A stretch of 64,000 nucleotides of DNA, taken from contig JAXQJY010000027.1 in assembly GCA_037042185.1 (NCBI GenBank), forward strand, positions 62,001 to 126,000. Direction: 5' to 3'. Numbering within the stretch: position 1 is the first letter of the stretch; the number at the start of each line of letters is the position of its first letter. A program made the translations under genes and the position numbers. Positions 1 to 64,000 of this stretch are shown here, in pieces. The DNA is from Sordariomycetes sp. S80-01Y (lineage: Eukaryota > Ascomycota > Sordariomycetes). The notes beneath the pieces were generated by a model. It saw nothing but the letters and a program-made list of their open reading frames with translations, made no database searches and was not told where the DNA came from.

Positions 1-54
1 TGCAGCTGAATCTTCCCTAGTAATAAGTGAACAGCCTATCTGACCAAAATTTAG

Positions 55-496
55 CGAGCAATGGATCAAGACGTTGAGAACCAATGTGGACTCTTATTTT
101 TACCTTACCAAGCACTGTCTACCCTTCATGTCCGCAGGTGGTAGCATCATTAACGGCGCCTCAGTCGACTCGTACATCGGAGTCCCTTCTCGTCTCGACT
201 ACGCCACCAGTAAGGGGGCTGTCGTTGCCTTTACGCGAGCCCTATCGAACGAGCTCGTCAAAAAGGACATCCGAGTCAACGCTGTCGCCGCAGGTCCTGT
301 ATGGAGCCCTCTCGTTGCGACTGGAGTCAGCGGCGAATCCCAGAAGGGCCACGGACTTGGAAACTCGACACCTATGGGTAGATTTGGCCAGCCGGTGGAG
401 GTTGCTACAAGCTATGTCTTCCTTGCTAGCAAGGAGAGCTCGCTTTTCAGTGGGCAGACGCTGCACCCCAACGGTGGCATTGTCGTCAACGGTTGA
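55..496 (+). CDS. SDR-family oxidoreductase, 3' exon (5' end outside window)
   Basis: This is the C-terminal part of a classical short-chain dehydrogenase, an NAD(P)-dependent alcohol/aldehyde oxidoreductase. The exon appears to start at base 55, just after a TTAG acceptor with a CTGAC branch-like site upstream, so the Rossmann N-terminus lies before the window. Visible motifs in order are RTNVDSYFYLT (the Asn before the active site), SIINGASVDSY (catalytic Ser region), YATSKGA (catalytic Tyr-x-x-x-Lys), IRVNAVAAGPVWSPL and the C-terminal SGQTLHPNGG. This pattern resembles the glucose/ribitol dehydrogenase-like branch of extended bacterial-type SDRs such as YghA. The substrate cannot be told. 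It ends in TGA at 494-496 and has no visible partner nearby except the gluconokinase on the opposite strand. Confidence 0.88.
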
Positions 497-1032
497 AATT
501 AGGAGACGCAAGCGATGGAGCATTTCCACGAGATTGATACGCTAGGCTTGGAAAATAAAGCTCTGATGCCATTTTTCATTCTGTCCTGTTCTTGCGATAG
601 TATCCCAGCGATTGGAGAAATCTGTTATAAACGTAATGGCTAGGGAATCCCAGAGTGTAGTAGACCATTGACTGTCCTGCTGATGTCGGCGAGCGCAACG
701 TCGTCGCAACATTGTCAAATAATCACTCGCGAGCTTCTCTTAACAGTTTTTGAGGCAGAATACATGGAGATGATAGGTATCTATAGGATGTTGCCATGCA
801 AGCCGATGTCCACATCATCCACATTGACTTGCTCGAGGATGCTGAACGTGAGCAGCGTCGAGGCACTCTTGACACTAACGTGGATCTATTCAGGCTCATT
901 CGTGCGCTGGCGCTAGAATATCTTGTTACCCAGTAGATTTTGTGTAATGTGAACACATGTCTTGGGCTTGTCTGACTGGATGGGCTTGTTACAGCGAACG
1001 CAACGCAAACTAACCGCCGATTCAGGTTCGCT
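497..1032. other. Intergenic, convergent 3' ends
   Basis: This stretch lies between two convergent genes (the SDR and the gluconokinase). I see only short out-of-frame ORFs with no recognisable protein and no RNA gene. Confidence 0.6.
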
Positions 1033-1659
1033 CTACAGCACTTCGGAAACCACAGCGAATGCAGCACGCTTCACATCTTCAAGCGGCGGGACCACGCTGA
1101 CCATTGCTGTATCCTGTTCATCTATCCCGGGCCTCTCCAGAGCGTCGAATTGCGTGGCAACAAGATGGGGATCCGCAAAATGGCCAGTCCTACGGTTGGC
1201 TCTTTGTTGGAGCACAGACTCTGGTGCATCGAGAAACAGGAATCGGACTTCAAGGCCTCCACGCTCTTGACAAATACCACGCAAGGTGTCTCTGTAACCG
1301 CGCTTCAGAGCAGAACAGGACACGACAAGACGATGCGGGCCAGACTCCTGAGCGGAATTCAGCGTATGCCTGCTGAGGGCTTCCAGCCAACCCTGACGGT
1401 CTGAGTCATTCAGGGGTTCGCCCTTGTGCATTTTCTCGACGTTTGCTTTCGGGTGGAACTGCGATCGTGATAAGCGAACAGTCGAGGGTCATGGCGCGTT
1501 GCGTGTCCGTACGTCGTCACCCTCGACTAAGCGGGCGTCAAGTTGCGAAGCGAGAAACTTGGCGATTGTAGTTTTCCCCGAGGCGGTAGCCCCCGAGACG
1601 AACAAGGCCCATGGGTAGTGCCGGCTCACGCTTTGGTCGTCGTTGGAATTTCGGGTCAT
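1033..1659 (-). CDS. Gluconokinase (GntK-type)
   Basis: ATP-dependent phosphorylation of D-gluconate to 6-phosphogluconate, feeding the pentose phosphate pathway; expected in the cytosol. I join exon 1 (1513-1659) to exon 2 (1033-1458) across a 54-nt GT-AG intron at 1459-1512, giving about 190 residues, the normal size for this family. The intron repairs the family motif: exon 1 ends in EGDD and exon 2 opens with FHPKANVEKM, together matching the GDD-hHPxxNxxKM substrate-binding motif. The Walker A loop GATASGKTT is at residues 23-31. Further family motifs are GEPLNDSDRQGWLEAL and VVSCSALKRGYRDTLR, the latter matching the conserved CSALKxxYRDxLR block. The start at 1659 was chosen because it is the last Met before the P-loop. 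Reading straight through the intron gives an early stop, so the splice is needed. Confidence 0.92.
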
Positions 1660-4539
1660 CTTGGGCTGCTGAAGTGCAATCCAGTCACCTCTCCATGTAG
1701 GTGCGCAGGCGTCGGTGACCGACGACAAGAAGGTTGATCCGAAGAAAAGGTATGATTTATTTGCTTGGGTTGACGAGTTTGTGGCACCTGAGACGAAAAT
1801 GATAGCACTTGAGCGACGTGGTGGTAAATGCAAAGTCCGAATCCGAGTCGCGACGTCACAATTCTGTAACACCCCCGTACGATGTGGAGGAATAGTTCCG
1901 TAATCGACGCACAATGACAGAAGCTCTGTCGCGAAGGCGATCCAAAATGGCTTCTTCTTTGCTTGGAGATACCCTATGTTATCGTTGGTATTTGAGCTCT
2001 TACAATGAGACGGCACATTATTTTGCTGCGGTTTTACTGGTCCCGGCAGCGTCCGACAGCAACCATCAATATTGCCGTAAATCATTCGGAAGTGCCGGGA
2101 ATCGCTGTTTGCATGTGGACGGCGACGGTTATCGCTTTATGATTTTGTCGCCATCTTGGATAATGCGATGCTTTGCGTTTTAAGACGCTGACGAGATGCG
2201 CACTCAGCCTTGCCACTGAACTCAAACCCATACCCGCGTGACATAACGTCTCTTCGTGAGGCAACAGGCCACATATAGTCCTAAATCTAGCCAGAATACC
2301 AACCAGACTACGCCGCAAAACTCAGATACGGGTCACAATCAGTAGCCTGCTGCATGCCGGCTTTCGAAGTTGTTACGGTTGTGCCTCTTTGCTCAGACGT
2401 GGGTGCAGGGTAACTCATTTATCTAGGACCTAGCCAGCTCAAGCCTTCCACGCACTCCTGAGATGATCAATCAATTCAGTCCAAACGTGGGTGCCTTCAA
2501 AGTCTTACGGGCGTTGGGAGATCCTCAGTCAATGTCTTCTTGAAATGTAATACGGTCCACGTGCTCAGCCCTTTGATATTGATGAGGATTAATGTCACGC
2601 AAACCAATACCTACCGGTCATCTGGGGAATTCTCGCTAGAAGGATGGCCTCAGCGTAACCCACTTAAGGGTTGCTGCGATGATGAGACTAGTGGTAGGCA
2701 CGCGAAGTCTCGTCTTTCAAACTAGGAAGGTAAGAATAACGAAGAAAGGTGGCTGGTTTATTGAATGCTATAGGGGCATCTCTCCAATCTTTGCAGGCTT
2801 TGAGACTGACGGCCGCTTCAGATGAAAGCAAAACCCAAAACCCAGCAGCGCTCCGGGTGCTTTCTCTCGACGTGCCATTATTCATCGACCAGGTCCTTTC
2901 CTCGGCTGTGGGAATTCTGCTGCTCGGTACGTCGCAGACCGAGACAATCAACAAGTTGCTCTGCTAGCTTGACGTCTCGGTGGCTTGACGTACGGCTGGC
3001 CTGCTCTGCGTGAGCCCGCGCCTGCTGCGAGAAAGATGGCGCCATCCATCGTCATGGCGTCGCGTAAACGACGCGCCAGTTACGACCACTTTCGATTTAC
3101 GCGATCAGCTGTCGATGGGTTTCAGCGATCCGATTACTCGAAACTCATCCTTTCTCTCCGTCGCAGACTCTGCTGGAGGTTCTTATTCTCCTACTCACCC
3201 AAAGTCGCGCTGCGGGAGGAGAGCAGTTAGGCTGTGGAGAAGAAGGGCCGGCTGCTCATCATGTCCATATAAGGCGGCGATCACGACCCAGTGGGAAAAT
3301 CCATCCGCCAATGATGCGAGCCCACGGACCTACCAGCAGGGAACGCAACAGATAACGACAAATGATTGGAACAAGCTCCGATAAAGCTCATGAGCCCCCT
3401 GGTAGACATGAGCGGCCGGCGGATCCGGGTTCCGCGGAGATTCATCCGTCAAACCACCAGAAACGAAAATTTAAGAAGCGGAAATGGTCATCGACTGGAA
3501 TGCGCAGGTGACAAGCCGCAGCTATCATCACATCACCTTGATAACCAAAATGATCAGCAACGGAAGACCCCCTGTTCTCCAAAGCGCCTTTGCGTGTTTC
3601 CGTAAAGAAAGGTGGGTCGTAGGTACAGTTCTCAACGGCACCCATAGTCTTCGACTGCAAAGAGAAGGTATCCCTCCTCCGTACTGCCTTTGATAAACTT
3701 GTATTTGCAGTCCCAGTTCCTGCCCACAGCCTCACTCTTCTTCGTTTTGGGCGGCGTTCCTTATAGGCTGTTTCAACAACAGACCACCCTCTCTGGGCGT
3801 GTCACCCCTGAGAGGACGCCAAAGCCACCATGGGCTGCCACTAATGCAGGAGAATGCAAGTGATGTAAAAGAAAACGTCATGGCAGAACGGACGGGACTC
3901 CGAGTTGATTTTATTGGTTTTGAAGCCCATTCGCTTCAGGGCCAGTCGGCGAACTCCAATTCAAGGCTTTTCTGATCGGTGATGTGTACATCACAACGAC
4001 AACAAGACGTCAGTGAATTTTGGCACGGCTTAGCTCTGGACCTTGTTAGGCAAAGCGACTTCGCGTAGGGAGAGCATCTTTTACGTGTACCAACCACAGG
4101 CCTGCCAGAGTGAACCAAAGCCTCTCTGTGCCAAAGGTTAACGATGGCCCTGTCGACCCGTTGCGCTAAGCCTCGGCAGACTGCCGCAGCCAATGTTAGA
4201 GCACCCACATTTCGGTTCGCCACAGCATGACTTTCGCTGTCAACTGTGCATTCCGGCGAGTTGACCACCTGCTTTTCTTCCCCCACCCTCTCCCACCACA
4301 ACCCGTCGCAGTTACGTGTAACAGACCAATTATAGGCGCAGGAGAACCCTCCATTGCATACACCCTTGTCCGTCACCATCGTTTCGTGCTCATTGGATCA
4401 CCACTGGATGGCGGCTCCAGATGAAATGCCATATAACCAACAATGCATCTACAGTGTCTGGTGGCGTTGCCATCCATTGACCTTCAACTAGCTTTTACCA
4501 GTACACGAAGGGTAGACAGCTCCTAGTTCCTAGGCAACA
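1660..4539. other. Long gene-poor intergenic stretch
   Basis: About 2.9 kb without a gene I can support. It contains one copy of a dispersed repeat (2360-2520). Several ORFs of 60-150 codons exist on both strands (for example 3442-3735 minus and 3936-4379 minus), but none shows a recognisable domain and their composition is not convincingly protein-like. The last few hundred bases should hold the promoter of the regulator starting at 4540. Confidence 0.55.
2360..2520 (+). repeat. Dispersed repeat, copy A
   Basis: The segment around GTGGGTGCAGGGTA, the following CCAGCTC, then CTTCCAC and TGATCAA, matches a second copy at about 17936-18150 and, over a shorter core, a third at about 60070-60190. 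The copies are diverged and differ by insertions, as expected for an old mobile-element remnant. No coding capacity or terminal repeats are seen. Confidence 0.55.
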
Positions 4540-6615
4540 ATGGCGAAAGAGAAGCCAGCAAACATCGACAAATCCGCTCGGCCTTTCAGGGCATGCCAAG
4601 CCTGCGCCCGGAGACGAACCCGCGTAAGATCCACGTTCCACAAGAGTCTCGGGATTCTAAGCTAACGCCTAGGCCGGAAAAGTGCGACCAGCAGCGACCG
4701 TGTCACCGATGCAAGCAGATCAATATCGAATGTATCCGGGAGCAGCCCGTGAAATTGACAAAGTCTCAGCTACGGCGCGAAAAGTCGCGATTGCAAGCGA
4801 GGCACAGGGCCCTCTCTGTGATCTTTGACGCTTTGTCTTCCGGAAAGCGCTCTGACGATATCATCGAGCTCCTTCGGCAGAACGAGCCGGTTGAGCAGAT
4901 TGCTCACCGGTTAGTACCTAATTACGATTCTGATGTCGGTGGGAGTACCCACGGTAGTAATGATTCCGACAAACAAGAGGCGGTCCCGACTCCCCCAACA
5001 CACCCTCCATCTTCTTCTGGCCCGGCGAACATCGTCTGCAGTACCCGGGGTTCGTGTTTGGCTTTACCCTTCGAGCTCGGGGCCGAACAGGTCACACCGT
5101 ACCATGGCCTCGAGAACACGCCGGACGTGGTCCCGATAGACCTGTGTTCCGAAACACAGCAGATATTGGAGAGCCTCTCAGATTCGTCTCACTCTTCGTT
5201 TGTTTCAGAAAGTCAGAAAGGCGTATCGACGACCGTGACCAGCCCCTTGTCTCTTGATTTTCACGGTGAATCACCATGGACGACCACGGAGCAGGTTCCT
5301 ACAGAGTCCTGCGCCGTGAACGGTCACTCCGCCTCTGCACAAGTGTCCTCCTATATCGACCTTTGCGGCTTCGGTACAAATAAGCTAATAACTCTACCCT
5401 CCAACCTTGTCATCGACCTCGCAGATGCCTTTTTCACCTGGCACGCTGCACCCTTCCCAGCTATCCGGCGCGCTCAGTTTATAAGCGACTTCCTCAGTCA
5501 ACGAACAAAGCATTGCTCCCCCGCACTCATTCGAATCATATCATGCCTAGGCTGCCGCGCACTGGGCGGCTATGACACTAGCCATAGCACCTACGCCAGC
5601 CTCGGTAATCGTCTTTTCGAGGAATCCAGGATGCTCCTCGCCGGGCCGCCTACACGCGTGCCCGACGTTCACGCATGCGGTCTCCTGGCTCTACATCAAC
5701 TCGGGATCGGGCAGCATGCGGATGCACTCAAACTAGCAGAGGAAGGAGTGAAGCGCATGGCGACTATAATGGGGCCGGAAGTGAGTCTAGGCGCGGACAC
5801 GTCAGATTGGCTCGAGTACGGAGCCGCTCTATCCAGCACAGTTACTTTGGCCCGGTGAGTTTCACGCAGAGCATGTTTGCAAGCGACGCTAAGTAAGTGT
5901 GTTCCTGAGCAACAGGTTCGTTCGCCTTATGGTCAGCTCCATGACCCAACACGACGCATTGAGGGAATCGCCACTACTCCTGAGTCCGTCGCAGGGAGTA
6001 GATGATGGCCTGGAGGCCTGTACGTGCCCATTAATATTTCTTCCCCTGCCAAGCATTAAGTGTCAGCCATTGACATATGTAACCGTAGTACTGTCTCTCC
6101 GCGGTCCACTCCCGACGGGTCCCCCCGACCGGGACATTCCCTCTAGCCCGCTCCTCATATACAGCCTTATCGACATAGTGTACCGCTACTATATCGCCAT
6201 CCAGGATTCGAAAATCGACGCCGAATACAAGGTGAATTATCTCAGTGACACATATCAACAATGTCTCCTCTGGTACGACACGGCACTGGGCATTGGCAGC
6301 CAGCAGAGCGAAATTTGCCCGTTCACGCAGTATGTTATCGACGAAGATTTGCGAATAGCAAAGAATCTAACGAGACGATTCTTAGCATGTTGTACTACTT
6401 TTGCCTTTTGATCCTCTGGCGTCCAAGTCCCTGGTCGACAAACACAACAAAATGTGCTGAATCGGCTGGGGCAATACTATCACTCGCAGGGTCTAGCCAT
6501 GTTCGGGATTACCGGGCGCCGAACCAATTCTTTCTGGCGCATCTTTTTGTTCTGGTGGCTAGCCTTCCAAGTGTTCCCGCCGGCGCTCATTGGGAATGTA
6601 GTATCTGAGGATTGA
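4540..6615 (+). CDS. Zn2Cys6 transcription factor, C-terminus apparently frameshifted
   Basis: Fungal nuclear transcriptional regulator. Proposed exons: 4540-4623, 4683-5854, 5916-6019, 6089-6329, 6386 onward. The first intron (4624-4682, GTAAGA...AAAAG) splits the zinc cluster; splicing restores CQACARRRTRC-DQQRPC-HRC-KQINIEC, a perfect C-x2-C-x6-C-x5-C-x2-C-x6-C. A basic linker (LRREKSRLQARHRALSVIFDAL) and the DIIELLRQ segment follow, typical of regulators next to metabolic genes. The middle-homology region ends with MLYYFCLLILWRP. After about 6420 the plausible coding reading moves between frames: KSLVDKHNKMC in one, then a tract ending SFWRIFLFWWLAFQVFPP in another, closing with TGA at 6613-6615. 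This suggests one or two small indels or, less likely, an intron with a weak donor near 6421-6427 and acceptor at 6496. No obvious target gene is adjacent. Confidence 0.75.
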
Positions 6616-9600
6616 GAACGCGTCCACCCACGAGTATGCAATGCGGTCTTGGGAGCTGCCACACGGGCAAGGGCTTTTTCGTTGGGTCTGCAGCGGATGA
6701 GAATTCAAGTGTTTTTATAGTAGCGATCAATGAACAAGTAATGGCCTTCTGATAAGCTTCGAATACTCGCGCTATCCAAAATCATGGAAACCCAACGTGC
6801 GTTTAGGTGTAGAGAACCACTCAATCTGAGGCCACATTAGGCACTAATTCGAATACGTGCCCAGGTTATCAGTTGTACGGTGAATCAATCCTACTCCATC
6901 GATGCCAGCACGCTTAGACACAAAGTCGCCACCACAACTCCGAACCTCTGATACAGCTCCTACCTTCCACCGGAGCCTTATCTGGCCATTCTCAGTCTTT
7001 GGTTCGGTCAGATGGCTACAATAATGTGCTTACAATGACATAAACTCGAAGATGAAGCAATGATTCCTGCTGTTGAAGTATTAGCAAGGTGGGCTGTGCT
7101 GACGGCAGCTGTCATCTCAGCATCATCCCTCCATGGGATGTTCCGGAGACGGACGTTGATAGCTTGTAATTGCGTGATTTCTCAGGCAAAAGAGTTTCGT
7201 AAACTCTCAGAACTAATGTCAAGCATATGTTGCTGCCAAAAGCCCTACCTCTCCGTTTCTTCATCTATGATCCACCCTCCGTAGCCATTGATGTCTAGGA
7301 AGGTCGAGGACTCACGCAAAAGGAAAGAAGCCGACAAGACCTGAAGGAGAGGCGATTCTTGCTAGATTTCGTGGCAATTTGATAGGGGTATTAACTCAAG
7401 CGCGATGTTACCTGAGGAAGTCAATAATGAAGGGCACTCTAGCTTTGAAGATTCGGCAGATAGTATGAGCACAAAGGCCACGCAAGCCCTACGCAGTACG
7501 CAACGATACATATGGAAAACGGACGTGGACTGATGAGATCCTTTTGATGCGGGCAATACATCGTAATGGGAGTATCGGTATCGAGTGGACAAAGAAAGGA
7601 TGTTACGGACAAGTCAAGAAGTCAAGGGTAATTTGCAGGGTTGAGTTCAGGGACGACTTCTTCGGAAGTCGCGACCGCCTATTGAATTAACAGATCACTG
7701 TGTAAAACGTTTTGTCTTTACGCCACCTAATCACACCTATCTGATAGTTGAGATTCATCTTTGTGGCACTGACTGCGCTTATTGCTCTATTGTACACAAA
7801 CTGTTAACCGCCCAGACCCATTGAAGTTTCGCTCCTCTCCTTATAGGTATCCCGCGGCTTAGCACCTCTCGTCCTTCCCCTCACGGTGTTGGACTCGTTG
7901 ATCACTTCTGCCTCGTCCTGTTCTAGGGTTGCGTTAGTGTTGGTACGGAGGAAATACCGGAGCAGCGATGTGAGATTCAAATTACCAGTCTGCTTGTCGT
8001 TGTCTGCTTTTCGGCGTCGATTGGCTCCTCCACGGGAGCGTTGTCCTTCTGGACTGGGATAGGTTCGTTTCGGCCAGTCTCATACGTCGAACCCTGGACT
8101 TGGTCTTCCGCGGTGTCTCTGTCAAGCACAGAACTGGCGATCTTGTCGTCGCTCTCAGGAAACGAGTTCCTCGACATCCTCTCGGTGTGGACCTTTCAGG
8201 TTTCTGTGTCGTGTATAGTCGCTTTCTGCTTGCTCCTCGGGCGGTTTGCTTGTCTGATGGAGCACTCGTAACGTTTTTATACACTTCGAATACACACCTA
8301 TGATAGATTTCACAAGGGGAACCCACGTCATATCATGATATGGCTGCCGAGTAACTATGTTATTAGAGAAGCGCTTTGGCTATGAAGTAATCCATCGTCA
8401 TCATGCTGACAGACAAGTCCAGGCCGAAATCGCCTGATCCCTATGACGGATAAGTTGCAACTGGGTGCGCCTCTCAATAATTTTGATTCCTTGAAATTAG
8501 CAGTGGCGGTCGCGCCTCAAGGTGGTGGTGGGTGGCAGCTTGCTGCGGCCAGCCCCATGCAACGGGATACTATGCTACGGTAGGCAGACAACTGTCTTGG
8601 GATCTTCGTCCTCTTCTTTGCAAGGTGAACAGTCTGGCGGCAGAGTCCAGGTATCACCCGGTAGGCGTTGAGGATTATGGGCGAGATGATCCCGTCCCCA
8701 CAGAGGTGGAGTGAAATACGACACGCAACACGGCGGATTGATAATGATGATGCGAGATGCTTCGATATTACTTAGAGGGATCTACTCCTACGTGCATGAA
8801 ATTCTGGGATGATGTTGACCGTCTGTTCCTTTGGTGTGCGTCGACTCCAGTGCGTAAGGTGGAAGCCTCCTATACTGTGCGCCGCAGGCATGTGAGCGAG
8901 ACAGTAAATTAGGAGTGTATATCAACTGCTTTCCAAATAGACGTCAATTTGAGCAAGTTTCTTTTTCAAGCTTCCAGCATCGCAATTGGAGCTTCGTCAG
9001 TCGCAAGAGAGGACGCAGATTACGCCGGACTTTATGCCCGCTCCGGAGTGTTTGGCCCGCCTAGCCGGCCTGTACGCTCTGCTCGACATTCCAAACCCCG
9101 GCTTCTCCAAACGCACATTGATAAGAAGCATCCAACGTAACAGAGTGATTCTACCATCATCCGTTGTGATGATGTGGGCTGCCGCGTGAAGATGATGACC
9201 GGTCGTAGATCTTTGAAGTGCTGCAACGCGTCTCCACTGGGCTAATGCACCGTGTACCCAGCAAACAAAAGTAGCTCATGGCATCATCGCCTTTTTTAAG
9301 GTCGACTGGCTGAGGAAGTCTCTGTTATTGTAGTCTGCTGCAAGCTCGGATCCCACGACATCCAACATAGATGATACTCCGGTGACTTGGATTGTGTGAG
9401 AGTACTCAGAGCAACATCGAGCTGCCGCTTCCAAGTCCGCTTTGTACACAACCCTAGGCCCGGGAATCAAAGAGTCGGTCTGGGAAAGGTCCTGTTTGAG
9501 TGATTCGAGGGCCAGAAAGGTAATGCGAGTGACTGGGGGTCTGATCCAGCCTTGGAGACAGCTCTCTACAATTTCAGTCAGCGAATCAAAAGCAAATTGG

Positions 9601-10214
9601 GAGACAGTGCTCTCGTGAAGAGGAGCTCTGTCAAGGCCTAACTGGGTTCCACAGCAAGATGATAGCCCGTCGCGTTATTTTAGTCTACATTTTGATGAAG
9701 CTTAGCATTGGGTTTGAGATCACTTTGGTTGTCTCTTGGAGCACCGGCGTTTGCTGCCGGCTGAGGACACCGTGACGTTTGTTGTGGTGGGTGACGTTTG
9801 TCGCCTTGGCGTCTGTGCTGCCGTGTTGGTAACATTTGCTGCTGTTGCGTAAACCCGCGGAGACTCGTTTATCTGGGGTTTCCGGAGCTTCTTCCCCGCA
9901 ACATGTTAATTGGGGTGTCTGAAAGAGCCATTTCATCATATTCCTGCATCGGCAGGCGCCACAGCCAAAGAAATGGTAACACGCAAAGACTTCACTTCGA
10001 CGATTCAGAGTCAACGTATTGAGAAGCAAGAATGCTATTGGCCTGATGGAGTTGATCGAGATCAATCCCGTACCAACGACTTCTGTTGACACGCTCATAG
10101 AAGGACGGGTCGCTTCCGTCATTCGTGTGGTCACGAGCATACGCGGACACTCACGACGAGTATAAATATTCTGGGCTCATCCAAGGTGATTCTTGTTGCT
10201 TCATCACCTGAAGA
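6616..10214. other. Long gene-poor intergenic stretch
   Basis: About 3.6 kb in which I support no confident gene. One possible short acidic protein is listed separately (7977-8177 minus). A 151-codon ORF at 9685-10140 minus has no recognisable feature. The 3' end holds the promoter of the hemerythrin gene, with a TATA box (TATAAATA) at 10161-10168. Confidence 0.55.
7977..8177 (-). CDS. Possible small acidic protein (66 aa), unknown
   Basis: A 66-codon ORF whose product is hydrophilic and rich in Asp, Glu, Ser and Thr. It begins MSRNSFPESDDKIASSVLDRD and ends TTTSRLVI. An in-frame TGA lies a short way upstream of the ATG, so this Met is the natural start. The SDDKIA segment is loosely like the opening of CHZ-type histone-chaperone motifs, but the rest does not match well, so I assign no function. 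The low-complexity acidic composition is the only support for coding; it could equally be chance in a 3.6-kb non-coding stretch. Confidence 0.22.
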   Translation of the reverse strand: MSRNSFPESDDKIASSVLDRDTAEDQVQGSTYETGRNEPIPVQKDNAPVEEPIDAEKQTTTSRLVI

Positions 10215-10935
10215 ATGTTTCCCTCTCATTTACTGAGCAAAAGAGTAGGAGCTATAGCCTTTACCCACGCCAGATCCTTCGGAGCAGCACCCGCAGCCAT
10301 GTCGACCATATCTGCCGCCATAATCAAAGACCACCGTGAGCTGGAAGGATACTACAACGAAGTCATCAATTCCACCAGCCACGATCATCAGCAGCGCTAC
10401 GGCAACCAATTCACCTGGGAGCTTGCTCGCCACTCTGTCGGCGAAGAGCTAGTCGTGTATCCTGCCTTTGAGAAGTACCTGGGCGCGAAAGGACACGAAT
10501 GGGCGGAGAATGACCGAAAGGAGCATCACGAGGTAAGCGACGTGTGTCGTAGAATGCTATGTGGAGAGCCACTAAACAGCACAGGCCAAGAAGCTCCTTA
10601 AGGAGTTCCAGAACATGTCTTCTACTGATAGTAATTACGTTGCCAAGCTCAAGGAGCTCTGGACCCCTCTATCACAGCACATCAAGGAGGAAGAGGAGCG
10701 GGACATGCCGGCGCTTGAGGAGGCGTTAAAAAAGCATGAGGGCGTATCGGAGTCTATGGCGACAAGCTTTGGGCGTACCAAGGCGTTTGTTCCTTCGAGG
10801 AGCCACCCGAGCGCCGGGGAAAAACCTCCGTTTGAGACAGCAATGGGGCTGCTGACGGCACCGTTTGATCACGTTGCGGACTTGTTCAGGAAGTTCCCAG
10901 ACCAGACGGTCTCGCCGAACCCGTCCACCAAGTGA
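10215..10935 (+). CDS. Hemerythrin (HHE cation-binding) domain protein
   Basis: Two exons, 10215-10532 and 10585-10935, joined across a 52-nt GT-AG intron, encode about 222 residues. The fold is a four-helix bundle that binds a di-iron centre. Candidate ligands are H40 (KDHRELE), H73 and E77 (ARHSVGEE), H104/H105 (KEHHE, just before the splice) and H138 with following Glu (QHIKEEE). The helix spacing fits the HHE domain. The first roughly 28 residues (MFPSHLLSKRVGAIAFTHARS) are rich in Arg and hydroxyl residues and lack acids, as in a mitochondrial presequence; a second Met at residue 29 (MSTISAA) would give a cytosolic form. A TATA box sits at 10161, about 50 bp before the ATG. The role in fungi (iron, oxygen or nitric-oxide handling) is not established from sequence. 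Confidence 0.9.
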
Positions 10936-11585
10936 AAAACGCTTCAGGAACTGTACTTCATAGGCAATAATAGCAGAGCTGCAAACCCGTATCTTCACGG
11001 ATATCTCACTCCGGAAAGTGAATTACTCTACTCCAGCGTAGCGACTGAATTGAAGAAGAAAAGTAGTCTCGTACTTATGTAGAGCACGTGAATGAGTTAA
11101 GTGAGCCAGGTATATTGCAGGCGTTCCAGAAGTGTTCTAAGTGACTCTAGCTCTCGCTCTCTGATAGCGTTAGCCGAAGTTAGCTAGACCCGAAAGTAGC
11201 AGTGCAATGGGCGCAGTGGCTGAGCGGCGACCACAACTGCTTACGACATAACTTTGCGTCATGAAGACCTTCCAGGATCCAGAAGCCGGGTACAGAGGAG
11301 CGTACGCATTCATTTGATGTGAAGGTTACGGTAGAGACATAGTTGATCAAGCAATCGAAAAATATTGTTATACTTAATCTAAAACAGACTATTAGTACAA
11401 CATGCTCGGCAATAAAGCCAGGTCGTCTATGGCGATTCATATATTTTCTAGCATTCGAACGCTCAGCATCCACCGGTTTTTCGGCTTTAGAATTCAATTA
11501 GGAGTTTAGAAGCTCAATGTTGGTACCGTGACTACTATTATCCTCTAGGCTTTGCAGTGGGATAACATTAGCCAAAGGCACTTGC
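10936..11585. other. Intergenic, convergent 3' ends
   Basis: Lies between the convergent hemerythrin and con-10 genes. Only short uninformative ORFs are seen. Confidence 0.6.
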
Positions 11586-11926
11586 TCACTTCGAACCGCC
11601 CTTGTGTCCAGCTTCGCTCGCCTTCTCGCTGCCAGGCTCTTTCGAGCCTCCAGAGGCCTTGCCCCCCTTTGAAGCAATATCATGCTATTGCGCTCTTTGG
11701 TCATCTCCACGGCCTGTGGAACTTCATTAGAGAGTGAGACTCACCTGCTTGTCGGGGTCCATATTGGCAAAACCGCTGTTGTGGCTGGCCTGGCCACCCT
11801 TCGAGGCAATATTTTCCACCTCTTCGCGCGGTCTTTGTGCACATGTCAAGGGACGATTCAAAAGAATAATAATTCAAGTAGCACCTACCGGTTCGCAAAA
11901 TTTCCTGGATTGTTGTTGTGCGCCAT
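11586..11926 (-). CDS. con-10: Conidiation-specific protein 10 (CON-10 family, KGG motifs)
   Basis: A small three-exon gene too short to stand out as an open frame. Exons are 11889-11926, 11745-11832 and 11586-11684, joined by GT-AG introns of 56 and 60 nt; the total is 225 nt, or 74 residues. The product starts MAHNNNPGNFANRPREEVEN and carries the family's tandem signature: IASKGGQASHNSGFANMDPDKQ, then IASKGGKASGG, then AGHKGGSK. These KGG repeats define the conidiation/stress-induced (CON-10, GsiB-like) family of very hydrophilic proteins, which in Neurospora and relatives are induced during sporulation, light and stress. Every intron boundary was fixed by continuity of this family sequence, so I am confident in the structure. 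It is predicted to be intrinsically disordered and soluble. Confidence 0.93.
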
Positions 11927-13243
11927 GTTGAGGATACGTGGCAGCAAGCTAGGTTCAACTAGTATCTCAAGACATTGGGATTGAACTTGTAGACCTTTGA
12001 CTACTACTCTCTGAGATCGGAGAGCCAGAGGCTCTTATACTGGAGGAAAAGGTTACACGGAGCTGGTGGTGTTTAGGCTTCCATAAAGGCTTGTTCCCTG
12101 TGACTCTACAATTGCTCACGATGACGGTCTCTTTGGCCAACTTCCACCCTGTCCATTCAGTTGGCAAGAATGAGGCCACAGTTGTGGTAGAAGGCTCTGG
12201 AAACAAACTCAGAGAACGAAATAATGATGGCTTAGTGACAGAAGTGCCAGGATTTTGCATAGTGGTAGGTCCATTACTGGCATCCTTTACGCTTGCAGAG
12301 GATCTGGCCCTTTATGCATCGCAGGTTACGCCCGGATGATTGAAACAAAGATTAGAATGGAAGGCGCTTTGTAATAAGAGGCGGGGTGTCTCTCTCGTCT
12401 ATCTTGAGTACGACCTATTCATTTCGGAGCCAGAAAGCTATTGGCACGCTCTGATCGTAGTATTTCACTAGCACTAGTCTCACTACGCGGGGTCTTTTTT
12501 TTTGGCGCTGCAGAAGGTATGCCAACAAGACTCAGAACTGGGCCTTTTCGCGGGGCATACACAAGTTGAGGGTTGTCTCTCGACGTCACAATAGCCTCAC
12601 TACGAAAGAGGCTTCTTGAAATTGACTTGTAATCTTTGGGGGTGGCTTTGAGTACCCCCTGGACTGGACGTCGGGAAAACCTCCGCGCTCATCTATTTGA
12701 TATGCCCCGACAACGGGCTGTCGAAATTTGCTCAAGGTCAAGCTTGGGGCCCAAGCTCCCAGGCTCTAGAGTCCCTTGCATATCTCACTAGACGTAATCA
12801 ACTCTCGAGACGGAAGATGATATATAGCTGCGGAGTACTAATTCACGTCACTAGTGTCTTTCTTGAAGATGGTGGGCTCCAGCGGGCATTGGCTGGTATG
12901 GGAAGCCGGGGAACTACACATGACGACGTCAACGATGTCATCGACCCGTAGTAGTCTGGGTCATTGCCCATGAACATTGTGACGTGAGGCAAGCTCTGGT
13001 AGCACTTTGTGATGAGACTGATGTGATCGCCACCCTGGCCGCCCTTTTCCAGTCTTTCGAATGCGACGGAGGATGGTGTCGCGTGAGCAGAGTGCATCCG
13101 AGACGAGTGCACATTACTGGGGTTGGGTTATTTGGAGAGGAAGAAAACCAAGCAAACGAGCTTAGTATTTTAAACAAAGTCTTTTGATTGAATATCTTGA
13201 CCCTTAGCTATCAGGGTCTGGATCAAGAGGCCTCCTCCTGCCT
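11927..13243. other. Intergenic, possible decayed fragment
   Basis: About 1.3 kb between con-10 and the NmrA-like gene. On the minus strand at 12843-13112 an ORF includes ISLITKCYQSLPHVTMFMGND, faintly like the conserved core of DUF3431 proteins (I-I-x-x-Y-x-x-L-P-x-x-x-x-F), but the rest does not match; at best a decayed fragment. Otherwise nothing is recognised. Confidence 0.45.
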
Positions 13244-14425
13244 TCACTGATGATTGCGCTTGGCCGCCTTCTTGGGCCGCAGTTCAGTCTGATACATCTT
13301 GAAGAAGTCATCTGGCTCCGTCGGGTGCTGGCCCGTGACATCATGAAACGCCGTCGTTGCAATATAGTTCGTCTTGCCCTCACGTACTAGACTATAGTAT
13401 TCAAGCAGGTACTGCTGCTCTGTCTGGTCAATGTCCGACTGTGCCCTGAGTACGCGCTTAGCCTCAGCACTGAAAAATTGTCAGTAAGACTACAATGCCG
13501 TAAGCATCCTCACATACGCTGAGATGTTTTCGAATTGCAACTTGACTCCAAGTGCGCTGCTCGCTGCAGTGGCGAGCTCCTCGCCGGCACAAAGTTTCGG
13601 GCCTGGTAATGTTAGCTTCTGTCTTGAGGTAGACTATCCAGATTCACCTGTGAAGACCATCATCTGTCCACGATGTCTGTCGTCGAACCCATGCGGCCCT
13701 TTGCCGGTTAGCACATGGGCGGCGAGAAGAGCCACATCCTAGGAGGTAAGCTTCGGTTGACAGGCGGAATATTGACACGCAGTGTGTTAATACTTACACC
13801 CAAGGCGACTGGCGCGAACTTGTGATTTTTGCCGACAGGTAGCGGAAGGGATCCTTGTTCTTTGGCTTGAGGTGCGTAGAGAAGAAGGTTCTCAGCATAG
13901 AAGCCCGCTCTGAAAATATTATTAACGTGGTCCCACGCCAAGAAGGGAGACTTGCCGGATAACACATGGCGAGGAGCCGGTCGGGGTATCAGTCAGACCC
14001 TTGGGTTCAAGAACTATACTCTCAATGTCGATAAACTCCCGAAGGCGTGGATGTCTCTGCGGGTCAGCGTAGTCGCAGCCTGCCGAGCTAACGAGAAGCA
14101 CATTCGGCACGCCCGCCTGTTTGGCCGCCTCGGCCAGCTCCGTAGTGATGTCGAGCTTTTCGCGGTGCGCCGGCGGGACAAGACAGATGGTATCGCAGCC
14201 CGTGTCTTTAAGCGTCTTGGCCAAGTCAATGACGCGCCCTGGGCGGTGGGGGACGACGGTGGCCCCAAGGTTCCCGAGTTCACGGACGTGGGGAGATTTG
14301 GGGTCCAGGGCCAGGCCGGCCACGGAGTCGACCTTGGAGGAGAATGTGGAGTTGCTGAGGAGGAGCTCAGCAATGAGGAAGCCCGTCTGGCCGTCAACGG
14401 CTGTGATACAGATGTTGCGTGGCAT
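13244..14425 (-). CDS. NmrA-like NAD(P)-binding protein
   Basis: Five exons (13956-14425, 13798-13909, 13648-13738, 13518-13602, 13244-13469) total 984 nt, giving 327 residues. The N-terminus (MPRNICITAVDGQTGFLIAE) is the Rossmann strand of atypical SDRs, with VDGQTGFL where the family has a GATGxxG-type loop. LVSSAGCDYAD and RAGFYAENLLLYAP are the usual later blocks of NmrA/HSCARG proteins. The classical YxxxK dyad is missing, as in other NmrA-like redox sensors and azoreductase-type members. The first intron (13910-13955) uses a GC donor (GCAAGT...TTTCAG); the other three are GT-AG. DVALLAAHVLTGKG follows the second splice exactly where the family places it. I chose the Met at 14425; an upstream in-frame Met at 14542 adds a Ser/Thr-rich leader that the family lacks. 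Function could be redox sensing or a quinone/azo reductase; not decided here. Confidence 0.9.
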
Positions 14426-14936
14426 AGTGCTGGTTGGATGCTTTACCGTCCGTGGAGTTGAACAGACAACTGGAGCTGAAAACAGACTTATAGGAGAGCT
14501 CTGAATCTTAGCAATTGAAGAGCGTCTCGTGTAAGTCGTCATGATGAAATCTAGACTATACCTTCTTGGCGATCTGGAATGTCTCCCTCACGATGACGCG
14601 TGGCTTGCACGAATGGCGGCCCAAAGTAACTTGTGACGCGGCGGGATTCGTCCGCTCACGATGATGGGCACATAGAGATCGGATCATATGCTCCGAGAGA
14701 TAGGCCTGGGTTGGGGGCAATTGGTCCTAAGCGCTGGGCGTCAAGCCACATAAACGGAGGCCGGAAGCAGCGTAGAACGCAGGGCCAATTCCCTGATTGA
14801 TGAAGAGGAGGATGGTCTCGTGAGCCGATTCGAGCATGATCGTGTTTCTCATTCAAGTGGCTCAAATACTATTTTTCCCATGTATACCAGTCTCGTCGTA
14901 ACAGCCTCCAGTGAGCGGGATCAGAGTGTGGCAGTC
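14426..14936. other. Intergenic between NmrA-like and catalase genes
   Basis: About 0.5 kb holding the promoter of the NmrA-like gene and the 3' flank of the catalase gene. No further gene is seen. Confidence 0.6.
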
Positions 14937-16922
14937 TCATCCCACGTTGTACACCTCCATCGACGGGACTTGGCCTACCAATTTGGACCCAGCGGAAGGG
15001 CGGAACTTAGGCTCCTTGTACCAAGTGTGGGCGTCCTCAGCTCTCCTCTTGACCGCCTCAAACCCAAACTTGGGTTCCGGTAACCCATGGTAGACGCCCT
15101 CGGCGTAGTCAGGCGCAATGTTGTAAATTTGCGCGAGATACTTCTCCTGTATCTCAGGGAACTTCACCCGTTTCAATCCTTTGGCAGTATTGTAGCACGT
15201 GTTCTTCCTGGCCTCATCGGACATGACCCTCGTCCAGAGTTCCCGCGCCTGGTCGTACTCGTTACTCTTCCCCTCGTGCCAGTAGTGACTTTTGCGGCTG
15301 ACAATGTTGTCGTTGACCGCGTATGGTGCCTCGGCCGCGTCAGGGCGGAATTTGTGCGCGAAGCTGTTGGGCGCGTACTGCTTGTTGCCCGCATGATTGG
15401 CGTCGACACGCATCTGCCCGTCAAAGTTAAGCGAAGCATACGACTGTGCCCTGAACGGACAGTTGACGGGAATTTGGTGCAAATTGATCCCGATGCGGTG
15501 GTACTGCGCATCGCGGTAGAAGAACATGCGGAACTGGAGGAGCGGATCGGGCGAGTCCTCGATGCCGGGAACCATGCTTCCCGGGGAGAAAGCCGCTTGC
15601 TCGACGTCACGATGAAAGTTCTCGGGGTTCTTGTTCAGAACCAGGCGGCCGAAGCGCCGCATTGGGAACTGCTTCCTCGGCCAGACCTTTGTCACGTCAA
15701 ACGGGTCAAATCCCAGCCCTTCAGGGTCGGCTTTCTGGGGATCCATGACCTGCACGTGGGCCGTCCACTCGATCTCCTCACCCCGCTCAATGGCCTCCCA
15801 GAGATCTCTCTTAGAGTAGTCGGGGTCTTCTCCGCACATCTGCATGGCACCACTGTCGGTGAATTGCTTCTGCCCGTGCTTCGCAATGAAGTGGTACTTG
15901 ATGTAGACGAAGCGCCCGTCCTTATTGACCCACTTGAATGTGTGGCAGCCGTAGCCGTGGTTGAAGCGCCAACCCTGCGGCGTTCCGTGGTCACTGAAGA
16001 ACATGAGTCCGGCGTGATTGCTTTCAGGTGCGTTGGCCAGCAGGTCAAAGAGAGCATCGTGGTCCAGCAGGAAGTTGCTGGGGTTGCGGGCTTGGGAACG
16101 GATCACGTCCGGCCCCTGGATGGGGTCACGGCAGAAGAAAACGGGCTGAAATTAGCAAACACACTCACAGAGACAGTAGTACTCACAAAATTCAGTCCGA
16201 CGAGATCGTAGTTCCCTTCGTTGGTGTAAAGCTTTATAGCGAAGCCACGCGGATTACGAGCCTCGTCGGGGAACTCACGGCCCAGAGTCACAGTTGAGAA
16301 TCTGACGAAAGCAGGTGTCTTCTCACCAACAGCGGATAGAAAATTCGCTTTCTAAAGCTCTTAGTAATGATCTAAGAACGCACTCTCCAGACTTACAGTG
16401 AGCTCCGTAACATCATCAGTACATTCGAAGTAACCGAAGGCTCCCGACCCGCAAGGGTGCACCATGCCTGGGAGGTCAGCTTTGCATCAGGAAATACAAT
16501 ATCACTCACGCTCAAGGTTTTTCGACCGATTGAAGTGCTGTTGTTTCCTGATGAAGTTAGGACCGCTCAAACATCGTCCACGAGCACATACTGGAACAGG
16601 AACACATCGCTGGCGAGGGGAAGCCCACCAACGGTTTTGCTGTGCGCCCTGGGCGAGTCAGCCTCAATCGCTCTCCATGTATAGAATCTTACGGGTCTGG
16701 GAATGGATGTCCCTCATTGTCCGTAAAGTAGGCGCCGTCGTCTACTCGCTTCCCGCCCTGCGCAGCGCCAGAGATCTTCGCGGCGATATCTGCTGGTCCC
16801 TCGTTGGCGCTCTGCATGTGGCTTGACCGCGGTGCTCTTCGCTCGCCCTGGGTTTCTGCATTGATGGCTTCTGCAGTAGCCTTGAGCGGATGCATGTTCG
16901 CAGCATTCTGGTTTGACGCCAT
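14937..16922 (-). CDS. Monofunctional haem catalase
   Basis: Dismutates hydrogen peroxide to water and oxygen. Six exons (16693-16922, 16592-16648, 16510-16547, 16397-16467, 16187-16351, 14937-16145) total 1770 nt, about 589 residues. The five introns are only 41-45 nt long, all GT-AG. Splicing rebuilds the whole conserved core: [19 protein letters not shown], the distal-His block [16 protein letters not shown] (His112), [10 protein letters not shown], the RDPIQ block after the distal Asn ([12 protein letters not shown]), and the proximal haem-Tyr signature RMFFYRDAQ. The length and the single core without a C-terminal flavodoxin-like domain suggest a small-subunit-type catalase. There is no signal peptide and the C-terminus (EVYNVG) is not a PTS1 peroxisomal signal, so I expect a cytosolic enzyme. 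The start [12 protein letters not shown] was chosen because it matches fungal catalase N-termini; an upstream in-frame Met exists at 16976. Confidence 0.96.
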
Positions 16923-18506
16923 CTCGATAAATTGTACTGAAGTGACAAGCTCGAGTAGCTGAGTTCCAGAGGCCAAACGTACTTAAATATTTCTCGGGCA
17001 TCCTCTATAGAATCATAAATCTCCCCTGACTTGTTCTCGATTGGGGGGCGACTGAGGACTTACTCGTTGTGGTAGTTCATCGAATGCAAATGCTCATGAT
17101 GACGAACACCGGACCAGAGCCCCCGGGTGCATGATGGGCAACATATCATCGACAACAAGTTTTGGAATGCCGGACGAAATGCTCCGCTCCGTAACACAAC
17201 TTAAGATGATTGGCCTCCATTAATACGAATAGGAGTGGTCATTGTGATCTTCCTGGAGAAGACTGGCGACGGTGGCCACGACAGCCGTCTTATGCCTCTC
17301 TGGAAGAATGCCCTCGCTTCCGCGACGGCAGTCTACTTTCCCAGGGAACGTCTTCTGAGTCTTCCACTCGCCAGCTCTATCAATCTCATTCGGTGGAAAG
17401 AGCCATGCTTGTCAATCGTTGCCTGTCATTAAAGAAGCCGAAGTGAGATTCACAGTTTGAAGCCGGTTTCCCACAGTAGATCTAGATCTGCCAGAGTTGA
17501 TAATATCAAAGTCCTAAGATTGAGGCAGAGGTCACTTCGTCAGCCATCATTTTAGATTTAAGAGGATATTGGGCTTTTAGACGGACAACAGCTCTAACTT
17601 CGCTACCAGATCGGTCGACTAATCTTATCCTTGGTCCCCAAAACATGATGCATACATGAGATATGACTTGGCCGTGCTTAGGAACTCGGAAGAATTAGCT
17701 TTTTGCCGCGTCAATGAACCAGTTTTCGACACACTCAGCCCGGCAGTTACTCACAACATTTGCTTGAGTCAAAAAAAGCATCACACTCAGGATTTGACGA
17801 TCAGGTTTTTGTTGCAAGATGCCGCTTCCAAGCTAACGCCCTTGACAAATGTTGTCTAATCAAGTGCGCTTTTGAGCATCAAGGAGGATACATGACAAAA
17901 TCCTGTGATATTTATTCGCTCGTGATCTTGTTGGCGGGTGGTACGGTTGTTCCTCCTTGCATAGACTTGGGTGCAGGGTAGCTCTTTCACCACGCCAGCT
18001 CTAGCCGGCACAGCCTGTGTCATACATGTCATACATGGTCACATGTCGAGATCGTGAGCGTTGGTCAAACACCCGGTGGGCTTCCACTTGCTCTGAATTG
18101 ATCAAGCACTTCAATCCATCTGTAGCCACGTCAAGGTGTTACAAGAGCGCACAATTAGCTGACTCTGCGCCACAAGCTGTCAAGATTCAAGCTACAGTAC
18201 CGAACGGCTTTCTCTAAGCTGAAACAGTTAGTGCTAGTATCACCAGATCACGCACATCTTGAGCATCAACATCAGGAAAGAACAACAGTCTTTGATGCTT
18301 CTAATCTACTCATGAAGATCCTGGTGACATGCGTGCAGTGCGGAGATACGAAAGAAGGAGACCCTCTCCTAACTGTGGCACACTCATCTGCTTCAAGACC
18401 TCCGGAGAAGGGCCTGCTTTGTGAAAGCTATGGGTCAGCGCTCGGAGTTCCGGGCACAAAGACTGAAAGAACGCCAAAGAACAAAAAGCAAAAAAAGGAA
18501 AAGCAT
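16923..18506. other. Intergenic, contains dispersed repeat copy B
   Basis: About 1.6 kb upstream of the catalase. It holds the catalase promoter and a copy of the dispersed repeat at 17936-18150. No protein or RNA gene is recognised in the remainder. Confidence 0.6.
17936..18150 (+). repeat. Dispersed repeat, copy B
   Basis: Shares with copy A (2360-2520) the blocks TACGGTTGT, TGGGTGCAGGGTA, CCAGCTC, CTTCCAC and TGATCAA with the following TTCA/TCCA bases, in the same order and orientation. About 75 extra bases separate the two halves here. Copy C is at 60070-60190. Confidence 0.55.
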
Positions 18507-18585
18507 GCGTGATCTGGGAATCGAACCCAGGGCTCCCCGACGTTGCTGATGGCAACGGAGAATTTTACCACTAAACCAATCACGC
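18507..18585 (-). tRNA. tRNA-Gly(GCC) with a short intron
   Basis: The 79-nt minus-strand sequence folds as a tRNA. The acceptor arms GCGTGAT and ATCACGC pair perfectly, a D-arm with GGTTTAGTGGTAAAAT follows, and the anticodon stem CTCCG/CGGGG encloses TTGCCAT with anticodon GCC. About 9 extra bases (TCAGCAACG) sit directly 3' of the anticodon, the standard position of eukaryotic nuclear tRNA introns, one base after the anticodon. The T-arm is CTGGGTTCGAATCCCAG. Downstream on the minus strand are T-rich runs suited to Pol III termination. Confidence 0.93.
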
Positions 18586-19920
18586 TTGAAGGGTTTTGCC
18601 AGAAGGCGGATGCATGGAGTCAAGTCTAATTCTGCTCTTGACAACCGTTCCTGGTGATTCTACCGGCAATGAAAATTATCCAATAGATAATGATTGATCT
18701 CTGGGAAATGGCGGGACCGCGGCTCCATTGGCAAGTCCCTTAAACGGGTGAAGGAATCTAAAAAGAGCCTCTCAGCACATGGTCTAAGCCACAATCCGTT
18801 ACCATCACCCTTCAAGCATTTGCAAAAGTCTCTCTGAGCAAATGAAAAAAGTTTGCATGCAACACGGGTGGATTTGCTGCCTATAAACTGTTTCATAGAA
18901 GGAATCCAGCAGACCGTGGTGCGGATGACAGCGTTGCAAGCTGTGGAACGCTAAAAGTCACTAGAGAGAAGCGCGACCTTCACTTGTACCAGCTCCCGTC
19001 TCTTCCCGCAACAATATCTCTTGGTTTTTTTGAGATTCCGTGTGCTCGCTGATGAATAGCGAGGAAGATCGGGGGGCTGCGCATCAGTCCGTGGCGTATC
19101 TGTTAAGGTATTAATGGCAATGGCCTCAAAGCCTTACTTTGGTGTGTAGAACGGACACCTCGGACTCGATACTTGGTCTTGGTAGCTCAACGTGAGAGAC
19201 ACGTGATGAGTCCTGTGATTCTTGGAGCCAAAACTCCCTTCTGACCAACGAAGGCCATGTCGAATGCTTTTGATCGGTGCAGTTCTCCAAACCGACGCAG
19301 CGACATTGCCAGACTCTGGTTCCTGAACCAATCCAGCTGATCCAACATTTCTGCATCTTTCCAAAATGTATAACCTCGGGTTTAAGACGACAATGTGCAT
19401 ACACCTCAAGCTGATCCAGCCATGACCTCGCTGGTAGTCTCTTCGGCGCTTTTAAACACCACAGGAGCAGTGGCCTGTTCTGGACCTGCTATCAAGCATG
19501 CGGGGTTCCGACAGACCTGCAATGACGATGAGGCCTCGTCGTTGCGGATTAAGTACCTGTACGCTGCCTGGCGTTGGCTGCGGTACGGCGTCGTTGAGGT
19601 CTGGCGTTGCAGTCTGCATCAAGTGTGGGTGTCTGCGACCTTTCGTAACCGGCACTTCAGCCGCGAATAGATATAGGCGTTTCCACGAATCCTCGACCGT
19701 CAATAAACAAAAAGTGTTGCCGAAAAAAGAGCTGCACCCTGGGATAAATGCATTCAGGCTTTGGGGCTCATCCGCAACACGGACTCGGCAACGCTATCTA
19801 TAGCTCGCCCCTGCACCTATATCTTATTTATACCTGTGGCTACAGCGTTTGCTCGCTTAACAATCTCGACTCTCGTTTCTGCACCTCGAAAAAAAAGATC
19901 ATCAGTCTTTTATCTGCTCC
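18586..19920. other. Intergenic upstream of tRNA-Gly and a small gene
   Basis: About 1.3 kb. I recognise no gene; short ORFs on both strands lack domain features. The last 200 bases contain AT-rich promoter-like sequence (TTATTTATA near 19825) ahead of the small gene at 19921. Confidence 0.55.
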
Positions 19921-20265
19921 ATGGTAGAGACTCAAGAAGATAGAAAGCCTTCCCCAAGACGGAATGAAGCAATCAACGCCAACTCGGATCATTTGGATAG
20001 CGACTGGCTAGCAGCCGCTGCACAGGTCGAGGGACCACCTGAGGGCCTTGATGTTACGGGAACGAGATGGGAGACGAAAGGCTGCGTTGAGATAACAGAC
20101 AGCGAGGGGTTTATCGAGCTACCGGACGGCACCTACCACAGCATTGGCCTTGGAGTCGTCAAGGTGAAAGCTGAAGAACTTCAGCGACAACTACACGCCA
20201 AAGGAAAGCCGGCGTTGTCCGACGCCAAGATAACTCAACTACGCAAGGATGGTTTTGCGGAGTAA
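19921..20265 (+). CDS. Small hypothetical protein, 114 aa
   Basis: Single-exon ORF encoding a soluble, mostly hydrophilic protein with balanced charge and no signal peptide or membrane segment. The N-terminal 30 residues are disordered (MVETQEDRKPSPRRNEAINA). The rest looks folded: DWLAAAAQVEGPPEGLDVTGTRW, CVEITDSEGFIELPDGTYHS and a Lys-rich C-terminal helix pair (VKVKAEELQRQLHAKGKP, SDAKITQLRKDGF). The composition and the Met context (preceded by TGCTCC) support a real gene. I recognise no family. It stands alone between two tRNA genes. Confidence 0.6.
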   Translation: MVETQEDRKPSPRRNEAINANSDHLDSDWLAAAAQVEGPPEGLDVTGTRWETKGCVEITDSEGFIELPDGTYHSIGLGVVKVKAEELQRQLHAKGKPALSDAKITQLRKDGFAE

Positions 20266-20459
20266 AACTCAATAGGCTGATCTGTCGGAAGGCTGAGGAG
20301 ATTTCCATGGTTTATCTAAAGTAGCAATACGTCAGCATTCAACCAGCAGTTGATGGGAACTATCTCACCTTTTGTCGGATGGTGTTTCGTGGTGATAGCC
20401 AAATATGTTGAGGTTTCTGTGGTAGGAGACCCACCAACAGTGGACAACGTACCAACTAA

Positions 20460-20538
20460 GGCAAGGTGGCCGAGTGGTTAAGGCGCTGTGTTCAGGTCGC
20501 AGTTCGAAAGAGCGAGGGTTCGAATCCCTTCCTTGTCA
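20460..20538 (+). tRNA. tRNA-Leu(CAG)
   Basis: The acceptor strand GGCAAGG pairs with CCTTGTC (one G-T wobble). The D-arm contains GCCGAGTGGTTAAGGC, the hallmark of class II tRNA-Leu. The anticodon stem CTGTG/CGCAG encloses TTCAGGT, giving anticodon CAG. A longer variable arm (TTCGAAAGAGC region) precedes the T-arm AGGGTTCGAATCCCT. The anticodon loop is uninterrupted, so no intron. A TTTCTTTTT Pol III terminator follows at once. Confidence 0.93.
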
Positions 20539-21928
20539 TTTCTTTTTGGCTTTTAGGTAGCCTGAACTTTCCAACACTACTAGCAGAGCTTGCAAGGAAC
20601 AGCGCCCTTATCTCCTTTCCCTTTTCGAGCAGCTCATACTTTGCTCAGAAGATTTGCCTGATTCTCTACACTTGTATACGTGTAGTAGTAGAAGCTGCTC
20701 AGACGTCGTTTTAGCTCCGTGGTGAAGCACCGACATGAGAAGCGAAAAGCACCAGTCTCGCCCCGTAAGCTGACGCTATGTAAGTTAAAGAGGCACACAA
20801 ATCTCTGTTACTACGTACTTCTCTTCCAACAACTCAAATCGCATGCACAACCTGGTCAGAGACTTTGAAGTCTCTGACCAGGTGTACAGCACCCAATATC
20901 CCACACGTAGTTGACGAGCGGCGAACATGGCACGACTGGCGTTTGACTCACCACCTTCGGCCTTCGGGTCGTTTGGATGACCTTCCGGGGTACTAACTAA
21001 TATTGGCGAGTAAGGTTAGAAATGCACTTTCGGGTCGCGTATCATAGTTGGTTGATCTCGCTGAGTCTGCCGGCGAAGCCAAGAGAGCACATTGTCCGCC
21101 TATGGGCAAATTTAAGGCTAAACAATCATAATCGACGGGAAGTGTCCACTGCAAAAGCGGACTTTCTTTTCATAGTCGCGTTGCGGACTATTGACTCGTT
21201 TTTCTCTTTCATTTTATTCACATTATGGTATCACAAGGCGCCGCTCATAACGCGCACGACAGTCTCTGCCATTCTGGTAAGGATTACTTGAGCGTTCCTG
21301 AGCTTGGAGACTTGTACGCGTGGAAAGCAATCATCTCAAGTTGCAGAATATGAGCAGCTTGCGCTGACACAATCCTCCCGTCTGGCATCTTTGACATGGG
21401 CAGGCGAGGCCCTCATTGTGCTACAAACTTCATCGGTCCATTTGGATTTTGTGCGGAGGTACGACATTGTTGATGTTACCCCTTCTAGCTCGCTTCTCGC
21501 TGTCCATTAAGTACAACCATTCCGCAGGAGCGCCATATCCTGGACTGCAGAAGACTTGCTATATCCTCAGTCACTGCAGTTCAATCCTATATCAGTACAA
21601 TCAACGCCCTGAGTCGTTGTTCACAGACTTCAAAGTACGAGTCCCAATAATACTGCCACGCGGATGTTAGATATAACATAGAACTAGTCGGGGGATATCG
21701 CTATCTACAGGCGGCTGCGTCGAATCCGTGAGCGTAGCTGGGCTACCGTTTCTGTGAAGAAAGTTTGCACGCTCTCCAGTCTTTTGAAGTATTTAAGTGC
21801 GCAGATCTCCTGCTTCTTCTGTACTATCATCTCCTTCTCAAATAATCTTTCTTCAAGAATTTGTACATTTTACCATTACTCTTTTCCCCGAGTCGTTCCA
21901 TCGTACCACTTTTCGCCACGAATCCAAA
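20539..21928. other. Intergenic with a perfect hairpin
   Basis: About 1.4 kb with no gene I can support. It includes a 16-bp perfect inverted repeat at 20850-20883. Near 21788 a TATTTAAG box precedes the hypothetical gene at 21929. Confidence 0.55.
20850..20883. repeat. Perfect 16-bp inverted repeat, 2-nt loop
   Basis: Arms ACCTGGTCAGAGACTT and its exact reverse complement are separated by TG. It is a near-cruciform palindrome in otherwise plain intergenic sequence. Confidence 0.85.
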
Positions 21929-22708
21929 ATGCCGCAGAGTAGACTCGAACGCATTCACTCTGACGATACCTCAAGTGGGCTCCTAGAGCTTTCTCTGGAG
22001 GCCACGATATCCGTTATTTCTTATTACCGTTCCCGGACAGGCCCTTGTCCGGCTCTCGATGAAAGTCTCTCCAACATTGTTTCCCAATGTCGTCTAGCCA
22101 AAGAGCTTCTATCCGGGACATTCACGCAACCACCCGAGCCGGCCCTGGCACCAAGTTCTCAGCGGCTCTTGGACAGGACGCAGCGCTCTGTCACCAACAA
22201 AGAGATTCACGCATCGAATGGAGAAAGCCTCGCGCAAGCCTTTCCAGAGATCTTGGCCCAGGAAAAAGGGGTCGAGCAGTCATTTTTGTCCTGGGATCAG
22301 TACGACCCGCTTTCCGATCTGGCGATCAAAGTGTCAGTCCCGTACGGGGAAATACAACCGTTATCCTCAAATCAAGACATGTCAAGAAACGATGCTTTAC
22401 TGAGCTGGCCCGTGGAATGGGGTGTTTCGTGGGTTGGGCCCAGAGAAGACCAAATAGCGTCATTTCGACATCCTACTCCTGGGATCTTCAATATGAACCC
22501 AAATATGACCGCCGAGAGTTTGGGCGCCGAGGGGCATGTATCCAGCCAGTCTTTTGCATCCGACCAGAAAGTCAAGCCATCAACGACTGTCAATCATGGC
22601 CTGCCTGGAACGAGCGTTTACGCTGGAAAAAAGCCGCAAGACCCGCCTATGGAAGTAGAGACTTGCCATCCTAATCTCTCTATCCCCCCTGATTTTCGAG
22701 GAGTTTGA
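21929..22708 (+). CDS. Hypothetical protein, about 259 aa
   Basis: Single-exon ORF. I place the start at the Met of MPQSRLERIHSDDTSSG, which has a good context (CCAAAATGC), rather than at an in-frame Met 44 codons upstream whose leader looks like untranslated sequence. An N-terminal helical segment (LLELSLEATISVISYYRSR ... LDESLSNIVSQCRLAKELL) is followed by a long, probably disordered region rich in Ser, Pro and Gln. There is no signal peptide, membrane segment or recognised domain. Such proteins are sometimes degenerate or lineage-specific. A TATTTAAG box lies about 140 bp upstream. It is flanked by non-coding DNA with hairpins. Confidence 0.5.
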   Translation: MPQSRLERIHSDDTSSGLLELSLEATISVISYYRSRTGPCPALDESLSNIVSQCRLAKELLSGTFTQPPEPALAPSSQRLLDRTQRSVTNKEIHASNGESLAQAFPEILAQEKGVEQSFLSWDQYDPLSDLAIKVSVPYGEIQPLSSNQDMSRNDALLSWPVEWGVSWVGPREDQIASFRHPTPGIFNMNPNMTAESLGAEGHVSSQSFASDQKVKPSTTVNHGLPGTSVYAGKKPQDPPMEVETCHPNLSIPPDFRGV

Positions 22709-23215
22709 ACTTTCAATTGCACATCAGTACGGTTGGAACCGTGAGAATGGGGGTGACTCAATAAATTGGATTCATCTCGTAGAAACCGGCTTGTACTCGC
22801 CTTTTACGTCTTGTTTTGCGCTGGACGGGGTTTCTCCATAGGGCCAAAAATAGATACAATGAATGGTATCCCTTTAAGCTATTCTTAAGTCATCATGGAT
22901 GTGTCGTGAGTTAAAATACGGAAGGAACACGTTGAATCATTCATAGACGAGGAAAAGTCGAATGACTAGGACATCGAACACGTCAGAGCTGAGCTTAGAG
23001 TCAAACCCATACCACAATGCGAGAGTAGATGTGCAATTCCGGGGCTCCAGAGGTTTGCCAAGCTCCGAATAGAGCAGAACAAATGCCTTGGTGGGTGGGT
23101 GGGGGGTTTCAAGAGAGCATTTCCGCTACCGTGGAAATTAAGATGACGAGTGTGCGAGGACATCGGTGCAATTTGCAAGCACCATGTTGGGAAGGAGACT
23201 GCTGAGGCATTTGCA

Positions 23216-23274
23216 TAGGGGCGTGTCCAAACATTGTAAACTTGGCAAGTTTACAATGTTTGGACACGCCCCTA
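23216..23274. repeat. Perfect 28-bp inverted repeat, 3-nt loop
   Basis: The left arm begins TAGGGGCGTGTCCAAACATT; the right arm is its exact reverse complement over all 28 bases, with GGC between them. No mismatch is present. Possible sources are a recent snap-back duplication, a small foldback element or a hairpin-forming transcript. Confidence 0.92.
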
Positions 23275-23494
23275 CCCCACCCTCCTGGAAACCATGCTTG
23301 GCCCTCAACCTAGTAGGACTCCTAGCATCCCGTATCAGAGGGCTGTGGTCATCTGTTGCTGCCTAATAACAGTGGTGTTTGCCACTAGGGTCATCGACAA
23401 AACCCCCGTAGAAGCATCGAAATTAAGGCGTTGGCTTCTTTAAATATGGTTGAAGACTGAGAATTGGTGACACCGTTCGTGATTGGAAGCGAAC

Positions 23495-23555
23495 TGGGTG
23501 GCGTGGCGCAGTAAGCAGCGCCCCTTCAGCTGCCGAAGCCACTGGGTTAGAACAA
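23495..23555 (+). other. tRNA-like fragment or SINE-like head (tentative)
   Basis: TGGCGCAGTAAGCAGCGCC resembles a tRNA D-arm/A-box (GGCGC pairs with GCGCC), CTTC...GAAG could form an anticodon stem, and GGGTTAGAAC about 40 bases on resembles a degenerate B-box. No acceptor or T-stem pairs, so it is not a working tRNA. Confidence 0.25.
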
Positions 23556-23670
23556 ACTTATCCTCAATATCATCAACCAAATTCCGGTCGATAGAAGTTT
23601 TTTCTGTTTTCATGTGCTTTCACCTCCAATTGTCAAGGGGGGCGAGTTGACATCGCTTGCAAGAACCAAA

Positions 23671-25390
23671 ATGGCCGGTGCAGCGACTGGGCAATGTTGG
23701 GAGTGTCTCAAGCGTCGACTCGTCTGCGACCTGACGCGTCCAAGATGCCGCAAGTGCCACGATAATGGTACCGAATGCTCAGGTTACGGGAAGAAACCGT
23801 TGAAATGGATGCAACCAGGCCAAACTCTGTCAAAGGGAGCGCGAGCAAAAACAAGGCTGAGCGCCGCACCATCGCAAAATGCACGTACTCAGGCTGCTGC
23901 CGACGCTGGGTCTAATGAGCATTCAATGGATCAGAAAAACCGAGTTGACGGACGAAGCAGGGCTAGGTCACTTGCGTTGGTCATCTCCCCTTCTCTGAAA
24001 GATAAGAGTAACTCGAATCGGTTGCTCCAAGGTATTGAATATTGTTTGTCATCTGCATGCCTGCCCTTCTCCAGATATTCTGACATCACACAGACAATAC
24101 AAAAATCGCACCGGATCTTGTGAGCCTAGGTACACGCGGTGCCGCGAACCCGTTCCACATCCCGTTAGACTACGCTTGCTATATACCGCCTGTTATAGCT
24201 GAAACACTTCTTTGTGCAGTTTTGAGCCATCGTGTACTACAGACCGTCGAAGGTCTCGAGCAAGAGAGGACGGTGCTGGCTGTAGCACTCCAAGCCCACC
24301 GTGGGGAAGCTATCCGATGTCTGGCCAGCGCGCTTTCAAGCAATTGCAGCGATGGAACTTTGGAAGCAATCATATCACTGTTGCTGTGCGAGGTATTTAA
24401 CCGGTCCCCCGGATTAGGGCAAAAACTAAATCAGCAGATCCAACATTCAATGTCCCCACAATGGTGGCAGCACGTCGACGGAGCTTTTGTCATGATTCAC
24501 CTTCGCGGCGGTATGGTTAGTTTCGTAAGCTCACGCAAACCGACGAGCCCAATCCTCCGCGTCCTCAATCTGTATGAGTCCTCCAACCGCTCTTTTTCCC
24601 GTATATGCTCGCTGACTGAATGTGAAGTGTGGAGATCTTGGGAAGCACAACGTCACCGACTGTTGAGGCACATCATTCTCAACGTCAGCTCCAGATCCTC
24701 GAACATCTTGGAGAGTTGATGGAAGATGGGCTGTCAACCTGCGCACCTTGCCCCGTTGACCTTCTGCGAGAGATCATCCTGATCAATCATCAGAGATCGT
24801 TGAGACATTCTCAGGTGCCTGCATTGTCAGACGGGCTTGGTACACTCCCGCCCAAGGACTACAGTTCTCTCGACAGAATCATGGCGTTCTCATCAATAGG
24901 GTGGGGCTCGAGGATATTGTTTCAAGCCTCTCAGACGGAGGACGAGATAAGTCCAGATTCATCGCCGTCTCTCAGAGATTGGACCCGTGTCGCCACCATA
25001 TACCAGTGTGCTGTTGCCCTTTACTGCATATCGACACTCCTGCAGCCGGAGCAAAGAGAACCCGATAATGATCACAAACACGCGGTAACCTTCGTGCACT
25101 GCCGCCAAATCCTTCTCAAAGATCTTCAAGCGACATCTGCAAATGAGCACAGCCACTTGCGAAAGCTCGTGCTGTGGCCCCTGGTTATCCTCGGTCTTAC
25201 ACTGAACCACGATGATATATTATCGCAGAGCTTTGTTTTGAAGGAGCTCGAGTGGACGAGCAAATCATTAGGAACAGCGTCGCCTCTTGTGGCCAAAACC
25301 CTACTAGAGAAGACGTGGCTTAGGGGAGCGGGCGGCCGCGGAGGCCGATGGGAGTGCCTGTTCGACCGGCCTTACGTCTTTTGCGTCTGA
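23671..25390 (+). CDS. Zn2Cys6 transcription factor
   Basis: Three exons, 23671-24031, 24094-24571 and 24628-25390, total 1602 nt (533 residues). The N-terminal zinc cluster reads CWECLKRRLVCDLTRPRCRKCHDNGTEC, ideal C6 spacing, followed by SGYGKKPLKW, typical of the regulator class with a C-terminal Fungal_trans_2 domain. The region from DYACYIPPVIAETLL onward is helical and matches that domain in character (VLAVALQAHRGEAIRCL, WWQHVDGAFVMIHLRGG). The second intron has donor GTATGAG and branch GCTGAC; using it makes the frames meet and removes an apparent frame change. I chose the Met at 23671 (context CAAAATGG); an upstream in-frame Met at 23614 would add 19 residues. Its neighbour is the secreted arginine deiminase gene 500 bp downstream in the same direction, a possible but unproven target. 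Confidence 0.88.
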
Positions 25391-25887
25391 GGCTCACTGG
25401 ACTCAGCCACATAATAGCATCATCGTCGACCCTCGGGAATGTTCCACCGTCCTGCGAAATTATGAAGTCGCTATTTTAAGAACCCTGCCGCCTCGTCTCT
25501 GAGATCCCGAGGTGCCCAATAGACCAGGCCCCCATGAACTGAATCTCAACACCAGGTCTTGGCCATTGGTTTTGCCTATTTAGGCAACGATCTTCAACGC
25601 CTGGTGACCACAACGACCACCAAAATGAAATCGTCGTTCAATATAATGGCAATGTTCAGAATCTGCTGTCGTTTTTCCCGACTCGGAAAATTCCAAGCAG
25701 ATTGTCTGCCTTGGCGGCAAGACGACTGGGTTGGGTCAGACGACTCGATAGCATCATATAAAGAAGAGATTCCTCCGGGGCTTTTGGTCTCAACGACGCT
25801 CTGAACTCATTTCAACTTGCGCATCCTGCATATCATCTTTGACTAGGACCAAAAGATTGCTACAATCAGTTTTCTCGCCACTTCACT
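25391..25887. promoter_or_regulatory. Promoter region of the arginine deiminase gene
   Basis: About 0.5 kb between the regulator and the deiminase. A clear TATA box (TATAAAG) is at 25757-25763, 125 bp before the start codon, in a pyrimidine-rich setting. No gene is seen here. Confidence 0.6.
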
Positions 25888-27744
25888 ATGAGGTTCATGT
25901 ATCTCAGTTCTATTTGGGCCGTCGCTGCGGGGGCAGCCACACCGTCCCTTCAACTACTCAACTCATCCACTCATCTACAAATCCTTGCCGACACTAATCG
26001 AGACGGTGTCGTTGACCAGCTCGATACGCACGATAAGCGTGTCTGGACGGACAAGCGAGGAGCAATCTTCCTCCCAAACATCGGAGACAAGGACCACCGC
26101 TGCGCCTCAGTTGATCGAAATGGGCTAGCCTTGAGCAACCACGAGCTGGCAGCATGTAACGATGCTTCGGGTCATCTTCTGCTTGCGCCAGAGCTTGCAG
26201 CTCCCCTCCGGACAAGCCCTCTAAGAAACTTGTCTCGGGACGCCGTGGGTTCGGTACACACCGAGCCCGAGTCTACTCTGGGAAAGATCCGTCTATTTTG
26301 GAAGCAACCTGGCTTTAACGCTGAGGACGGTTCTTCCTGGAGAATAATTGATCCGCAATTCATCTTCAACGCATCAAGCCTTTCAGAAGGGCTTGAGCTT
26401 GCAATAGATGCCCGGGCACCCGTTTCTGATCTTTCGACATGGAACGGCACCGTCACTGTAGCCTTTGAGGTCACTGATCAAAACATAACCAGAGTCGACT
26501 CTGTAGCCATGAAGCAAGCACCTGTTTTATTTCATCACCATTTGCAACCTGCAGACCGCATTATTTCGCGGCAGGGTAGCGAGAAAGAAGCACCTGTTCA
26601 AGCAGAATTCATCAGATCCCTCACCAAAGCGGTCGATGCGCTCTCCGAAGACGTACCGTTGACACTCCTGGACTATACAGACGACAAGGATAATATTTGG
26701 GTACAAGACTTTATGGAACCAGGCTATGCGAGTATGCCTGGGCCGTATGGACCGATTTCATTGCGAGTGATGGTTCGAAGTGCTCAGTCGACCCGGACTT
26801 CAGGACGTCAGATCTTTGAAGCTCTTCGCGGCGAAGGCATGGGCGGCCATCAGCTTCCTCTGGGGTCCGGTTTTGGACATGAGGAGATCAACTCAGGCGG
26901 CAACATCGAAACAATTCCACCCTACATCTCTAAGAGTGGCACCCCTTACCCCCACGGGCGAGTCATCATGGGCAAGCACTTTGACAAGTACCCTGCTCAT
27001 TCGATGAGTGACTTCGTCGAAGCTCAGGGGCAGCAGTCGGTTCTCTTCCTGGAAGCTGGCTGGCTGATTGTCGGACACGTTGACGAATTCATTCAATTTT
27101 TGCCATCTGATAACGATCTTGGATTCACCATAGCTGTTGCCGATACCGTTGGCCCAATTCAGCTCCTCCGGAAGGTGCAGGACGAGGGCCATGGGTCCGC
27201 CAAGGTGACTAGCTTTCCAAACCTGATCCCACCCGAAGGATTCTCCTTTTACGACCCCAGGCTGGAAAACCTGACAATTAGCATGCTGCTCTCTGACGAC
27301 GACTTTTTCGCAACACAGACTTATGCTCAGGAAAAGATCGAAGAGAATCTCAAGCTTCTCCTGAGTGAAGTTCCACTCTCCCCAAGCGATGTCTTGCGCA
27401 TTCCAACTCTGTTCAAAGATATGACGTTGCCATGGACACCTGACTACGATGGTCTTCCCCCGCGCCTGCAAAAAGGCCCTCCTGGAGAGAAGCAGCTTGC
27501 TGCCATGCTGCCTGCAGTCATTAACGGCGTGGTGTTGGGGTCGGATTACATCGCTGCTAAGCCATGGGGCCCCGTTATTAACGGCAAAGACATCTTTGAG
27601 GAGGCTGTTGTTGATAATTATGGTGAATTGGGTATATCGGTGCATTTTGTGGATGACTTCTTCTCTCATCACGTCAATGGCGGGGAGGTTCATTGCGGGA
27701 CGAACACTTTCAGAGATACTAAGGTTGCTTGGTGGGACTTGTAA
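25888..27744 (+). CDS. Secreted protein-arginine deiminase (PAD)
   Basis: Intronless gene for a 618-residue protein that should convert peptidyl-arginine to citrulline. Residues 1-16 (MRFMYLSSIWAVAAGA) form a signal peptide, so export is expected; several N-x-S/T sites follow. Residues 34-46 (ADTNRDGVVDQLD) look like a calcium-binding DxNxDG loop. The catalytic domain carries every key residue known from mammalian PAD4: D274 in NIWVQDFMEPGY (D350 in PAD4), H397 and D399 in VGHVDEF (H471, D473) and the nucleophile C603 in GEVHCGTNT (C645). The length matches animal PADs (about 660) without the first immunoglobulin-like domain being clear. Fungal PADs are known but little studied; substrates could be host or own cell-surface proteins. 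The intact single exon and conserved triad argue for an active enzyme. Confidence 0.95.
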   Translation: MRFMYLSSIWAVAAGAATPSLQLLNSSTHLQILADTNRDGVVDQLDTHDKRVWTDKRGAIFLPNIGDKDHRCASVDRNGLALSNHELAACNDASGHLLLAPELAAPLRTSPLRNLSRDAVGSVHTEPESTLGKIRLFWKQPGFNAEDGSSWRIIDPQFIFNASSLSEGLELAIDARAPVSDLSTWNGTVTVAFEVTDQNITRVDSVAMKQAPVLFHHHLQPADRIISRQGSEKEAPVQAEFIRSLTKAVDALSEDVPLTLLDYTDDKDNIWVQDFMEPGYASMPGPYGPISLRVMVRSAQSTRTSGRQIFEALRGEGMGGHQLPLGSGFGHEEINSGGNIETIPPYISKSGTPYPHGRVIMGKHFDKYPAHSMSDFVEAQGQQSVLFLEAGWLIVGHVDEFIQFLPSDNDLGFTIAVADTVGPIQLLRKVQDEGHGSAKVTSFPNLIPPEGFSFYDPRLENLTISMLLSDDDFFATQTYAQEKIEENLKLLLSEVPLSPSDVLRIPTLFKDMTLPWTPDYDGLPPRLQKGPPGEKQLAAMLPAVINGVVLGSDYIAAKPWGPVINGKDIFEEAVVDNYGELGISVHFVDDFFSHHVNGGEVHCGTNTFRDTKVAWWDL

Positions 27745-28203
27745 GGGCTGTCGTACCTTGGGCCTGATCAGGACGTACGGCATACATTGCTAGACAAGAC
27801 TACAAGTATCGCTAGGCAGGATGAGCAGTATCCGAAAACTCTGGAGCTAGAATTCAGTTCCAAGTGCTTGTGATTTACAACAATTGATCGTCGTAGCAAG
27901 GAGGGGGTTGTAGGATTCTCGCCAAGCTAAATGATGCCAAGAGGCGGTCACAAATCGTCCAGAGAAATGACGTCGAAGAAACGAAGGTGTGGAGAGACGG
28001 TCAGCATCGCCATTAGTCAGCGCTACCACAGTGATTGTTTTACTATGTAGAGTTCTGCTCCGTAAATTGACGTCCACTTTCGAATCGAGTCCCTTTGCGC
28101 TTGCAAGAAAGCGGTTACCATTTCCGTCCCTCGAGGATAGATAGTCTTAGAGCAAGGTTGGGTTTCGAATGCTGACCACTCCTCTCGAGTCTCCATCCAA
28201 ACA
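27745..28203. other. Intergenic, promoter of epoxide hydrolase
   Basis: About 0.46 kb between two genes on the same strand. No coding sequence is recognised. Confidence 0.55.
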
Positions 28204-29418
28204 ATGGCCGGACCAGCGTCCAACTCCATCCACCCCTTCAAACTCTCCATCGCCCAGTCCGATCTCGACGACTTACACACGCGTCTTCGGTTGACCCGCT
28301 GGCCAGATAAGGAGACAGTCACGGATTGGTCCCAAGGTGTCCCGCTCGCGGCACTTCAAGAGCTTTGCGAGTACTGGCAGACAGGATACGATTGGCGACG
28401 ATGCGAAGCGCTACTCAATTCGTATCCACAGTTCACGACGAACATTGACGGGGTGGAAATCTACTTCTTACACATCCGGTCAAAGCACGAGGATGCTCTT
28501 CCTCTTGTGCTTACACATGGCTGGCCTGGCTCAGTTCTAGAGTTCAGACACATTATTGACAAGCTAGTTGAGCCCCAGTCCCACGGCGGCTCTTCTGACG
28601 ATGCGTTTCACCTTGTTGTCCCAGCGCTTCCCGGCTACGCCTTCTCTGGCAAGCCAAAGGAGGTTGGATGGGATTACCGTCGCACCGCGCGTGCCTGGGC
28701 TGAGTTGATGCGACGTTTGGGCTATACGGACGGCGGATGGGTGGCTCAGGGCGGCGACTGGGGGGCTCACGTGGCCGCGAGTCTGGGCCATACGGCACCC
28801 AAAGGATTGAAGAGCGTGCACTTCAATTCCATCTTTTTCGAACCAAAGGCAGTCGCCCTCTCATCTCCCCTGTGGGATACATGCTAATCTCTTTTGCAGA
28901 AGGAAATCAAAGTCCCAATTCACGATAAAGAGAGCGAGAAACGAGCCATGTATCTGGACGGCCGTCGGGATGCTGGGCACGGCGGATACTCCCTACAACA
29001 GTCGACGAGACCGCAGACCATTGGCTACGCTCTTGCAGACTCACCAGTGGCACAGGCTTCATGGATGTATGAAAAATACAGAGACTGGTCACATCATGAT
29101 GGTAATGTGGAGGCGGTGTTCAGCAAAGACGAAATGCTCGATATCATCATGTTGTACTGGCTGTCCAATTCCGCCACTTCATCTGCTCGCTACTATTGGG
29201 AGATCGGCTCCGACTCGACAGCATGGGAGATAAACATACCGGTTGGCGTGAGTTGGTTTGGCGGTGACAATTGTTATGCGCCAAAGGAATGGTGCGAACG
29301 GTACTACAAGAACATCGTGTATTGGAAGGAGACGGAACGAGGCGGCCACTTTGCGGCGTGGGAGGTACCGGAGGTTTTCGTTGCGGAGGTACGACAGTGG
29401 CGAAGAACGATTAGCTAA
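28204..29418 (+). CDS. Epoxide hydrolase (microsomal-type, EHN + alpha/beta hydrolase)
   Basis: Opens epoxides to vicinal diols through a covalent ester intermediate. Exons 28204-28851 and 28900-29418 give 388 residues, normal for fungal EHs. The N-terminal EHN lid domain is seen in HPFKLSIAQSDLDDLHTRLRLTRWPD. Next come the oxyanion motif HGWPGS (105-110), PALPGYAFSG, the nucleophile in QGGDWGAHV (D185), the WMYEKYRDW cap segment, a second-exon acid residue, and the catalytic His in GGHFAAWEVPE close to the C-terminus. The 48-nt intron (28852-28899) has a clear CTAAT/TTTGCAG 3' end but an unusual donor: GTCGCC, or a GC donor three bases earlier. There is no signal or membrane segment. It is adjacent to the deiminase gene but no shared pathway is evident; detoxification is likely. 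Confidence 0.94.
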
Positions 29419-29643
29419 AAGGGCACAGCTTTTGGCTTGTACGTTGAGGCATTACGAAATTCATGCGACCCGATGCAAAACCTCCCATATCTTCAGGGGT
29501 AATATAACCGCTAGAATATCCCAGCTACCTAATCACAACCTCGCTGCGAGCTAGCTTCTAGGTGTACTCTCCCACTACCTTCGCTTTACCTAGTCCTAGA
29601 TAAATTTCTTGTTCTGTTAAATCCAAATATTTTCTACAGGGCT

Positions 29644-30345
29644 TTACTTGACCGGGATCTTTGCGAACTTGAGATTGAAAAGCCACGTATCACCATTTAT
29701 CCTCCATTCCCAGTCATTATCCAATCCCACTCTTTTTATAGCATAATCCACCCACCAGGCTCCTCCAGGATCCAACGATCCCTCCCAAGCATTCCCTGTG
29801 TTGGAGTACACGCTGTACACTGGCATTCCCATCTTGTCTGTCCCCGCTGACCGGAACAGGAAACATGATGAGACACTATCCGGTGAAAAGGCAATATCTT
29901 CGCTGCCACCCACTCTAAAACCCGACAGATTTTTCCCGACATTTGGAGCGTGAATCCGAACCATCCTACCGCCATAATTGTTACCAAAGTCCTAGGGGTG
30001 AAATGTGAAATGCCTTCCATTCTCCGTGTGATGGATAACTTGTCTGCTGTTCTTGCCCTCATCGACGCATTTCCAATTGTAATGTTCCTCGACCATACAG
30101 TATCGTTGGTTCCACTGCATTGGCTGGTGATACCTGTCCTTCATTTGAGTGAAGGGGATATAGTCGTTTTGGCTCATCAGGTTGGCTATATTGGCGTCAT
30201 TCTGGGGTGTTCGGGCATACCCAGCCTTCTCCGCCGGCGACCACTCTGACTCGGGCCGAGCTTGCACATCAATCTGCACGTTCTCAACAACGTCATCGTT
30301 CGGCATCTCAAATTCGGCACTTGAAGAATCGTTGGAAGTAGGCAT
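29644..30345 (-). CDS. Hypothetical protein with in-frame TAG or 48-nt intron
   Basis: Two blocks in the same reading frame are separated by TAG at about 29992. The first (from MPTSNDSSSAEFEMPNDDVV) is acidic and then mixed (EWSPAEKAGYARTPQNDANI, YHQPMQWNQRYCMVEEHYNW). The second (DFGNNYGGRMVRIHAPNVGK ... VYSNTGNAWEGSLDPGGAWW ... DWEWRINGDTWLFNLKF) is aromatic-rich and looks like a beta-structured domain. CCCCTAG is a plausible 3' splice site; pairing it with GTTATC 48 bases upstream keeps frame and removes the stop, but the donor is poor. Otherwise the gene carries one nonsense codon (CAG to TAG would be a C-to-T change). I recognise no family. No signal peptide is seen from the chosen Met; an upstream in-frame Met at 30453 adds a Ser-rich leader. 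Confidence 0.5.
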
Positions 30346-31327
30346 GATTTTGGAGCGTTGATTTTGATCAGTACAAAACGTTGTCAGGGCGAAGTTTTGA
30401 TGATGTGATTGGGATGAGGAGTTAAGGGAGCTGGAGGTGGGAGTTTTGGCCAAGGTGCAACGACGTATTTATACTGCGCCGAGGCACAATATGGCTAATA
30501 GTAGAGCCTTGTTGTAACCGTCCGTGTTAATACCTTCAGTTCGACTAGCTAAGGAAGCCCGGTTGCGGATACTTGCAGCGCATGCGCCTCGTCGTCATCA
30601 TCGTCGATCTCGGGATGCTGACACCATTAACATGCTTGAGGTGATAGACATTCCAGGACCCATTCCGACTCTTCGATGTCCACTCTACCAATCATTTGTA
30701 ATCGGAGACTTTCTTCGGAAACGAGCCTGCCGAGTATGCGGGCTAATGGTGTGCCGCCTATCCAGTTCATCGATGGCTTCCGAGCCTAGCAGCAATGACT
30801 TTTGCCGACAGGGCTGACGACGACTGCTTTTGGTAGGATATTTCGAGGGGCCTGCACGACGCGGGCGCCTTTGGAGAACGTGTAGCTCGCCCTGCTGACA
30901 ATCACAGGGTTAGAATTAACTTGGCGTATGATTGGTTAATTTGATGATCTCGCTATATTCTTTACCGAGCCGGAAAGTGACAAGTCTAGATGTAGCGATC
31001 GTACATAAATCAGAGCAGAAATAAACATGATGATCGTAGAACAAGACTCGATAGAGGAACATAAAAGGAAAGCAATGCTAGTGGCTACAATGGGTAATGT
31101 TTCAAGTAGCCGCAGCTAGTGGCTAGCTTCCGGGCGCCAGGTCATCCGGGCCGTCTCCAGCGAAGACCAACATGTCTAAACCCCTGCTCGTTGCGGCCGC
31201 GCCAAGAACGGCCACCTCAAGGTGGTTGCACCAGATCTTGACCACCTTTGCGACACTTCTGCAAATGGCTCAGCACAATTGCGACCGCCTTACGTTCCGT
31301 CCAGTATCAACAGAGTATTGATCTATC
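30346..31327. other. Intergenic between divergent genes
   Basis: About 1 kb separating the unknown minus-strand gene from the kinase. TATTTATA near 30467 could serve the minus-strand gene. No gene is recognised. Confidence 0.55.
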
Positions 31328-32739
31328 ATGTACTACCGGTCAATGCTTGGTAATCGCGTCAAGTCACTTCATGGCGTGCGAGAACCCCCAAGGGCTGGCT
31401 TTTTGAGCCCTTCTTCCGTGCAGGGCAGAGAACCGAGCTTCCTCCAGTCACATTGCTCGACCGTTTCAGCACAGCCTATTGAGTATGGATACGTTGATGA
31501 AGTGGAGTGTCTCAGTAACTATCGACCAGGCGGCTACCATCCGATTCACATCGACGATCGGCTGATCAAACGATACCGAATCGTGCACAAGCTTGGACAC
31601 GGCAAATTCTCCACTGCCTGGCTTGCCAACGACCAGAAGGTATCAAAGTATGTCGCCGTGAAAGTCAGCACCGCGGACGCGGATCATACTGAGGTTGATG
31701 TTCTCTTTCGGCTCACTCATAGCGCCGATGGCTACGTCGACTCGGCAGACAAGCCATCGCTGGTTCCTGTTGCTCTTGATCACTTTGAGATCAGCGGGTC
31801 TAATGGCACTCATCAATGCCTTGTGACCCTTCCGGCACGATGCAGCTTACGGGACGCAAGGGAGGCTTCAGGAAGCTCCCTGTTCCAGCTCGATATTGCC
31901 AGGTCTCTTGCCGCGCAACTGGTCATGGCCGTAACCCTGGTCCACTCACAGGGCTATGCTCACGGAGGTGAGCATCCCATCCTCCCAAATGATCGAAATT
32001 CCGCTGACAACCGGTCCCAGATCTCCATCTTGGCAATCTGCTTCTTAAGCTGCCCTCATCCCTCAACGACTTATCGGTACGGCAACTGTACGCGAGGTAT
32101 GGGGAGCCGGAGCAAGAGCCAGTCATTAGTCTAGACCCTCAGGTAACATCAACGGACCCCGTAGTTCCTTCATACGCGGTGCCTTCAGTATGGTTGGGCA
32201 TAAAGAGCAATGAGATTGCCCTGGGCGAGACAAATCTCATGCTGAACGACTTCGGAGTTGCCTTCCGCCCTGGAGACAGGTCCCGGTTCGAGTCACCCAC
32301 TCCCCTTGTACTCCGCCCGCCAGAGGCACTCTTTGAGCCAGGTTCGCCCCTCACATTTGCCTCTGACATATGGAGCCTGGGTTGCGTCATTTTTGAGCTT
32401 CTCGCCCATAGGTCGCTTATCGACGGATTCCTCGCATCACAGGACGACGTCACGGCGCAGCAGGTAGAGCTCCAGGGCATCATGCCACCCGAGTGGTGGG
32501 TAAAATGGAACCAACGATCGAAGTGGTACGATGAGGCGGGAAAGCCCTTGAGCAATGCAGCTGATATCTGGCCATGGGGGCGAAGGTTCGAGCAGTGGGT
32601 ACAAAGTCCGCGATGGTCGAGGAATATGGAGACAATATGTGAGGACGAAAGGGACGCGCTGCTCCGATTGCTGAGATGGATGCTAGCATGGAGGCCAAGC
32701 GAGCGACCAGACGTAAAGACAGTGTTAGAGACAGACTAG
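31328..32739 (+). CDS. SRPK-like serine/threonine protein kinase
   Basis: Exons 31328-31967 and 32021-32739 (719 nt), with a 53-nt GT-AG intron at 31968-32020, encode 452 residues. Motifs in order: SNYRPGGYHPIHIDDRL (the typical lead-in of SR-protein kinases, Y-x-x-G-G-Y-H-P), glycine loop LGHGKFSTAW (about 89-98), ATP-binding K112 in VAVKV, the catalytic loop HGDLHLGN (His212, Asp214), DFG in LNDFGVAF, and LRPPEALF in place of APE. The large insert between N- and C-lobe motifs fits SRPKs. The catalytic loop is unusual: HRD is HGD and the usual Lys of DLKxxN is replaced (DLHLGN), though Asp and Asn remain. Fungal genomes often hold lineage-specific SRPK-like kinases of this kind. The splice site falls inside HG|D, which confirms the join. 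Confidence 0.88.
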
Positions 32740-33697
32740 ATGATGAGATAAGCTTCTCCAGCATACCAGAAAGGGTTGGAGGAGATCTAAACTGCATCAG
32801 ACTGATCGAGAAAGATCGAGGGAGGCTACATGCTTCTTATCTACACACAAGGCGATCAGCACACTCAATATGTCACAGCGACTTTTTCGAAATACTGTTG
32901 GTCTGCCGGTCACGTTTTCTCATATCATCGTGTATCTGTGCCGTCGGCGACGACGGTGGAGACCAGCGAATCCCAGACGCTGTGCATCTTCACTTCTGGT
33001 AATATGAGTCCAGCCCTAGTCTCACATCATATAATACTCCAGCTTCTACATCGTTCCCACCGACATAGCCTTCCCGATTCGCAACCCCGCCTCTATTCCA
33101 AAAGGCGAGGCGCGTAGTTGGACCTGATTGATGCTGTCTACATGGTTCCTCAGGCCCATAAACGACGAATCTCCTCCACGACTGTGTCCATCCACAGCAA
33201 AGCATGGGAGTGCTCCCGCATTGAGACAGTAGATCTTACTACCAACACGGACACCAGGACTGCAACGCTTGGAGGTCGTCACATTTTGCTTGAATTTGTT
33301 GATCAATTCGAGAGAGTGTGTGAGGCCGCGAGGCATCAGCACACGCCTTTGGCCGCACTTGGCTATCTGTGACTAAAGTTGGATCGCCGGAATCGTCGCA
33401 GGGGACTTGCCTACCCTGCGGCTCTTCGTTCTACAGTGGCATAACCGCGACAAAGATGCCTGTCGTTTGACAAGAATAGAGGTCGAGAACCAATCTGAAT
33501 TTCTTTGAAACTTGTCTCCATAATCAAAAGGCTTATTGTAGAGGATGATGTCTGCATTGTTCCCTAGGATAATCTTGGCTTACCACCAAGTGATATAGTT
33601 TGTTTTCCTATCACCGTCATAGTCATACGGCATCTCATCAACAGCACTGCGGGCTCTTTAAACCCTTCTCTCCAATTGACATGAGCGTCTATGTAAA
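32740..33697. other. Intergenic, convergent 3' ends
   Basis: About 1 kb between the kinase and the sugar transporter, both ending here. A 98-codon minus-strand ORF at 33046-33342 has no recognisable feature. Nothing else is seen. Confidence 0.5.
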
Positions 33698-35536
33698 CTA
33701 GTCTCTGTCGGTGTTCTCCATGTGAACCTCTTCTTTCAATACGTCACCTCCCTTGCTATCCTCCGCGGGAAGTTGAATGACAGACTCTTTTGCAGCCGTC
33801 TTGAAATGACGCGCGGGTACCTTAGCTGCATAAAGCTCATCCAGCTTCTGGAAAGACAGCCCCTTTGTTTCAGGGAAAAGATACCAGCCGCCAATGCCAG
33901 CAATCAAGCCAGTTGCCAGAAAGATGAATCCAACCTTGCCTCCAAGGTTTCCGGCATCGGGGTTGATCATGTAAGGCACCGTGAATTGCATGATGAGACC
34001 CCAGACGGAGTTAGTAATGGTAATCAGCCCCTGCGTTGCGGCGCGAAGTCGCATTGTTGCGATCTCAGACGCAAGAACGAATCCCGTGGCACCGATGGAG
34101 AGCTGGTAGATGAGCGCCCAAACGTACAACATCGCTACGATGCCCCAGCCGGCACGTGTTTTGTCGGGAACACAGCCAAGGATGCCAATGATCAGGAGCA
34201 TCAAGCAGAGAACGAACTGGGGTCCCACAATAAGGAAACGCCGCCCGAAGATTTCCGTCAGGGGAAATGCTGCGGTAGATGCAAGGAGCATGACAATGTA
34301 GAGAGCGATCGACGCAGCGAAGTAGTTCTTAATGCCAATGAGCTCAAAGAAGTATGTTGCGTACCCAATGACAAAAGTAGCGCCGATCATCTGCTGAGCC
34401 GACGCAGCAAAGATGGCTGTAAATGTGCGCATGCGGTTGGCTGTGTCGAAGCACTCGGCCTCGAGACTGATGTCAACGCCGAGGAACTTGGTTTTCTTCT
34501 CCGCGGTACCTGCTTCTCGGAGCTCCGAGTTGACTCTGATCTCGTGTTCCATTCGGTTGATTTCGATTTCGTAGAATGCTTCCTCGCTGAAGCCGTAAAT
34601 TCGACGAAGAGCGCGTCTTGCTTCTTCTCTGCGGCCGCGTCGAACAAGCCAGTACGGCGATTCGGGGAAGAACGGCCACACAACCGACAAGATCACTACA
34701 TTGGGACAGGCGTCAGTTTCTCGTGCTCAGGTCTTGGCGAGGTCTTTCTCTCTGATTATCCGACTTACGTGGGAAGATGTACATCGCGACCACAGGTAGC
34801 CACCATTGCCAAACGCCTTCGATGTGGCTGCTGCCCTGAGACACGAGAACGATTGCGGTCTGGCCAAAGACGATGCTAGTATTAAAGAAGCAAAGGAAGA
34901 AGCCGCGAAGCTCCGGTCTACAGGTCTCGCCGATCCAGAGAGGCGAGATGGTAAACATCATGCCGATGGCAATGCCGTTGACACCGCGCCCTGCCAGATG
35001 CATCTTCCAGTCCGGCGCAAGCTGCTGCAAGATGACGCCTGCCACGGAGATGACTGACGCCGCGAGGACCCCCCACTTACGGCCGTACTTCTCAAGAAGC
35101 GGCGCGAAGATGAACGTTGCGACGATTTCGGTGGCCGGAGCGATTGAGTTCCACGCCGAAAGGTAATGGGCGGGTATGAGGTAGGACCCGTCAGCTTGGA
35201 GCAGACCGAACTTCTCCTTGAACTCTGGAAGGGCGGCAAGCTGACCGCCAGCAACAATGTCGAAGCCTTGCATGACAACGCCCATTGATATCCATAGTGC
35301 TGTTCAGCAAGAGGGCGTTAGCAAGGCACAGCTTCTGGTTGGGCGTGAGCAGAGGATTGGATAGCGTACCCCAGAGAGCAAACCGAGACTGGGTTTTGAG
35401 TATAGTCCATTTCTTGCTCGGGTCGACGACCGAATAATCAACGCTGGGGAGAGGTCAGCAAATTTCCATCATCAACTCGAAAGCCCTTTATAGTAAGGGA
35501 CGTGTGGTCGAACACTCACCCGCAAATAAGAGTCAT
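33698..35536 (-). CDS. MFS sugar transporter (sugar porter family, alpha-glucoside/oligosaccharide permease-like)
   Basis: Proton-coupled sugar uptake at the plasma membrane. Exons 35520-35536, 35370-35443, 34769-35299 and 33698-34695 total 1620 nt (539 residues). Sugar-porter signatures are [41 protein letters not shown] after TM6, and PETKGLSF after TM12; twelve membrane segments can be traced. The cytosolic N-terminus is short and the C-terminus carries an acidic tail. The closest general type is the fungal maltose/alpha-glucoside permease group, which also takes up fructosides. It is transcribed divergently from the GH32 gene across a 738-bp promoter containing an inverted repeat that recurs at the regulator/GH172 promoter. 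A TATA box on this strand is at about 35641-35648. I read it as the importer for the substrate of the GH32 and GH172 enzymes. Confidence 0.94.
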
Positions 35537-36274
35537 GATGGATGAAGATTGGATGCTTCAAGCTGTCGTCTAACGAGATGCGAGGGCAGTGGGCTCATAC
35601 ACAAAGGCTTCAAGGCGTGTCAAGAGCTCCCGGAGAGCGTCTTATATAGGGAAAGCAACTGGTATGAAATAACTCAGGGCGGCTCAAGGCGTCGTGCAAC
35701 TCCCACACCACGGCATCGAGTGGTCACCACAGGTCCGGACGTGGCGATGGGGTACGTACCACGTGTCGATGCAGTGTCCACCGACCTGGGGTTGCGACCT
35801 GGGGATAGCGGATCGAGTCATTTTGTGCTGTACCCCATATGATCAGTCATGGCTTCGTGTGGGGAGCCGAACCGCAGAGCCGAAGCCGGTCTAGAGCTCA
35901 GACGCATCGCGGAGGTCATGTTAGCTCCGCGATGCTCTTCCACGCTATCCAATCACATCGCTGGAGTGGCGGCGACGAGTGATGGGGCTGTTCCGATGCT
36001 CCGCTGTCCACACAGTCGTACGCTGTGTCCGATGTGTGGCATTGCCTTTCAACCGCACTCTAGAGGAACATCCCTCTCGCAGTGGGCAGGTGGTTTTGGA
36101 GATCAAACGATGGCATCTGATCCACTTACTCGTGGATTCGGTCAGAAGAACCAGAGGCCCCAATTCCTTAACAATGGCAAAGCTGCCTGCGCGCAAATCG
36201 GTCTGGAACCGACAGTTGCTTTGTTTTTTACTACAAGTATCGAGTAAAAGAAATCCTACGTTGAAGGCGTCGAA
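35537..36274. promoter_or_regulatory. Bidirectional promoter, transporter / GH32
   Basis: The intergenic region serves both divergent genes. Besides the central inverted repeat at 35904-35935 it holds a cluster of four CCG triplets at about 35867-35888, another possible zinc-cluster protein target, and a minus-strand TATA box near 35644. No gene is seen. Confidence 0.75.
35904..35935. promoter_or_regulatory. Inverted-repeat operator 1 (candidate Zn2Cys6 site)
   Basis: GCATCGCGGAG, 10-nt spacer GTCATGTTAG, then CTCCGCGATGC: perfect 11-bp arms. It contains CGG-N14-CCG, the inverted-triplet form used by Gal4-like regulators. It lies almost midway between the two start codons (368 bp and 340 bp away). 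The same core is present at 40152-40173. Confidence 0.8.
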
Positions 36275-38077
36275 ATGTTTGAATCAATCCACAAGAAGCG
36301 CTTCAGTCGGCCCAAAGTGCATTTCTGTGCTCATAGCTGGATCAACGACCCGTGCGCCCCCTACTACGATGCGAAAACCAAGACCTACCACCTTTTCTAC
36401 CAATGTTAGTGGAAGATCGAGCCGGGGAAACCAACGCCTGTTGACTGTTTTGCAGGTAATCCAAAGAGTTGTGATTGGGGTAACATGTCTTGGGGACACA
36501 TCGTGTCTGAAGACATGTTAAGCTGGGCGGAGCACTCGGTATCTCCAGCGCTCCGCCCCGAGACAGCCTATGACATCGAAGGTGTCTTCACAGGCTGCGC
36601 AATACCATCCTCGGACGATGCAGACAGTTCTTTGAGAGTAGTATACTCTTCCGTCAGAGAGCTACCGTTCCATTGGAGTACACCACCGTATCCCCGCAAC
36701 GCCGCTGGACTGTCGATTGCCACTTCTCACGATGGTGGCAAGACATGGATAAAAAGCTCCCAGAACCCCATCCTCGAAGGCGAGCCTGCAGATGTCAAAG
36801 TGTCAGGATTCAGAGACCCTTACGTCACGTCGTCGGAATCTTTGGATATTTTGCTTGGTAAAAATGCCTTGTACGGCCTCATATCGGGTGGCATTGAGGA
36901 GTGCGGGCCGACAACATTTCTCTATGAAATTTCTCGCCAGTCAGCTGAGAACTGGAAGTATCTCAACCCACTGGTAGACGTTCCACTGAGGTTCCAACCT
37001 TCGGAGAAGTGGTCCGGCAATTTCGGAGTCAACTGGGAATGCACCAACCTGATCCAGCTGGAAGCAGGCTCGGTGACAAGGGACTTCCTCGTCATTGGAG
37101 CTGAGGGCGACATCGAGAAGGATCATATTCGAGAAGGCTCTCGAGATGGAACGCTCAAACGCACAGTCCGGAGCCAACTCTGGATGTCAGGGCATCTCGA
37201 AAAGACCGCTACAGGCGCCAAGTTCAAGTACACGCACGGTGGTATCCTCGATCATGGACCGTTGTATGCGGTCAACACATTCTACGATGTCAAATCTGGC
37301 CGTCGCATTGCTTACGGTTGGATACCGGAAGAAGACTTGCCCGGGGAACTTGCGCATCAGAAAGGATGGAACGGATCATTGGCATTGCCGCGTGAGTTGT
37401 TCCTGTTGCGGATTACCAACGTTCTCGGAGCGCTCCATAGTAAGCTCGGCGACATCTATCCGTACGAAGCTGTTACCGAGGCCGATGGTTCAAAAACAGT
37501 GTATACAATCGGAGTGCGGCCGATCTCGGAGATCGACCAACTACGAAAGTCTTGTCAATGCTTCCAGGCAGAGGCACCAATCTCCTGTCCATCCATAGGT
37601 GATACTGGACCTAAGAGACTTTTCCGACCCTCTGCACCTGCTTGGGAGCTCAACGCAACAATTCGGATTACACTGGGCTGCGAGATGGTTGGCTTCCATG
37701 TCAATCACAGCGAAGACCTTAGCACTCGGACCAGTATATACTTCTCGGCAATTAACGAGACTATTGTGATAGACCGTCACGCATCAACTAGTGACGAACG
37801 TATCAACAGGTGTCCCGATGCTGGGCCTTTTACTCTGTTGGAGAAGGACTCTGGTGGTGGGTGTGAAAAGGTTCTGGAGAATATTGATATCCGCATTATA
37901 TCAGACGCAGACATCTTGGAGGTCTTCGTCAATGACCGCTTTGCGCTGGCAACTATGGTATACTCTGATGTTGAGATGCCATGCATATCCGCATTCGCTT
38001 GTGGTGACATGGACAGCGCTGTGTTCGAGGCAGTGAGTCTTTGGGATGGATTACAGACTACACAGGGTCGGTCATGA
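36275..38077 (+). CDS. GH32 fructosidase (invertase/inulinase family), no signal peptide
   Basis: Hydrolyses beta-fructofuranosidic bonds (sucrose, inulin, levan or short fructosides). Exons 36275-36404 and 36456-38077 give 583 residues. The five-bladed propeller motifs are present: SWINDPC (nucleophile D25; the usual Asn-Gly after Pro is Cys-Ala), GFRDPYV (transition-state Asp164) and NWECTNL (acid/base E238). The C-terminal beta-sandwich is also complete (EVFVNDRFALAT). The protein starts MFESIHKKRFSRPKVHF with no signal peptide, so an intracellular enzyme is expected, unlike classic secreted invertases. Donor GTTAGT and acceptor TTTTGCAG define the 51-nt intron, and splicing restores FYQCNPKSCDWGNMSWGH, the family's conserved lead. 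Divergent to the sugar transporter, it is part of the 33.7-41.9 kb cluster. Exact substrate is unknown. Confidence 0.94.
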
Positions 38078-38166
38078 AGCTGCGTTAGACAGCAATGAAG
38101 TAGCCGCCCCAAGAAAAAGTGCAATACAAGTACATAAAGTATCAACACATCGTCCTATGCCTCCAG

Positions 38167-40023
38167 TTATTCCTCGTCAAGGCGTCCAGCTAGGATACTG
38201 TGCATCATTGTCAGCGAGGGACTTGATGCGACAATGTCTCTGTCCACATTGCGCGCTGATTTCAGGCAGTTCCTGAGTCTTGTCCAATTGATTGTGCAAT
38301 TTTCCTTCAGGCATTGTGTCTTTTCCGCCCTCAGAGCTGCCATGGTCGTCATGAACACGGTCGCGCAGAGCGTCCAGCGGTTCACAATGCAGCTGCAAAT
38401 GGAGGTTAGTAGGGTCGGCATCAACTGGATATACGCGTTGAAGAATCTTTCTGCAAACTCTTTGGTCTCCGCAGTGGTAAAACCGTCTTGAATACACTGG
38501 TAGACGGCCGGCCAGTAGATGTTGAGCTTGTAGCAATAATACTGGACTCGTAAGAAGTTGCTGAGGGGCTCCATAGAAGGGAACGACCCGGGCGATGTGA
38601 GAACATCAAAGTCAAACAGACGGTCATCCTCAAAGCGGATGATATCTGGCAGGTAGCTGTACCACTCGTCAAGCTGGCGCTGAAGCTCGAGGGCAACTCC
38701 AGGAGCGTGAGCAATGGTACCATCTGGATTTGTCCTTATAGCTGTGTTGCACCGATGAAGCATCCGTCGAATAGATATTTCCGCCAGGAAGTAGGCCTGT
38801 GTTGTATTGGTCTTCTCTTCTGCCCCACAAGGCGCGCTGGCTGGCGATATTGAGACCATTGGAGAGCTTCCTAGCTCGTTATCCCAGAGCCAGGCACTGC
38901 GGCCATCAGGCAGCGCCGTTTCCTCGTTGTGACTCCAGACTCCGCTTCTCACAGCGTCGAGTTGATCTTGAAGCTCACTTTCAAGAAGAAGCGCCACCCA
39001 ATAAGACCTCTTTATCTGCTCATTCAGCTCCTTGTCTGACGAACTGGTGGCCCTAATTAGATTCTGTACTTTGAATGAGGCCATCATAATGTACTCGTAG
39101 GCCTGGCAGGGCTTCACGAGACAGCAATAGTATATGCTCATCAAGATAAGGCCCTGAACAGCACTTATGCTGGTATCAACCAGGAGAGCCGGCAGCGAAG
39201 CCATGGCCGCTTCAAGGTAGAGAGAACTGTTGTCTCCTGCAGCACGGACCTCCGACGAGCGATCATTCTGGGCCAAAACCCCAATTGCCGCCACCAGAAG
39301 GACCAGGAATGATTCAGGGCCAGGGCTCAACGGTCCGGAGATGGTGCGAATGTAGTGATCCGAAAAGCCGGGTCTCAATATAGGGTACCAAATGTGGACG
39401 TATTCGGAGAATGCCGACAGGGCCCTGAAGGCTTCCTCGTGCTGGATGATTCTCAGGGTCGAAGAACCGGAAATACCTGCCGGTGGGTTGGCTCTCTCAT
39501 GGGCCAGAAGATGTTGCATGAACTGCGGTTCCAGGCCCAAAGTGACCATCATATGGGGAGTGCCCAGAAGCTGGAAAGGCGACTGCTCCTGAACAGTCCA
39601 TTGAGACAGGCCGGGGCTTAGAGGTCTCGGCGGAGCTAGGGGAGCTTGTCCGGAGAACACAGGTGGAGAGGCCCATGACTGCAGAATGCTGCTAACAAGG
39701 TCCAGCCTCTGGTTGACGCCGGACAGCTCGATTTCAATCCTGCTGTGGGCGTTAGACGCTGCCTCTCTCAACTCAGGGCGTCAGTTGTACCTAGACCGCG
39801 GAGCAGAAGGACCCTGCTCATATTCGCACGCCAAACCATGAGTGTGACAGTAGCCGCAGGCCGGACGGCGGCTGTCGCACTTGGTTCTCCTCGAGCGACA
39901 TGTGTTGCATGCCGTCGTCGTCCGAGTTCGCGTTCTCCGCGGCCTGTTCCGGCGGCGACTTTCTGAAGGGTTTTCGGAGGCTGACCCTACGTCCGCTTGC
40001 GCTTCAAATGATTGCTGCTGCAT
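38167..40023 (-). CDS. Zn2Cys6 regulator of the fructoside cluster
   Basis: Pathway-specific activator candidate. Exon 1 (39813-40023) has a basic leader and the zinc cluster with Cys at 39, 42, 49, 56, 59 and 66 (CNTCRSRRTKC, CGYCHTHGLAC). Exon 2 (38167-39764) has the Fungal_trans middle-homology region (AFSEYVHIWYPILRPGFSDHYI, AIGVLAQND, IRRMLHRCN) and ends RLDEE; total 602 residues. In the direct reading a TGA interrupts the frame just after the zinc cluster; a 48-nt intron with donor GTCCTT, branch ACTGAC and acceptor GAG|AG removes it in frame. The donor is weak, so a nonsense mutation is possible but less likely. It lies beside GH32 and is divergent to GH172, with the shared inverted repeat between. 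The layout and size resemble the inulin/sucrose regulators of Aspergillus (InuR-type), though I cannot show orthology. Confidence 0.85.
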
Positions 40024-40151
40024 GTAGACGGATACAAATTGAAAAAGGAAGCACTTGCAACGTCCGATGCTCCGCGACAATGAACCTGACTCTGCGAGTT
40101 ATTGGAATGCCCTGATATTGCCCTTTGAACCGAACGCCAAGACCCACAACA

Positions 40152-40173
40152 GCGGAGGTAAGTTTAGCTCCGC
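40152..40173. promoter_or_regulatory. Inverted-repeat operator 2 (same core as operator 1)
   Basis: GCGGAG, 10-nt spacer GTAAGTTTAG, then CTCCGC. Arms, spacer length, the first two spacer bases (GT) and the last four (TTAG) are the same as in operator 1, and the right half shares the 12-mer TTAGCTCCGCGA. It sits 129 bp from the regulator start and 340 bp from the GH172 start, so it can serve both genes and permit autoregulation. Confidence 0.8.
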
Positions 40174-40513
40174 GAGGGAAGATCCAAGATGTGCCCTCTC
40201 ATATTCGCCTCAGACCAATAGCTCTGGCGTCCGCGAGTCACGCCCTGTGGATCGTTCTCCAAATTCTCCTCACTCTCGACCCATCCACAACGCGTTTCTT
40301 ACAGACGACAAGATCTCCGCTAGGGCGACTGTGATCAATCGTCCCGCAGAACGCAGCTGCAATTTTCAACATCTCCGTTTCTTGCGATTGCCGTCGCCCC
40401 AGATGGACGCCGCCAAGCAGTCGAAGCAAGACGGCCGCAATGGGTATAAGAGACCATGGGGATCCCATCAAGGGCGGTGTGGTAGCCCACCAAGAAGAAC
40501 ATAGCATATCAAC

Positions 40514-41875
40514 ATGGCCAGCATCTCCCAAGGCAATCTGCTCGCGTCCGTCGCCCAACGCAAGGTTGGGCGCACTGCCCGTGTGTCCAGCTACGACCAC
40601 TCAGGCCTCAATGAAGATGCCTTCGTCGTGCTCCCTGGCGAATCTGCCGTCCTCGCAGACATCGAAGGCCCCGGCAAGATCACCCATCTTTGGTTCGTGC
40701 AAACCTGCCGCCGCATCCTTGGCCCAGGTCTTATCCCGTACAGCAAGTCTGGGGTGGCCATGATGGAAATTCATAATGCCCTGGGTCTTAGCTACGAGGA
40801 TAGCGATCCTGATTATTACCGCAAGGTTATTATCAAGATGTACTGGGATGATTCCGAGACCCCGAGCGTGATCGCTCCGATCGGAGACTTCTTCTGTCTG
40901 GGACATTCGATGGCCGCCAACTTCCAATCCCTACCCTTCACCGTCTCCGTCAAGCCTTCGGAAGAGAAGAAGTACGGCGGATCCGCTGCCTTCAACTGCT
41001 ACCTCACCATGCCGTTCAACAGCCGCGCGCGGATCGAAATCGAGAATCAGGGCGAGGACGCCTACTTCCAGTACTTCTACATCGACTACGAGCTGGAGCC
41101 CAAGCCTTACGACCCCAAGGAGCTTCTCTACTTCCACGCTCACTGGCGCCGGGAGAACCCGACCAACGGCTGGGCTCCAAATGCCATGCAGACCAACAGC
41201 CTCGAGACGCAGGTGCCCAACCTCACAGGAGACGGATACACCATCCTTGAGACCACGGGCGCTGGCACTTTCATTGGCTGCAACCAATCCGTGCTGCATC
41301 ACCAAGGCACCTGGTGGGGAGAAGGCGACGACCTCATCTTCATCGACGACGACGAATGGCCGAGCATGCACGGCACTGGCGGCGAAGACTATTTCACCCA
41401 GGGTTGGGGCATGCAGAAGAATGCGTATCCCTTCTGTGGCAGCATCATCCACGAGGAGGACGTCCCGAACCATCAAGTCTCGTACCGATGGCACCTTGCC
41501 GATCCCATCCGCTTCGATAAGAAGATCAAGGTGAACCTGGAGCACGGACACGCCAACCATCTCAGAGACGACTGGTCCACCACGGCGTACTGGTACCAGA
41601 CGCTCCCGGGACCCAAGCTCGACATCCAGCCGGTCGAACAGCGGCTTCCCAACCGCCCCACCGTCAAGCCTCCCCCTGAGCCGGCCGAGAACAGGCCCTT
41701 GACCGACTTGCAGAAGAAGATGGTTGCTCAAAGAGAAGAGAGGCTCCAGGCGTTCGTCGATGACAGGAACAGGTGGCTCCAACGCCGCGCGGCAGACTCG
41801 AAAGAAAGATCCAAGAAGAATACCGAAGTCGCCAAGGATATTAGGAAGAGATTTATGGAATCGTTGCAGAAGTGA
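40514..41875 (+). CDS. GH172 (former DUF2961) glycoside hydrolase, fructofuranosidase/DFA-active type
   Basis: Single-exon gene for a 453-residue protein of the DUF2961 family, now GH172. Family members characterised in bacteria cleave or form alpha-D-fructofuranosides (difructose dianhydride I) and arabinofuranosides. The N-terminal half shows GPGKITHLWF, VIIKMYWDD and PIGDFFCLGH. The catalytic section has QGTWWGEGDDLIFIDDDEWP with E270 and MHGTGGEDYFTQGWG with E291. Both the 21-residue spacing and, as I recall it, the numbering match the two catalytic Glu of the Bifidobacterium enzyme. The last 70 residues are a charged, probably coiled extension (LTDLQKKMVAQREERLQAF ... KDIRKRFMESL), which may drive oligomerisation. 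There is no signal peptide. A TATA box (TATAAG) is at about 40445. Divergent to the Zn2Cys6 regulator, it lies with GH32 and a sugar transporter, which favours a fructoside substrate. Confidence 0.9.
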   Translation: MASISQGNLLASVAQRKVGRTARVSSYDHSGLNEDAFVVLPGESAVLADIEGPGKITHLWFVQTCRRILGPGLIPYSKSGVAMMEIHNALGLSYEDSDPDYYRKVIIKMYWDDSETPSVIAPIGDFFCLGHSMAANFQSLPFTVSVKPSEEKKYGGSAAFNCYLTMPFNSRARIEIENQGEDAYFQYFYIDYELEPKPYDPKELLYFHAHWRRENPTNGWAPNAMQTNSLETQVPNLTGDGYTILETTGAGTFIGCNQSVLHHQGTWWGEGDDLIFIDDDEWPSMHGTGGEDYFTQGWGMQKNAYPFCGSIIHEEDVPNHQVSYRWHLADPIRFDKKIKVNLEHGHANHLRDDWSTTAYWYQTLPGPKLDIQPVEQRLPNRPTVKPPPEPAENRPLTDLQKKMVAQREERLQAFVDDRNRWLQRRAADSKERSKKNTEVAKDIRKRFMESLQK

Positions 41876-43373
41876 TCGAAACCTCACTACTCCCCTCGCA
41901 GCGACCCGCCATCTGCATTCCTTGATGTCGACGGGAGGACAGACAGACTGCGGCGAATACTCTCCTGAATGAGATCGACGTGCACCGTAGATTCGAAATT
42001 GGTGAACATATCGCTACGAGCTGCACGAGAACCAACCAAAAGGTATAATAAAGATATTACTAAACGAGATTTCAAAAGTCCATGAGTAATTCTAGATCCT
42101 TCAAGATTTAATATCACCCCACGTGACTTCTTATTACGAGCCGTCAGCTGGCTGGATCGTCAGAGTTGACCACCTACCCTAGGCCAAGTGTACTCAAGGA
42201 GCCAAAACCCCAAAATTATCCTCCCTACCCTAACAACTATAATGGTGAATAAAAGAAAGTTATTCATTCATCGAGTTACCCATATTTTAGACGGGGTCTA
42301 ATCCAACTCATGATTATTCTCTTCTTTACGGAGCCAATGAATTACGACCGTGCCGCTGGCATGAGTTTCCGGCAAGTTAACTCCAGATCACGATAATTTA
42401 AATTCGCCTACAATCGGGGGTCTGCAATCCGTGGTCGAAGCTGAGTGGCGACGGGTGTGCTAGATCGTGAGATCGGGCTACTTATGTCAATGTCACATTG
42501 CTACTGGGGAATAGTGCTACTTAAGCAGCAACGTACACCCCCCTCCACCCCCCAGCGGCTAATTATGTCAACATCCCGACCCTGATGACGATTATTGAGT
42601 TTCGCAATGTTTACTAATTAAGCCCTCGGTCATTCATCACATGCTGCTGCTGAAGACGATTGCTATGGAACACCCGACTTTTACGGGCAGGTTTGACGAA
42701 GACCGGCCCAATTGCTCACACTGGCGAAGGAAGTGATCGATACTGATGAGGCTGTCCATAACCGAAAAATTGCCCACTGACTTCTACCCTGCCTTACTCT
42801 CTCGTTGCAACCCCAGTGCCTTCCTCCGGTCGCCCAGCGGATTATAGGTGATTATAGGTGCAGATTTCGCGGCAATATTTTGACGGCTACGATCCCACCT
42901 TCTCTTGCGCCACCGTCAAAGATGCAGACAGAGCGATAGGGTCTCAAGATTCACTGTGTCGATGAGGAAGCTGGACCTAGAGTGTAGGGGGTAGTGACGC
43001 TATGAGCGCTTGTATACGGTACTGTCGAGCGGGAATATTAGGATGCCAACCTTCTACCCGTAGGTCTAAGTCTTGGCCCTGGCCAACATGAACGCACCAG
43101 CCGAGGAGGTGCCTCGACCCACTTGGCCTGGCCACTGCTGTGTATATATAACGGGGACCTTCGTCCTCCTGACTTGGGCAGTAGTCTGGTTTAATTGACG
43201 CTCCGAAGTTCTCAGGTGAGATCTTTCATTGATATTTGACAGATATTACATTCAGAAATAGCGACTGTTTTGTTTCATCGTCGCCAACTCCCGATTCCAA
43301 ACACTCGTTGCATCTCACTTTTATTTCCCCACACCATTAATCTGCTCAGCCATCTAAACCTTTCGACGCAAAC
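41876..43373. other. Intergenic, promoter of MBL-fold gene 1
   Basis: About 1.5 kb without a recognised gene. A short direct repeat (GATTATAGGTGATTATAGGTG) lies near 42840. A strong TATA box (TATATATAA) is at 43142. A possible 5'UTR intron (GTGAGATC...ATTCAG, about 43216-43255) precedes the start codon at 43374. Confidence 0.55.
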
Positions 43374-44264
43374 ATGGCGACCCCTCTCCCACTTCGATTT
43401 GCTGTCCACGTAGCGCCTCCTATTCCTTGTGTTGACTTCATCAGCAAGGTCGACAAAGGACACACGTGGTCGCCCATATCCTGTACTTTGGTGTACTCGG
43501 AGACGGAAGCGGTCCTCGTCGACACGCCCATCACCACCAACCAGACCAGAGACCTGATCGCGTGGATCGAGACAGTCGCGCCGAACAGAAACCTTTCATA
43601 CATCTACATCACCCACGGTCACGCGGACCACTTCTTGGGCCTTACGCAGCTCCTTCAGCGTTGGCCCGGGGCAGTTCCCCTGGCTACTGAGGCCACTATT
43701 GCCCACATCGAGCACCAGCTTGACGAGAAAACTTTCACAAACACTTGGGAGGCATTCTTTCCCGGGGGCCAGATCTTTAAGCCCATTACCAAGCCCAAGC
43801 CCCTGACAGGGAGCAACGAGTTCCACCTACAGAGCCGCTGGCTCTTCCAGGCCGTTGAAGTTGGACATTCCGATACGTACGATTCCACCATCCTCTGGGT
43901 GCCTGACATCAAACTCGCTGTTTGTGGCGATGTCGTTTACGGTGACGTTCATCAGATGCTCCTCGAGGCCAACACGAAGCCCAAAAGAGAGGAATGGATT
44001 CGGGCGGTAGAGAAGGTTGAAGCTTTGAATCCAGTGTATGTCGTGCCCGGCCACAGGAAGGCCGAAGAATCGGACGGAGCATGGCATCTAGCTTATACGA
44101 AGAAGTATCTCTTGGATTGGGGCAGGATTCTTCGGGCCTCTCCCAAGGACCCAGAAGAGCTCTACACGGAAATGATCAAGCTGTACCCTCACAGGTTCAA
44201 TCGAATGCCCGTACTTTGGAACGCTGGAGGCGCTTTCCAAGTCCCCGAGCGGTCCAGAGTGTAG
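43374..44264 (+). CDS. Metallo-beta-lactamase-fold hydrolase 1
   Basis: Intronless, 296 residues. The zinc-binding motif HGHADH is at 81-86, preceded by VLVDTPITTNQTRDLIAWIE, the usual second-strand motif. A third zinc ligand His is in EVGHSDTYDST, a bridging Asp in CGDVVYGD, and the last His in VVPGHRK. This is a complete binuclear MBL site of the flavonoid-/lactonase-like type; it could hydrolyse a lactone or thioester. The protein is cytosolic (no signal). It is clearly paralogous to the MBL protein at 49598-50479: both start with a short strand then WSPI(S/C)CTL, and both share the GD(V/I)VYG and PGH blocks. It opens a region with two tautomerases and an enone reductase. Transcription is away from the GH172 gene, so it seems a separate unit from the sugar cluster. 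Confidence 0.9.
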   Translation: MATPLPLRFAVHVAPPIPCVDFISKVDKGHTWSPISCTLVYSETEAVLVDTPITTNQTRDLIAWIETVAPNRNLSYIYITHGHADHFLGLTQLLQRWPGAVPLATEATIAHIEHQLDEKTFTNTWEAFFPGGQIFKPITKPKPLTGSNEFHLQSRWLFQAVEVGHSDTYDSTILWVPDIKLAVCGDVVYGDVHQMLLEANTKPKREEWIRAVEKVEALNPVYVVPGHRKAEESDGAWHLAYTKKYLLDWGRILRASPKDPEELYTEMIKLYPHRFNRMPVLWNAGGAFQVPERSRV

Positions 44265-45011
44265 GTGATGGGTATGTAGTTTTAGAACAGATTCGGATGC
44301 GAAGAGAATCAAGTCTCAATTTTGGTTCATTGCTGTGTATCTGCTACGGTGAGCTCAGTCAGTCTTGTCATGTGACTCAAACGATTGGATTGCCCGGGTA
44401 GAGGTGGCTCAAATGCGTAGTCTTATTTTCTACTCCATTACTTGAGTCCTGGTGACGATTTTGAAGGCGCTCAGTGTCACAAATGAGGCAAAATTACAGA
44501 TGAATTTGCCTTATTGCTATAAATCTAGACTGATATCGTCTCGTGGCTGTGAGGTCTGTCTCGCCGGCTCTTGTGAGCGAACTGACGGAAGCAATCCAAA
44601 AAGTTCAACGGGTAGAATCAACCCATAACACTAGCAAAGTCTTCATTGGAAGAAAGCGCATTACCCCTTACCGAACCAAATTGATTTCAAAAGGATAAAT
44701 GGCTTCTAATTGAGCTCTCTGTTCACTCGCATGTTGAATGTTGTGTGTTCAGCCCACCCCAGCCTTGCTCCCTATCGTTGCGTTGAAGCCCGACGGGAAT
44801 CCCGTTGTCTTGCCGAACCAGCCCAATGTGCTCGCAGTCCACTTAATCCTCCTATCATGGCCGAGAATCCAATTAGGCTGGCGCAGAATCGTCAATCAGC
44901 CACAGACTGTGGCCCAGTGTTAGTGTCTGCTATTCCGGGAACTGTGAGATAATCCTACCGACAGTAATGACAAGCAGTCGTGGCGCCCGTTGCACCAGTT
45001 AAAGAGTTCCT
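44265..45011. other. Intergenic, convergent 3' ends
   Basis: About 0.75 kb between convergent MBL 1 and tautomerase 1. Only short uninformative ORFs are seen. Confidence 0.55.
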
Positions 45012-45452
45012 TTACAGATTGGGCTCTGAGAGGACTGGCTTGTTGTGCTTGGACCACAATTTTTCCATCCTAGAGCCCGTTGGAGGAGGCGCAATGCCAT
45101 CTATCTTCCAAAACTCTCGGGCGCCTTCCATGACGAAATACTCCCAGCCCATGCCCGTTTTCGTCATTCTCGGAGTGAGGACCTTGTCAACAGAGTCTAT
45201 GAAACGCTGCTTGCGGTCCTCAGCAAAGTCTCCCACGTTCTGGGCAACGTGATAAATGGAGATCATCGTGAACTTCGGATGGGGGCTGCCTCCGTACCAC
45301 AGGTCATCTGCGCCAAGAGCAATGAATTGTACGTTGACATAGAAAGCAGGCAGACCGGATTTGGCGTAGAGCTGGGTGACTGCTTCGGCTAAATCCTTCT
45401 TCTCTTCAGCCGTGAAGGCACCCGCAGAGTGACTGAAAATCCAGAGAGGCAT
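45012..45452 (-). CDS. cis-CaaD-like tautomerase 1 (Tautomerase_3 type)
   Basis: A 146-residue single-exon protein of the tautomerase superfamily, whose members use an N-terminal proline as catalytic base once Met is removed. The start MPLWIFSHSAGAFTAEEKK was chosen because it puts Pro at position 2 as the family requires; an in-frame Met 34 codons upstream would bury the proline. The core ALYAKSGLPAFYVNVQF-like region (AVTQLYAKSGLPAFYVNVQF) and the C-terminal MGWEYFVMEGAREFWKIDG-IAPPP match the cis-3-chloroacrylic-acid-dehalogenase-like fungal group. The central strand reads FTMISIYHVAQN where copy 2 has an Arg (FIRIAIDHIAVH), so a likely active-site Arg is missing here. Substrate unknown. 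Divergent from the reductase at 46360. Confidence 0.88.
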   Translation of the reverse strand: MPLWIFSHSAGAFTAEEKKDLAEAVTQLYAKSGLPAFYVNVQFIALGADDLWYGGSPHPKFTMISIYHVAQNVGDFAEDRKQRFIDSVDKVLTPRMTKTGMGWEYFVMEGAREFWKIDGIAPPPTGSRMEKLWSKHNKPVLSEPNL

Positions 45453-46359
45453 TTCTCTAATGTGAAGTGATTCTGTAACAGATGGCGAAGTAGCAAGTGA
45501 TGATACTAATGAGACTGGATATGCAACCACAAAGAGAGTAACTTGGAAGAACACGACGCCTTACCGAAGCTATATACTCGAGCATTTGATTTCGAACCCG
45601 TGATGAACGTACCCGTGATGAATCATGACGATCCACATGAGTTCCTCGGCACAGGTGGAACAATAGAGCATCAGGGAACTTGTAGGCAGAGAGCCCTGTA
45701 CGGTTACAATGTCCTAGCTTCTATGCACAGCCGCCTCACTGATAATCGTTCCCTCATCCGGAAATGCCAACAAGGACGACCCATAAAATGATCAGGCGCT
45801 AGGTAGGTGGGTCATCATGGGGTACCTCTAGTTGCCGATCAATGGTTCGGAAGAGTGACATAAGAGGTCCTTCAAGGCAAGCCAAATGATCAAGCCAGCC
45901 CGCACAATAGAGTGGGGCCTAACGCGGGGTTCGGCAGCGATGGAATGAGTGCTGGAAGAAGGTCTACGACGCTAACTCCAGATGCACTCACCTCACTGTT
46001 CGCGTGCGCTCCGAGTTTCTTGAGCTACAGTGACTGTCCATGACCTTGCCATTGTACCTTATGCAACACGGTCAAGCACTCCCAGAGAAAGGCTGCTCGA
46101 TAGAGGCGACTGGACTTTTGGGACGGGAGCCCACTGCCTTGAAATAGGCGAGGAACCTGCTAGAAGAAAGCCAGTCAATACTTCTAGCCCGTTGACGCAG
46201 ACCCCCTAAGAACCGCAAATAGCAAGGGCGTTGAGCTGCACTAGAGCTATGTATAAGAAGACCCTCTAGTGTCCCTCCGTAGCTGCGCATCATTACTCGT
46301 TTTCTCGAATCTCTACTCCCGACTCCCCACACAGAAGACCAGCTCCAGCAAACACCACA
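45453..46359. other. Intergenic between divergent tautomerase 1 and reductase
   Basis: About 0.9 kb that should contain both promoters. TATAAG at about 46252 is 107 bp before the reductase ATG. No gene is recognised. Confidence 0.6.
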
Positions 46360-47412
46360 ATGGCACCCACACAGAATAAGTCCCTCGTCTACAAGGCTGT
46401 GCCCGAGACCTTTCCCGAGGCCGGCAAGCACCTTACCGTGGAGGACCGCCCCATCAACCTCGACACAGTCGATCTGCACGACGGCGTCCTGGTCAAAGTC
46501 CTTTACACGTCTTTCGATCCCTATTTGCGAGGTCGCATGCGCGACCCCAGCGTACATTCTTATAGCCCCCCCCTGACTCCTGGCGAGGCCCTCGAGTCAG
46601 GCATTGCCGGCAAGGTTGTGCGCTCAGACAACCGGCAATACCAGCCTGGTGACCTCGTTGCTGCCTTCTCAGGCCAGAACGCCGAGTACACCGTTATTCC
46701 CGAGAAGCTCTTCTCCGTTATTGGCCTGCGCAAGGTCGACATCACACATGGTCTCCCACTGTCCTACTATATTGGTTTCCTGGGCATGCCCGGCGCAACA
46801 TCATTCGAGGGTCTGTATGACATTGGCCAGCCCAAGAAGGGCGAGACCATCTTCATCTCATCGGCAGCTGGAGCGGTCGGCCAGGTGGTTGGGCAGCTCG
46901 CCAAGGTCGAGGGCCTGACCGTCATCGGCTCCGTGGGATCTCAAGACAAGATGGACTACGTCAAGTCCCTGGGCTTCGACGCTGTGTTCAACTACAAGGA
47001 GGAGAGACCTCTTGAAGCCCTCCGCCGGCTCGCACCTCAGGGCATCGATCTGTACTGGGACAACGTCGGCGGCGAGATCCTTGAAGCCGCCCTCGAGGTC
47101 ATGAATACTCACGGTCGCATCATCGCCTGCGGCTCTATTAGCGGATACAACTCCAAGCCCGAGGATCGGTACGGCGTCAAGAACATGTTCTACGTTGTTA
47201 CGAAGCGCATCCGTATGGAGGGCTTCATCGTCGACCTGTCGCCCCCGAAATACAAGGCCGCACTAGAAAAGCTCGTCCCGCTCTTCATCGAGGGCAAGAT
47301 CCAAGGCAGGGAAGATATCTATGAGGGCATTGAGAAGGGCCCGGAAGGGCTTGTTGGAATCTTCAAGGGGCAGAACTTTGGCAAGGCCATCCTCAAAATC
47401 GCCGACGCCTGA
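46360..47412 (+). CDS. NADP-dependent alkenal/enone double-bond reductase (zinc-free MDR family)
   Basis: Medium-chain dehydrogenase/reductase of 350 residues, like leukotriene-B4 12-hydroxydehydrogenase and plant alkenal reductases; reduces the C=C bond of alpha,beta-unsaturated carbonyls. Motifs: VLYTSFDPYLRGRMRD, SGIAGKVVRSDN, GMPGATSFEGLYDIG, the nucleotide-binding SSAAGAVGQVVGQLAK (Gly-rich loop), and VDLYWDNVGGEILEAAL (read here as IDLYWDNVGGE). Zinc-ligand Cys residues of alcohol dehydrogenases are absent, as expected. MAPTQNKSLVYKA is the usual start. Intronless, cytosolic, in the middle of the MBL/tautomerase region, it could process an enone produced by the neighbouring enzymes. Context CCACAATGGC supports the start. 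Confidence 0.95.
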   Translation: MAPTQNKSLVYKAVPETFPEAGKHLTVEDRPINLDTVDLHDGVLVKVLYTSFDPYLRGRMRDPSVHSYSPPLTPGEALESGIAGKVVRSDNRQYQPGDLVAAFSGQNAEYTVIPEKLFSVIGLRKVDITHGLPLSYYIGFLGMPGATSFEGLYDIGQPKKGETIFISSAAGAVGQVVGQLAKVEGLTVIGSVGSQDKMDYVKSLGFDAVFNYKEERPLEALRRLAPQGIDLYWDNVGGEILEAALEVMNTHGRIIACGSISGYNSKPEDRYGVKNMFYVVTKRIRMEGFIVDLSPPKYKAALEKLVPLFIEGKIQGREDIYEGIEKGPEGLVGIFKGQNFGKAILKIADA

Positions 47413-48137
47413 GTATTTCGATGGAAGTAGTAGATATACGATTACCAAGAGTAAAAGACTTCCAGCATGGGCCATGGCAAATCAATGAGCATAGTCAATC
47501 CGAGAATCGACGAATCATTGCCCTCATCATATGTAGAACTCGTGTTTCTAACTTGTGTCACTTAAATGGGTGACAATAAAGTCTTGAACGCTGTCCGCCG
47601 GCCCTGGCATGCTTGATGACCAGATTTCCACAAAGTGCCAGCGTTTTGAGCCACAGCTACAGATCACGTCCCAAGTCAGCAATTAGAACCCCGCTCAAGT
47701 TGAAGCGAAAAAGTCTAGAGCTATCCTCACAGATATTCTGTTTGTCAACGTCATCACCGCCGAAACTCGTGTTAGGTCCTACTACATCGTGTCCATTAGC
47801 TTTGTTCCTACCCCGAGGAACCTATTATGTCACGCCTCCGAGCCGTTAATCAGCGACTGGAGAAAGCATAGCACGACCCACACACCTAGCGCATAGTTGC
47901 TCGGTGGGTCGTCATTAGCGGCACGCCCATTAGGCAGTGTCGAGTAAGTTGATGCTCCCATACTTTAAGTCACTCCGGCCGCGCCGTCAAATCATCCGCC
48001 AAGTCACTAAGGCGCGAGCAACGTCTGGCCTGGCCGCGGTGTCGGATGCGGGGTGACGGATACTTGATAGGAACACCGTGGATGGATGAAAGTGGGAACG
48101 AAACGTATCAAATCCAATCCTATTCCAAGCCATCTAG
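47413..48137. other. Intergenic, convergent 3' ends
   Basis: About 0.7 kb between the reductase and tautomerase 2. No gene is recognised. Confidence 0.6.
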
Positions 48138-48587
48138 TTACGCTGAGCTATCATCATAGGGGACAGCCCGGTTCTCCCTCGCCCATCGATCTTCCTGTTC
48201 GCTCCTGAACGGTGGAGGAATAAGTCCATTAACCTTCCACAATCTACGTTCTGTCTCATCCACATGAAATTCCCAGTCATAACCCTTGTCAGCAATATGT
48301 GGCTTCAAAGCCTGGTCAATCCGGGAGGTGGTGCGGTCATAAACATCGTTGTTCTTCTCCACGTGGACGGCGATGTGGTCGATGGCGATGCGAATGAAAG
48401 GTTTGTCGCTCTTCTGTTCTCCGCCGACCCAGAGATCTGCGACTTGGAGTTTGATAAAGTTTGTGACCACGTAAAAAGCAGGAAGATTGATGTCGGTATA
48501 GATCTTCGTGATGTCTTTGGCAAGAGCCTGCTTTGAGGCTGCGTCCTCGAACGTGCCGGCAGGATGGAAAATGAGCCACAGGGGCAT
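48138..48587 (-). CDS. cis-CaaD-like tautomerase 2 (Tautomerase_3 type)
   Basis: A 149-residue single-exon tautomerase paralogous to the one at 45012-45452. It starts MPLWLIFHPAGTF, exposing the catalytic Pro after Met removal. Shared blocks are TDINLPAFYVVTNFIKL, ADLWVGG, FIRIAIDHIAVHV (with an Arg absent in copy 1), YDWEFHVDETERRLWKVNG and IPPP. In cis-CaaD the chemistry uses Pro1, His, two Arg, Tyr and Glu; several candidates are present here. The retained Arg suggests that this copy keeps the ancestral active site. Followed upstream by MBL 2, so the pair mirrors MBL 1 with tautomerase 1. No signal peptide. Confidence 0.9.
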   Translation of the reverse strand: MPLWLIFHPAGTFEDAASKQALAKDITKIYTDINLPAFYVVTNFIKLQVADLWVGGEQKSDKPFIRIAIDHIAVHVEKNNDVYDRTTSRIDQALKPHIADKGYDWEFHVDETERRLWKVNGLIPPPFRSEQEDRWARENRAVPYDDSSA

Positions 48588-49597
48588 GTTGTGTGAAGTG
48601 TTTGGATTTGGACTCAGATCGGGTGTTATATCTCAGACGAAACGGATGTACTTCTGAAGTCTTGGTGGTGACAACACGCACAAAAGTGAGACTTCTTATA
48701 AGAAGTTAGCAAGCGTGAGAAGAATGCTGAAGGAGTCGAGAAGTACCAGCTACTCCTCGGCAACATCCACTCATCATGGCAGCTCTCGGAACCGTTTTTC
48801 GACCGATGGTCCGACATTGAGCAACTTCAACCGACCAGTCATCGCCCCCTCAGTTTAAATTAGGGCATGTGACTCGCGCTTAGTGGTCGGAAACGCCGGG
48901 TGGTATCTCATCTCTCGAACAGGTGGCGGGGAGGATAATGATGACACTCTCGATCCGGTACTGTGGGGATGGTGTTGCAGGGTGACGGGGAAGCGGAAGG
49001 GCAGGGCGCAGATGGTGGTTCGACACAACTGATTCATCCTTTGGTCCGTGTTGAGCCTTACTGTATATGCTTGGATCCCTGGATTATCGGGCGAAGTGGT
49101 ATTGCGCCGCCGTTTATGATCATTTTCTCAGGACTCGAGAAGAGATGATAATTGTGATCACACGGTGCCTTAAAGGCCAGGGTCTTGAAAGGGTCAAGCG
49201 CCACTGCAATTTTTGAAGTGATCGGAGTTGCAACAACTCCATGAAAATAACGTATTTGTCAACTTCAAGAGGAGGAAGTGATAGGCCCAGGCAGCATGGC
49301 CAGTGAAACAGGTGAAGGTCACCAAAACTCTAGCTGCGGCAAGGATCAAATGATGTCTATGCCTTGAACTGCCTCCGGGGAGGTCATTGCAAATTATACG
49401 AATCCTCGGACGCGCACACAAGCATGAGAGGATTCTGATACAACCAACGGGGTTATGATTTATTGAAAAGGCCTCAAAGCTATACTGGATGCAGTCACTT
49501 AAGGAGCAAGAAGGTCTCTTTCACCAAGTGAGCGAACGGCCTTGCCCACAACAAAAACCCTCGCTGACACTTTCATGGGCTTTCCACCGTACAGAAG
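48588..49597. other. Intergenic, promoter of tautomerase 2
   Basis: About 1 kb. No gene is recognised; short ORFs only. Confidence 0.55.
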
Positions 49598-50479
49598 TTA
49601 TGCTTGTGTCTTTGACTTAGCTGCCAAGTGTTCTGCAACAGAGTTTTGGCAGCTAAAGGCCAGGATGAAATCATTCCACCGATTTGGATACCGCCCCTTC
49701 ATCGCCTTATAAAGTTCATCTGCGTCCTCCAATCTCTCCAGTTCCTTTTCAAAGAACACTATGTACTCTCTCGTAAGGTCGATCAAGTACGGTCCGTCCT
49801 CTTGCGAGGGCCTTTTATGACCCGGCACAATGATACTCGGGGCCAGGGCCTCGATTTGGTCCAAAGCGTCAAGCCAATGTTTTCTTCTCTCAGCTGTACT
49901 AGCCTCGCCCAAATGCTGAAAGCATTCGCCGTAAACGATGTCCCCGGAGACAACGAGCTTTAGGCTAGGCACATGAAGGAAGGAAGATGCCGCAGTGTCG
50001 GAAAAGGCGACGTTGATGCCAAATAGGCTGTGCCCATCGATGGAGAACTCTCCATTTTCCGGGAGAGGCTCAGGGACGACCTGCCCCTCGGGGATCTGGC
50101 CATTGGGGAAAAGCACGTTCCACCTTTCGAGGCCATCTGCCAAAAACTGCTTCATTCCGTCGACCACAAAAGACGTTGCAACAGACTTGGCCTCTGGGAA
50201 TTCTGCTAGGATTACGGGATTGCCAAAGAAATGATCCCCGTGAGCATGAGTCGTATAAATGTAACGGAGGGTTTTCCCAGCAGCTGTCTTTTTCACCCAA
50301 TCGATAAGACCTTTGGTCAACTCAGCCGTGGTGGGCGTATCAACGAGGACCGCAGATGTCGGGCCCTGAATGAGGGTGCAGCAAATTGGCGACCACAGCT
50401 GTTGGGAGGGGTCTGGCATTCCAGTCACCGCACCGATGATTGGCGCCACGTACACGTCGACTTGTAGTGACTTTGACAT
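49598..50479 (-). CDS. Metallo-beta-lactamase-fold hydrolase 2
   Basis: Intronless, 293 residues, paralogue of the MBL protein at 43374-44264. The zinc motif is THAHGDHFFG (H78, H80, D82, H83). Further ligands lie in NVAFSDTAASS (position normally held by His reads Ser/Asp here: AFSD versus VGHSD in copy 1), SGDIVYGE (bridging Asp) and IVPGHKR. So copy 2 seems to lack the third His, which could leave a single-metal site. The start MSKSLQVDVYVAPI fits the paralogue. It is in the same direction as tautomerase 2 and is divergent from the alpha/beta hydrolase at 51041, sharing a 561-bp promoter region. Cytosolic; substrate unknown. Confidence 0.9.
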   Translation of the reverse strand: MSKSLQVDVYVAPIIGAVTGMPDPSQQLWSPICCTLIQGPTSAVLVDTPTTAELTKGLIDWVKKTAAGKTLRYIYTTHAHGDHFFGNPVILAEFPEAKSVATSFVVDGMKQFLADGLERWNVLFPNGQIPEGQVVPEPLPENGEFSIDGHSLFGINVAFSDTAASSFLHVPSLKLVVSGDIVYGECFQHLGEASTAERRKHWLDALDQIEALAPSIIVPGHKRPSQEDGPYLIDLTREYIVFFEKELERLEDADELYKAMKGRYPNRWNDFILAFSCQNSVAEHLAAKSKTQA

Positions 50480-51040
50480 TATCTTAATATCCTGTTATAT
50501 CACGGATGTATTCGTTGTCTGCTAGGATGAGAAGTTGAGGAACAACGAAATAGGTACAGTTTGCTTAACAACTGGGCGATATTTAAATTTATCTTCGTGG
50601 CATTTTAGCACTTACCAGGTCGGGCTATTAGCAATCTTACTAACATCACTGTAACCGTGAATCTACTGATGCCCCATCGATACGGGTTGATCACTAATTC
50701 ATCATTGATGGCTTCTAAATCAAAGATTAAAAAACCGTGTTCCGCTGAGCCGGGCGGGCAAGTAATGGCCGCGGACTCCGAACCACACCCTCAGCCTGTA
50801 AGGATAAGGACTGCTCGCAGCACCTTTTAAAAACATTATTAATATCGGATCAATGTGATCACTAATGAGTCCGAGATCCATCCGAGCAATCCGACCAGCA
50901 CATAATCCAGGAGATGGTCACTTTCTAGGCTTGGTAACATCAACGAAGATCAGGTATAACTCTATCCAGATTTGTCCCTTTCGCCAAGATACCACACACA
51001 CTTTCAAGCACCCAAACATTCTGCAAGAACAGCTTACGCC
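50480..51040. promoter_or_regulatory. Bidirectional promoter, MBL 2 / alpha-beta hydrolase
   Basis: A 561-bp region between divergent genes. AT-rich stretches (ATATTTAAATTTATC near 50579; AAAAACATTATTAATATC near 50830) may include core promoter elements. No gene is seen. Confidence 0.55.
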
Positions 51041-52196
51041 ATGCCTTTCAAGAACGTCGAATTCAAGACCGCGGACCACGTCATATTGCGTGGATGGCTC
51101 TACACACCTGAGTCCTTCACTGGGAAGCTACCGTGTCTCGTCATGGCACCTGGGTTTGCAGGCCTCAAAAAGATGGGCCTCGATAATTCGGCTGAAGACT
51201 TCGTTTCGAAGTTGCAGATTGCTTGCCTTGCCTACGACAATCGAGGATTTGGAGACAGTGACGGCAAGGAGGGCGAGCCGCTGCGGGAAATCATCCCGCA
51301 CCAGCAAATCAGCGACTACTCTGATGCTATAACCTTTGCCCAGTCGTTGGAAGAAGTTGACCCCACAAGAATCGGCATTTGGGGAAGTTCTTACAGTGGG
51401 GCTCATGTCCTCTGCGTTGGTGCTATCGACCGCCGAGTCAAGGTCGTACTCAGTCAGGTGTATGTTCCCCCACGATTTTCTCCCTTGTTCTACGAATATC
51501 AAGGCCCCGTACATGTTTTGCCCCCTGATGATCCGAGATTTCTCCCTTTTACATTATACCTTTCCTGACCACTTTTTTAGGCCGTTGACCAGCGGGTGGG
51601 AAAACTTCCATCGCCTTTTCCGGCCTGCATATGTTTCCGAATTGAACAAATACTTCGAAGAAGGTAAAGTTACATATCTATTATGAAACTGTACTCAGGA
51701 CAGGGGCCAGCTAACGAGGATTCACGAGTTGCAGACCGCCTTGCTCGTGCGGCCGGAAAGGAGCCGCGTCGGATCCCTATAGTGGATGCAGACCTTTCCA
51801 AACTTGCCGCCCTGCCCACGGCAGACAGTTTTCAGGCTTACAGTCCATGGGAATCGAATGGCTTGGTCAACGACGTCACGCTGAAGAGGTAATAGACGCC
51901 CATTTCGGCATTGATTCATTGGTTTCCATGCTTACTCGTAAAATAGCCTCGAGGCCTTCAGAGCCTACGAGCCGATTGCTTACATGCACCGGATCTCTCC
52001 AACGCCATTACTGATGACTGTGGCCAGCAACGACGTTGTCACGCCGGGAGACATCGCTGTAGAAGCATTCTCCCGTGCGAAAGAACCTAAGGAACTACGA
52101 ATTCTTGAAGGAGGGCATTTCGATCCCTATGTCGGCGAAAGATTCAAGCAAAACAGCGCAGCGCAGGTTGATTTCTTGAAGCGCTACTTGTGTTAG
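51041..52196 (+). CDS. Alpha/beta hydrolase (DUF1100/dienelactone-hydrolase-like)
   Basis: Four exons (51041-51459, 51581-51663, 51735-51888, 51947-52196) sum to 906 nt (301 residues); introns are 121, 71 and 58 nt, all GT-AG. Splice sites were fixed by the family sequence SQVPLTSGWENFHRLFRP and FEEDRLARAAGKEP, both of which span junctions. MPFKNVEFKTADHVILRGWLYTP is the usual start. The nucleophile elbow is GIWGSSYSGAH, the acid is probably Asp in ASNDVVTPG, and the base His is in GGHFDPY near the C-terminus. Such proteins hydrolyse esters or lactones and are common in fungal catabolic and secondary-metabolite loci. No signal peptide. It may act with the MBL/tautomerase/reductase genes next to it; this is inference from position only. 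Confidence 0.9.
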
Positions 52197-54252
52197 ATAC
52201 GTCGAGCGTCCATTGGGACACGGCGAATCAGAATTTATTTCTAGTAGAGTTTGATCGGGGTGATCTCTGAGACTCAATATAGTAGGGATGAAATTACAAC
52301 ACATAAAAATAGCTCTTGAACAAGGTCAAATCTCTCACAAAACTATCGAATCGGACCTGGCTCGACATTTGAATGGGTTGCATCTCGCTTGATTGTTCTA
52401 TTGTAGCTGGTCTGTTCCTACTCAGAGAAACTGCGACTTGATTGAACTGCTTTACCAGAACAAGTTGGTTGACTGATCTTTCTGTCCAACAGACGCTTGC
52501 GGCCGGCTCCCCGTAGCCATGAACCCTGAACGGAGGCGGGCGAAGACGATAAGATATACGGCGACATGATCGTTTCGTATAGGTAAAAGCCTTCATAAGG
52601 CTGCTTTCTAAGAGGCTGCATGGGCCCTGTTAGATACCGGTGCTTTATCGTGAAGGTCGCGTCGCTTTGTGGTCCGAGACTAGAGAGGATCTCCAGTTTG
52701 CTGATACGAAGGCGGATGAGGTGGTCTGGCATACTGCGAGTTTGGCTCGAAGACCTGCTGTCTTACAGTGTCGAACCTCAGCTAAGCACTGCTTAACTCT
52801 ATGAAACGCGAATAAACGGGATCTCGAGCGACGGCGAGACACCTTCACGCTTGAATGTCTTCAGCCAGCGCGCATAGTGGTATCCATCTCCCAAGTCGTT
52901 GTCAATATCAATCTTGCAGTCCACTGTAAGGCTCATACACTCGGAAGCTATCACAACCACCACGCCGAAACCACGGACTTTGAGCGTCCAAGTTCGGCGT
53001 TAGCGATTGTGAAGCCCAGGTCACTTGGCGGCGTGCGGGGTTGCCACAGACGTTCAGCGCCGCGTCAACAGCGATTGACAAACACAGCGCTGCCGCGAAG
53101 AATAAGGGCATCTCGCCTCTGGGTGTCCGCATTACATAAACTTACCGCTACCCCACATACAGGCTTCATAGCTTGCAATTCCAAGATCGTCCCAAGTCGG
53201 TCGACAAAACTGGATCTGAGGTTCTCTCGCATCCAAAAGACGTCCATGCCAGCCGCTTTGCGAGTGCGAGTGCGAGTGCGAGTGCTAGCGCCCTGGACTA
53301 TCCTGCTAGGCTGTGCCCACCCCTTCTTTGCGACATACATGCCGGCCGACTCATACAGACACACCCCAACGACCCATCATTAGCGGGGGCCATACGGCGT
53401 TCTTTATTAAAACCTCCGAGGCGTCCCATAAGTTGTTTTTGGGAAAGTTTCCTTGTCTCCGCTACATCACATCCCCCACATTCCAAACGTCTCCAGTGCT
53501 TAGGAATCCGGGGCTGCTTCTAAGATTCCCTTCGCCCTTTTACTGCACACTGAATTTCGAGGAGTGGAACGTAAGCCCGTGCAGATGCCTGCCGTGCCCC
53601 GAATCAGACACTACCTCAATTCCACCAGACCTCGACACATTGATTCTAATGCCTAAGTCAATACAATATTCATGCAACAGGACCACATAATCTTCCCTTG
53701 CTCATGGCGGAAGACCTTCAAGCTGCCATGCCAAGGAAGAACATATCGTCCAGCAGAGAGTCGACCAAACTCGGGCACCGAGTTGCGAAGCACACTTGCT
53801 TCGCAAAAGAAGCTTATGCTTCGGCGTTGTATATGGCTTCGAAGTAAATCAGCTCGCAGAAGTTGCAGGCTAAGGTGGTAACTCTTCGGCCGAAGCAGTC
53901 CTGATCAGACTCCAAGACCAAAACTGTTTCAACCTTCCGTCTCAACGAAGTGAGGGGTTCGCCCCAGTTCAACCCCTCGCAAACTAGGTTCAAATTGAGA
54001 AACCCGTTCATTTATGGGCACCTATGTTACGTGATTCTTAGTGAAGTGCCGCGGGGGATTGTCAGATAATTTTCATGTGAAAAGACAACCACAAGGCTAA
54101 ATGGGCAAGGGCCGATTTACTAAGAACCTTCCGCGGAGCATTATGGTTGCCGGGTTTGGAGGCACGGGGCTGTGACTGATCTCAATTCACTCATACTCCA
54201 AGCAGAGTTCAGCCCGTAGTCAACAAGATGAAAATCATACGGTTGTAATAGG
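52197..54252. other. Gene-poor stretch with microsatellite and small hairpin
   Basis: About 2 kb without a supported gene. It contains a (GCGAGT)n hexamer run at about 53262-53285 and a small inverted repeat TTGCGAAGCA-CACT-TGCTTCGCAA at 53783-53806 within sequence rich in GAAGC motifs. A 168-codon plus-strand ORF at 52877-53383 has a compositionally odd Arg/Val repeat produced by the hexamer and is not convincing. Confidence 0.55.
53262..53285. repeat. (GCGAGT)n microsatellite
   Basis: About four tandem copies of the hexamer GCGAGT, followed by GCTAGCG. Confidence 0.8.
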
Positions 54253-54468
54253 CTAATAATTTGCCCATGTTTCCCCGATCCTCTCATTTGTCACGAATTC
54301 AACGTTTCTCCCTACCTGGCCATGTTGCTTTGGATATGTCATTTCTTGCGGGGATAGACGCTTGGTAATCATGTTCCGGAACGTGATGTCCGTGCTCCCG
54401 GTGAGAATCAGCGAAAGAAAAGCATCCGCTCGCGCCTTGAACGTATCGTTGATCTTATCTGAATCCAT
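54253..54468 (-). CDS. Possible small protein (71 aa), unknown
   Basis: An ORF starting MDSDKINDTFKARADAFLSL and ending RIGETWANY. The helical, charged first half and good composition suggest real coding, and it is divergent from the NmrA-like gene at 54740 with 271 bp between them. It is short for a full gene; it could be the first exon of something now lost or a lineage-specific small protein. No domain is recognised, and downstream (lower coordinates) I find no convincing continuation. Confidence 0.35.
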   Translation of the reverse strand: MDSDKINDTFKARADAFLSLILTGSTDITFRNMITKRLSPQEMTYPKQHGQVGRNVEFVTNERIGETWANY

Positions 54469-54739
54469 CTTGGCTCCTCAGGAAGTCACTGGCCATTTAA
54501 GGTGCGAAAAACCGTCCGGGCCTTGATTAAACATCGAAATGTTACCAATCAAGTTTTTAAGTGCGAGCTGGCTCTCGCGAGACAGCTTCATGTATCATTA
54601 ATAGGTCACTGATGTTCTTAGTCTTGACTATAACACTAATAACAACATCTAGTTATTTTCGTTCTCACTCCACTACACCTCAAGAGCATCTTCTAAATCT
54701 CAAAACACCAGTGATTCACACTCTTCTACAACAAGCAAT

Positions 54740-55956
54740 ATGGCAGACTTAAGAGAGATCGCTGTCATTGGCGGCACCGGCGCGCAAGGAATGCCCGTGG
54801 TACAAGGCAAGACATAGTGATTGTGGCACCGATATTCTGAATTCTGCTAACCTTCGCTAAAGCTCTATCTCAAAGCGGAAGATACAAGGTCCGGGTCTTG
54901 ACACGTAATCTGGAGTCTTCTCGTGCAAAACTGATTGCTGATCTCCCGAATGTGTCACTTATTCATGGGTCCCAAGACAACCAGGAAGACTTACATAATG
55001 TCTTCCGAGGTGCATATGGCGCTTGGGTGAATCTTGACGGGTTCACCCTGGGAGAAAAGGACGAACTCTTCTACGGCTTCAGGGCCTACGAGATAGCCCG
55101 ATCTGAACGTGTGCAGCACTACGTTTGGGCGAACATAGAGTACGCCCTCTACAACGCGGACTTTGATGAGAAATACCACTGTGGTCACATGGAGTCCAAA
55201 GGGAGGGTTGGAAAGTTCATTCTCTCCCTAGGTCAAGAGGGCATGACCAGCACCCTTCTCAGCACCGGTCCATATATGGATATGCTTATGGACGGAATGT
55301 TCGTGCCGATGAAGCAGCCGGATGGCACATTTACTTGGATCAACCCTGCTCGTAAGTCCCTTGAGCAACCCCACAACAGCAGCTTTGATAGTTGTGTCTG
55401 GCTTTAACGGCACCTCTCCTAAGCTTTAGTACATCCGGCTGACATGCGTTTCCCAGCGAGTGATGTAAAGCTTCCGTTGATAGCTCTGTGCGATGTCGGC
55501 GCCTACAGTCTTTGGATTCTTGACAACCCCGAAGAGTCCGCTGGAATGGACCTCTCCGTTGTTACGGACAATGTCAGCTTTGCAGAGATCGCGAAGATCT
55601 TCACCGAAGTCACCGGAAAGCCGGCAGGCCATGTGACGGTCCCCTTCGAAAATTATGCCACTGTGGCAGAGCCTTACCCGAACGCTCATGTAAACTGGGT
55701 GCTTGGGCCTGACGCCTCTCGCGATGATTCTATTATGAGCTGGCGCGAGAACTTCGGCGCTTGGTGGCGGTACTGGGGAGACGGGATCACCAAGCCCAGA
55801 GATGTAGCTCTTCTAGATCGCATCCACCCCGCTCGCATCAAAAGCTTGAAAGCTTGGATGGAAAAGGTTGGGTATAATGGGCAACGGAGTAGTGTTTTGA
55901 AGATGGTTGATGATTGGGCTGATAAGACTGGAATAACCTTGAATGGATCTAAATAG
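54740..55956 (+). CDS. NmrA-like NAD(P)-binding protein 2
   Basis: Three exons (54740-54806, 54863-55351, 55430-55956) total 1083 nt (360 residues). MADLREIAVIGGTGAQGMPVV carries the Rossmann GGTGAQG loop; splicing joins VVQ to ALSQSGRYKVRVLTRN, the expected second strand. Later blocks are LPNVSLIHGSQDNQEDL, GAYGAWVNLDGF and the C-terminal substrate-side region (TSTLLSTGPYMDMLMDG). The first intron (54807-54862) has a GC donor (AAG|GCAAGA) with branch CTAAC and TAAAG end; the second is GT-AG. No YxxxK dyad, as usual for NmrA/HSCARG proteins, which act as redox sensors, isoflavone-reductase-like enzymes or regulators. Function here not determined. Confidence 0.9.
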
Positions 55957-57293
55957 TGCCCAGGTATAAGAGACGTCATTTTTTGCTCTTAAAATGCCAC
56001 CGTAAGGAGTGACATAGGATATAATTATCAGCGACTGCCTGATGTGATTGCGAGTTTGAGAAAATGTGTGAAATTCATGCCTCCAATTAAGCTACATCGC
56101 TGTTGTTGCCGTTGCAGCGCCTTCCATCTCCCACTGGCTAAGATTGTTGATGGTCGTGGCAAGACCTTTTGAATCAGTGGGTGTGAAGCTAGAAAGCCCA
56201 TCACAGCTATCTTGTCTTTTGTCGAAGGGGTGACTGTTCTAGCTCTTAGCGATCTTGGAAGATCTAGAGAAGTAAAAGAAGATAAGAGAGAAGTACCTAA
56301 TATACATACTAGTTAAGAGCCTCCCCCAGGCTTATTGAAGCGAAAGGATAGCCTATTCAGGTTCATGCAAATGGTAGCTAAAATAGGAAATCGCGACTCC
56401 TTGCGAGTTGAGCGGCTCTCTCGACTTAGAGCGGAAGCTGCGCTGGTCAAAATTCCTTTCTGGCTTAGCTGAAGCATATCGTCCATAGCTCACAACACCA
56501 GTATAGGTTAAGACCATATGGGGGGCTATCAAGATTGTGGCGTCGAGGTAGTTAGAGGTCATCATACCAAATCTTTCCCTATGCACTCAAAGGTCTTAGC
56601 CGTCTCTGTATTTTCAGGATCGCCGGCTCAAATTATGGTCAGGTACAACGATGTCCAAGGCTGTTACTTTCCTAAAGTAGTGCCTCGGTGGCTTCTTTCA
56701 GCACGCTATAAGGATCTTGCTTCATCGAATCGTTAGCCTTAATCTATGTTACTGCCTAATTTGTCCGTTTCACGTAAAGCTTACCTTGTAATTTGACTAG
56801 GAGAGAGCTAAACGTACCAGAATACACCGTTCCCTTAGTATATCCTTCTAGGATAAACTAAAGTATCACCAATGATTTGAGATCTCTACATACGCATATA
56901 TTGATTATCTACTGGAATAATCAGCAATATTTATTCTTTCAACAATCCCACGACTCCGGCATTTCAAGTAGCTGCATGCGACTTTCGCCGAGAGGACCAA
57001 GTGGCTCCAGCGCTGGGCGACAAGGCTTTCAGAAACATCGAACACTAGGAAGAGGCCCATGGGATCACTATAAAGTGAGCGACTCCTCTCTATACATATT
57101 ACTTCACACCCCACGCAACCAGGCTTAAAGCCCCGTTCATATGTGCTGAATCAAACGTAAACAGACGTCTGAAGTCTAGCCGAGGACCATTCTTATACCC
57201 TAATAGTGAGGTATAGGGCCACCGCACTTTCCCCTTCGGACCGGAGACGAAATCGGACTGTCTCCCGCAGATTTTCAAAGCTTTGTCACATTC
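55957..57293. other. AT-rich, TA-rich gene desert
   Basis: About 1.3 kb visibly richer in A+T and in TA steps (CTAATATACATACTAGTTA, AGCTAA, CTTA/TAAG) than the flanks, with stops in all frames. This is the look of DNA altered by repeat-induced point mutation, so a decayed transposon is possible, but I recognise no transposase remnant. Confidence 0.45.
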
Positions 57294-58340
57294 TCACGGC
57301 GTCTGTACCGGAAACCGCTCGAACCCATTGTGGTTTGTCACAGCAAGAAGCAAAATTTCATCTCCGCAAAGGCCTTGATCCGCCCCTCCGCGATTTTCCG
57401 CAAACTCGTGAAGAGAGCTGAGCGCATGACCGACATCTGCGCCGGTTGTGACTCCAGCTGATGCGATCCATGCCTGCGGGTTCTGTGCCATCCACAGACC
57501 AGGGCGCTTGTCGAACGGGAGGGACTCCAAGAACAACCAATTAGAGCAGTACCCGTATTTGAAGCAATGAAGCGCCATCGATAGCCCGTACGACATGAAA
57601 ATTGTCCGCCGAACGCTCTCTCCGAAGATCCATTCCTGCCAGATGGACTGATGAAAAAGTGACCGACACTGCACCGACTCCAACATACTCTCAGTCCAGT
57701 TAGAGAGGGTTGTAAGGGATTCCTCCGCGGCCTTCTTCTCGGCTCTAGATGACGATAGGCTGAAAAATCCCACGTAGACGACAAGTGCTTGCAGGGCTGT
57801 CAAGGCCTGATGGATGAGCAGAGTCTTGAAGTCGAGCTGGAGTAGGCGTTGAAACTCGTCAAAAATAACACCGCTCTCTCCACGGGCGACAAAGGGGGCC
57901 ATATAATTGCTGGAGCCGTTGTGAGGCCGTAAATTAGGGTGAACGAAAGTTGCCGGTATACCTTCTCTGAGCATGTTCGGAACGGCTTGATAGCCCCGAC
58001 GAATCAAGTCCAGGGTGTGGCTCTGTCCGGCTTTACCGATCGCTGGGTCGGCGGCAGAGCCACACAAGGTGACACTCTTCAGGAGACAATGTCCATATAC
58101 AGGTAGATCCGCTTCAAATCTATGGATATCTCCATAGAGGTTGTTCGGGGCGCCGAGATGTTCTAGATGGTAAACGCATTGCAGCCCCCGCTGAGCGCAA
58201 CGAGTGCACGTGGGTAGTCGGACAACGCACTTGCGCTTGGAAGCAGTGCAGTTGGTACATGCTTCGAAGAACCGCCATATCGTGACAGGTGAGAACGAGT
58301 AGCGATGGGAGAAACTCAGCTCAAAAAGTGCCGCCTAAGA
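57294..58340 (-). CDS. Zn2Cys6 transcription factor (5' exon unresolved)
   Basis: An open frame runs from a TTCTTAG acceptor-like site near 58336 to the TGA at 57294. It encodes FFEACTNCTASKRKC-VVRLPTC-TRC-AQRGLQC, a proper zinc cluster (C-x2-C-x6-C-x6-C-x2-C-x6-C), about 20 residues from the exon start. It then carries a linker and a C-terminal region of the type found in regulators of secondary-metabolite clusters (LLIHQALTALQALVVYVG, LCGDEILLLAVTNHNGF). Because TAG precedes the frame directly, the ATG must lie in an upstream exon I could not fix; candidate coding text at 58390-58629 minus is not convincing. Divergent to the NmrA-like gene at 58885. Confidence is high for the domain, low for the 5' end. 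Confidence 0.7.
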
Positions 58341-58884
58341 AACATAAGGTATGCTCTAAGTCCGTCCGCACAGATCGGAGTTGGGGCACTCATGGCATGT
58401 GGGGCAGGACGGAGCTACGCCTTTTGAGGTTTAGTTCCCACTGGTTCAGTCGTATACCGTTTTCCATTGGATGTGCGATGCGTGCCGATGCATCCTCCTC
58501 GGACACCATCCCAAGACAACATAAGCTGCAGTGCTTACCATCAAGTGTGCGCTTCCTTACTGACGAGTTTAGACGAGGGGCCAAGCCTCTCTGCAGCCCG
58601 TTCTCAATGGACTGAGGAGTCGAATCCAATTGGCGGACTTTGTAACTCGAAAGAGATGATCTCGTCTTGCCGTGATTTATAAGATACGACTCCTCATTCC
58701 TATCTAGCTAGATGCATAGGTATATAAGGGCCTTTCCGCCTTGTTCTCCGTCTGGCTTTCATGGTGAAAAGGCTCAGAGCTTCTAGTCGTCCTGCCACTT
58801 CAGAACAAGCCTGCGGACCTTACCTATTCTGAAAACTTTGCGTCGCATTACGATCAACGGATCTTGTGCTCTCAATCCTAGAGC

Positions 58885-59755
58885 ATGTCGTCAGCGAAGC
58901 CAACAATTGCTTGCTTTGGCGCTACTGGGGGATGCGTGGCGGCCGCCTTAGCACGTGCACTGAGAGACGGCTCACGATGCACAGCTCGTATGTCACTCGG
59001 TCCCTTGCCCGCGTCCACTACTTTAATTCTCATGTTCTTTAGTCGTTCGAGCCCCTGAAAGACTGCGCGACATTCTTATTACCGAACACAGCATTCCTTT
59101 AGCCACCATTGAGCAGAACCTTGCCATTCACCAGGGCAACGTGAAAGATCTGGCGGATGTTGCAAAGGTACTCGTCAGCCCGACAAACGAGACACTCATC
59201 GTCGATATTATCCTCAGTGGCGTCGGTGCATACCCGACCTTTCAGTGGAGTATCAAACGGCCGTTTCCCCTCACCGACCCAACTATTTGCGAAGATGCCA
59301 TTGAAACTATCTTCACGGCCCTTTCGAATCTCTCCGCTTCTTCTATCAGCACGATCAGTACAGGCCCGAGACCGCTGCTTGTCGTAGTGAGCACCGCAGG
59401 GTGTGGGAGAAACCGGGGCGTTCCATTGCCCGTGTACCCCCAGTATCACTACCTTCTTGGCGGCCCCTTGGCCGACAAAAAGCGCATGGAAGAGGTGGTC
59501 CTGGGAGATGGGGGCAAGCACATACGAGACTTCATCATCATGGGCCCTCTGTTTTTGACCAACGGCGAGGTAAAAAGTGAAGGAAATCTCAAAGTAGGCT
59601 GGGAATGGGGCATTGATAGAGGTAAAGAAGTGGACAAGGAGCCAGGCCCCACGGGTGGGTACTTTGTCAGTCGTAAGGATGTCGGGAGGTGGATTTTTGA
59701 CAACGCCGTTCTCCAAGGTGGATGGGAAGGGAAATGCATCTACTTATCATACTGA
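58885..59755 (+). CDS. NmrA-like NAD(P)-binding protein 3
   Basis: Two exons, 58885-58987 and 59043-59755, total 816 nt (271 residues). MSSAKPTIACFGATGGCVAAALARALRDG has the Rossmann GATGGC loop; the splice joins TA to LVRAPERLRDIL, the NmrA-type second strand with the RxPxRL pattern. It continues LAIHQGNVKDLADVAKVL and ends with VSRKDVGRWIFDNAVLQGGWEGK, the typical family C-terminus. The intron (58988-59042) is GT-AG with donor GTATGT. A TATA box (TATATAAG) is at 58721-58728, about 160 bp upstream. It lies beside the divergent Zn2Cys6 regulator, an arrangement common in small biosynthetic or stress units. Substrate unknown. Confidence 0.88.
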
Positions 59756-60789
59756 TTGGATGCTGCACTATGGCCGAGGCGAGCTTCAGGGCAAAATTCA
59801 AAATAAGGTATAAAGACTTGCTAGCAGAGTCCGAATTGGGGCTCCACGCTGAATAAGTGTCGATGGCTCTAGCGTCGAATAAAACACACCACATAGAAAC
59901 AGCTGAGAATTCATATTTTCAGGATTTGTGGTTCACGACTGATCAGCCCACTCTCATAGCCGCACGGCGATGCTTGGTTTTCGTTACCTTCCCACTGACG
60001 ATGCCGACCTGCCCCGTGGGTGCGCCGCTCGCAAAATAAGTTAAGTATATCCCTTGGCACTTGGTGCGCAGAGTCCGGCTTCAAGTTGGCCTTCATTTCA
60101 GATCTTTAAAAGTTACGGCTGTACCCCCTGGGACAGCGTTGACTGCAGGGTAGCTCGCTTACTAAGGGTGATCCAGCTGGGCCTGCGACCGAGCGCTGGA
60201 GAGTAGGCATTTAACACCATCGATTTGACCCGCTTTAGCAACGTGGATTGAGGTACAAGTAGCCAGGAAGACACACGAGAGAACAAACCTCAGCCGCGAA
60301 CACTTCAAACGAGTTGACAATCTGGCCTCACTGAAGCTTTGTGAGCGCACTTCTTGTGTTGATTCTTTGTTCTTCTCAAGATGCATGATGTCTAACATGT
60401 TGTTCCCAAACCCGCAAGAGTCTCATACGCCGTTAAAGTGCAGCACAGGTTCCAAATTCTACAAAACATACAGTGCGAGGTGTGTTTCTCCATAGTGCAA
60501 CTGCCGTTCTTGTACAAGTTGTACAACCGTGGGGCTAGACCTCGAATAAGATTGGAGGATCTCTGCTACTTTTGAACGTAGTTTCACTTTGCGCACGGCA
60601 TAAACAACTCACCTGCTGTACGAGGCTGAAGGAAATAATATAACATTATGAAGAAAAAGAGCATTGAATTCCTCTTCTTATCTCGTCGGCCAGCCAAGAT
60701 ACTCCGCCACGACTACCGTTATCATACTTTGACTATATGTTAGCCTAGGTAGCCTCGGTTCATCGACGGTTAGGAACTTGCGGAAACAG
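59756..60789. other. Intergenic with dispersed repeat copy C
   Basis: About 1 kb. It holds the third, shorter match to the dispersed repeat at 60070-60190. No gene is recognised. Confidence 0.55.
60070..60190 (+). repeat. Dispersed repeat, copy C (partial)
   Basis: Shares CCGGCTT-CAAGTTG (with copy A), TTACGGCTGT, CTGCAGGGTAGCTC and CCAGCTGG with copies A and B, in order. It diverges before the second half seen in A and B. Confidence 0.45.
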
Positions 60790-61756
60790 AAGATCCCAAT
60801 ATCACGATAAAATCACGTTCAGTCTTCCTCTGCTGCTACCTTTTGATAGCAATCGAACATGGAATTGTAAGTTTACTGGCCATCAGCACCTCTTTGCTGT
60901 CTTTGTAATCGCGTCGTCACGAAGTCGGGGGCAATGGCCATAACGGCAGAGAGAAAGCCAGTAATAGCGCTTATTGTAAGGGTTTGCGTAGATTTCGACC
61001 ATTGAGTATGCGTTTGTAGTTGCGCCTCGGCTTCGTAGAAGAATGCCAGCTGACCCAAGTTCAGAGGCATCGCTTGGGCAACAGTCGGCGTTGCTCCCGC
61101 CCAAAGAGTTCCGGCGCCTTCGGAATTCGTGATGGATACCATCGTATCAACCACTGACTTGTATTTATTTCTCTGAGCCGGTATCTTAGGCCATCAGCTT
61201 GTATCCGAATCGGAGCAAGATCGGCTGGGTTTCCGAGGAAAGCCCCCACACCACCAACCAAAAGACCCGCGCCGCAACGCTCTATTAAAGTCGTGTTGCC
61301 TTCTCCATTGCGGCTTTGCAGGTCATTGATGAATCTTTCAAAGAAGCACACTCTAGCAGTTGTGTAAATGCACTGACGGAAGAGGCTGACGGACAGTCCA
61401 GTTTGGAAATCGAGCGGCCTCCCCTGGGCAATAATTCCTTTTGCTACAGACAATGGGGTAGACTTTGGATGGCTCTTGTAACTGCTACCGGTAAGATGCA
61501 AGCGAATTTTGTACATGCATTCAGACCATGTAAAATTTCAGGTGAGTCTTTGTGATGCGAAGCTTACCTTGTCAATGGACTGAATCATGGTAGTTGCTAC
61601 GATGCCGGCAATGCCGCCGTTGATGAAAGGGCAAAATCTCCCCATAAAGGAGGTACGTAGAAAGTCATTGGGAACTTGTGACATTTGTTTGCGCTCAATA
61701 CTACCAATGATTGTGGTCGACACCGATTGTGCGTTACTTGCGGTGGTCGAATCCAT
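60790..61756 (-). pseudogene. Decayed mitochondrial carrier (oxoglutarate/malate carrier-like)
   Basis: Remains of an SLC25-type inner-membrane carrier, closest in character to the 2-oxoglutarate/malate or dicarboxylate carriers. Readable pieces in order: FINGGIAGIVATTMIQSIDK (first carrier repeat), KIRLHLTGSSYKSHPKS, IYTTARVCFFERF, GNPADLAPIRIQADGL, KYKSVVDTMVSI, GTLWAGATPTVAQAMPLNLGQLAFF, DFVTTRLQRQQ, then past a stop TYNSMFDCYQKVAAEED. Lesions: no AG acceptor at the end of the first intron (a GT donor at 61567, but the next exon follows ...TGTAC); a one-base loss near 61187 that shifts GL to KIPAQRN; TAA at 60873-60875 inside the third repeat; and further stops and frame changes beyond, where FYR-DIGIF remains near 60790-60812. 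The last transmembrane segment is missing. Several independent lesions make sequencing error an unlikely explanation. Confidence 0.82.
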
Positions 61757-62426
61757 GGTGCGATACCAAAAAACGTTCAAAGAAAGTTGAATGAGAGATG
61801 TAGGAGTCAACTGCAAAATCTTCACAGAGTAAGCTAGTGCTGAATCACTCGGTGCAGCTGATCGGCATTGGGGTTGGTTTGTGTTTTATCTACATGTCCG
61901 TTGGAAGTGTAGAGTTCCAGGCTAATCACAAATGTTTAGCGCTTTGCCCAAACGAGTAACGGGCGAGTTCGGCTTCTTGAATCCAATAACCGGATTTTGC
62001 TAGCGACCGGTTACTAGGCTGGAGCCACCGAGAGAAGAGAAGAACACAGAACATGCTCGTGTTCCGAAGGCCCGGAGTGGATATAGGCCGAGCCTCCCGT
62101 CATTAGGAATCTCGGCAACTTGCACCGCAGGTCAGTCATACTTCACGATATGAACCCGGATTGCTCGTACCATGGCTTGAGGACCTACCCCGCGGAGCCC
62201 CCCCCAAACCCCACAAAGACCATCTCAGGATCGGAATCCGGGGAGCTTATCTTGAGAGACGATGTATCCAATAGTGCCATGGCTTTGATTGGCTCGGAAA
62301 GGCATTGTGTCCGCTTCCTAAGCGTTCGGCTTCCTTATAATAATAGCTTGGTGAATCCTTCTGGCTTTTCTGTAGTCACACCTTGGGTTTCCTTCAGTAT
62401 CCCAGCGAGTCGAAGCAATAGCCACG
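61757..62426. other. Intergenic, promoter of the MFS transporter
   Basis: About 0.67 kb between divergent genes. TTATAATAATAG near 62335 is a weak TATA-like element. An ORF at 62120-62464 is not convincing. Confidence 0.5.
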
Positions 62427-64000
62427 ATGGGTGCAAAGCAGGAAGAAACGCAACAAAACTTTAGCGCTGCTGCAAGCGAGCTTGAGCACACAAACGACGC
62501 TCAAGTTGTCTTCGAAGCTACCGATGAGGCTGAAGAGAGGCAGGTGGTGCGGAAGCTTGATCTTCATGTTCTACCTCTGATGGTCTTTGTCTATTTCTGC
62601 ATGTGTAAGTCTACTCATTGCCGTGCCGAGGCAACCCCATAGCCGTCCAAGATGCAATGCGAGGCGAAGCAAACTGACCGTTTTAGACCTGGATAAACAG
62701 TCCATCACATATGCTGCCATATTTGGCTTGCGCTCCGACCTGAATCTAGAAGGCGAAGAGTACAATTGGTGTGTTTCGATGTTCTACCTCGGTCAACTGT
62801 TCTCCAACTGGCCCGCTGCTTACCTCCTCGGCCGACTGCCCTTAAAGAATTTCGTCGGCTGCACCATCGTCGTTTGGGGTGTTACCTGCGTATGCGTCGG
62901 CTTGCCAAACAGCTTCTCCGGTCTGATGGCTGCTCGATTCTTCCTCGGTCTGACTGAGGGTGCCGTTTCACCCGCCTTTGTGATGTTGACCTCCGTCTGG
63001 TACAAGCGACGAGAGCATCCGGTTCGCGTTGCCGCTTGGGTGTCGATGAACGGCTTCGCGCAGATCATAAACGCCCTTCTCATGTTTGGGCTCGGGCGCG
63101 CAAATCTTGCTGTTGCCTCCTGGAGGGTACTCTTCTTCGTCATTGGAGGCCTGACCATCACCTCCGGAGTGTTGTTTTACTTCCTGCTACCCGGGGACAC
63201 CACAACGGCATGGTTCCTCACACCGCGCCAGAGAGAAATTGCCACGAGGCGGCTCGCGATAGACCGCGGCACGCGCGATCGGGCAGATTTCAACCGAAAG
63301 CAGTTCAACGAAACTTACAAGTCGCCCATCACCTGGCTCTACGTGTTAATGGCGCTTGGTATAACTCTGACGACCCCCATTATCAAGGCAAGCGGACATG
63401 GCCCCCTTTTTGACTCGATTTATTGTTAACAACGTTACTAGTTCTCCTCCATCGTTATCAACGGGTTTGGCTACGACAAATACACGACGATGCTTGTCGG
63501 TCTGCCCGGAGGCGCTGTCAACATCCTTACTACCTGGTTCGGCGCTTTTGTTCCTCGCCTTATCAAAGGAAAGTACAGCAGGGTTTGTACAGCTCTGTTC
63601 CTTTGCTGCATCCCGCTCCTCGGTGCGATACTGCTAGCGGTACTGCCCGCCTCTAGACCCTGGGGTATTGTGGTCTCAACTTGGATGGCGGGTGCCGTTA
63701 CATGCCTTCTCAGCAGCTGCTCGGCTCTCATGGCATCTAACGTGAAAGGTAACACAAAGAAATCTTCCACTACGACAATTTTCTTCGTGGCCTATTGCGT
63801 TGGATGCATCGTTTCACCTCAAGCCTGGACTGAGTCGAGCGCTCCACGATACTTCAAAGGTTGCATTCTGAGTATCACGTCTCTGATCTTCCTGATGATC
63901 GTTTTGATTGTGTACGCATTTCTTCTGGACCGAGAAAACCGTTTGAGGAACAAGAGAGTAGAGGAGGGCATGGTTGATTACGTGATGGATAACCAGGGAC
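62427..64000 (+). CDS. MFS anion:cation symporter (Dal5/allantoate permease-like), 3' end beyond window
   Basis: Plasma-membrane transporter of the fungal Dal5/TNA1 group (carboxylates, nicotinate, allantoate, dipeptides). Exons 62427-62604, 62687-63387 and 63442 onward; the gene is still open at base 64000 (about 479 residues so far). A charged N-terminus with VVRKLDLHVLPLM (the family's opening) leads into TM1 (YLDKQSITYA across the splice), the classic NWCVSMFYLGQLFSN... and EGAVSPAFVMLTSVWYKRREHPVRVA loops, and TTTAWFLTPRQREIATRRL between TM6 and TM7. The second intron (63388-63441) has a GC donor (AAG|GCAAGC) and ends TTACTAG; splicing gives PIIKFSSIVINGFGYDKY, as expected. The first intron is GT-AG. 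No partner gene is in view downstream; the upstream neighbour is the decayed mitochondrial carrier. Confidence 0.93.

Follow-up and report, generated by a model that had tools for sequence, protein, structure and literature searches.

Our analysis of a 64,000-nucleotide stretch of genomic DNA from Sordariomycetes sp. S80-01Y (the window) points to four adjacent genes, for a sugar porter, a GH32 enzyme, a Zn2Cys6 regulator and a GH172 enzyme, as one co-regulated unit for the use of difructose sugars, mainly difructose dianhydride I (DFA I) and inulobiose, a reading to which we assign a probability of roughly 0.6. It starts from what can be seen directly, namely the families of the genes, the subtype of GH172 as told by its residues, two promoter elements confined to the two divergent promoters, and a partnership of GH172 with GH32 in bacteria. 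The genes lie in the order MFS (-), GH32 (+), regulator (-), GH172 (+), and all four are intact:

33698..35536, minus strand, sugar-porter MFS gene; exons 35536-35520, 35443-35370, 35299-34769 and 34695-33698; 539 aa model
36275..38077, plus strand, GH32 gene; exons 36275-36404 and 36456-38077; 583 aa model
38167..40023, minus strand, Zn2Cys6 regulator gene; exons 40023-39813 and 39758-38167; 600 aa model
40514..41875, plus strand, GH172 (DUF2961) gene; single exon, one unbroken frame; 453 aa

The original prediction of four adjacent genes in two divergent pairs is borne out, all four being open at these coordinates and belonging, by their Pfam matches, to the families it had named. The exon joins of the MFS, GH32 and regulator genes are models built from sequence rather than from transcripts, and the regulator intron is ambiguous, the 600 aa model representing one choice where six joins are possible. 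Among 20 open reading frames outside the four genes (from 60 selected across the window), none was recognized as coding for a sugar hydrolase or as specific to sugars, although the frame at 62581-63426, towards the distal end of the window, has a general MFS_1 match. Contig C10 carries no telomere array in its initial 1,500 bases.

The GH32 protein contains PF00251 (E 3.2e-45) and PF08244 (E 2.1e-24), and its translation carries NDP, FRDP and EC motifs, which we take to be the carriers of the catalytic triad. Among solved structures, fungal-type invertases and beta-fructofuranosidases come closest to it (5xh8, E 1.1e-48), the genome holds one 42% paralogue (L023), and no secretion leader was apparent by eye. 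The porter matches PF00083 (E 8.3e-77) and has glucose/hexose porters as its nearest solved relatives; its score against the NCBIfam sugar porter model TIGR00879, 222 bits, lies below the cut-off of 237.8. The regulator combines PF00172 (E 2.6e-10) with PF04082 (E 7.2e-6), and its best other match in the genome stands at 32%.

On its residues and its identity, the predicted GH172 protein belongs to the DFA I synthase/hydrolase subtype. It matches PF11175 over 235/235 profile positions (E 5.4e-83; 278.5 bits against a curated cut-off of 27), and it is the only such match found in the 30,874,049-base (30.87 Mb) genome when the best candidates were searched exon by exon; an NCBIfam search with it gave no matches. 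The closest solved structure is 7v1v, alphaFFase1 of Bifidobacterium dentium (E 6e-142, residues 12-447), with an identity of 50.1% over 399 residues, or 48.1% in a second alignment. Alignment conserves 11 of the 12 site residues listed for alphaFFase1, the exception being N272, replaced by D as in 16 of 18 aligned rows. The conserved set includes E270 and E291, named as the catalytic pair in the alphaFFase1 paper (PMC8605356), along with the other -1 site residues. The same paper takes as homologues those proteins with conserved pocket residues and more than 47% identity to alphaFFase1, and both features are found here. An AlphaFold2 model from two sequences was poor (mean pLDDT 31.7); its helix at 398-452 (about 50-69 pLDDT) agrees with the long C-terminal helix reported for alphaFFase1 at 397-448.

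Could the enzyme act on alpha-D-arabinofuranosides instead, for example in actinobacterial glycans, as other members of the family do? Exo-D-arabinofuranosidases of GH172 have been characterized (PMC10115798), and alphaFFase1 itself is reported to cleave arabinofuranosides. However, the +1 subsite residues E85 and K147 are both conserved in the fungal protein, and in the results reported for alphaFFase1 their mutants keep almost full arabinofuranoside activity and less than 5% of the activity on inulobiose (PMC8605356). Within the subtype, E85 occurs in 7/7 rows and K147 in 6/7, and both are absent from all 11 distant rows, where the gaps depend on the alignment; this check took in 5 of the 6 bacterial subtype loci, L083 being left out. 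The arabinofuranosidase 8ic8 is also outmatched by alphaFFase1 (E 5.2e-27 for the former), and a GH32 gene lies next door. We therefore set aside a generic arabinofuranosidase on site residues and gene context, and regard this activity as a very improbable role for the gene. The original assignment to a difructose-type enzyme stands as a prediction, given the near full-length alphaFFase1 match and the conserved catalytic and +1-subsite residues.

Two elements recur in the two divergent promoters:

35909..35932, plus strand, element A copy 1, MFS/GH32 divergent promoter; CGGAG-N10-CTCCG (CGG-N14-CCG) within 24 bp
35992..36004, plus strand, element B copy 1, TCCGATGCTCCGC (13 bp), MFS/GH32 divergent promoter
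40063..40075, plus strand, element B copy 2, regulator/GH172 divergent promoter
40152..40175, plus strand, element A copy 2, regulator/GH172 divergent promoter

The copies of element A agree at 21/24 bases, and a 22-base pattern of it is matched exactly at two places in the genome, one per divergent promoter. Element B likewise has two exact matches, one in each (reversed control, 1 and 1). For elements that had been spotted by eye before statistical testing, 0 of 4000 shuffles reached both scores and 6 of 4000 reached the first alone. Genome-wide, the bare core CGGAG-N10-CTCCG shows no enrichment (38 matches against 64 in the control), and we do not regard it as informative on its own. These findings support the view that common promoter elements link the two gene pairs. 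As far as the elements alone are concerned, it is fairly unlikely that they are sites of the CreA repressor and not of the neighboring regulator: the GCGGAG half-site of element A does fit the CreA consensus SYGGRG, and the bare core lacks enrichment, but the agreement between the copies of element A extends beyond a six-base CreA site, and the promoters have another word, of 13 bases, in common.

A locus with related components is suggested in Aspergillus niger by the consecutive tags inuR (An15g00300), a transporter (An15g00310) and sucB (An15g00320), their adjacency being read from the tag numbers; the transporter is induced on sucrose, and InuR controls sucB. Like the locus described here, the trio comprises a Zn2Cys6 regulator, a sugar transporter and an intracellular GH32, and one may therefore consider the four genes a sucrose/inulin locus of this kind, with GH172 as a passenger that takes no part in a joint function. 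We find this quite improbable, since the GH172 promoter contains both elements and the active site of the enzyme is conserved. The InuR site CGG-N8-CGG has no match on either strand of either divergent promoter, which led us to drop it as the common control of both pairs and further separates the window from the trio; nor did we meet a GH172 in the literature on the latter.

The bacterial relatives argue for a joint function of GH172 and GH32. Of 6 bacterial loci with a GH172 of the DFA I subtype, 5 have a GH32 gene no more than 10 kb from it, as against 0 of 8 other GH172 loci; with the close relatives L032 and L083 counted once, the figures become 4 of 5 and 0 of 8. The 14 loci comprise 12 plasmid matches chosen from listings (131 records matched) and 2 genome-contig matches; 5 of the 12 listed plasmid records with more than 50% identity were examined. 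Neighboring GH32 genes were sought by tblastn with three GH32 queries, a search that a divergent GH32 might escape. The records of L030 and L081 break off within the locus, and the place of L029 among the distant loci is unsure given its partial match (query residues 246-429). In the phylum of the Verrucomicrobiota locus, 113 of 288 genomes matched, and of the listed matches the starting genome alone supplied one above 50% identity; loci of this phylum were left out of the count because they are about 4 kb long. Phage records gave three matches, all weak. On Arthrobacter plasmid pNtRootA2-1 and Rhizobium phaseoli pRphaR744b, a GH172 belonging to the DFA I subtype (54-56% identity) adjoins GH32, transporter and LacI genes; unlike the fungal locus, these have bacterial regulators and ABC transporters, and in Arthrobacter a carbohydrate kinase. 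The GH32 of the window is distant from the partner GH32s of bacterial loci other than that of B. dentium (23-29% identity).

We propose the following model for the unit. The MFS porter would import the disaccharide, either DFA I or inulobiose. In the cytosol, GH172 would interconvert DFA I, an alpha-fructofuranoside, and inulobiose, and GH32 would split inulobiose into two fructoses, a draw that may pull an equilibrium favoring DFA I towards breakdown. The neighboring Zn2Cys6 protein would bind element A, element B or both, thereby switching the two divergent pairs and with them its own gene. PMC8605356 gives the alphaFFase1 equilibrium of DFA I to inulobiose as 89.1:10.9 and reports the same bias for an A. 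fumigatus enzyme; judged by the enzyme alone, synthesis is hence as well supported as hydrolysis. It is conceivable that the sugars imported by the unit are inulobiose, other short fructans or sucrose, and that GH172 is mainly synthetic, fructose being stored or exported as DFA I. Among the extrolites recorded for A. fumigatus is difructosedianhydride (PMC4703822), and the present genome has inulinase-like GH32 genes of its own. Yet the GH32 of the unit would consume inulobiose, and the GH32-GH172 pairs of B. dentium and other bacteria lie beside importers and are interpreted as catabolic, so that we consider a synthetic role unlikely and favor breakdown of difructose sugars.

How might a fungus have come by such a unit? 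We speculate, tentatively and with more doubt than confidence, that the gene for the DFA I synthase/hydrolase came from a bacterium of the soil, perhaps an actinobacterium, and was fitted into a sugar locus of the fungus's own under a dedicated regulator, allowing the fungus to feed on the cyclic difructose which bacteria in soil produce from inulin for themselves. If so, the locus would provide a gene context and a physiological role for the DFA enzyme of fungi, which has been in the literature since 1982 with no proven gene. According to PMC8605356, the isolation of a difructose-anhydride synthase from A. fumigatus dates from the 1980s and was not accompanied by identification of its gene; we met no account in the literature of its role for that fungus. 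A unit of GH172, GH32, porter and own regulator opens the role of the fungal enzyme to direct testing.

The original prediction held that no fungal cluster of this make-up had been described, which overstates the case: besides the A. niger trio, a bacterial operon follows the same logic, and a fungal GH172 has already been proposed as the A. fumigatus synthase. Kashima 2021 lists 16 fungal GH172 proteins including AFUA_5G00510, which is 48.6% identical to BBDE_2040 and is suggested there as the difructose-anhydride synthase (EC 3.2.1.134). The preceding tag, Afu5g00500, is named a maltose permease and was the only neighbor we found in the literature, where GH32 or regulator neighbors were not found. 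In yeast, the MAL loci bring together a permease, an intracellular disaccharidase and a Zn2Cys6 activator, the enzymes being for maltose; we know of no GH32 or GH172 in them. In the DFA-III cluster of Blautia, a cyclic difructose is opened to inulobiose, which then passes to GH32, with a transporter alongside (PMC11538131); GH91 takes the place of GH172, and DFA III that of DFA I. The closest parallel is the alphaFFase1 operon of B. dentium (BBDE_2039-2043 and a LacI gene), in which regulator, GH32, GH172 and sugar transporter likewise stand side by side and both enzymes are considered intracellular (PMC8605356). It has a LacI regulator and an ABC transporter in one operon, whereas the fungal locus has a Zn2Cys6 protein and an MFS porter in two divergent pairs. 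The novelty lies in finding the four genes assembled in a fungus, with promoter elements in common. By analogy, and with no descent implied, the fungal locus probably works like the B. dentium operon, a pathway layout common to fungi and bacteria with unrelated regulators and transporters.

The MFS porter, GH32, Zn2Cys6 regulator and GH172 genes were all found, with open reading frames, where the original prediction had placed them, and Pfam assigned each to its family. They form two divergent pairs:

33698-35536, minus strand: MFS porter, four exons in the gene model
36275-38077, plus strand: GH32, two exons in the gene model
38167-40023, minus strand: Zn2Cys6 regulator, two exons in the gene model, intron uncertain
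40514-41875, plus strand: GH172, one exon

Judged from sequence, this unit is real and probably works as the fungal counterpart of a bacterial operon for difructose dianhydride I (DFA I). The window occupies C10:62001-126000 in a genome of 30,874,049 bases and 16 contigs, across which PF11175 matched the window GH172 only, and the GH32 profile PF00251 gave 11 matches, two being pieces of one gene and one being weak (31 bits). Among the 60 ORFs selected in the window, the families of the 20 scanned outside the four genes revealed no evident link to fructoside use. The surroundings include a 633-residue open frame (25843-27741, plus) with a nearly full-length match to the protein-arginine deiminase profile (PF03068, E 3e-122), and a group at 43341-50494, possibly a separate small catabolic cluster, comprising a zinc-type dehydrogenase (46270-47409, plus), two Tautomerase_3 genes (45015-45560 and 48141-48632, both minus) and, at its edges, two metallo-beta-lactamase-fold genes (43341-44261, plus; 49601-50494, minus). 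On contig C16 (2416196-2419755), a regulator paralogue (minus, 32%) lies divergent to a porter paralogue (plus, 31%), and hence the regulator-porter pairing is present twice in this genome.

The closest solved structure to the window GH172 is Bifidobacterium dentium alphaFFase1, which is a DFA I synthase/hydrolase (7v1v, E 6e-142, query residues 12-447). The runners-up (E 7e-53 to 5.2e-27) are 4kq7, 8ah3 and an arabinofuranosidase, 8ic8. The window protein is 50.1% identical to alphaFFase1 across 399 aligned residues, or 48.1% in the multiple alignment, and 11 of the 12 active-site and calcium-site residues listed in PMC8605356 are retained; the exception, N272, is replaced by D, as in 16 of 18 aligned rows. 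E85 and K147 weigh most among these residues, since their mutants reportedly keep almost full pNP-alpha-D-Araf activity while falling below 5% on inulobiose (PMC8605356). E85 occurs in 7/7 rows of the alphaFFase1 subtype and 0/11 distant rows; K147 occurs in 6/7 (R in Chimaeribacter) and 0/11, the latter showing one N and ten gaps that depend on the alignment.

What would such a unit do? Most likely, the porter imports the sugar, GH172 interconverts DFA I and inulobiose, GH32 hydrolyses inulobiose, and the neighbouring regulator controls the unit. In the chief alternative, GH172 produces DFA I instead of breaking it down, in line with an equilibrium of DFA I to inulobiose given as 89.1:10.9 (PMC8605356). 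Drainage of inulobiose by GH32 would turn this equilibrium into net breakdown, as has also been proposed for the GH32 partner in B. dentium (PMC8605356). By eye, neither GH172 nor GH32 starts with a secretion leader. Two inulinase-like GH32 genes near one end of contig C15, at 13-18 kb (13364-18178; loci L018, L022, L024), have translations starting with leader-like stretches; one carries WMNEPNGL and the other WMNDPNGL, which we take to be endo- and exo-inulinase motifs, and the pair looks like a secreted endo- and exo-inulinase. Inulobiose could thus derive from the fungus's own inulin digestion, and soil bacteria or heated sugars might supply DFA I.

A 24-bp stretch, element A, which contains CGGAG-N10-CTCCG, recurs in the two divergent promoters (738 and 490 bp) with 21 identical bases, as does an exact 13-bp word, element B; both were noticed by eye before the following counts were made. 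A 22-base pattern of element A has two exact genome matches, one per promoter, and four more places at three mismatches, against nine matches at up to three mismatches for its reversed control; element B likewise has two matches, one per promoter (control, 1 and 1). Among 4000 dinucleotide shuffles of one promoter, the first score was reached by 6, the second by 0 and both by 0. Counting against this evidence, besides the prior inspection by eye, the core by itself shows no genomic enrichment (38 places versus 64 for the control), and the half-site GCGGAG is also compatible with the CreA consensus SYGGRG. The InuR site CGG-N8-CGG has no match in either promoter. We infer that the neighbouring regulator may bind the shared elements.

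The predicted function is well supported by sequence; the claim of novelty was partly overstated. Sixteen fungal GH172 sequences are described as falling in one clade, and AFUA_5G00510 has been proposed as the Aspergillus fumigatus difructose-anhydride synthase of the 1980s (PMC8605356). The preceding tag, Afu5g00500, is named a maltose permease (PMC2526178), and the tags suggest that the two genes are adjacent. A fusion of DUF2961 with a fungal regulator region is reported from Talaromyces amestolkiae (PMC8812541); it may reflect adjacent genes run together in one gene model. Aspergillus niger has inuR as An15g00300 (PMC5493111), the sucrose-induced An15g00310 (PMC5968117), and sucB, An15g00320, an intracellular invertase reportedly under InuR (PMC5701360). 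Searches of openly licensed papers turned up no account of a fungal cluster combining GH172 with GH32.

In an 18-row tree, with several branches long or weak and the window GH172 as the sole fungal row, this protein pairs with Arthrobacter (support 99/99), apart from B. dentium, the other actinobacterial row; given that composition and those branches, the tree does not demonstrate transfer. Within 10 kb of GH172, GH32 occurs at 5/6 alphaFFase1-subtype loci (Verrucomicrobiota L028, Arthrobacter L030, Rhizobium phaseoli L031, Rhizobium T136 L032 and T1470 L083) versus 0/8 other GH172 loci (L029, L034, L077-L082), or 4/5 versus 0/8 with two close Rhizobium counted as one, in a small, hand-picked sample. 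The sole subtype locus lacking GH32 in this range, on a Chimaeribacter plasmid (L033, 9980-17469), combines a GH172 with R at 147, a GPH symporter, LacI, an FGGY kinase and L-fucose isomerase, and may serve another sugar, for example a D-arabinofuranoside. Distant GH172 genes also occur on a Klebsiella plasmid, beside LacI and an oligosaccharide MFS gene, and on plasmids of lactobacilli, where a sigma-54-interacting regulator and PTS genes of the mannose/fructose type are the neighbours (L078, 5291-11038; L079, 4444-13515; L081, 2425-13152). The B. dentium operon holds LacI, GH32, GH172 and ABC genes (PMC8605356); the R. phaseoli locus has GH32, ABC genes, GH172 and LacI, and an Arthrobacter plasmid carries, consecutively, two LacI genes, an ABC transporter, GH172, GH32 and a carbohydrate kinase.
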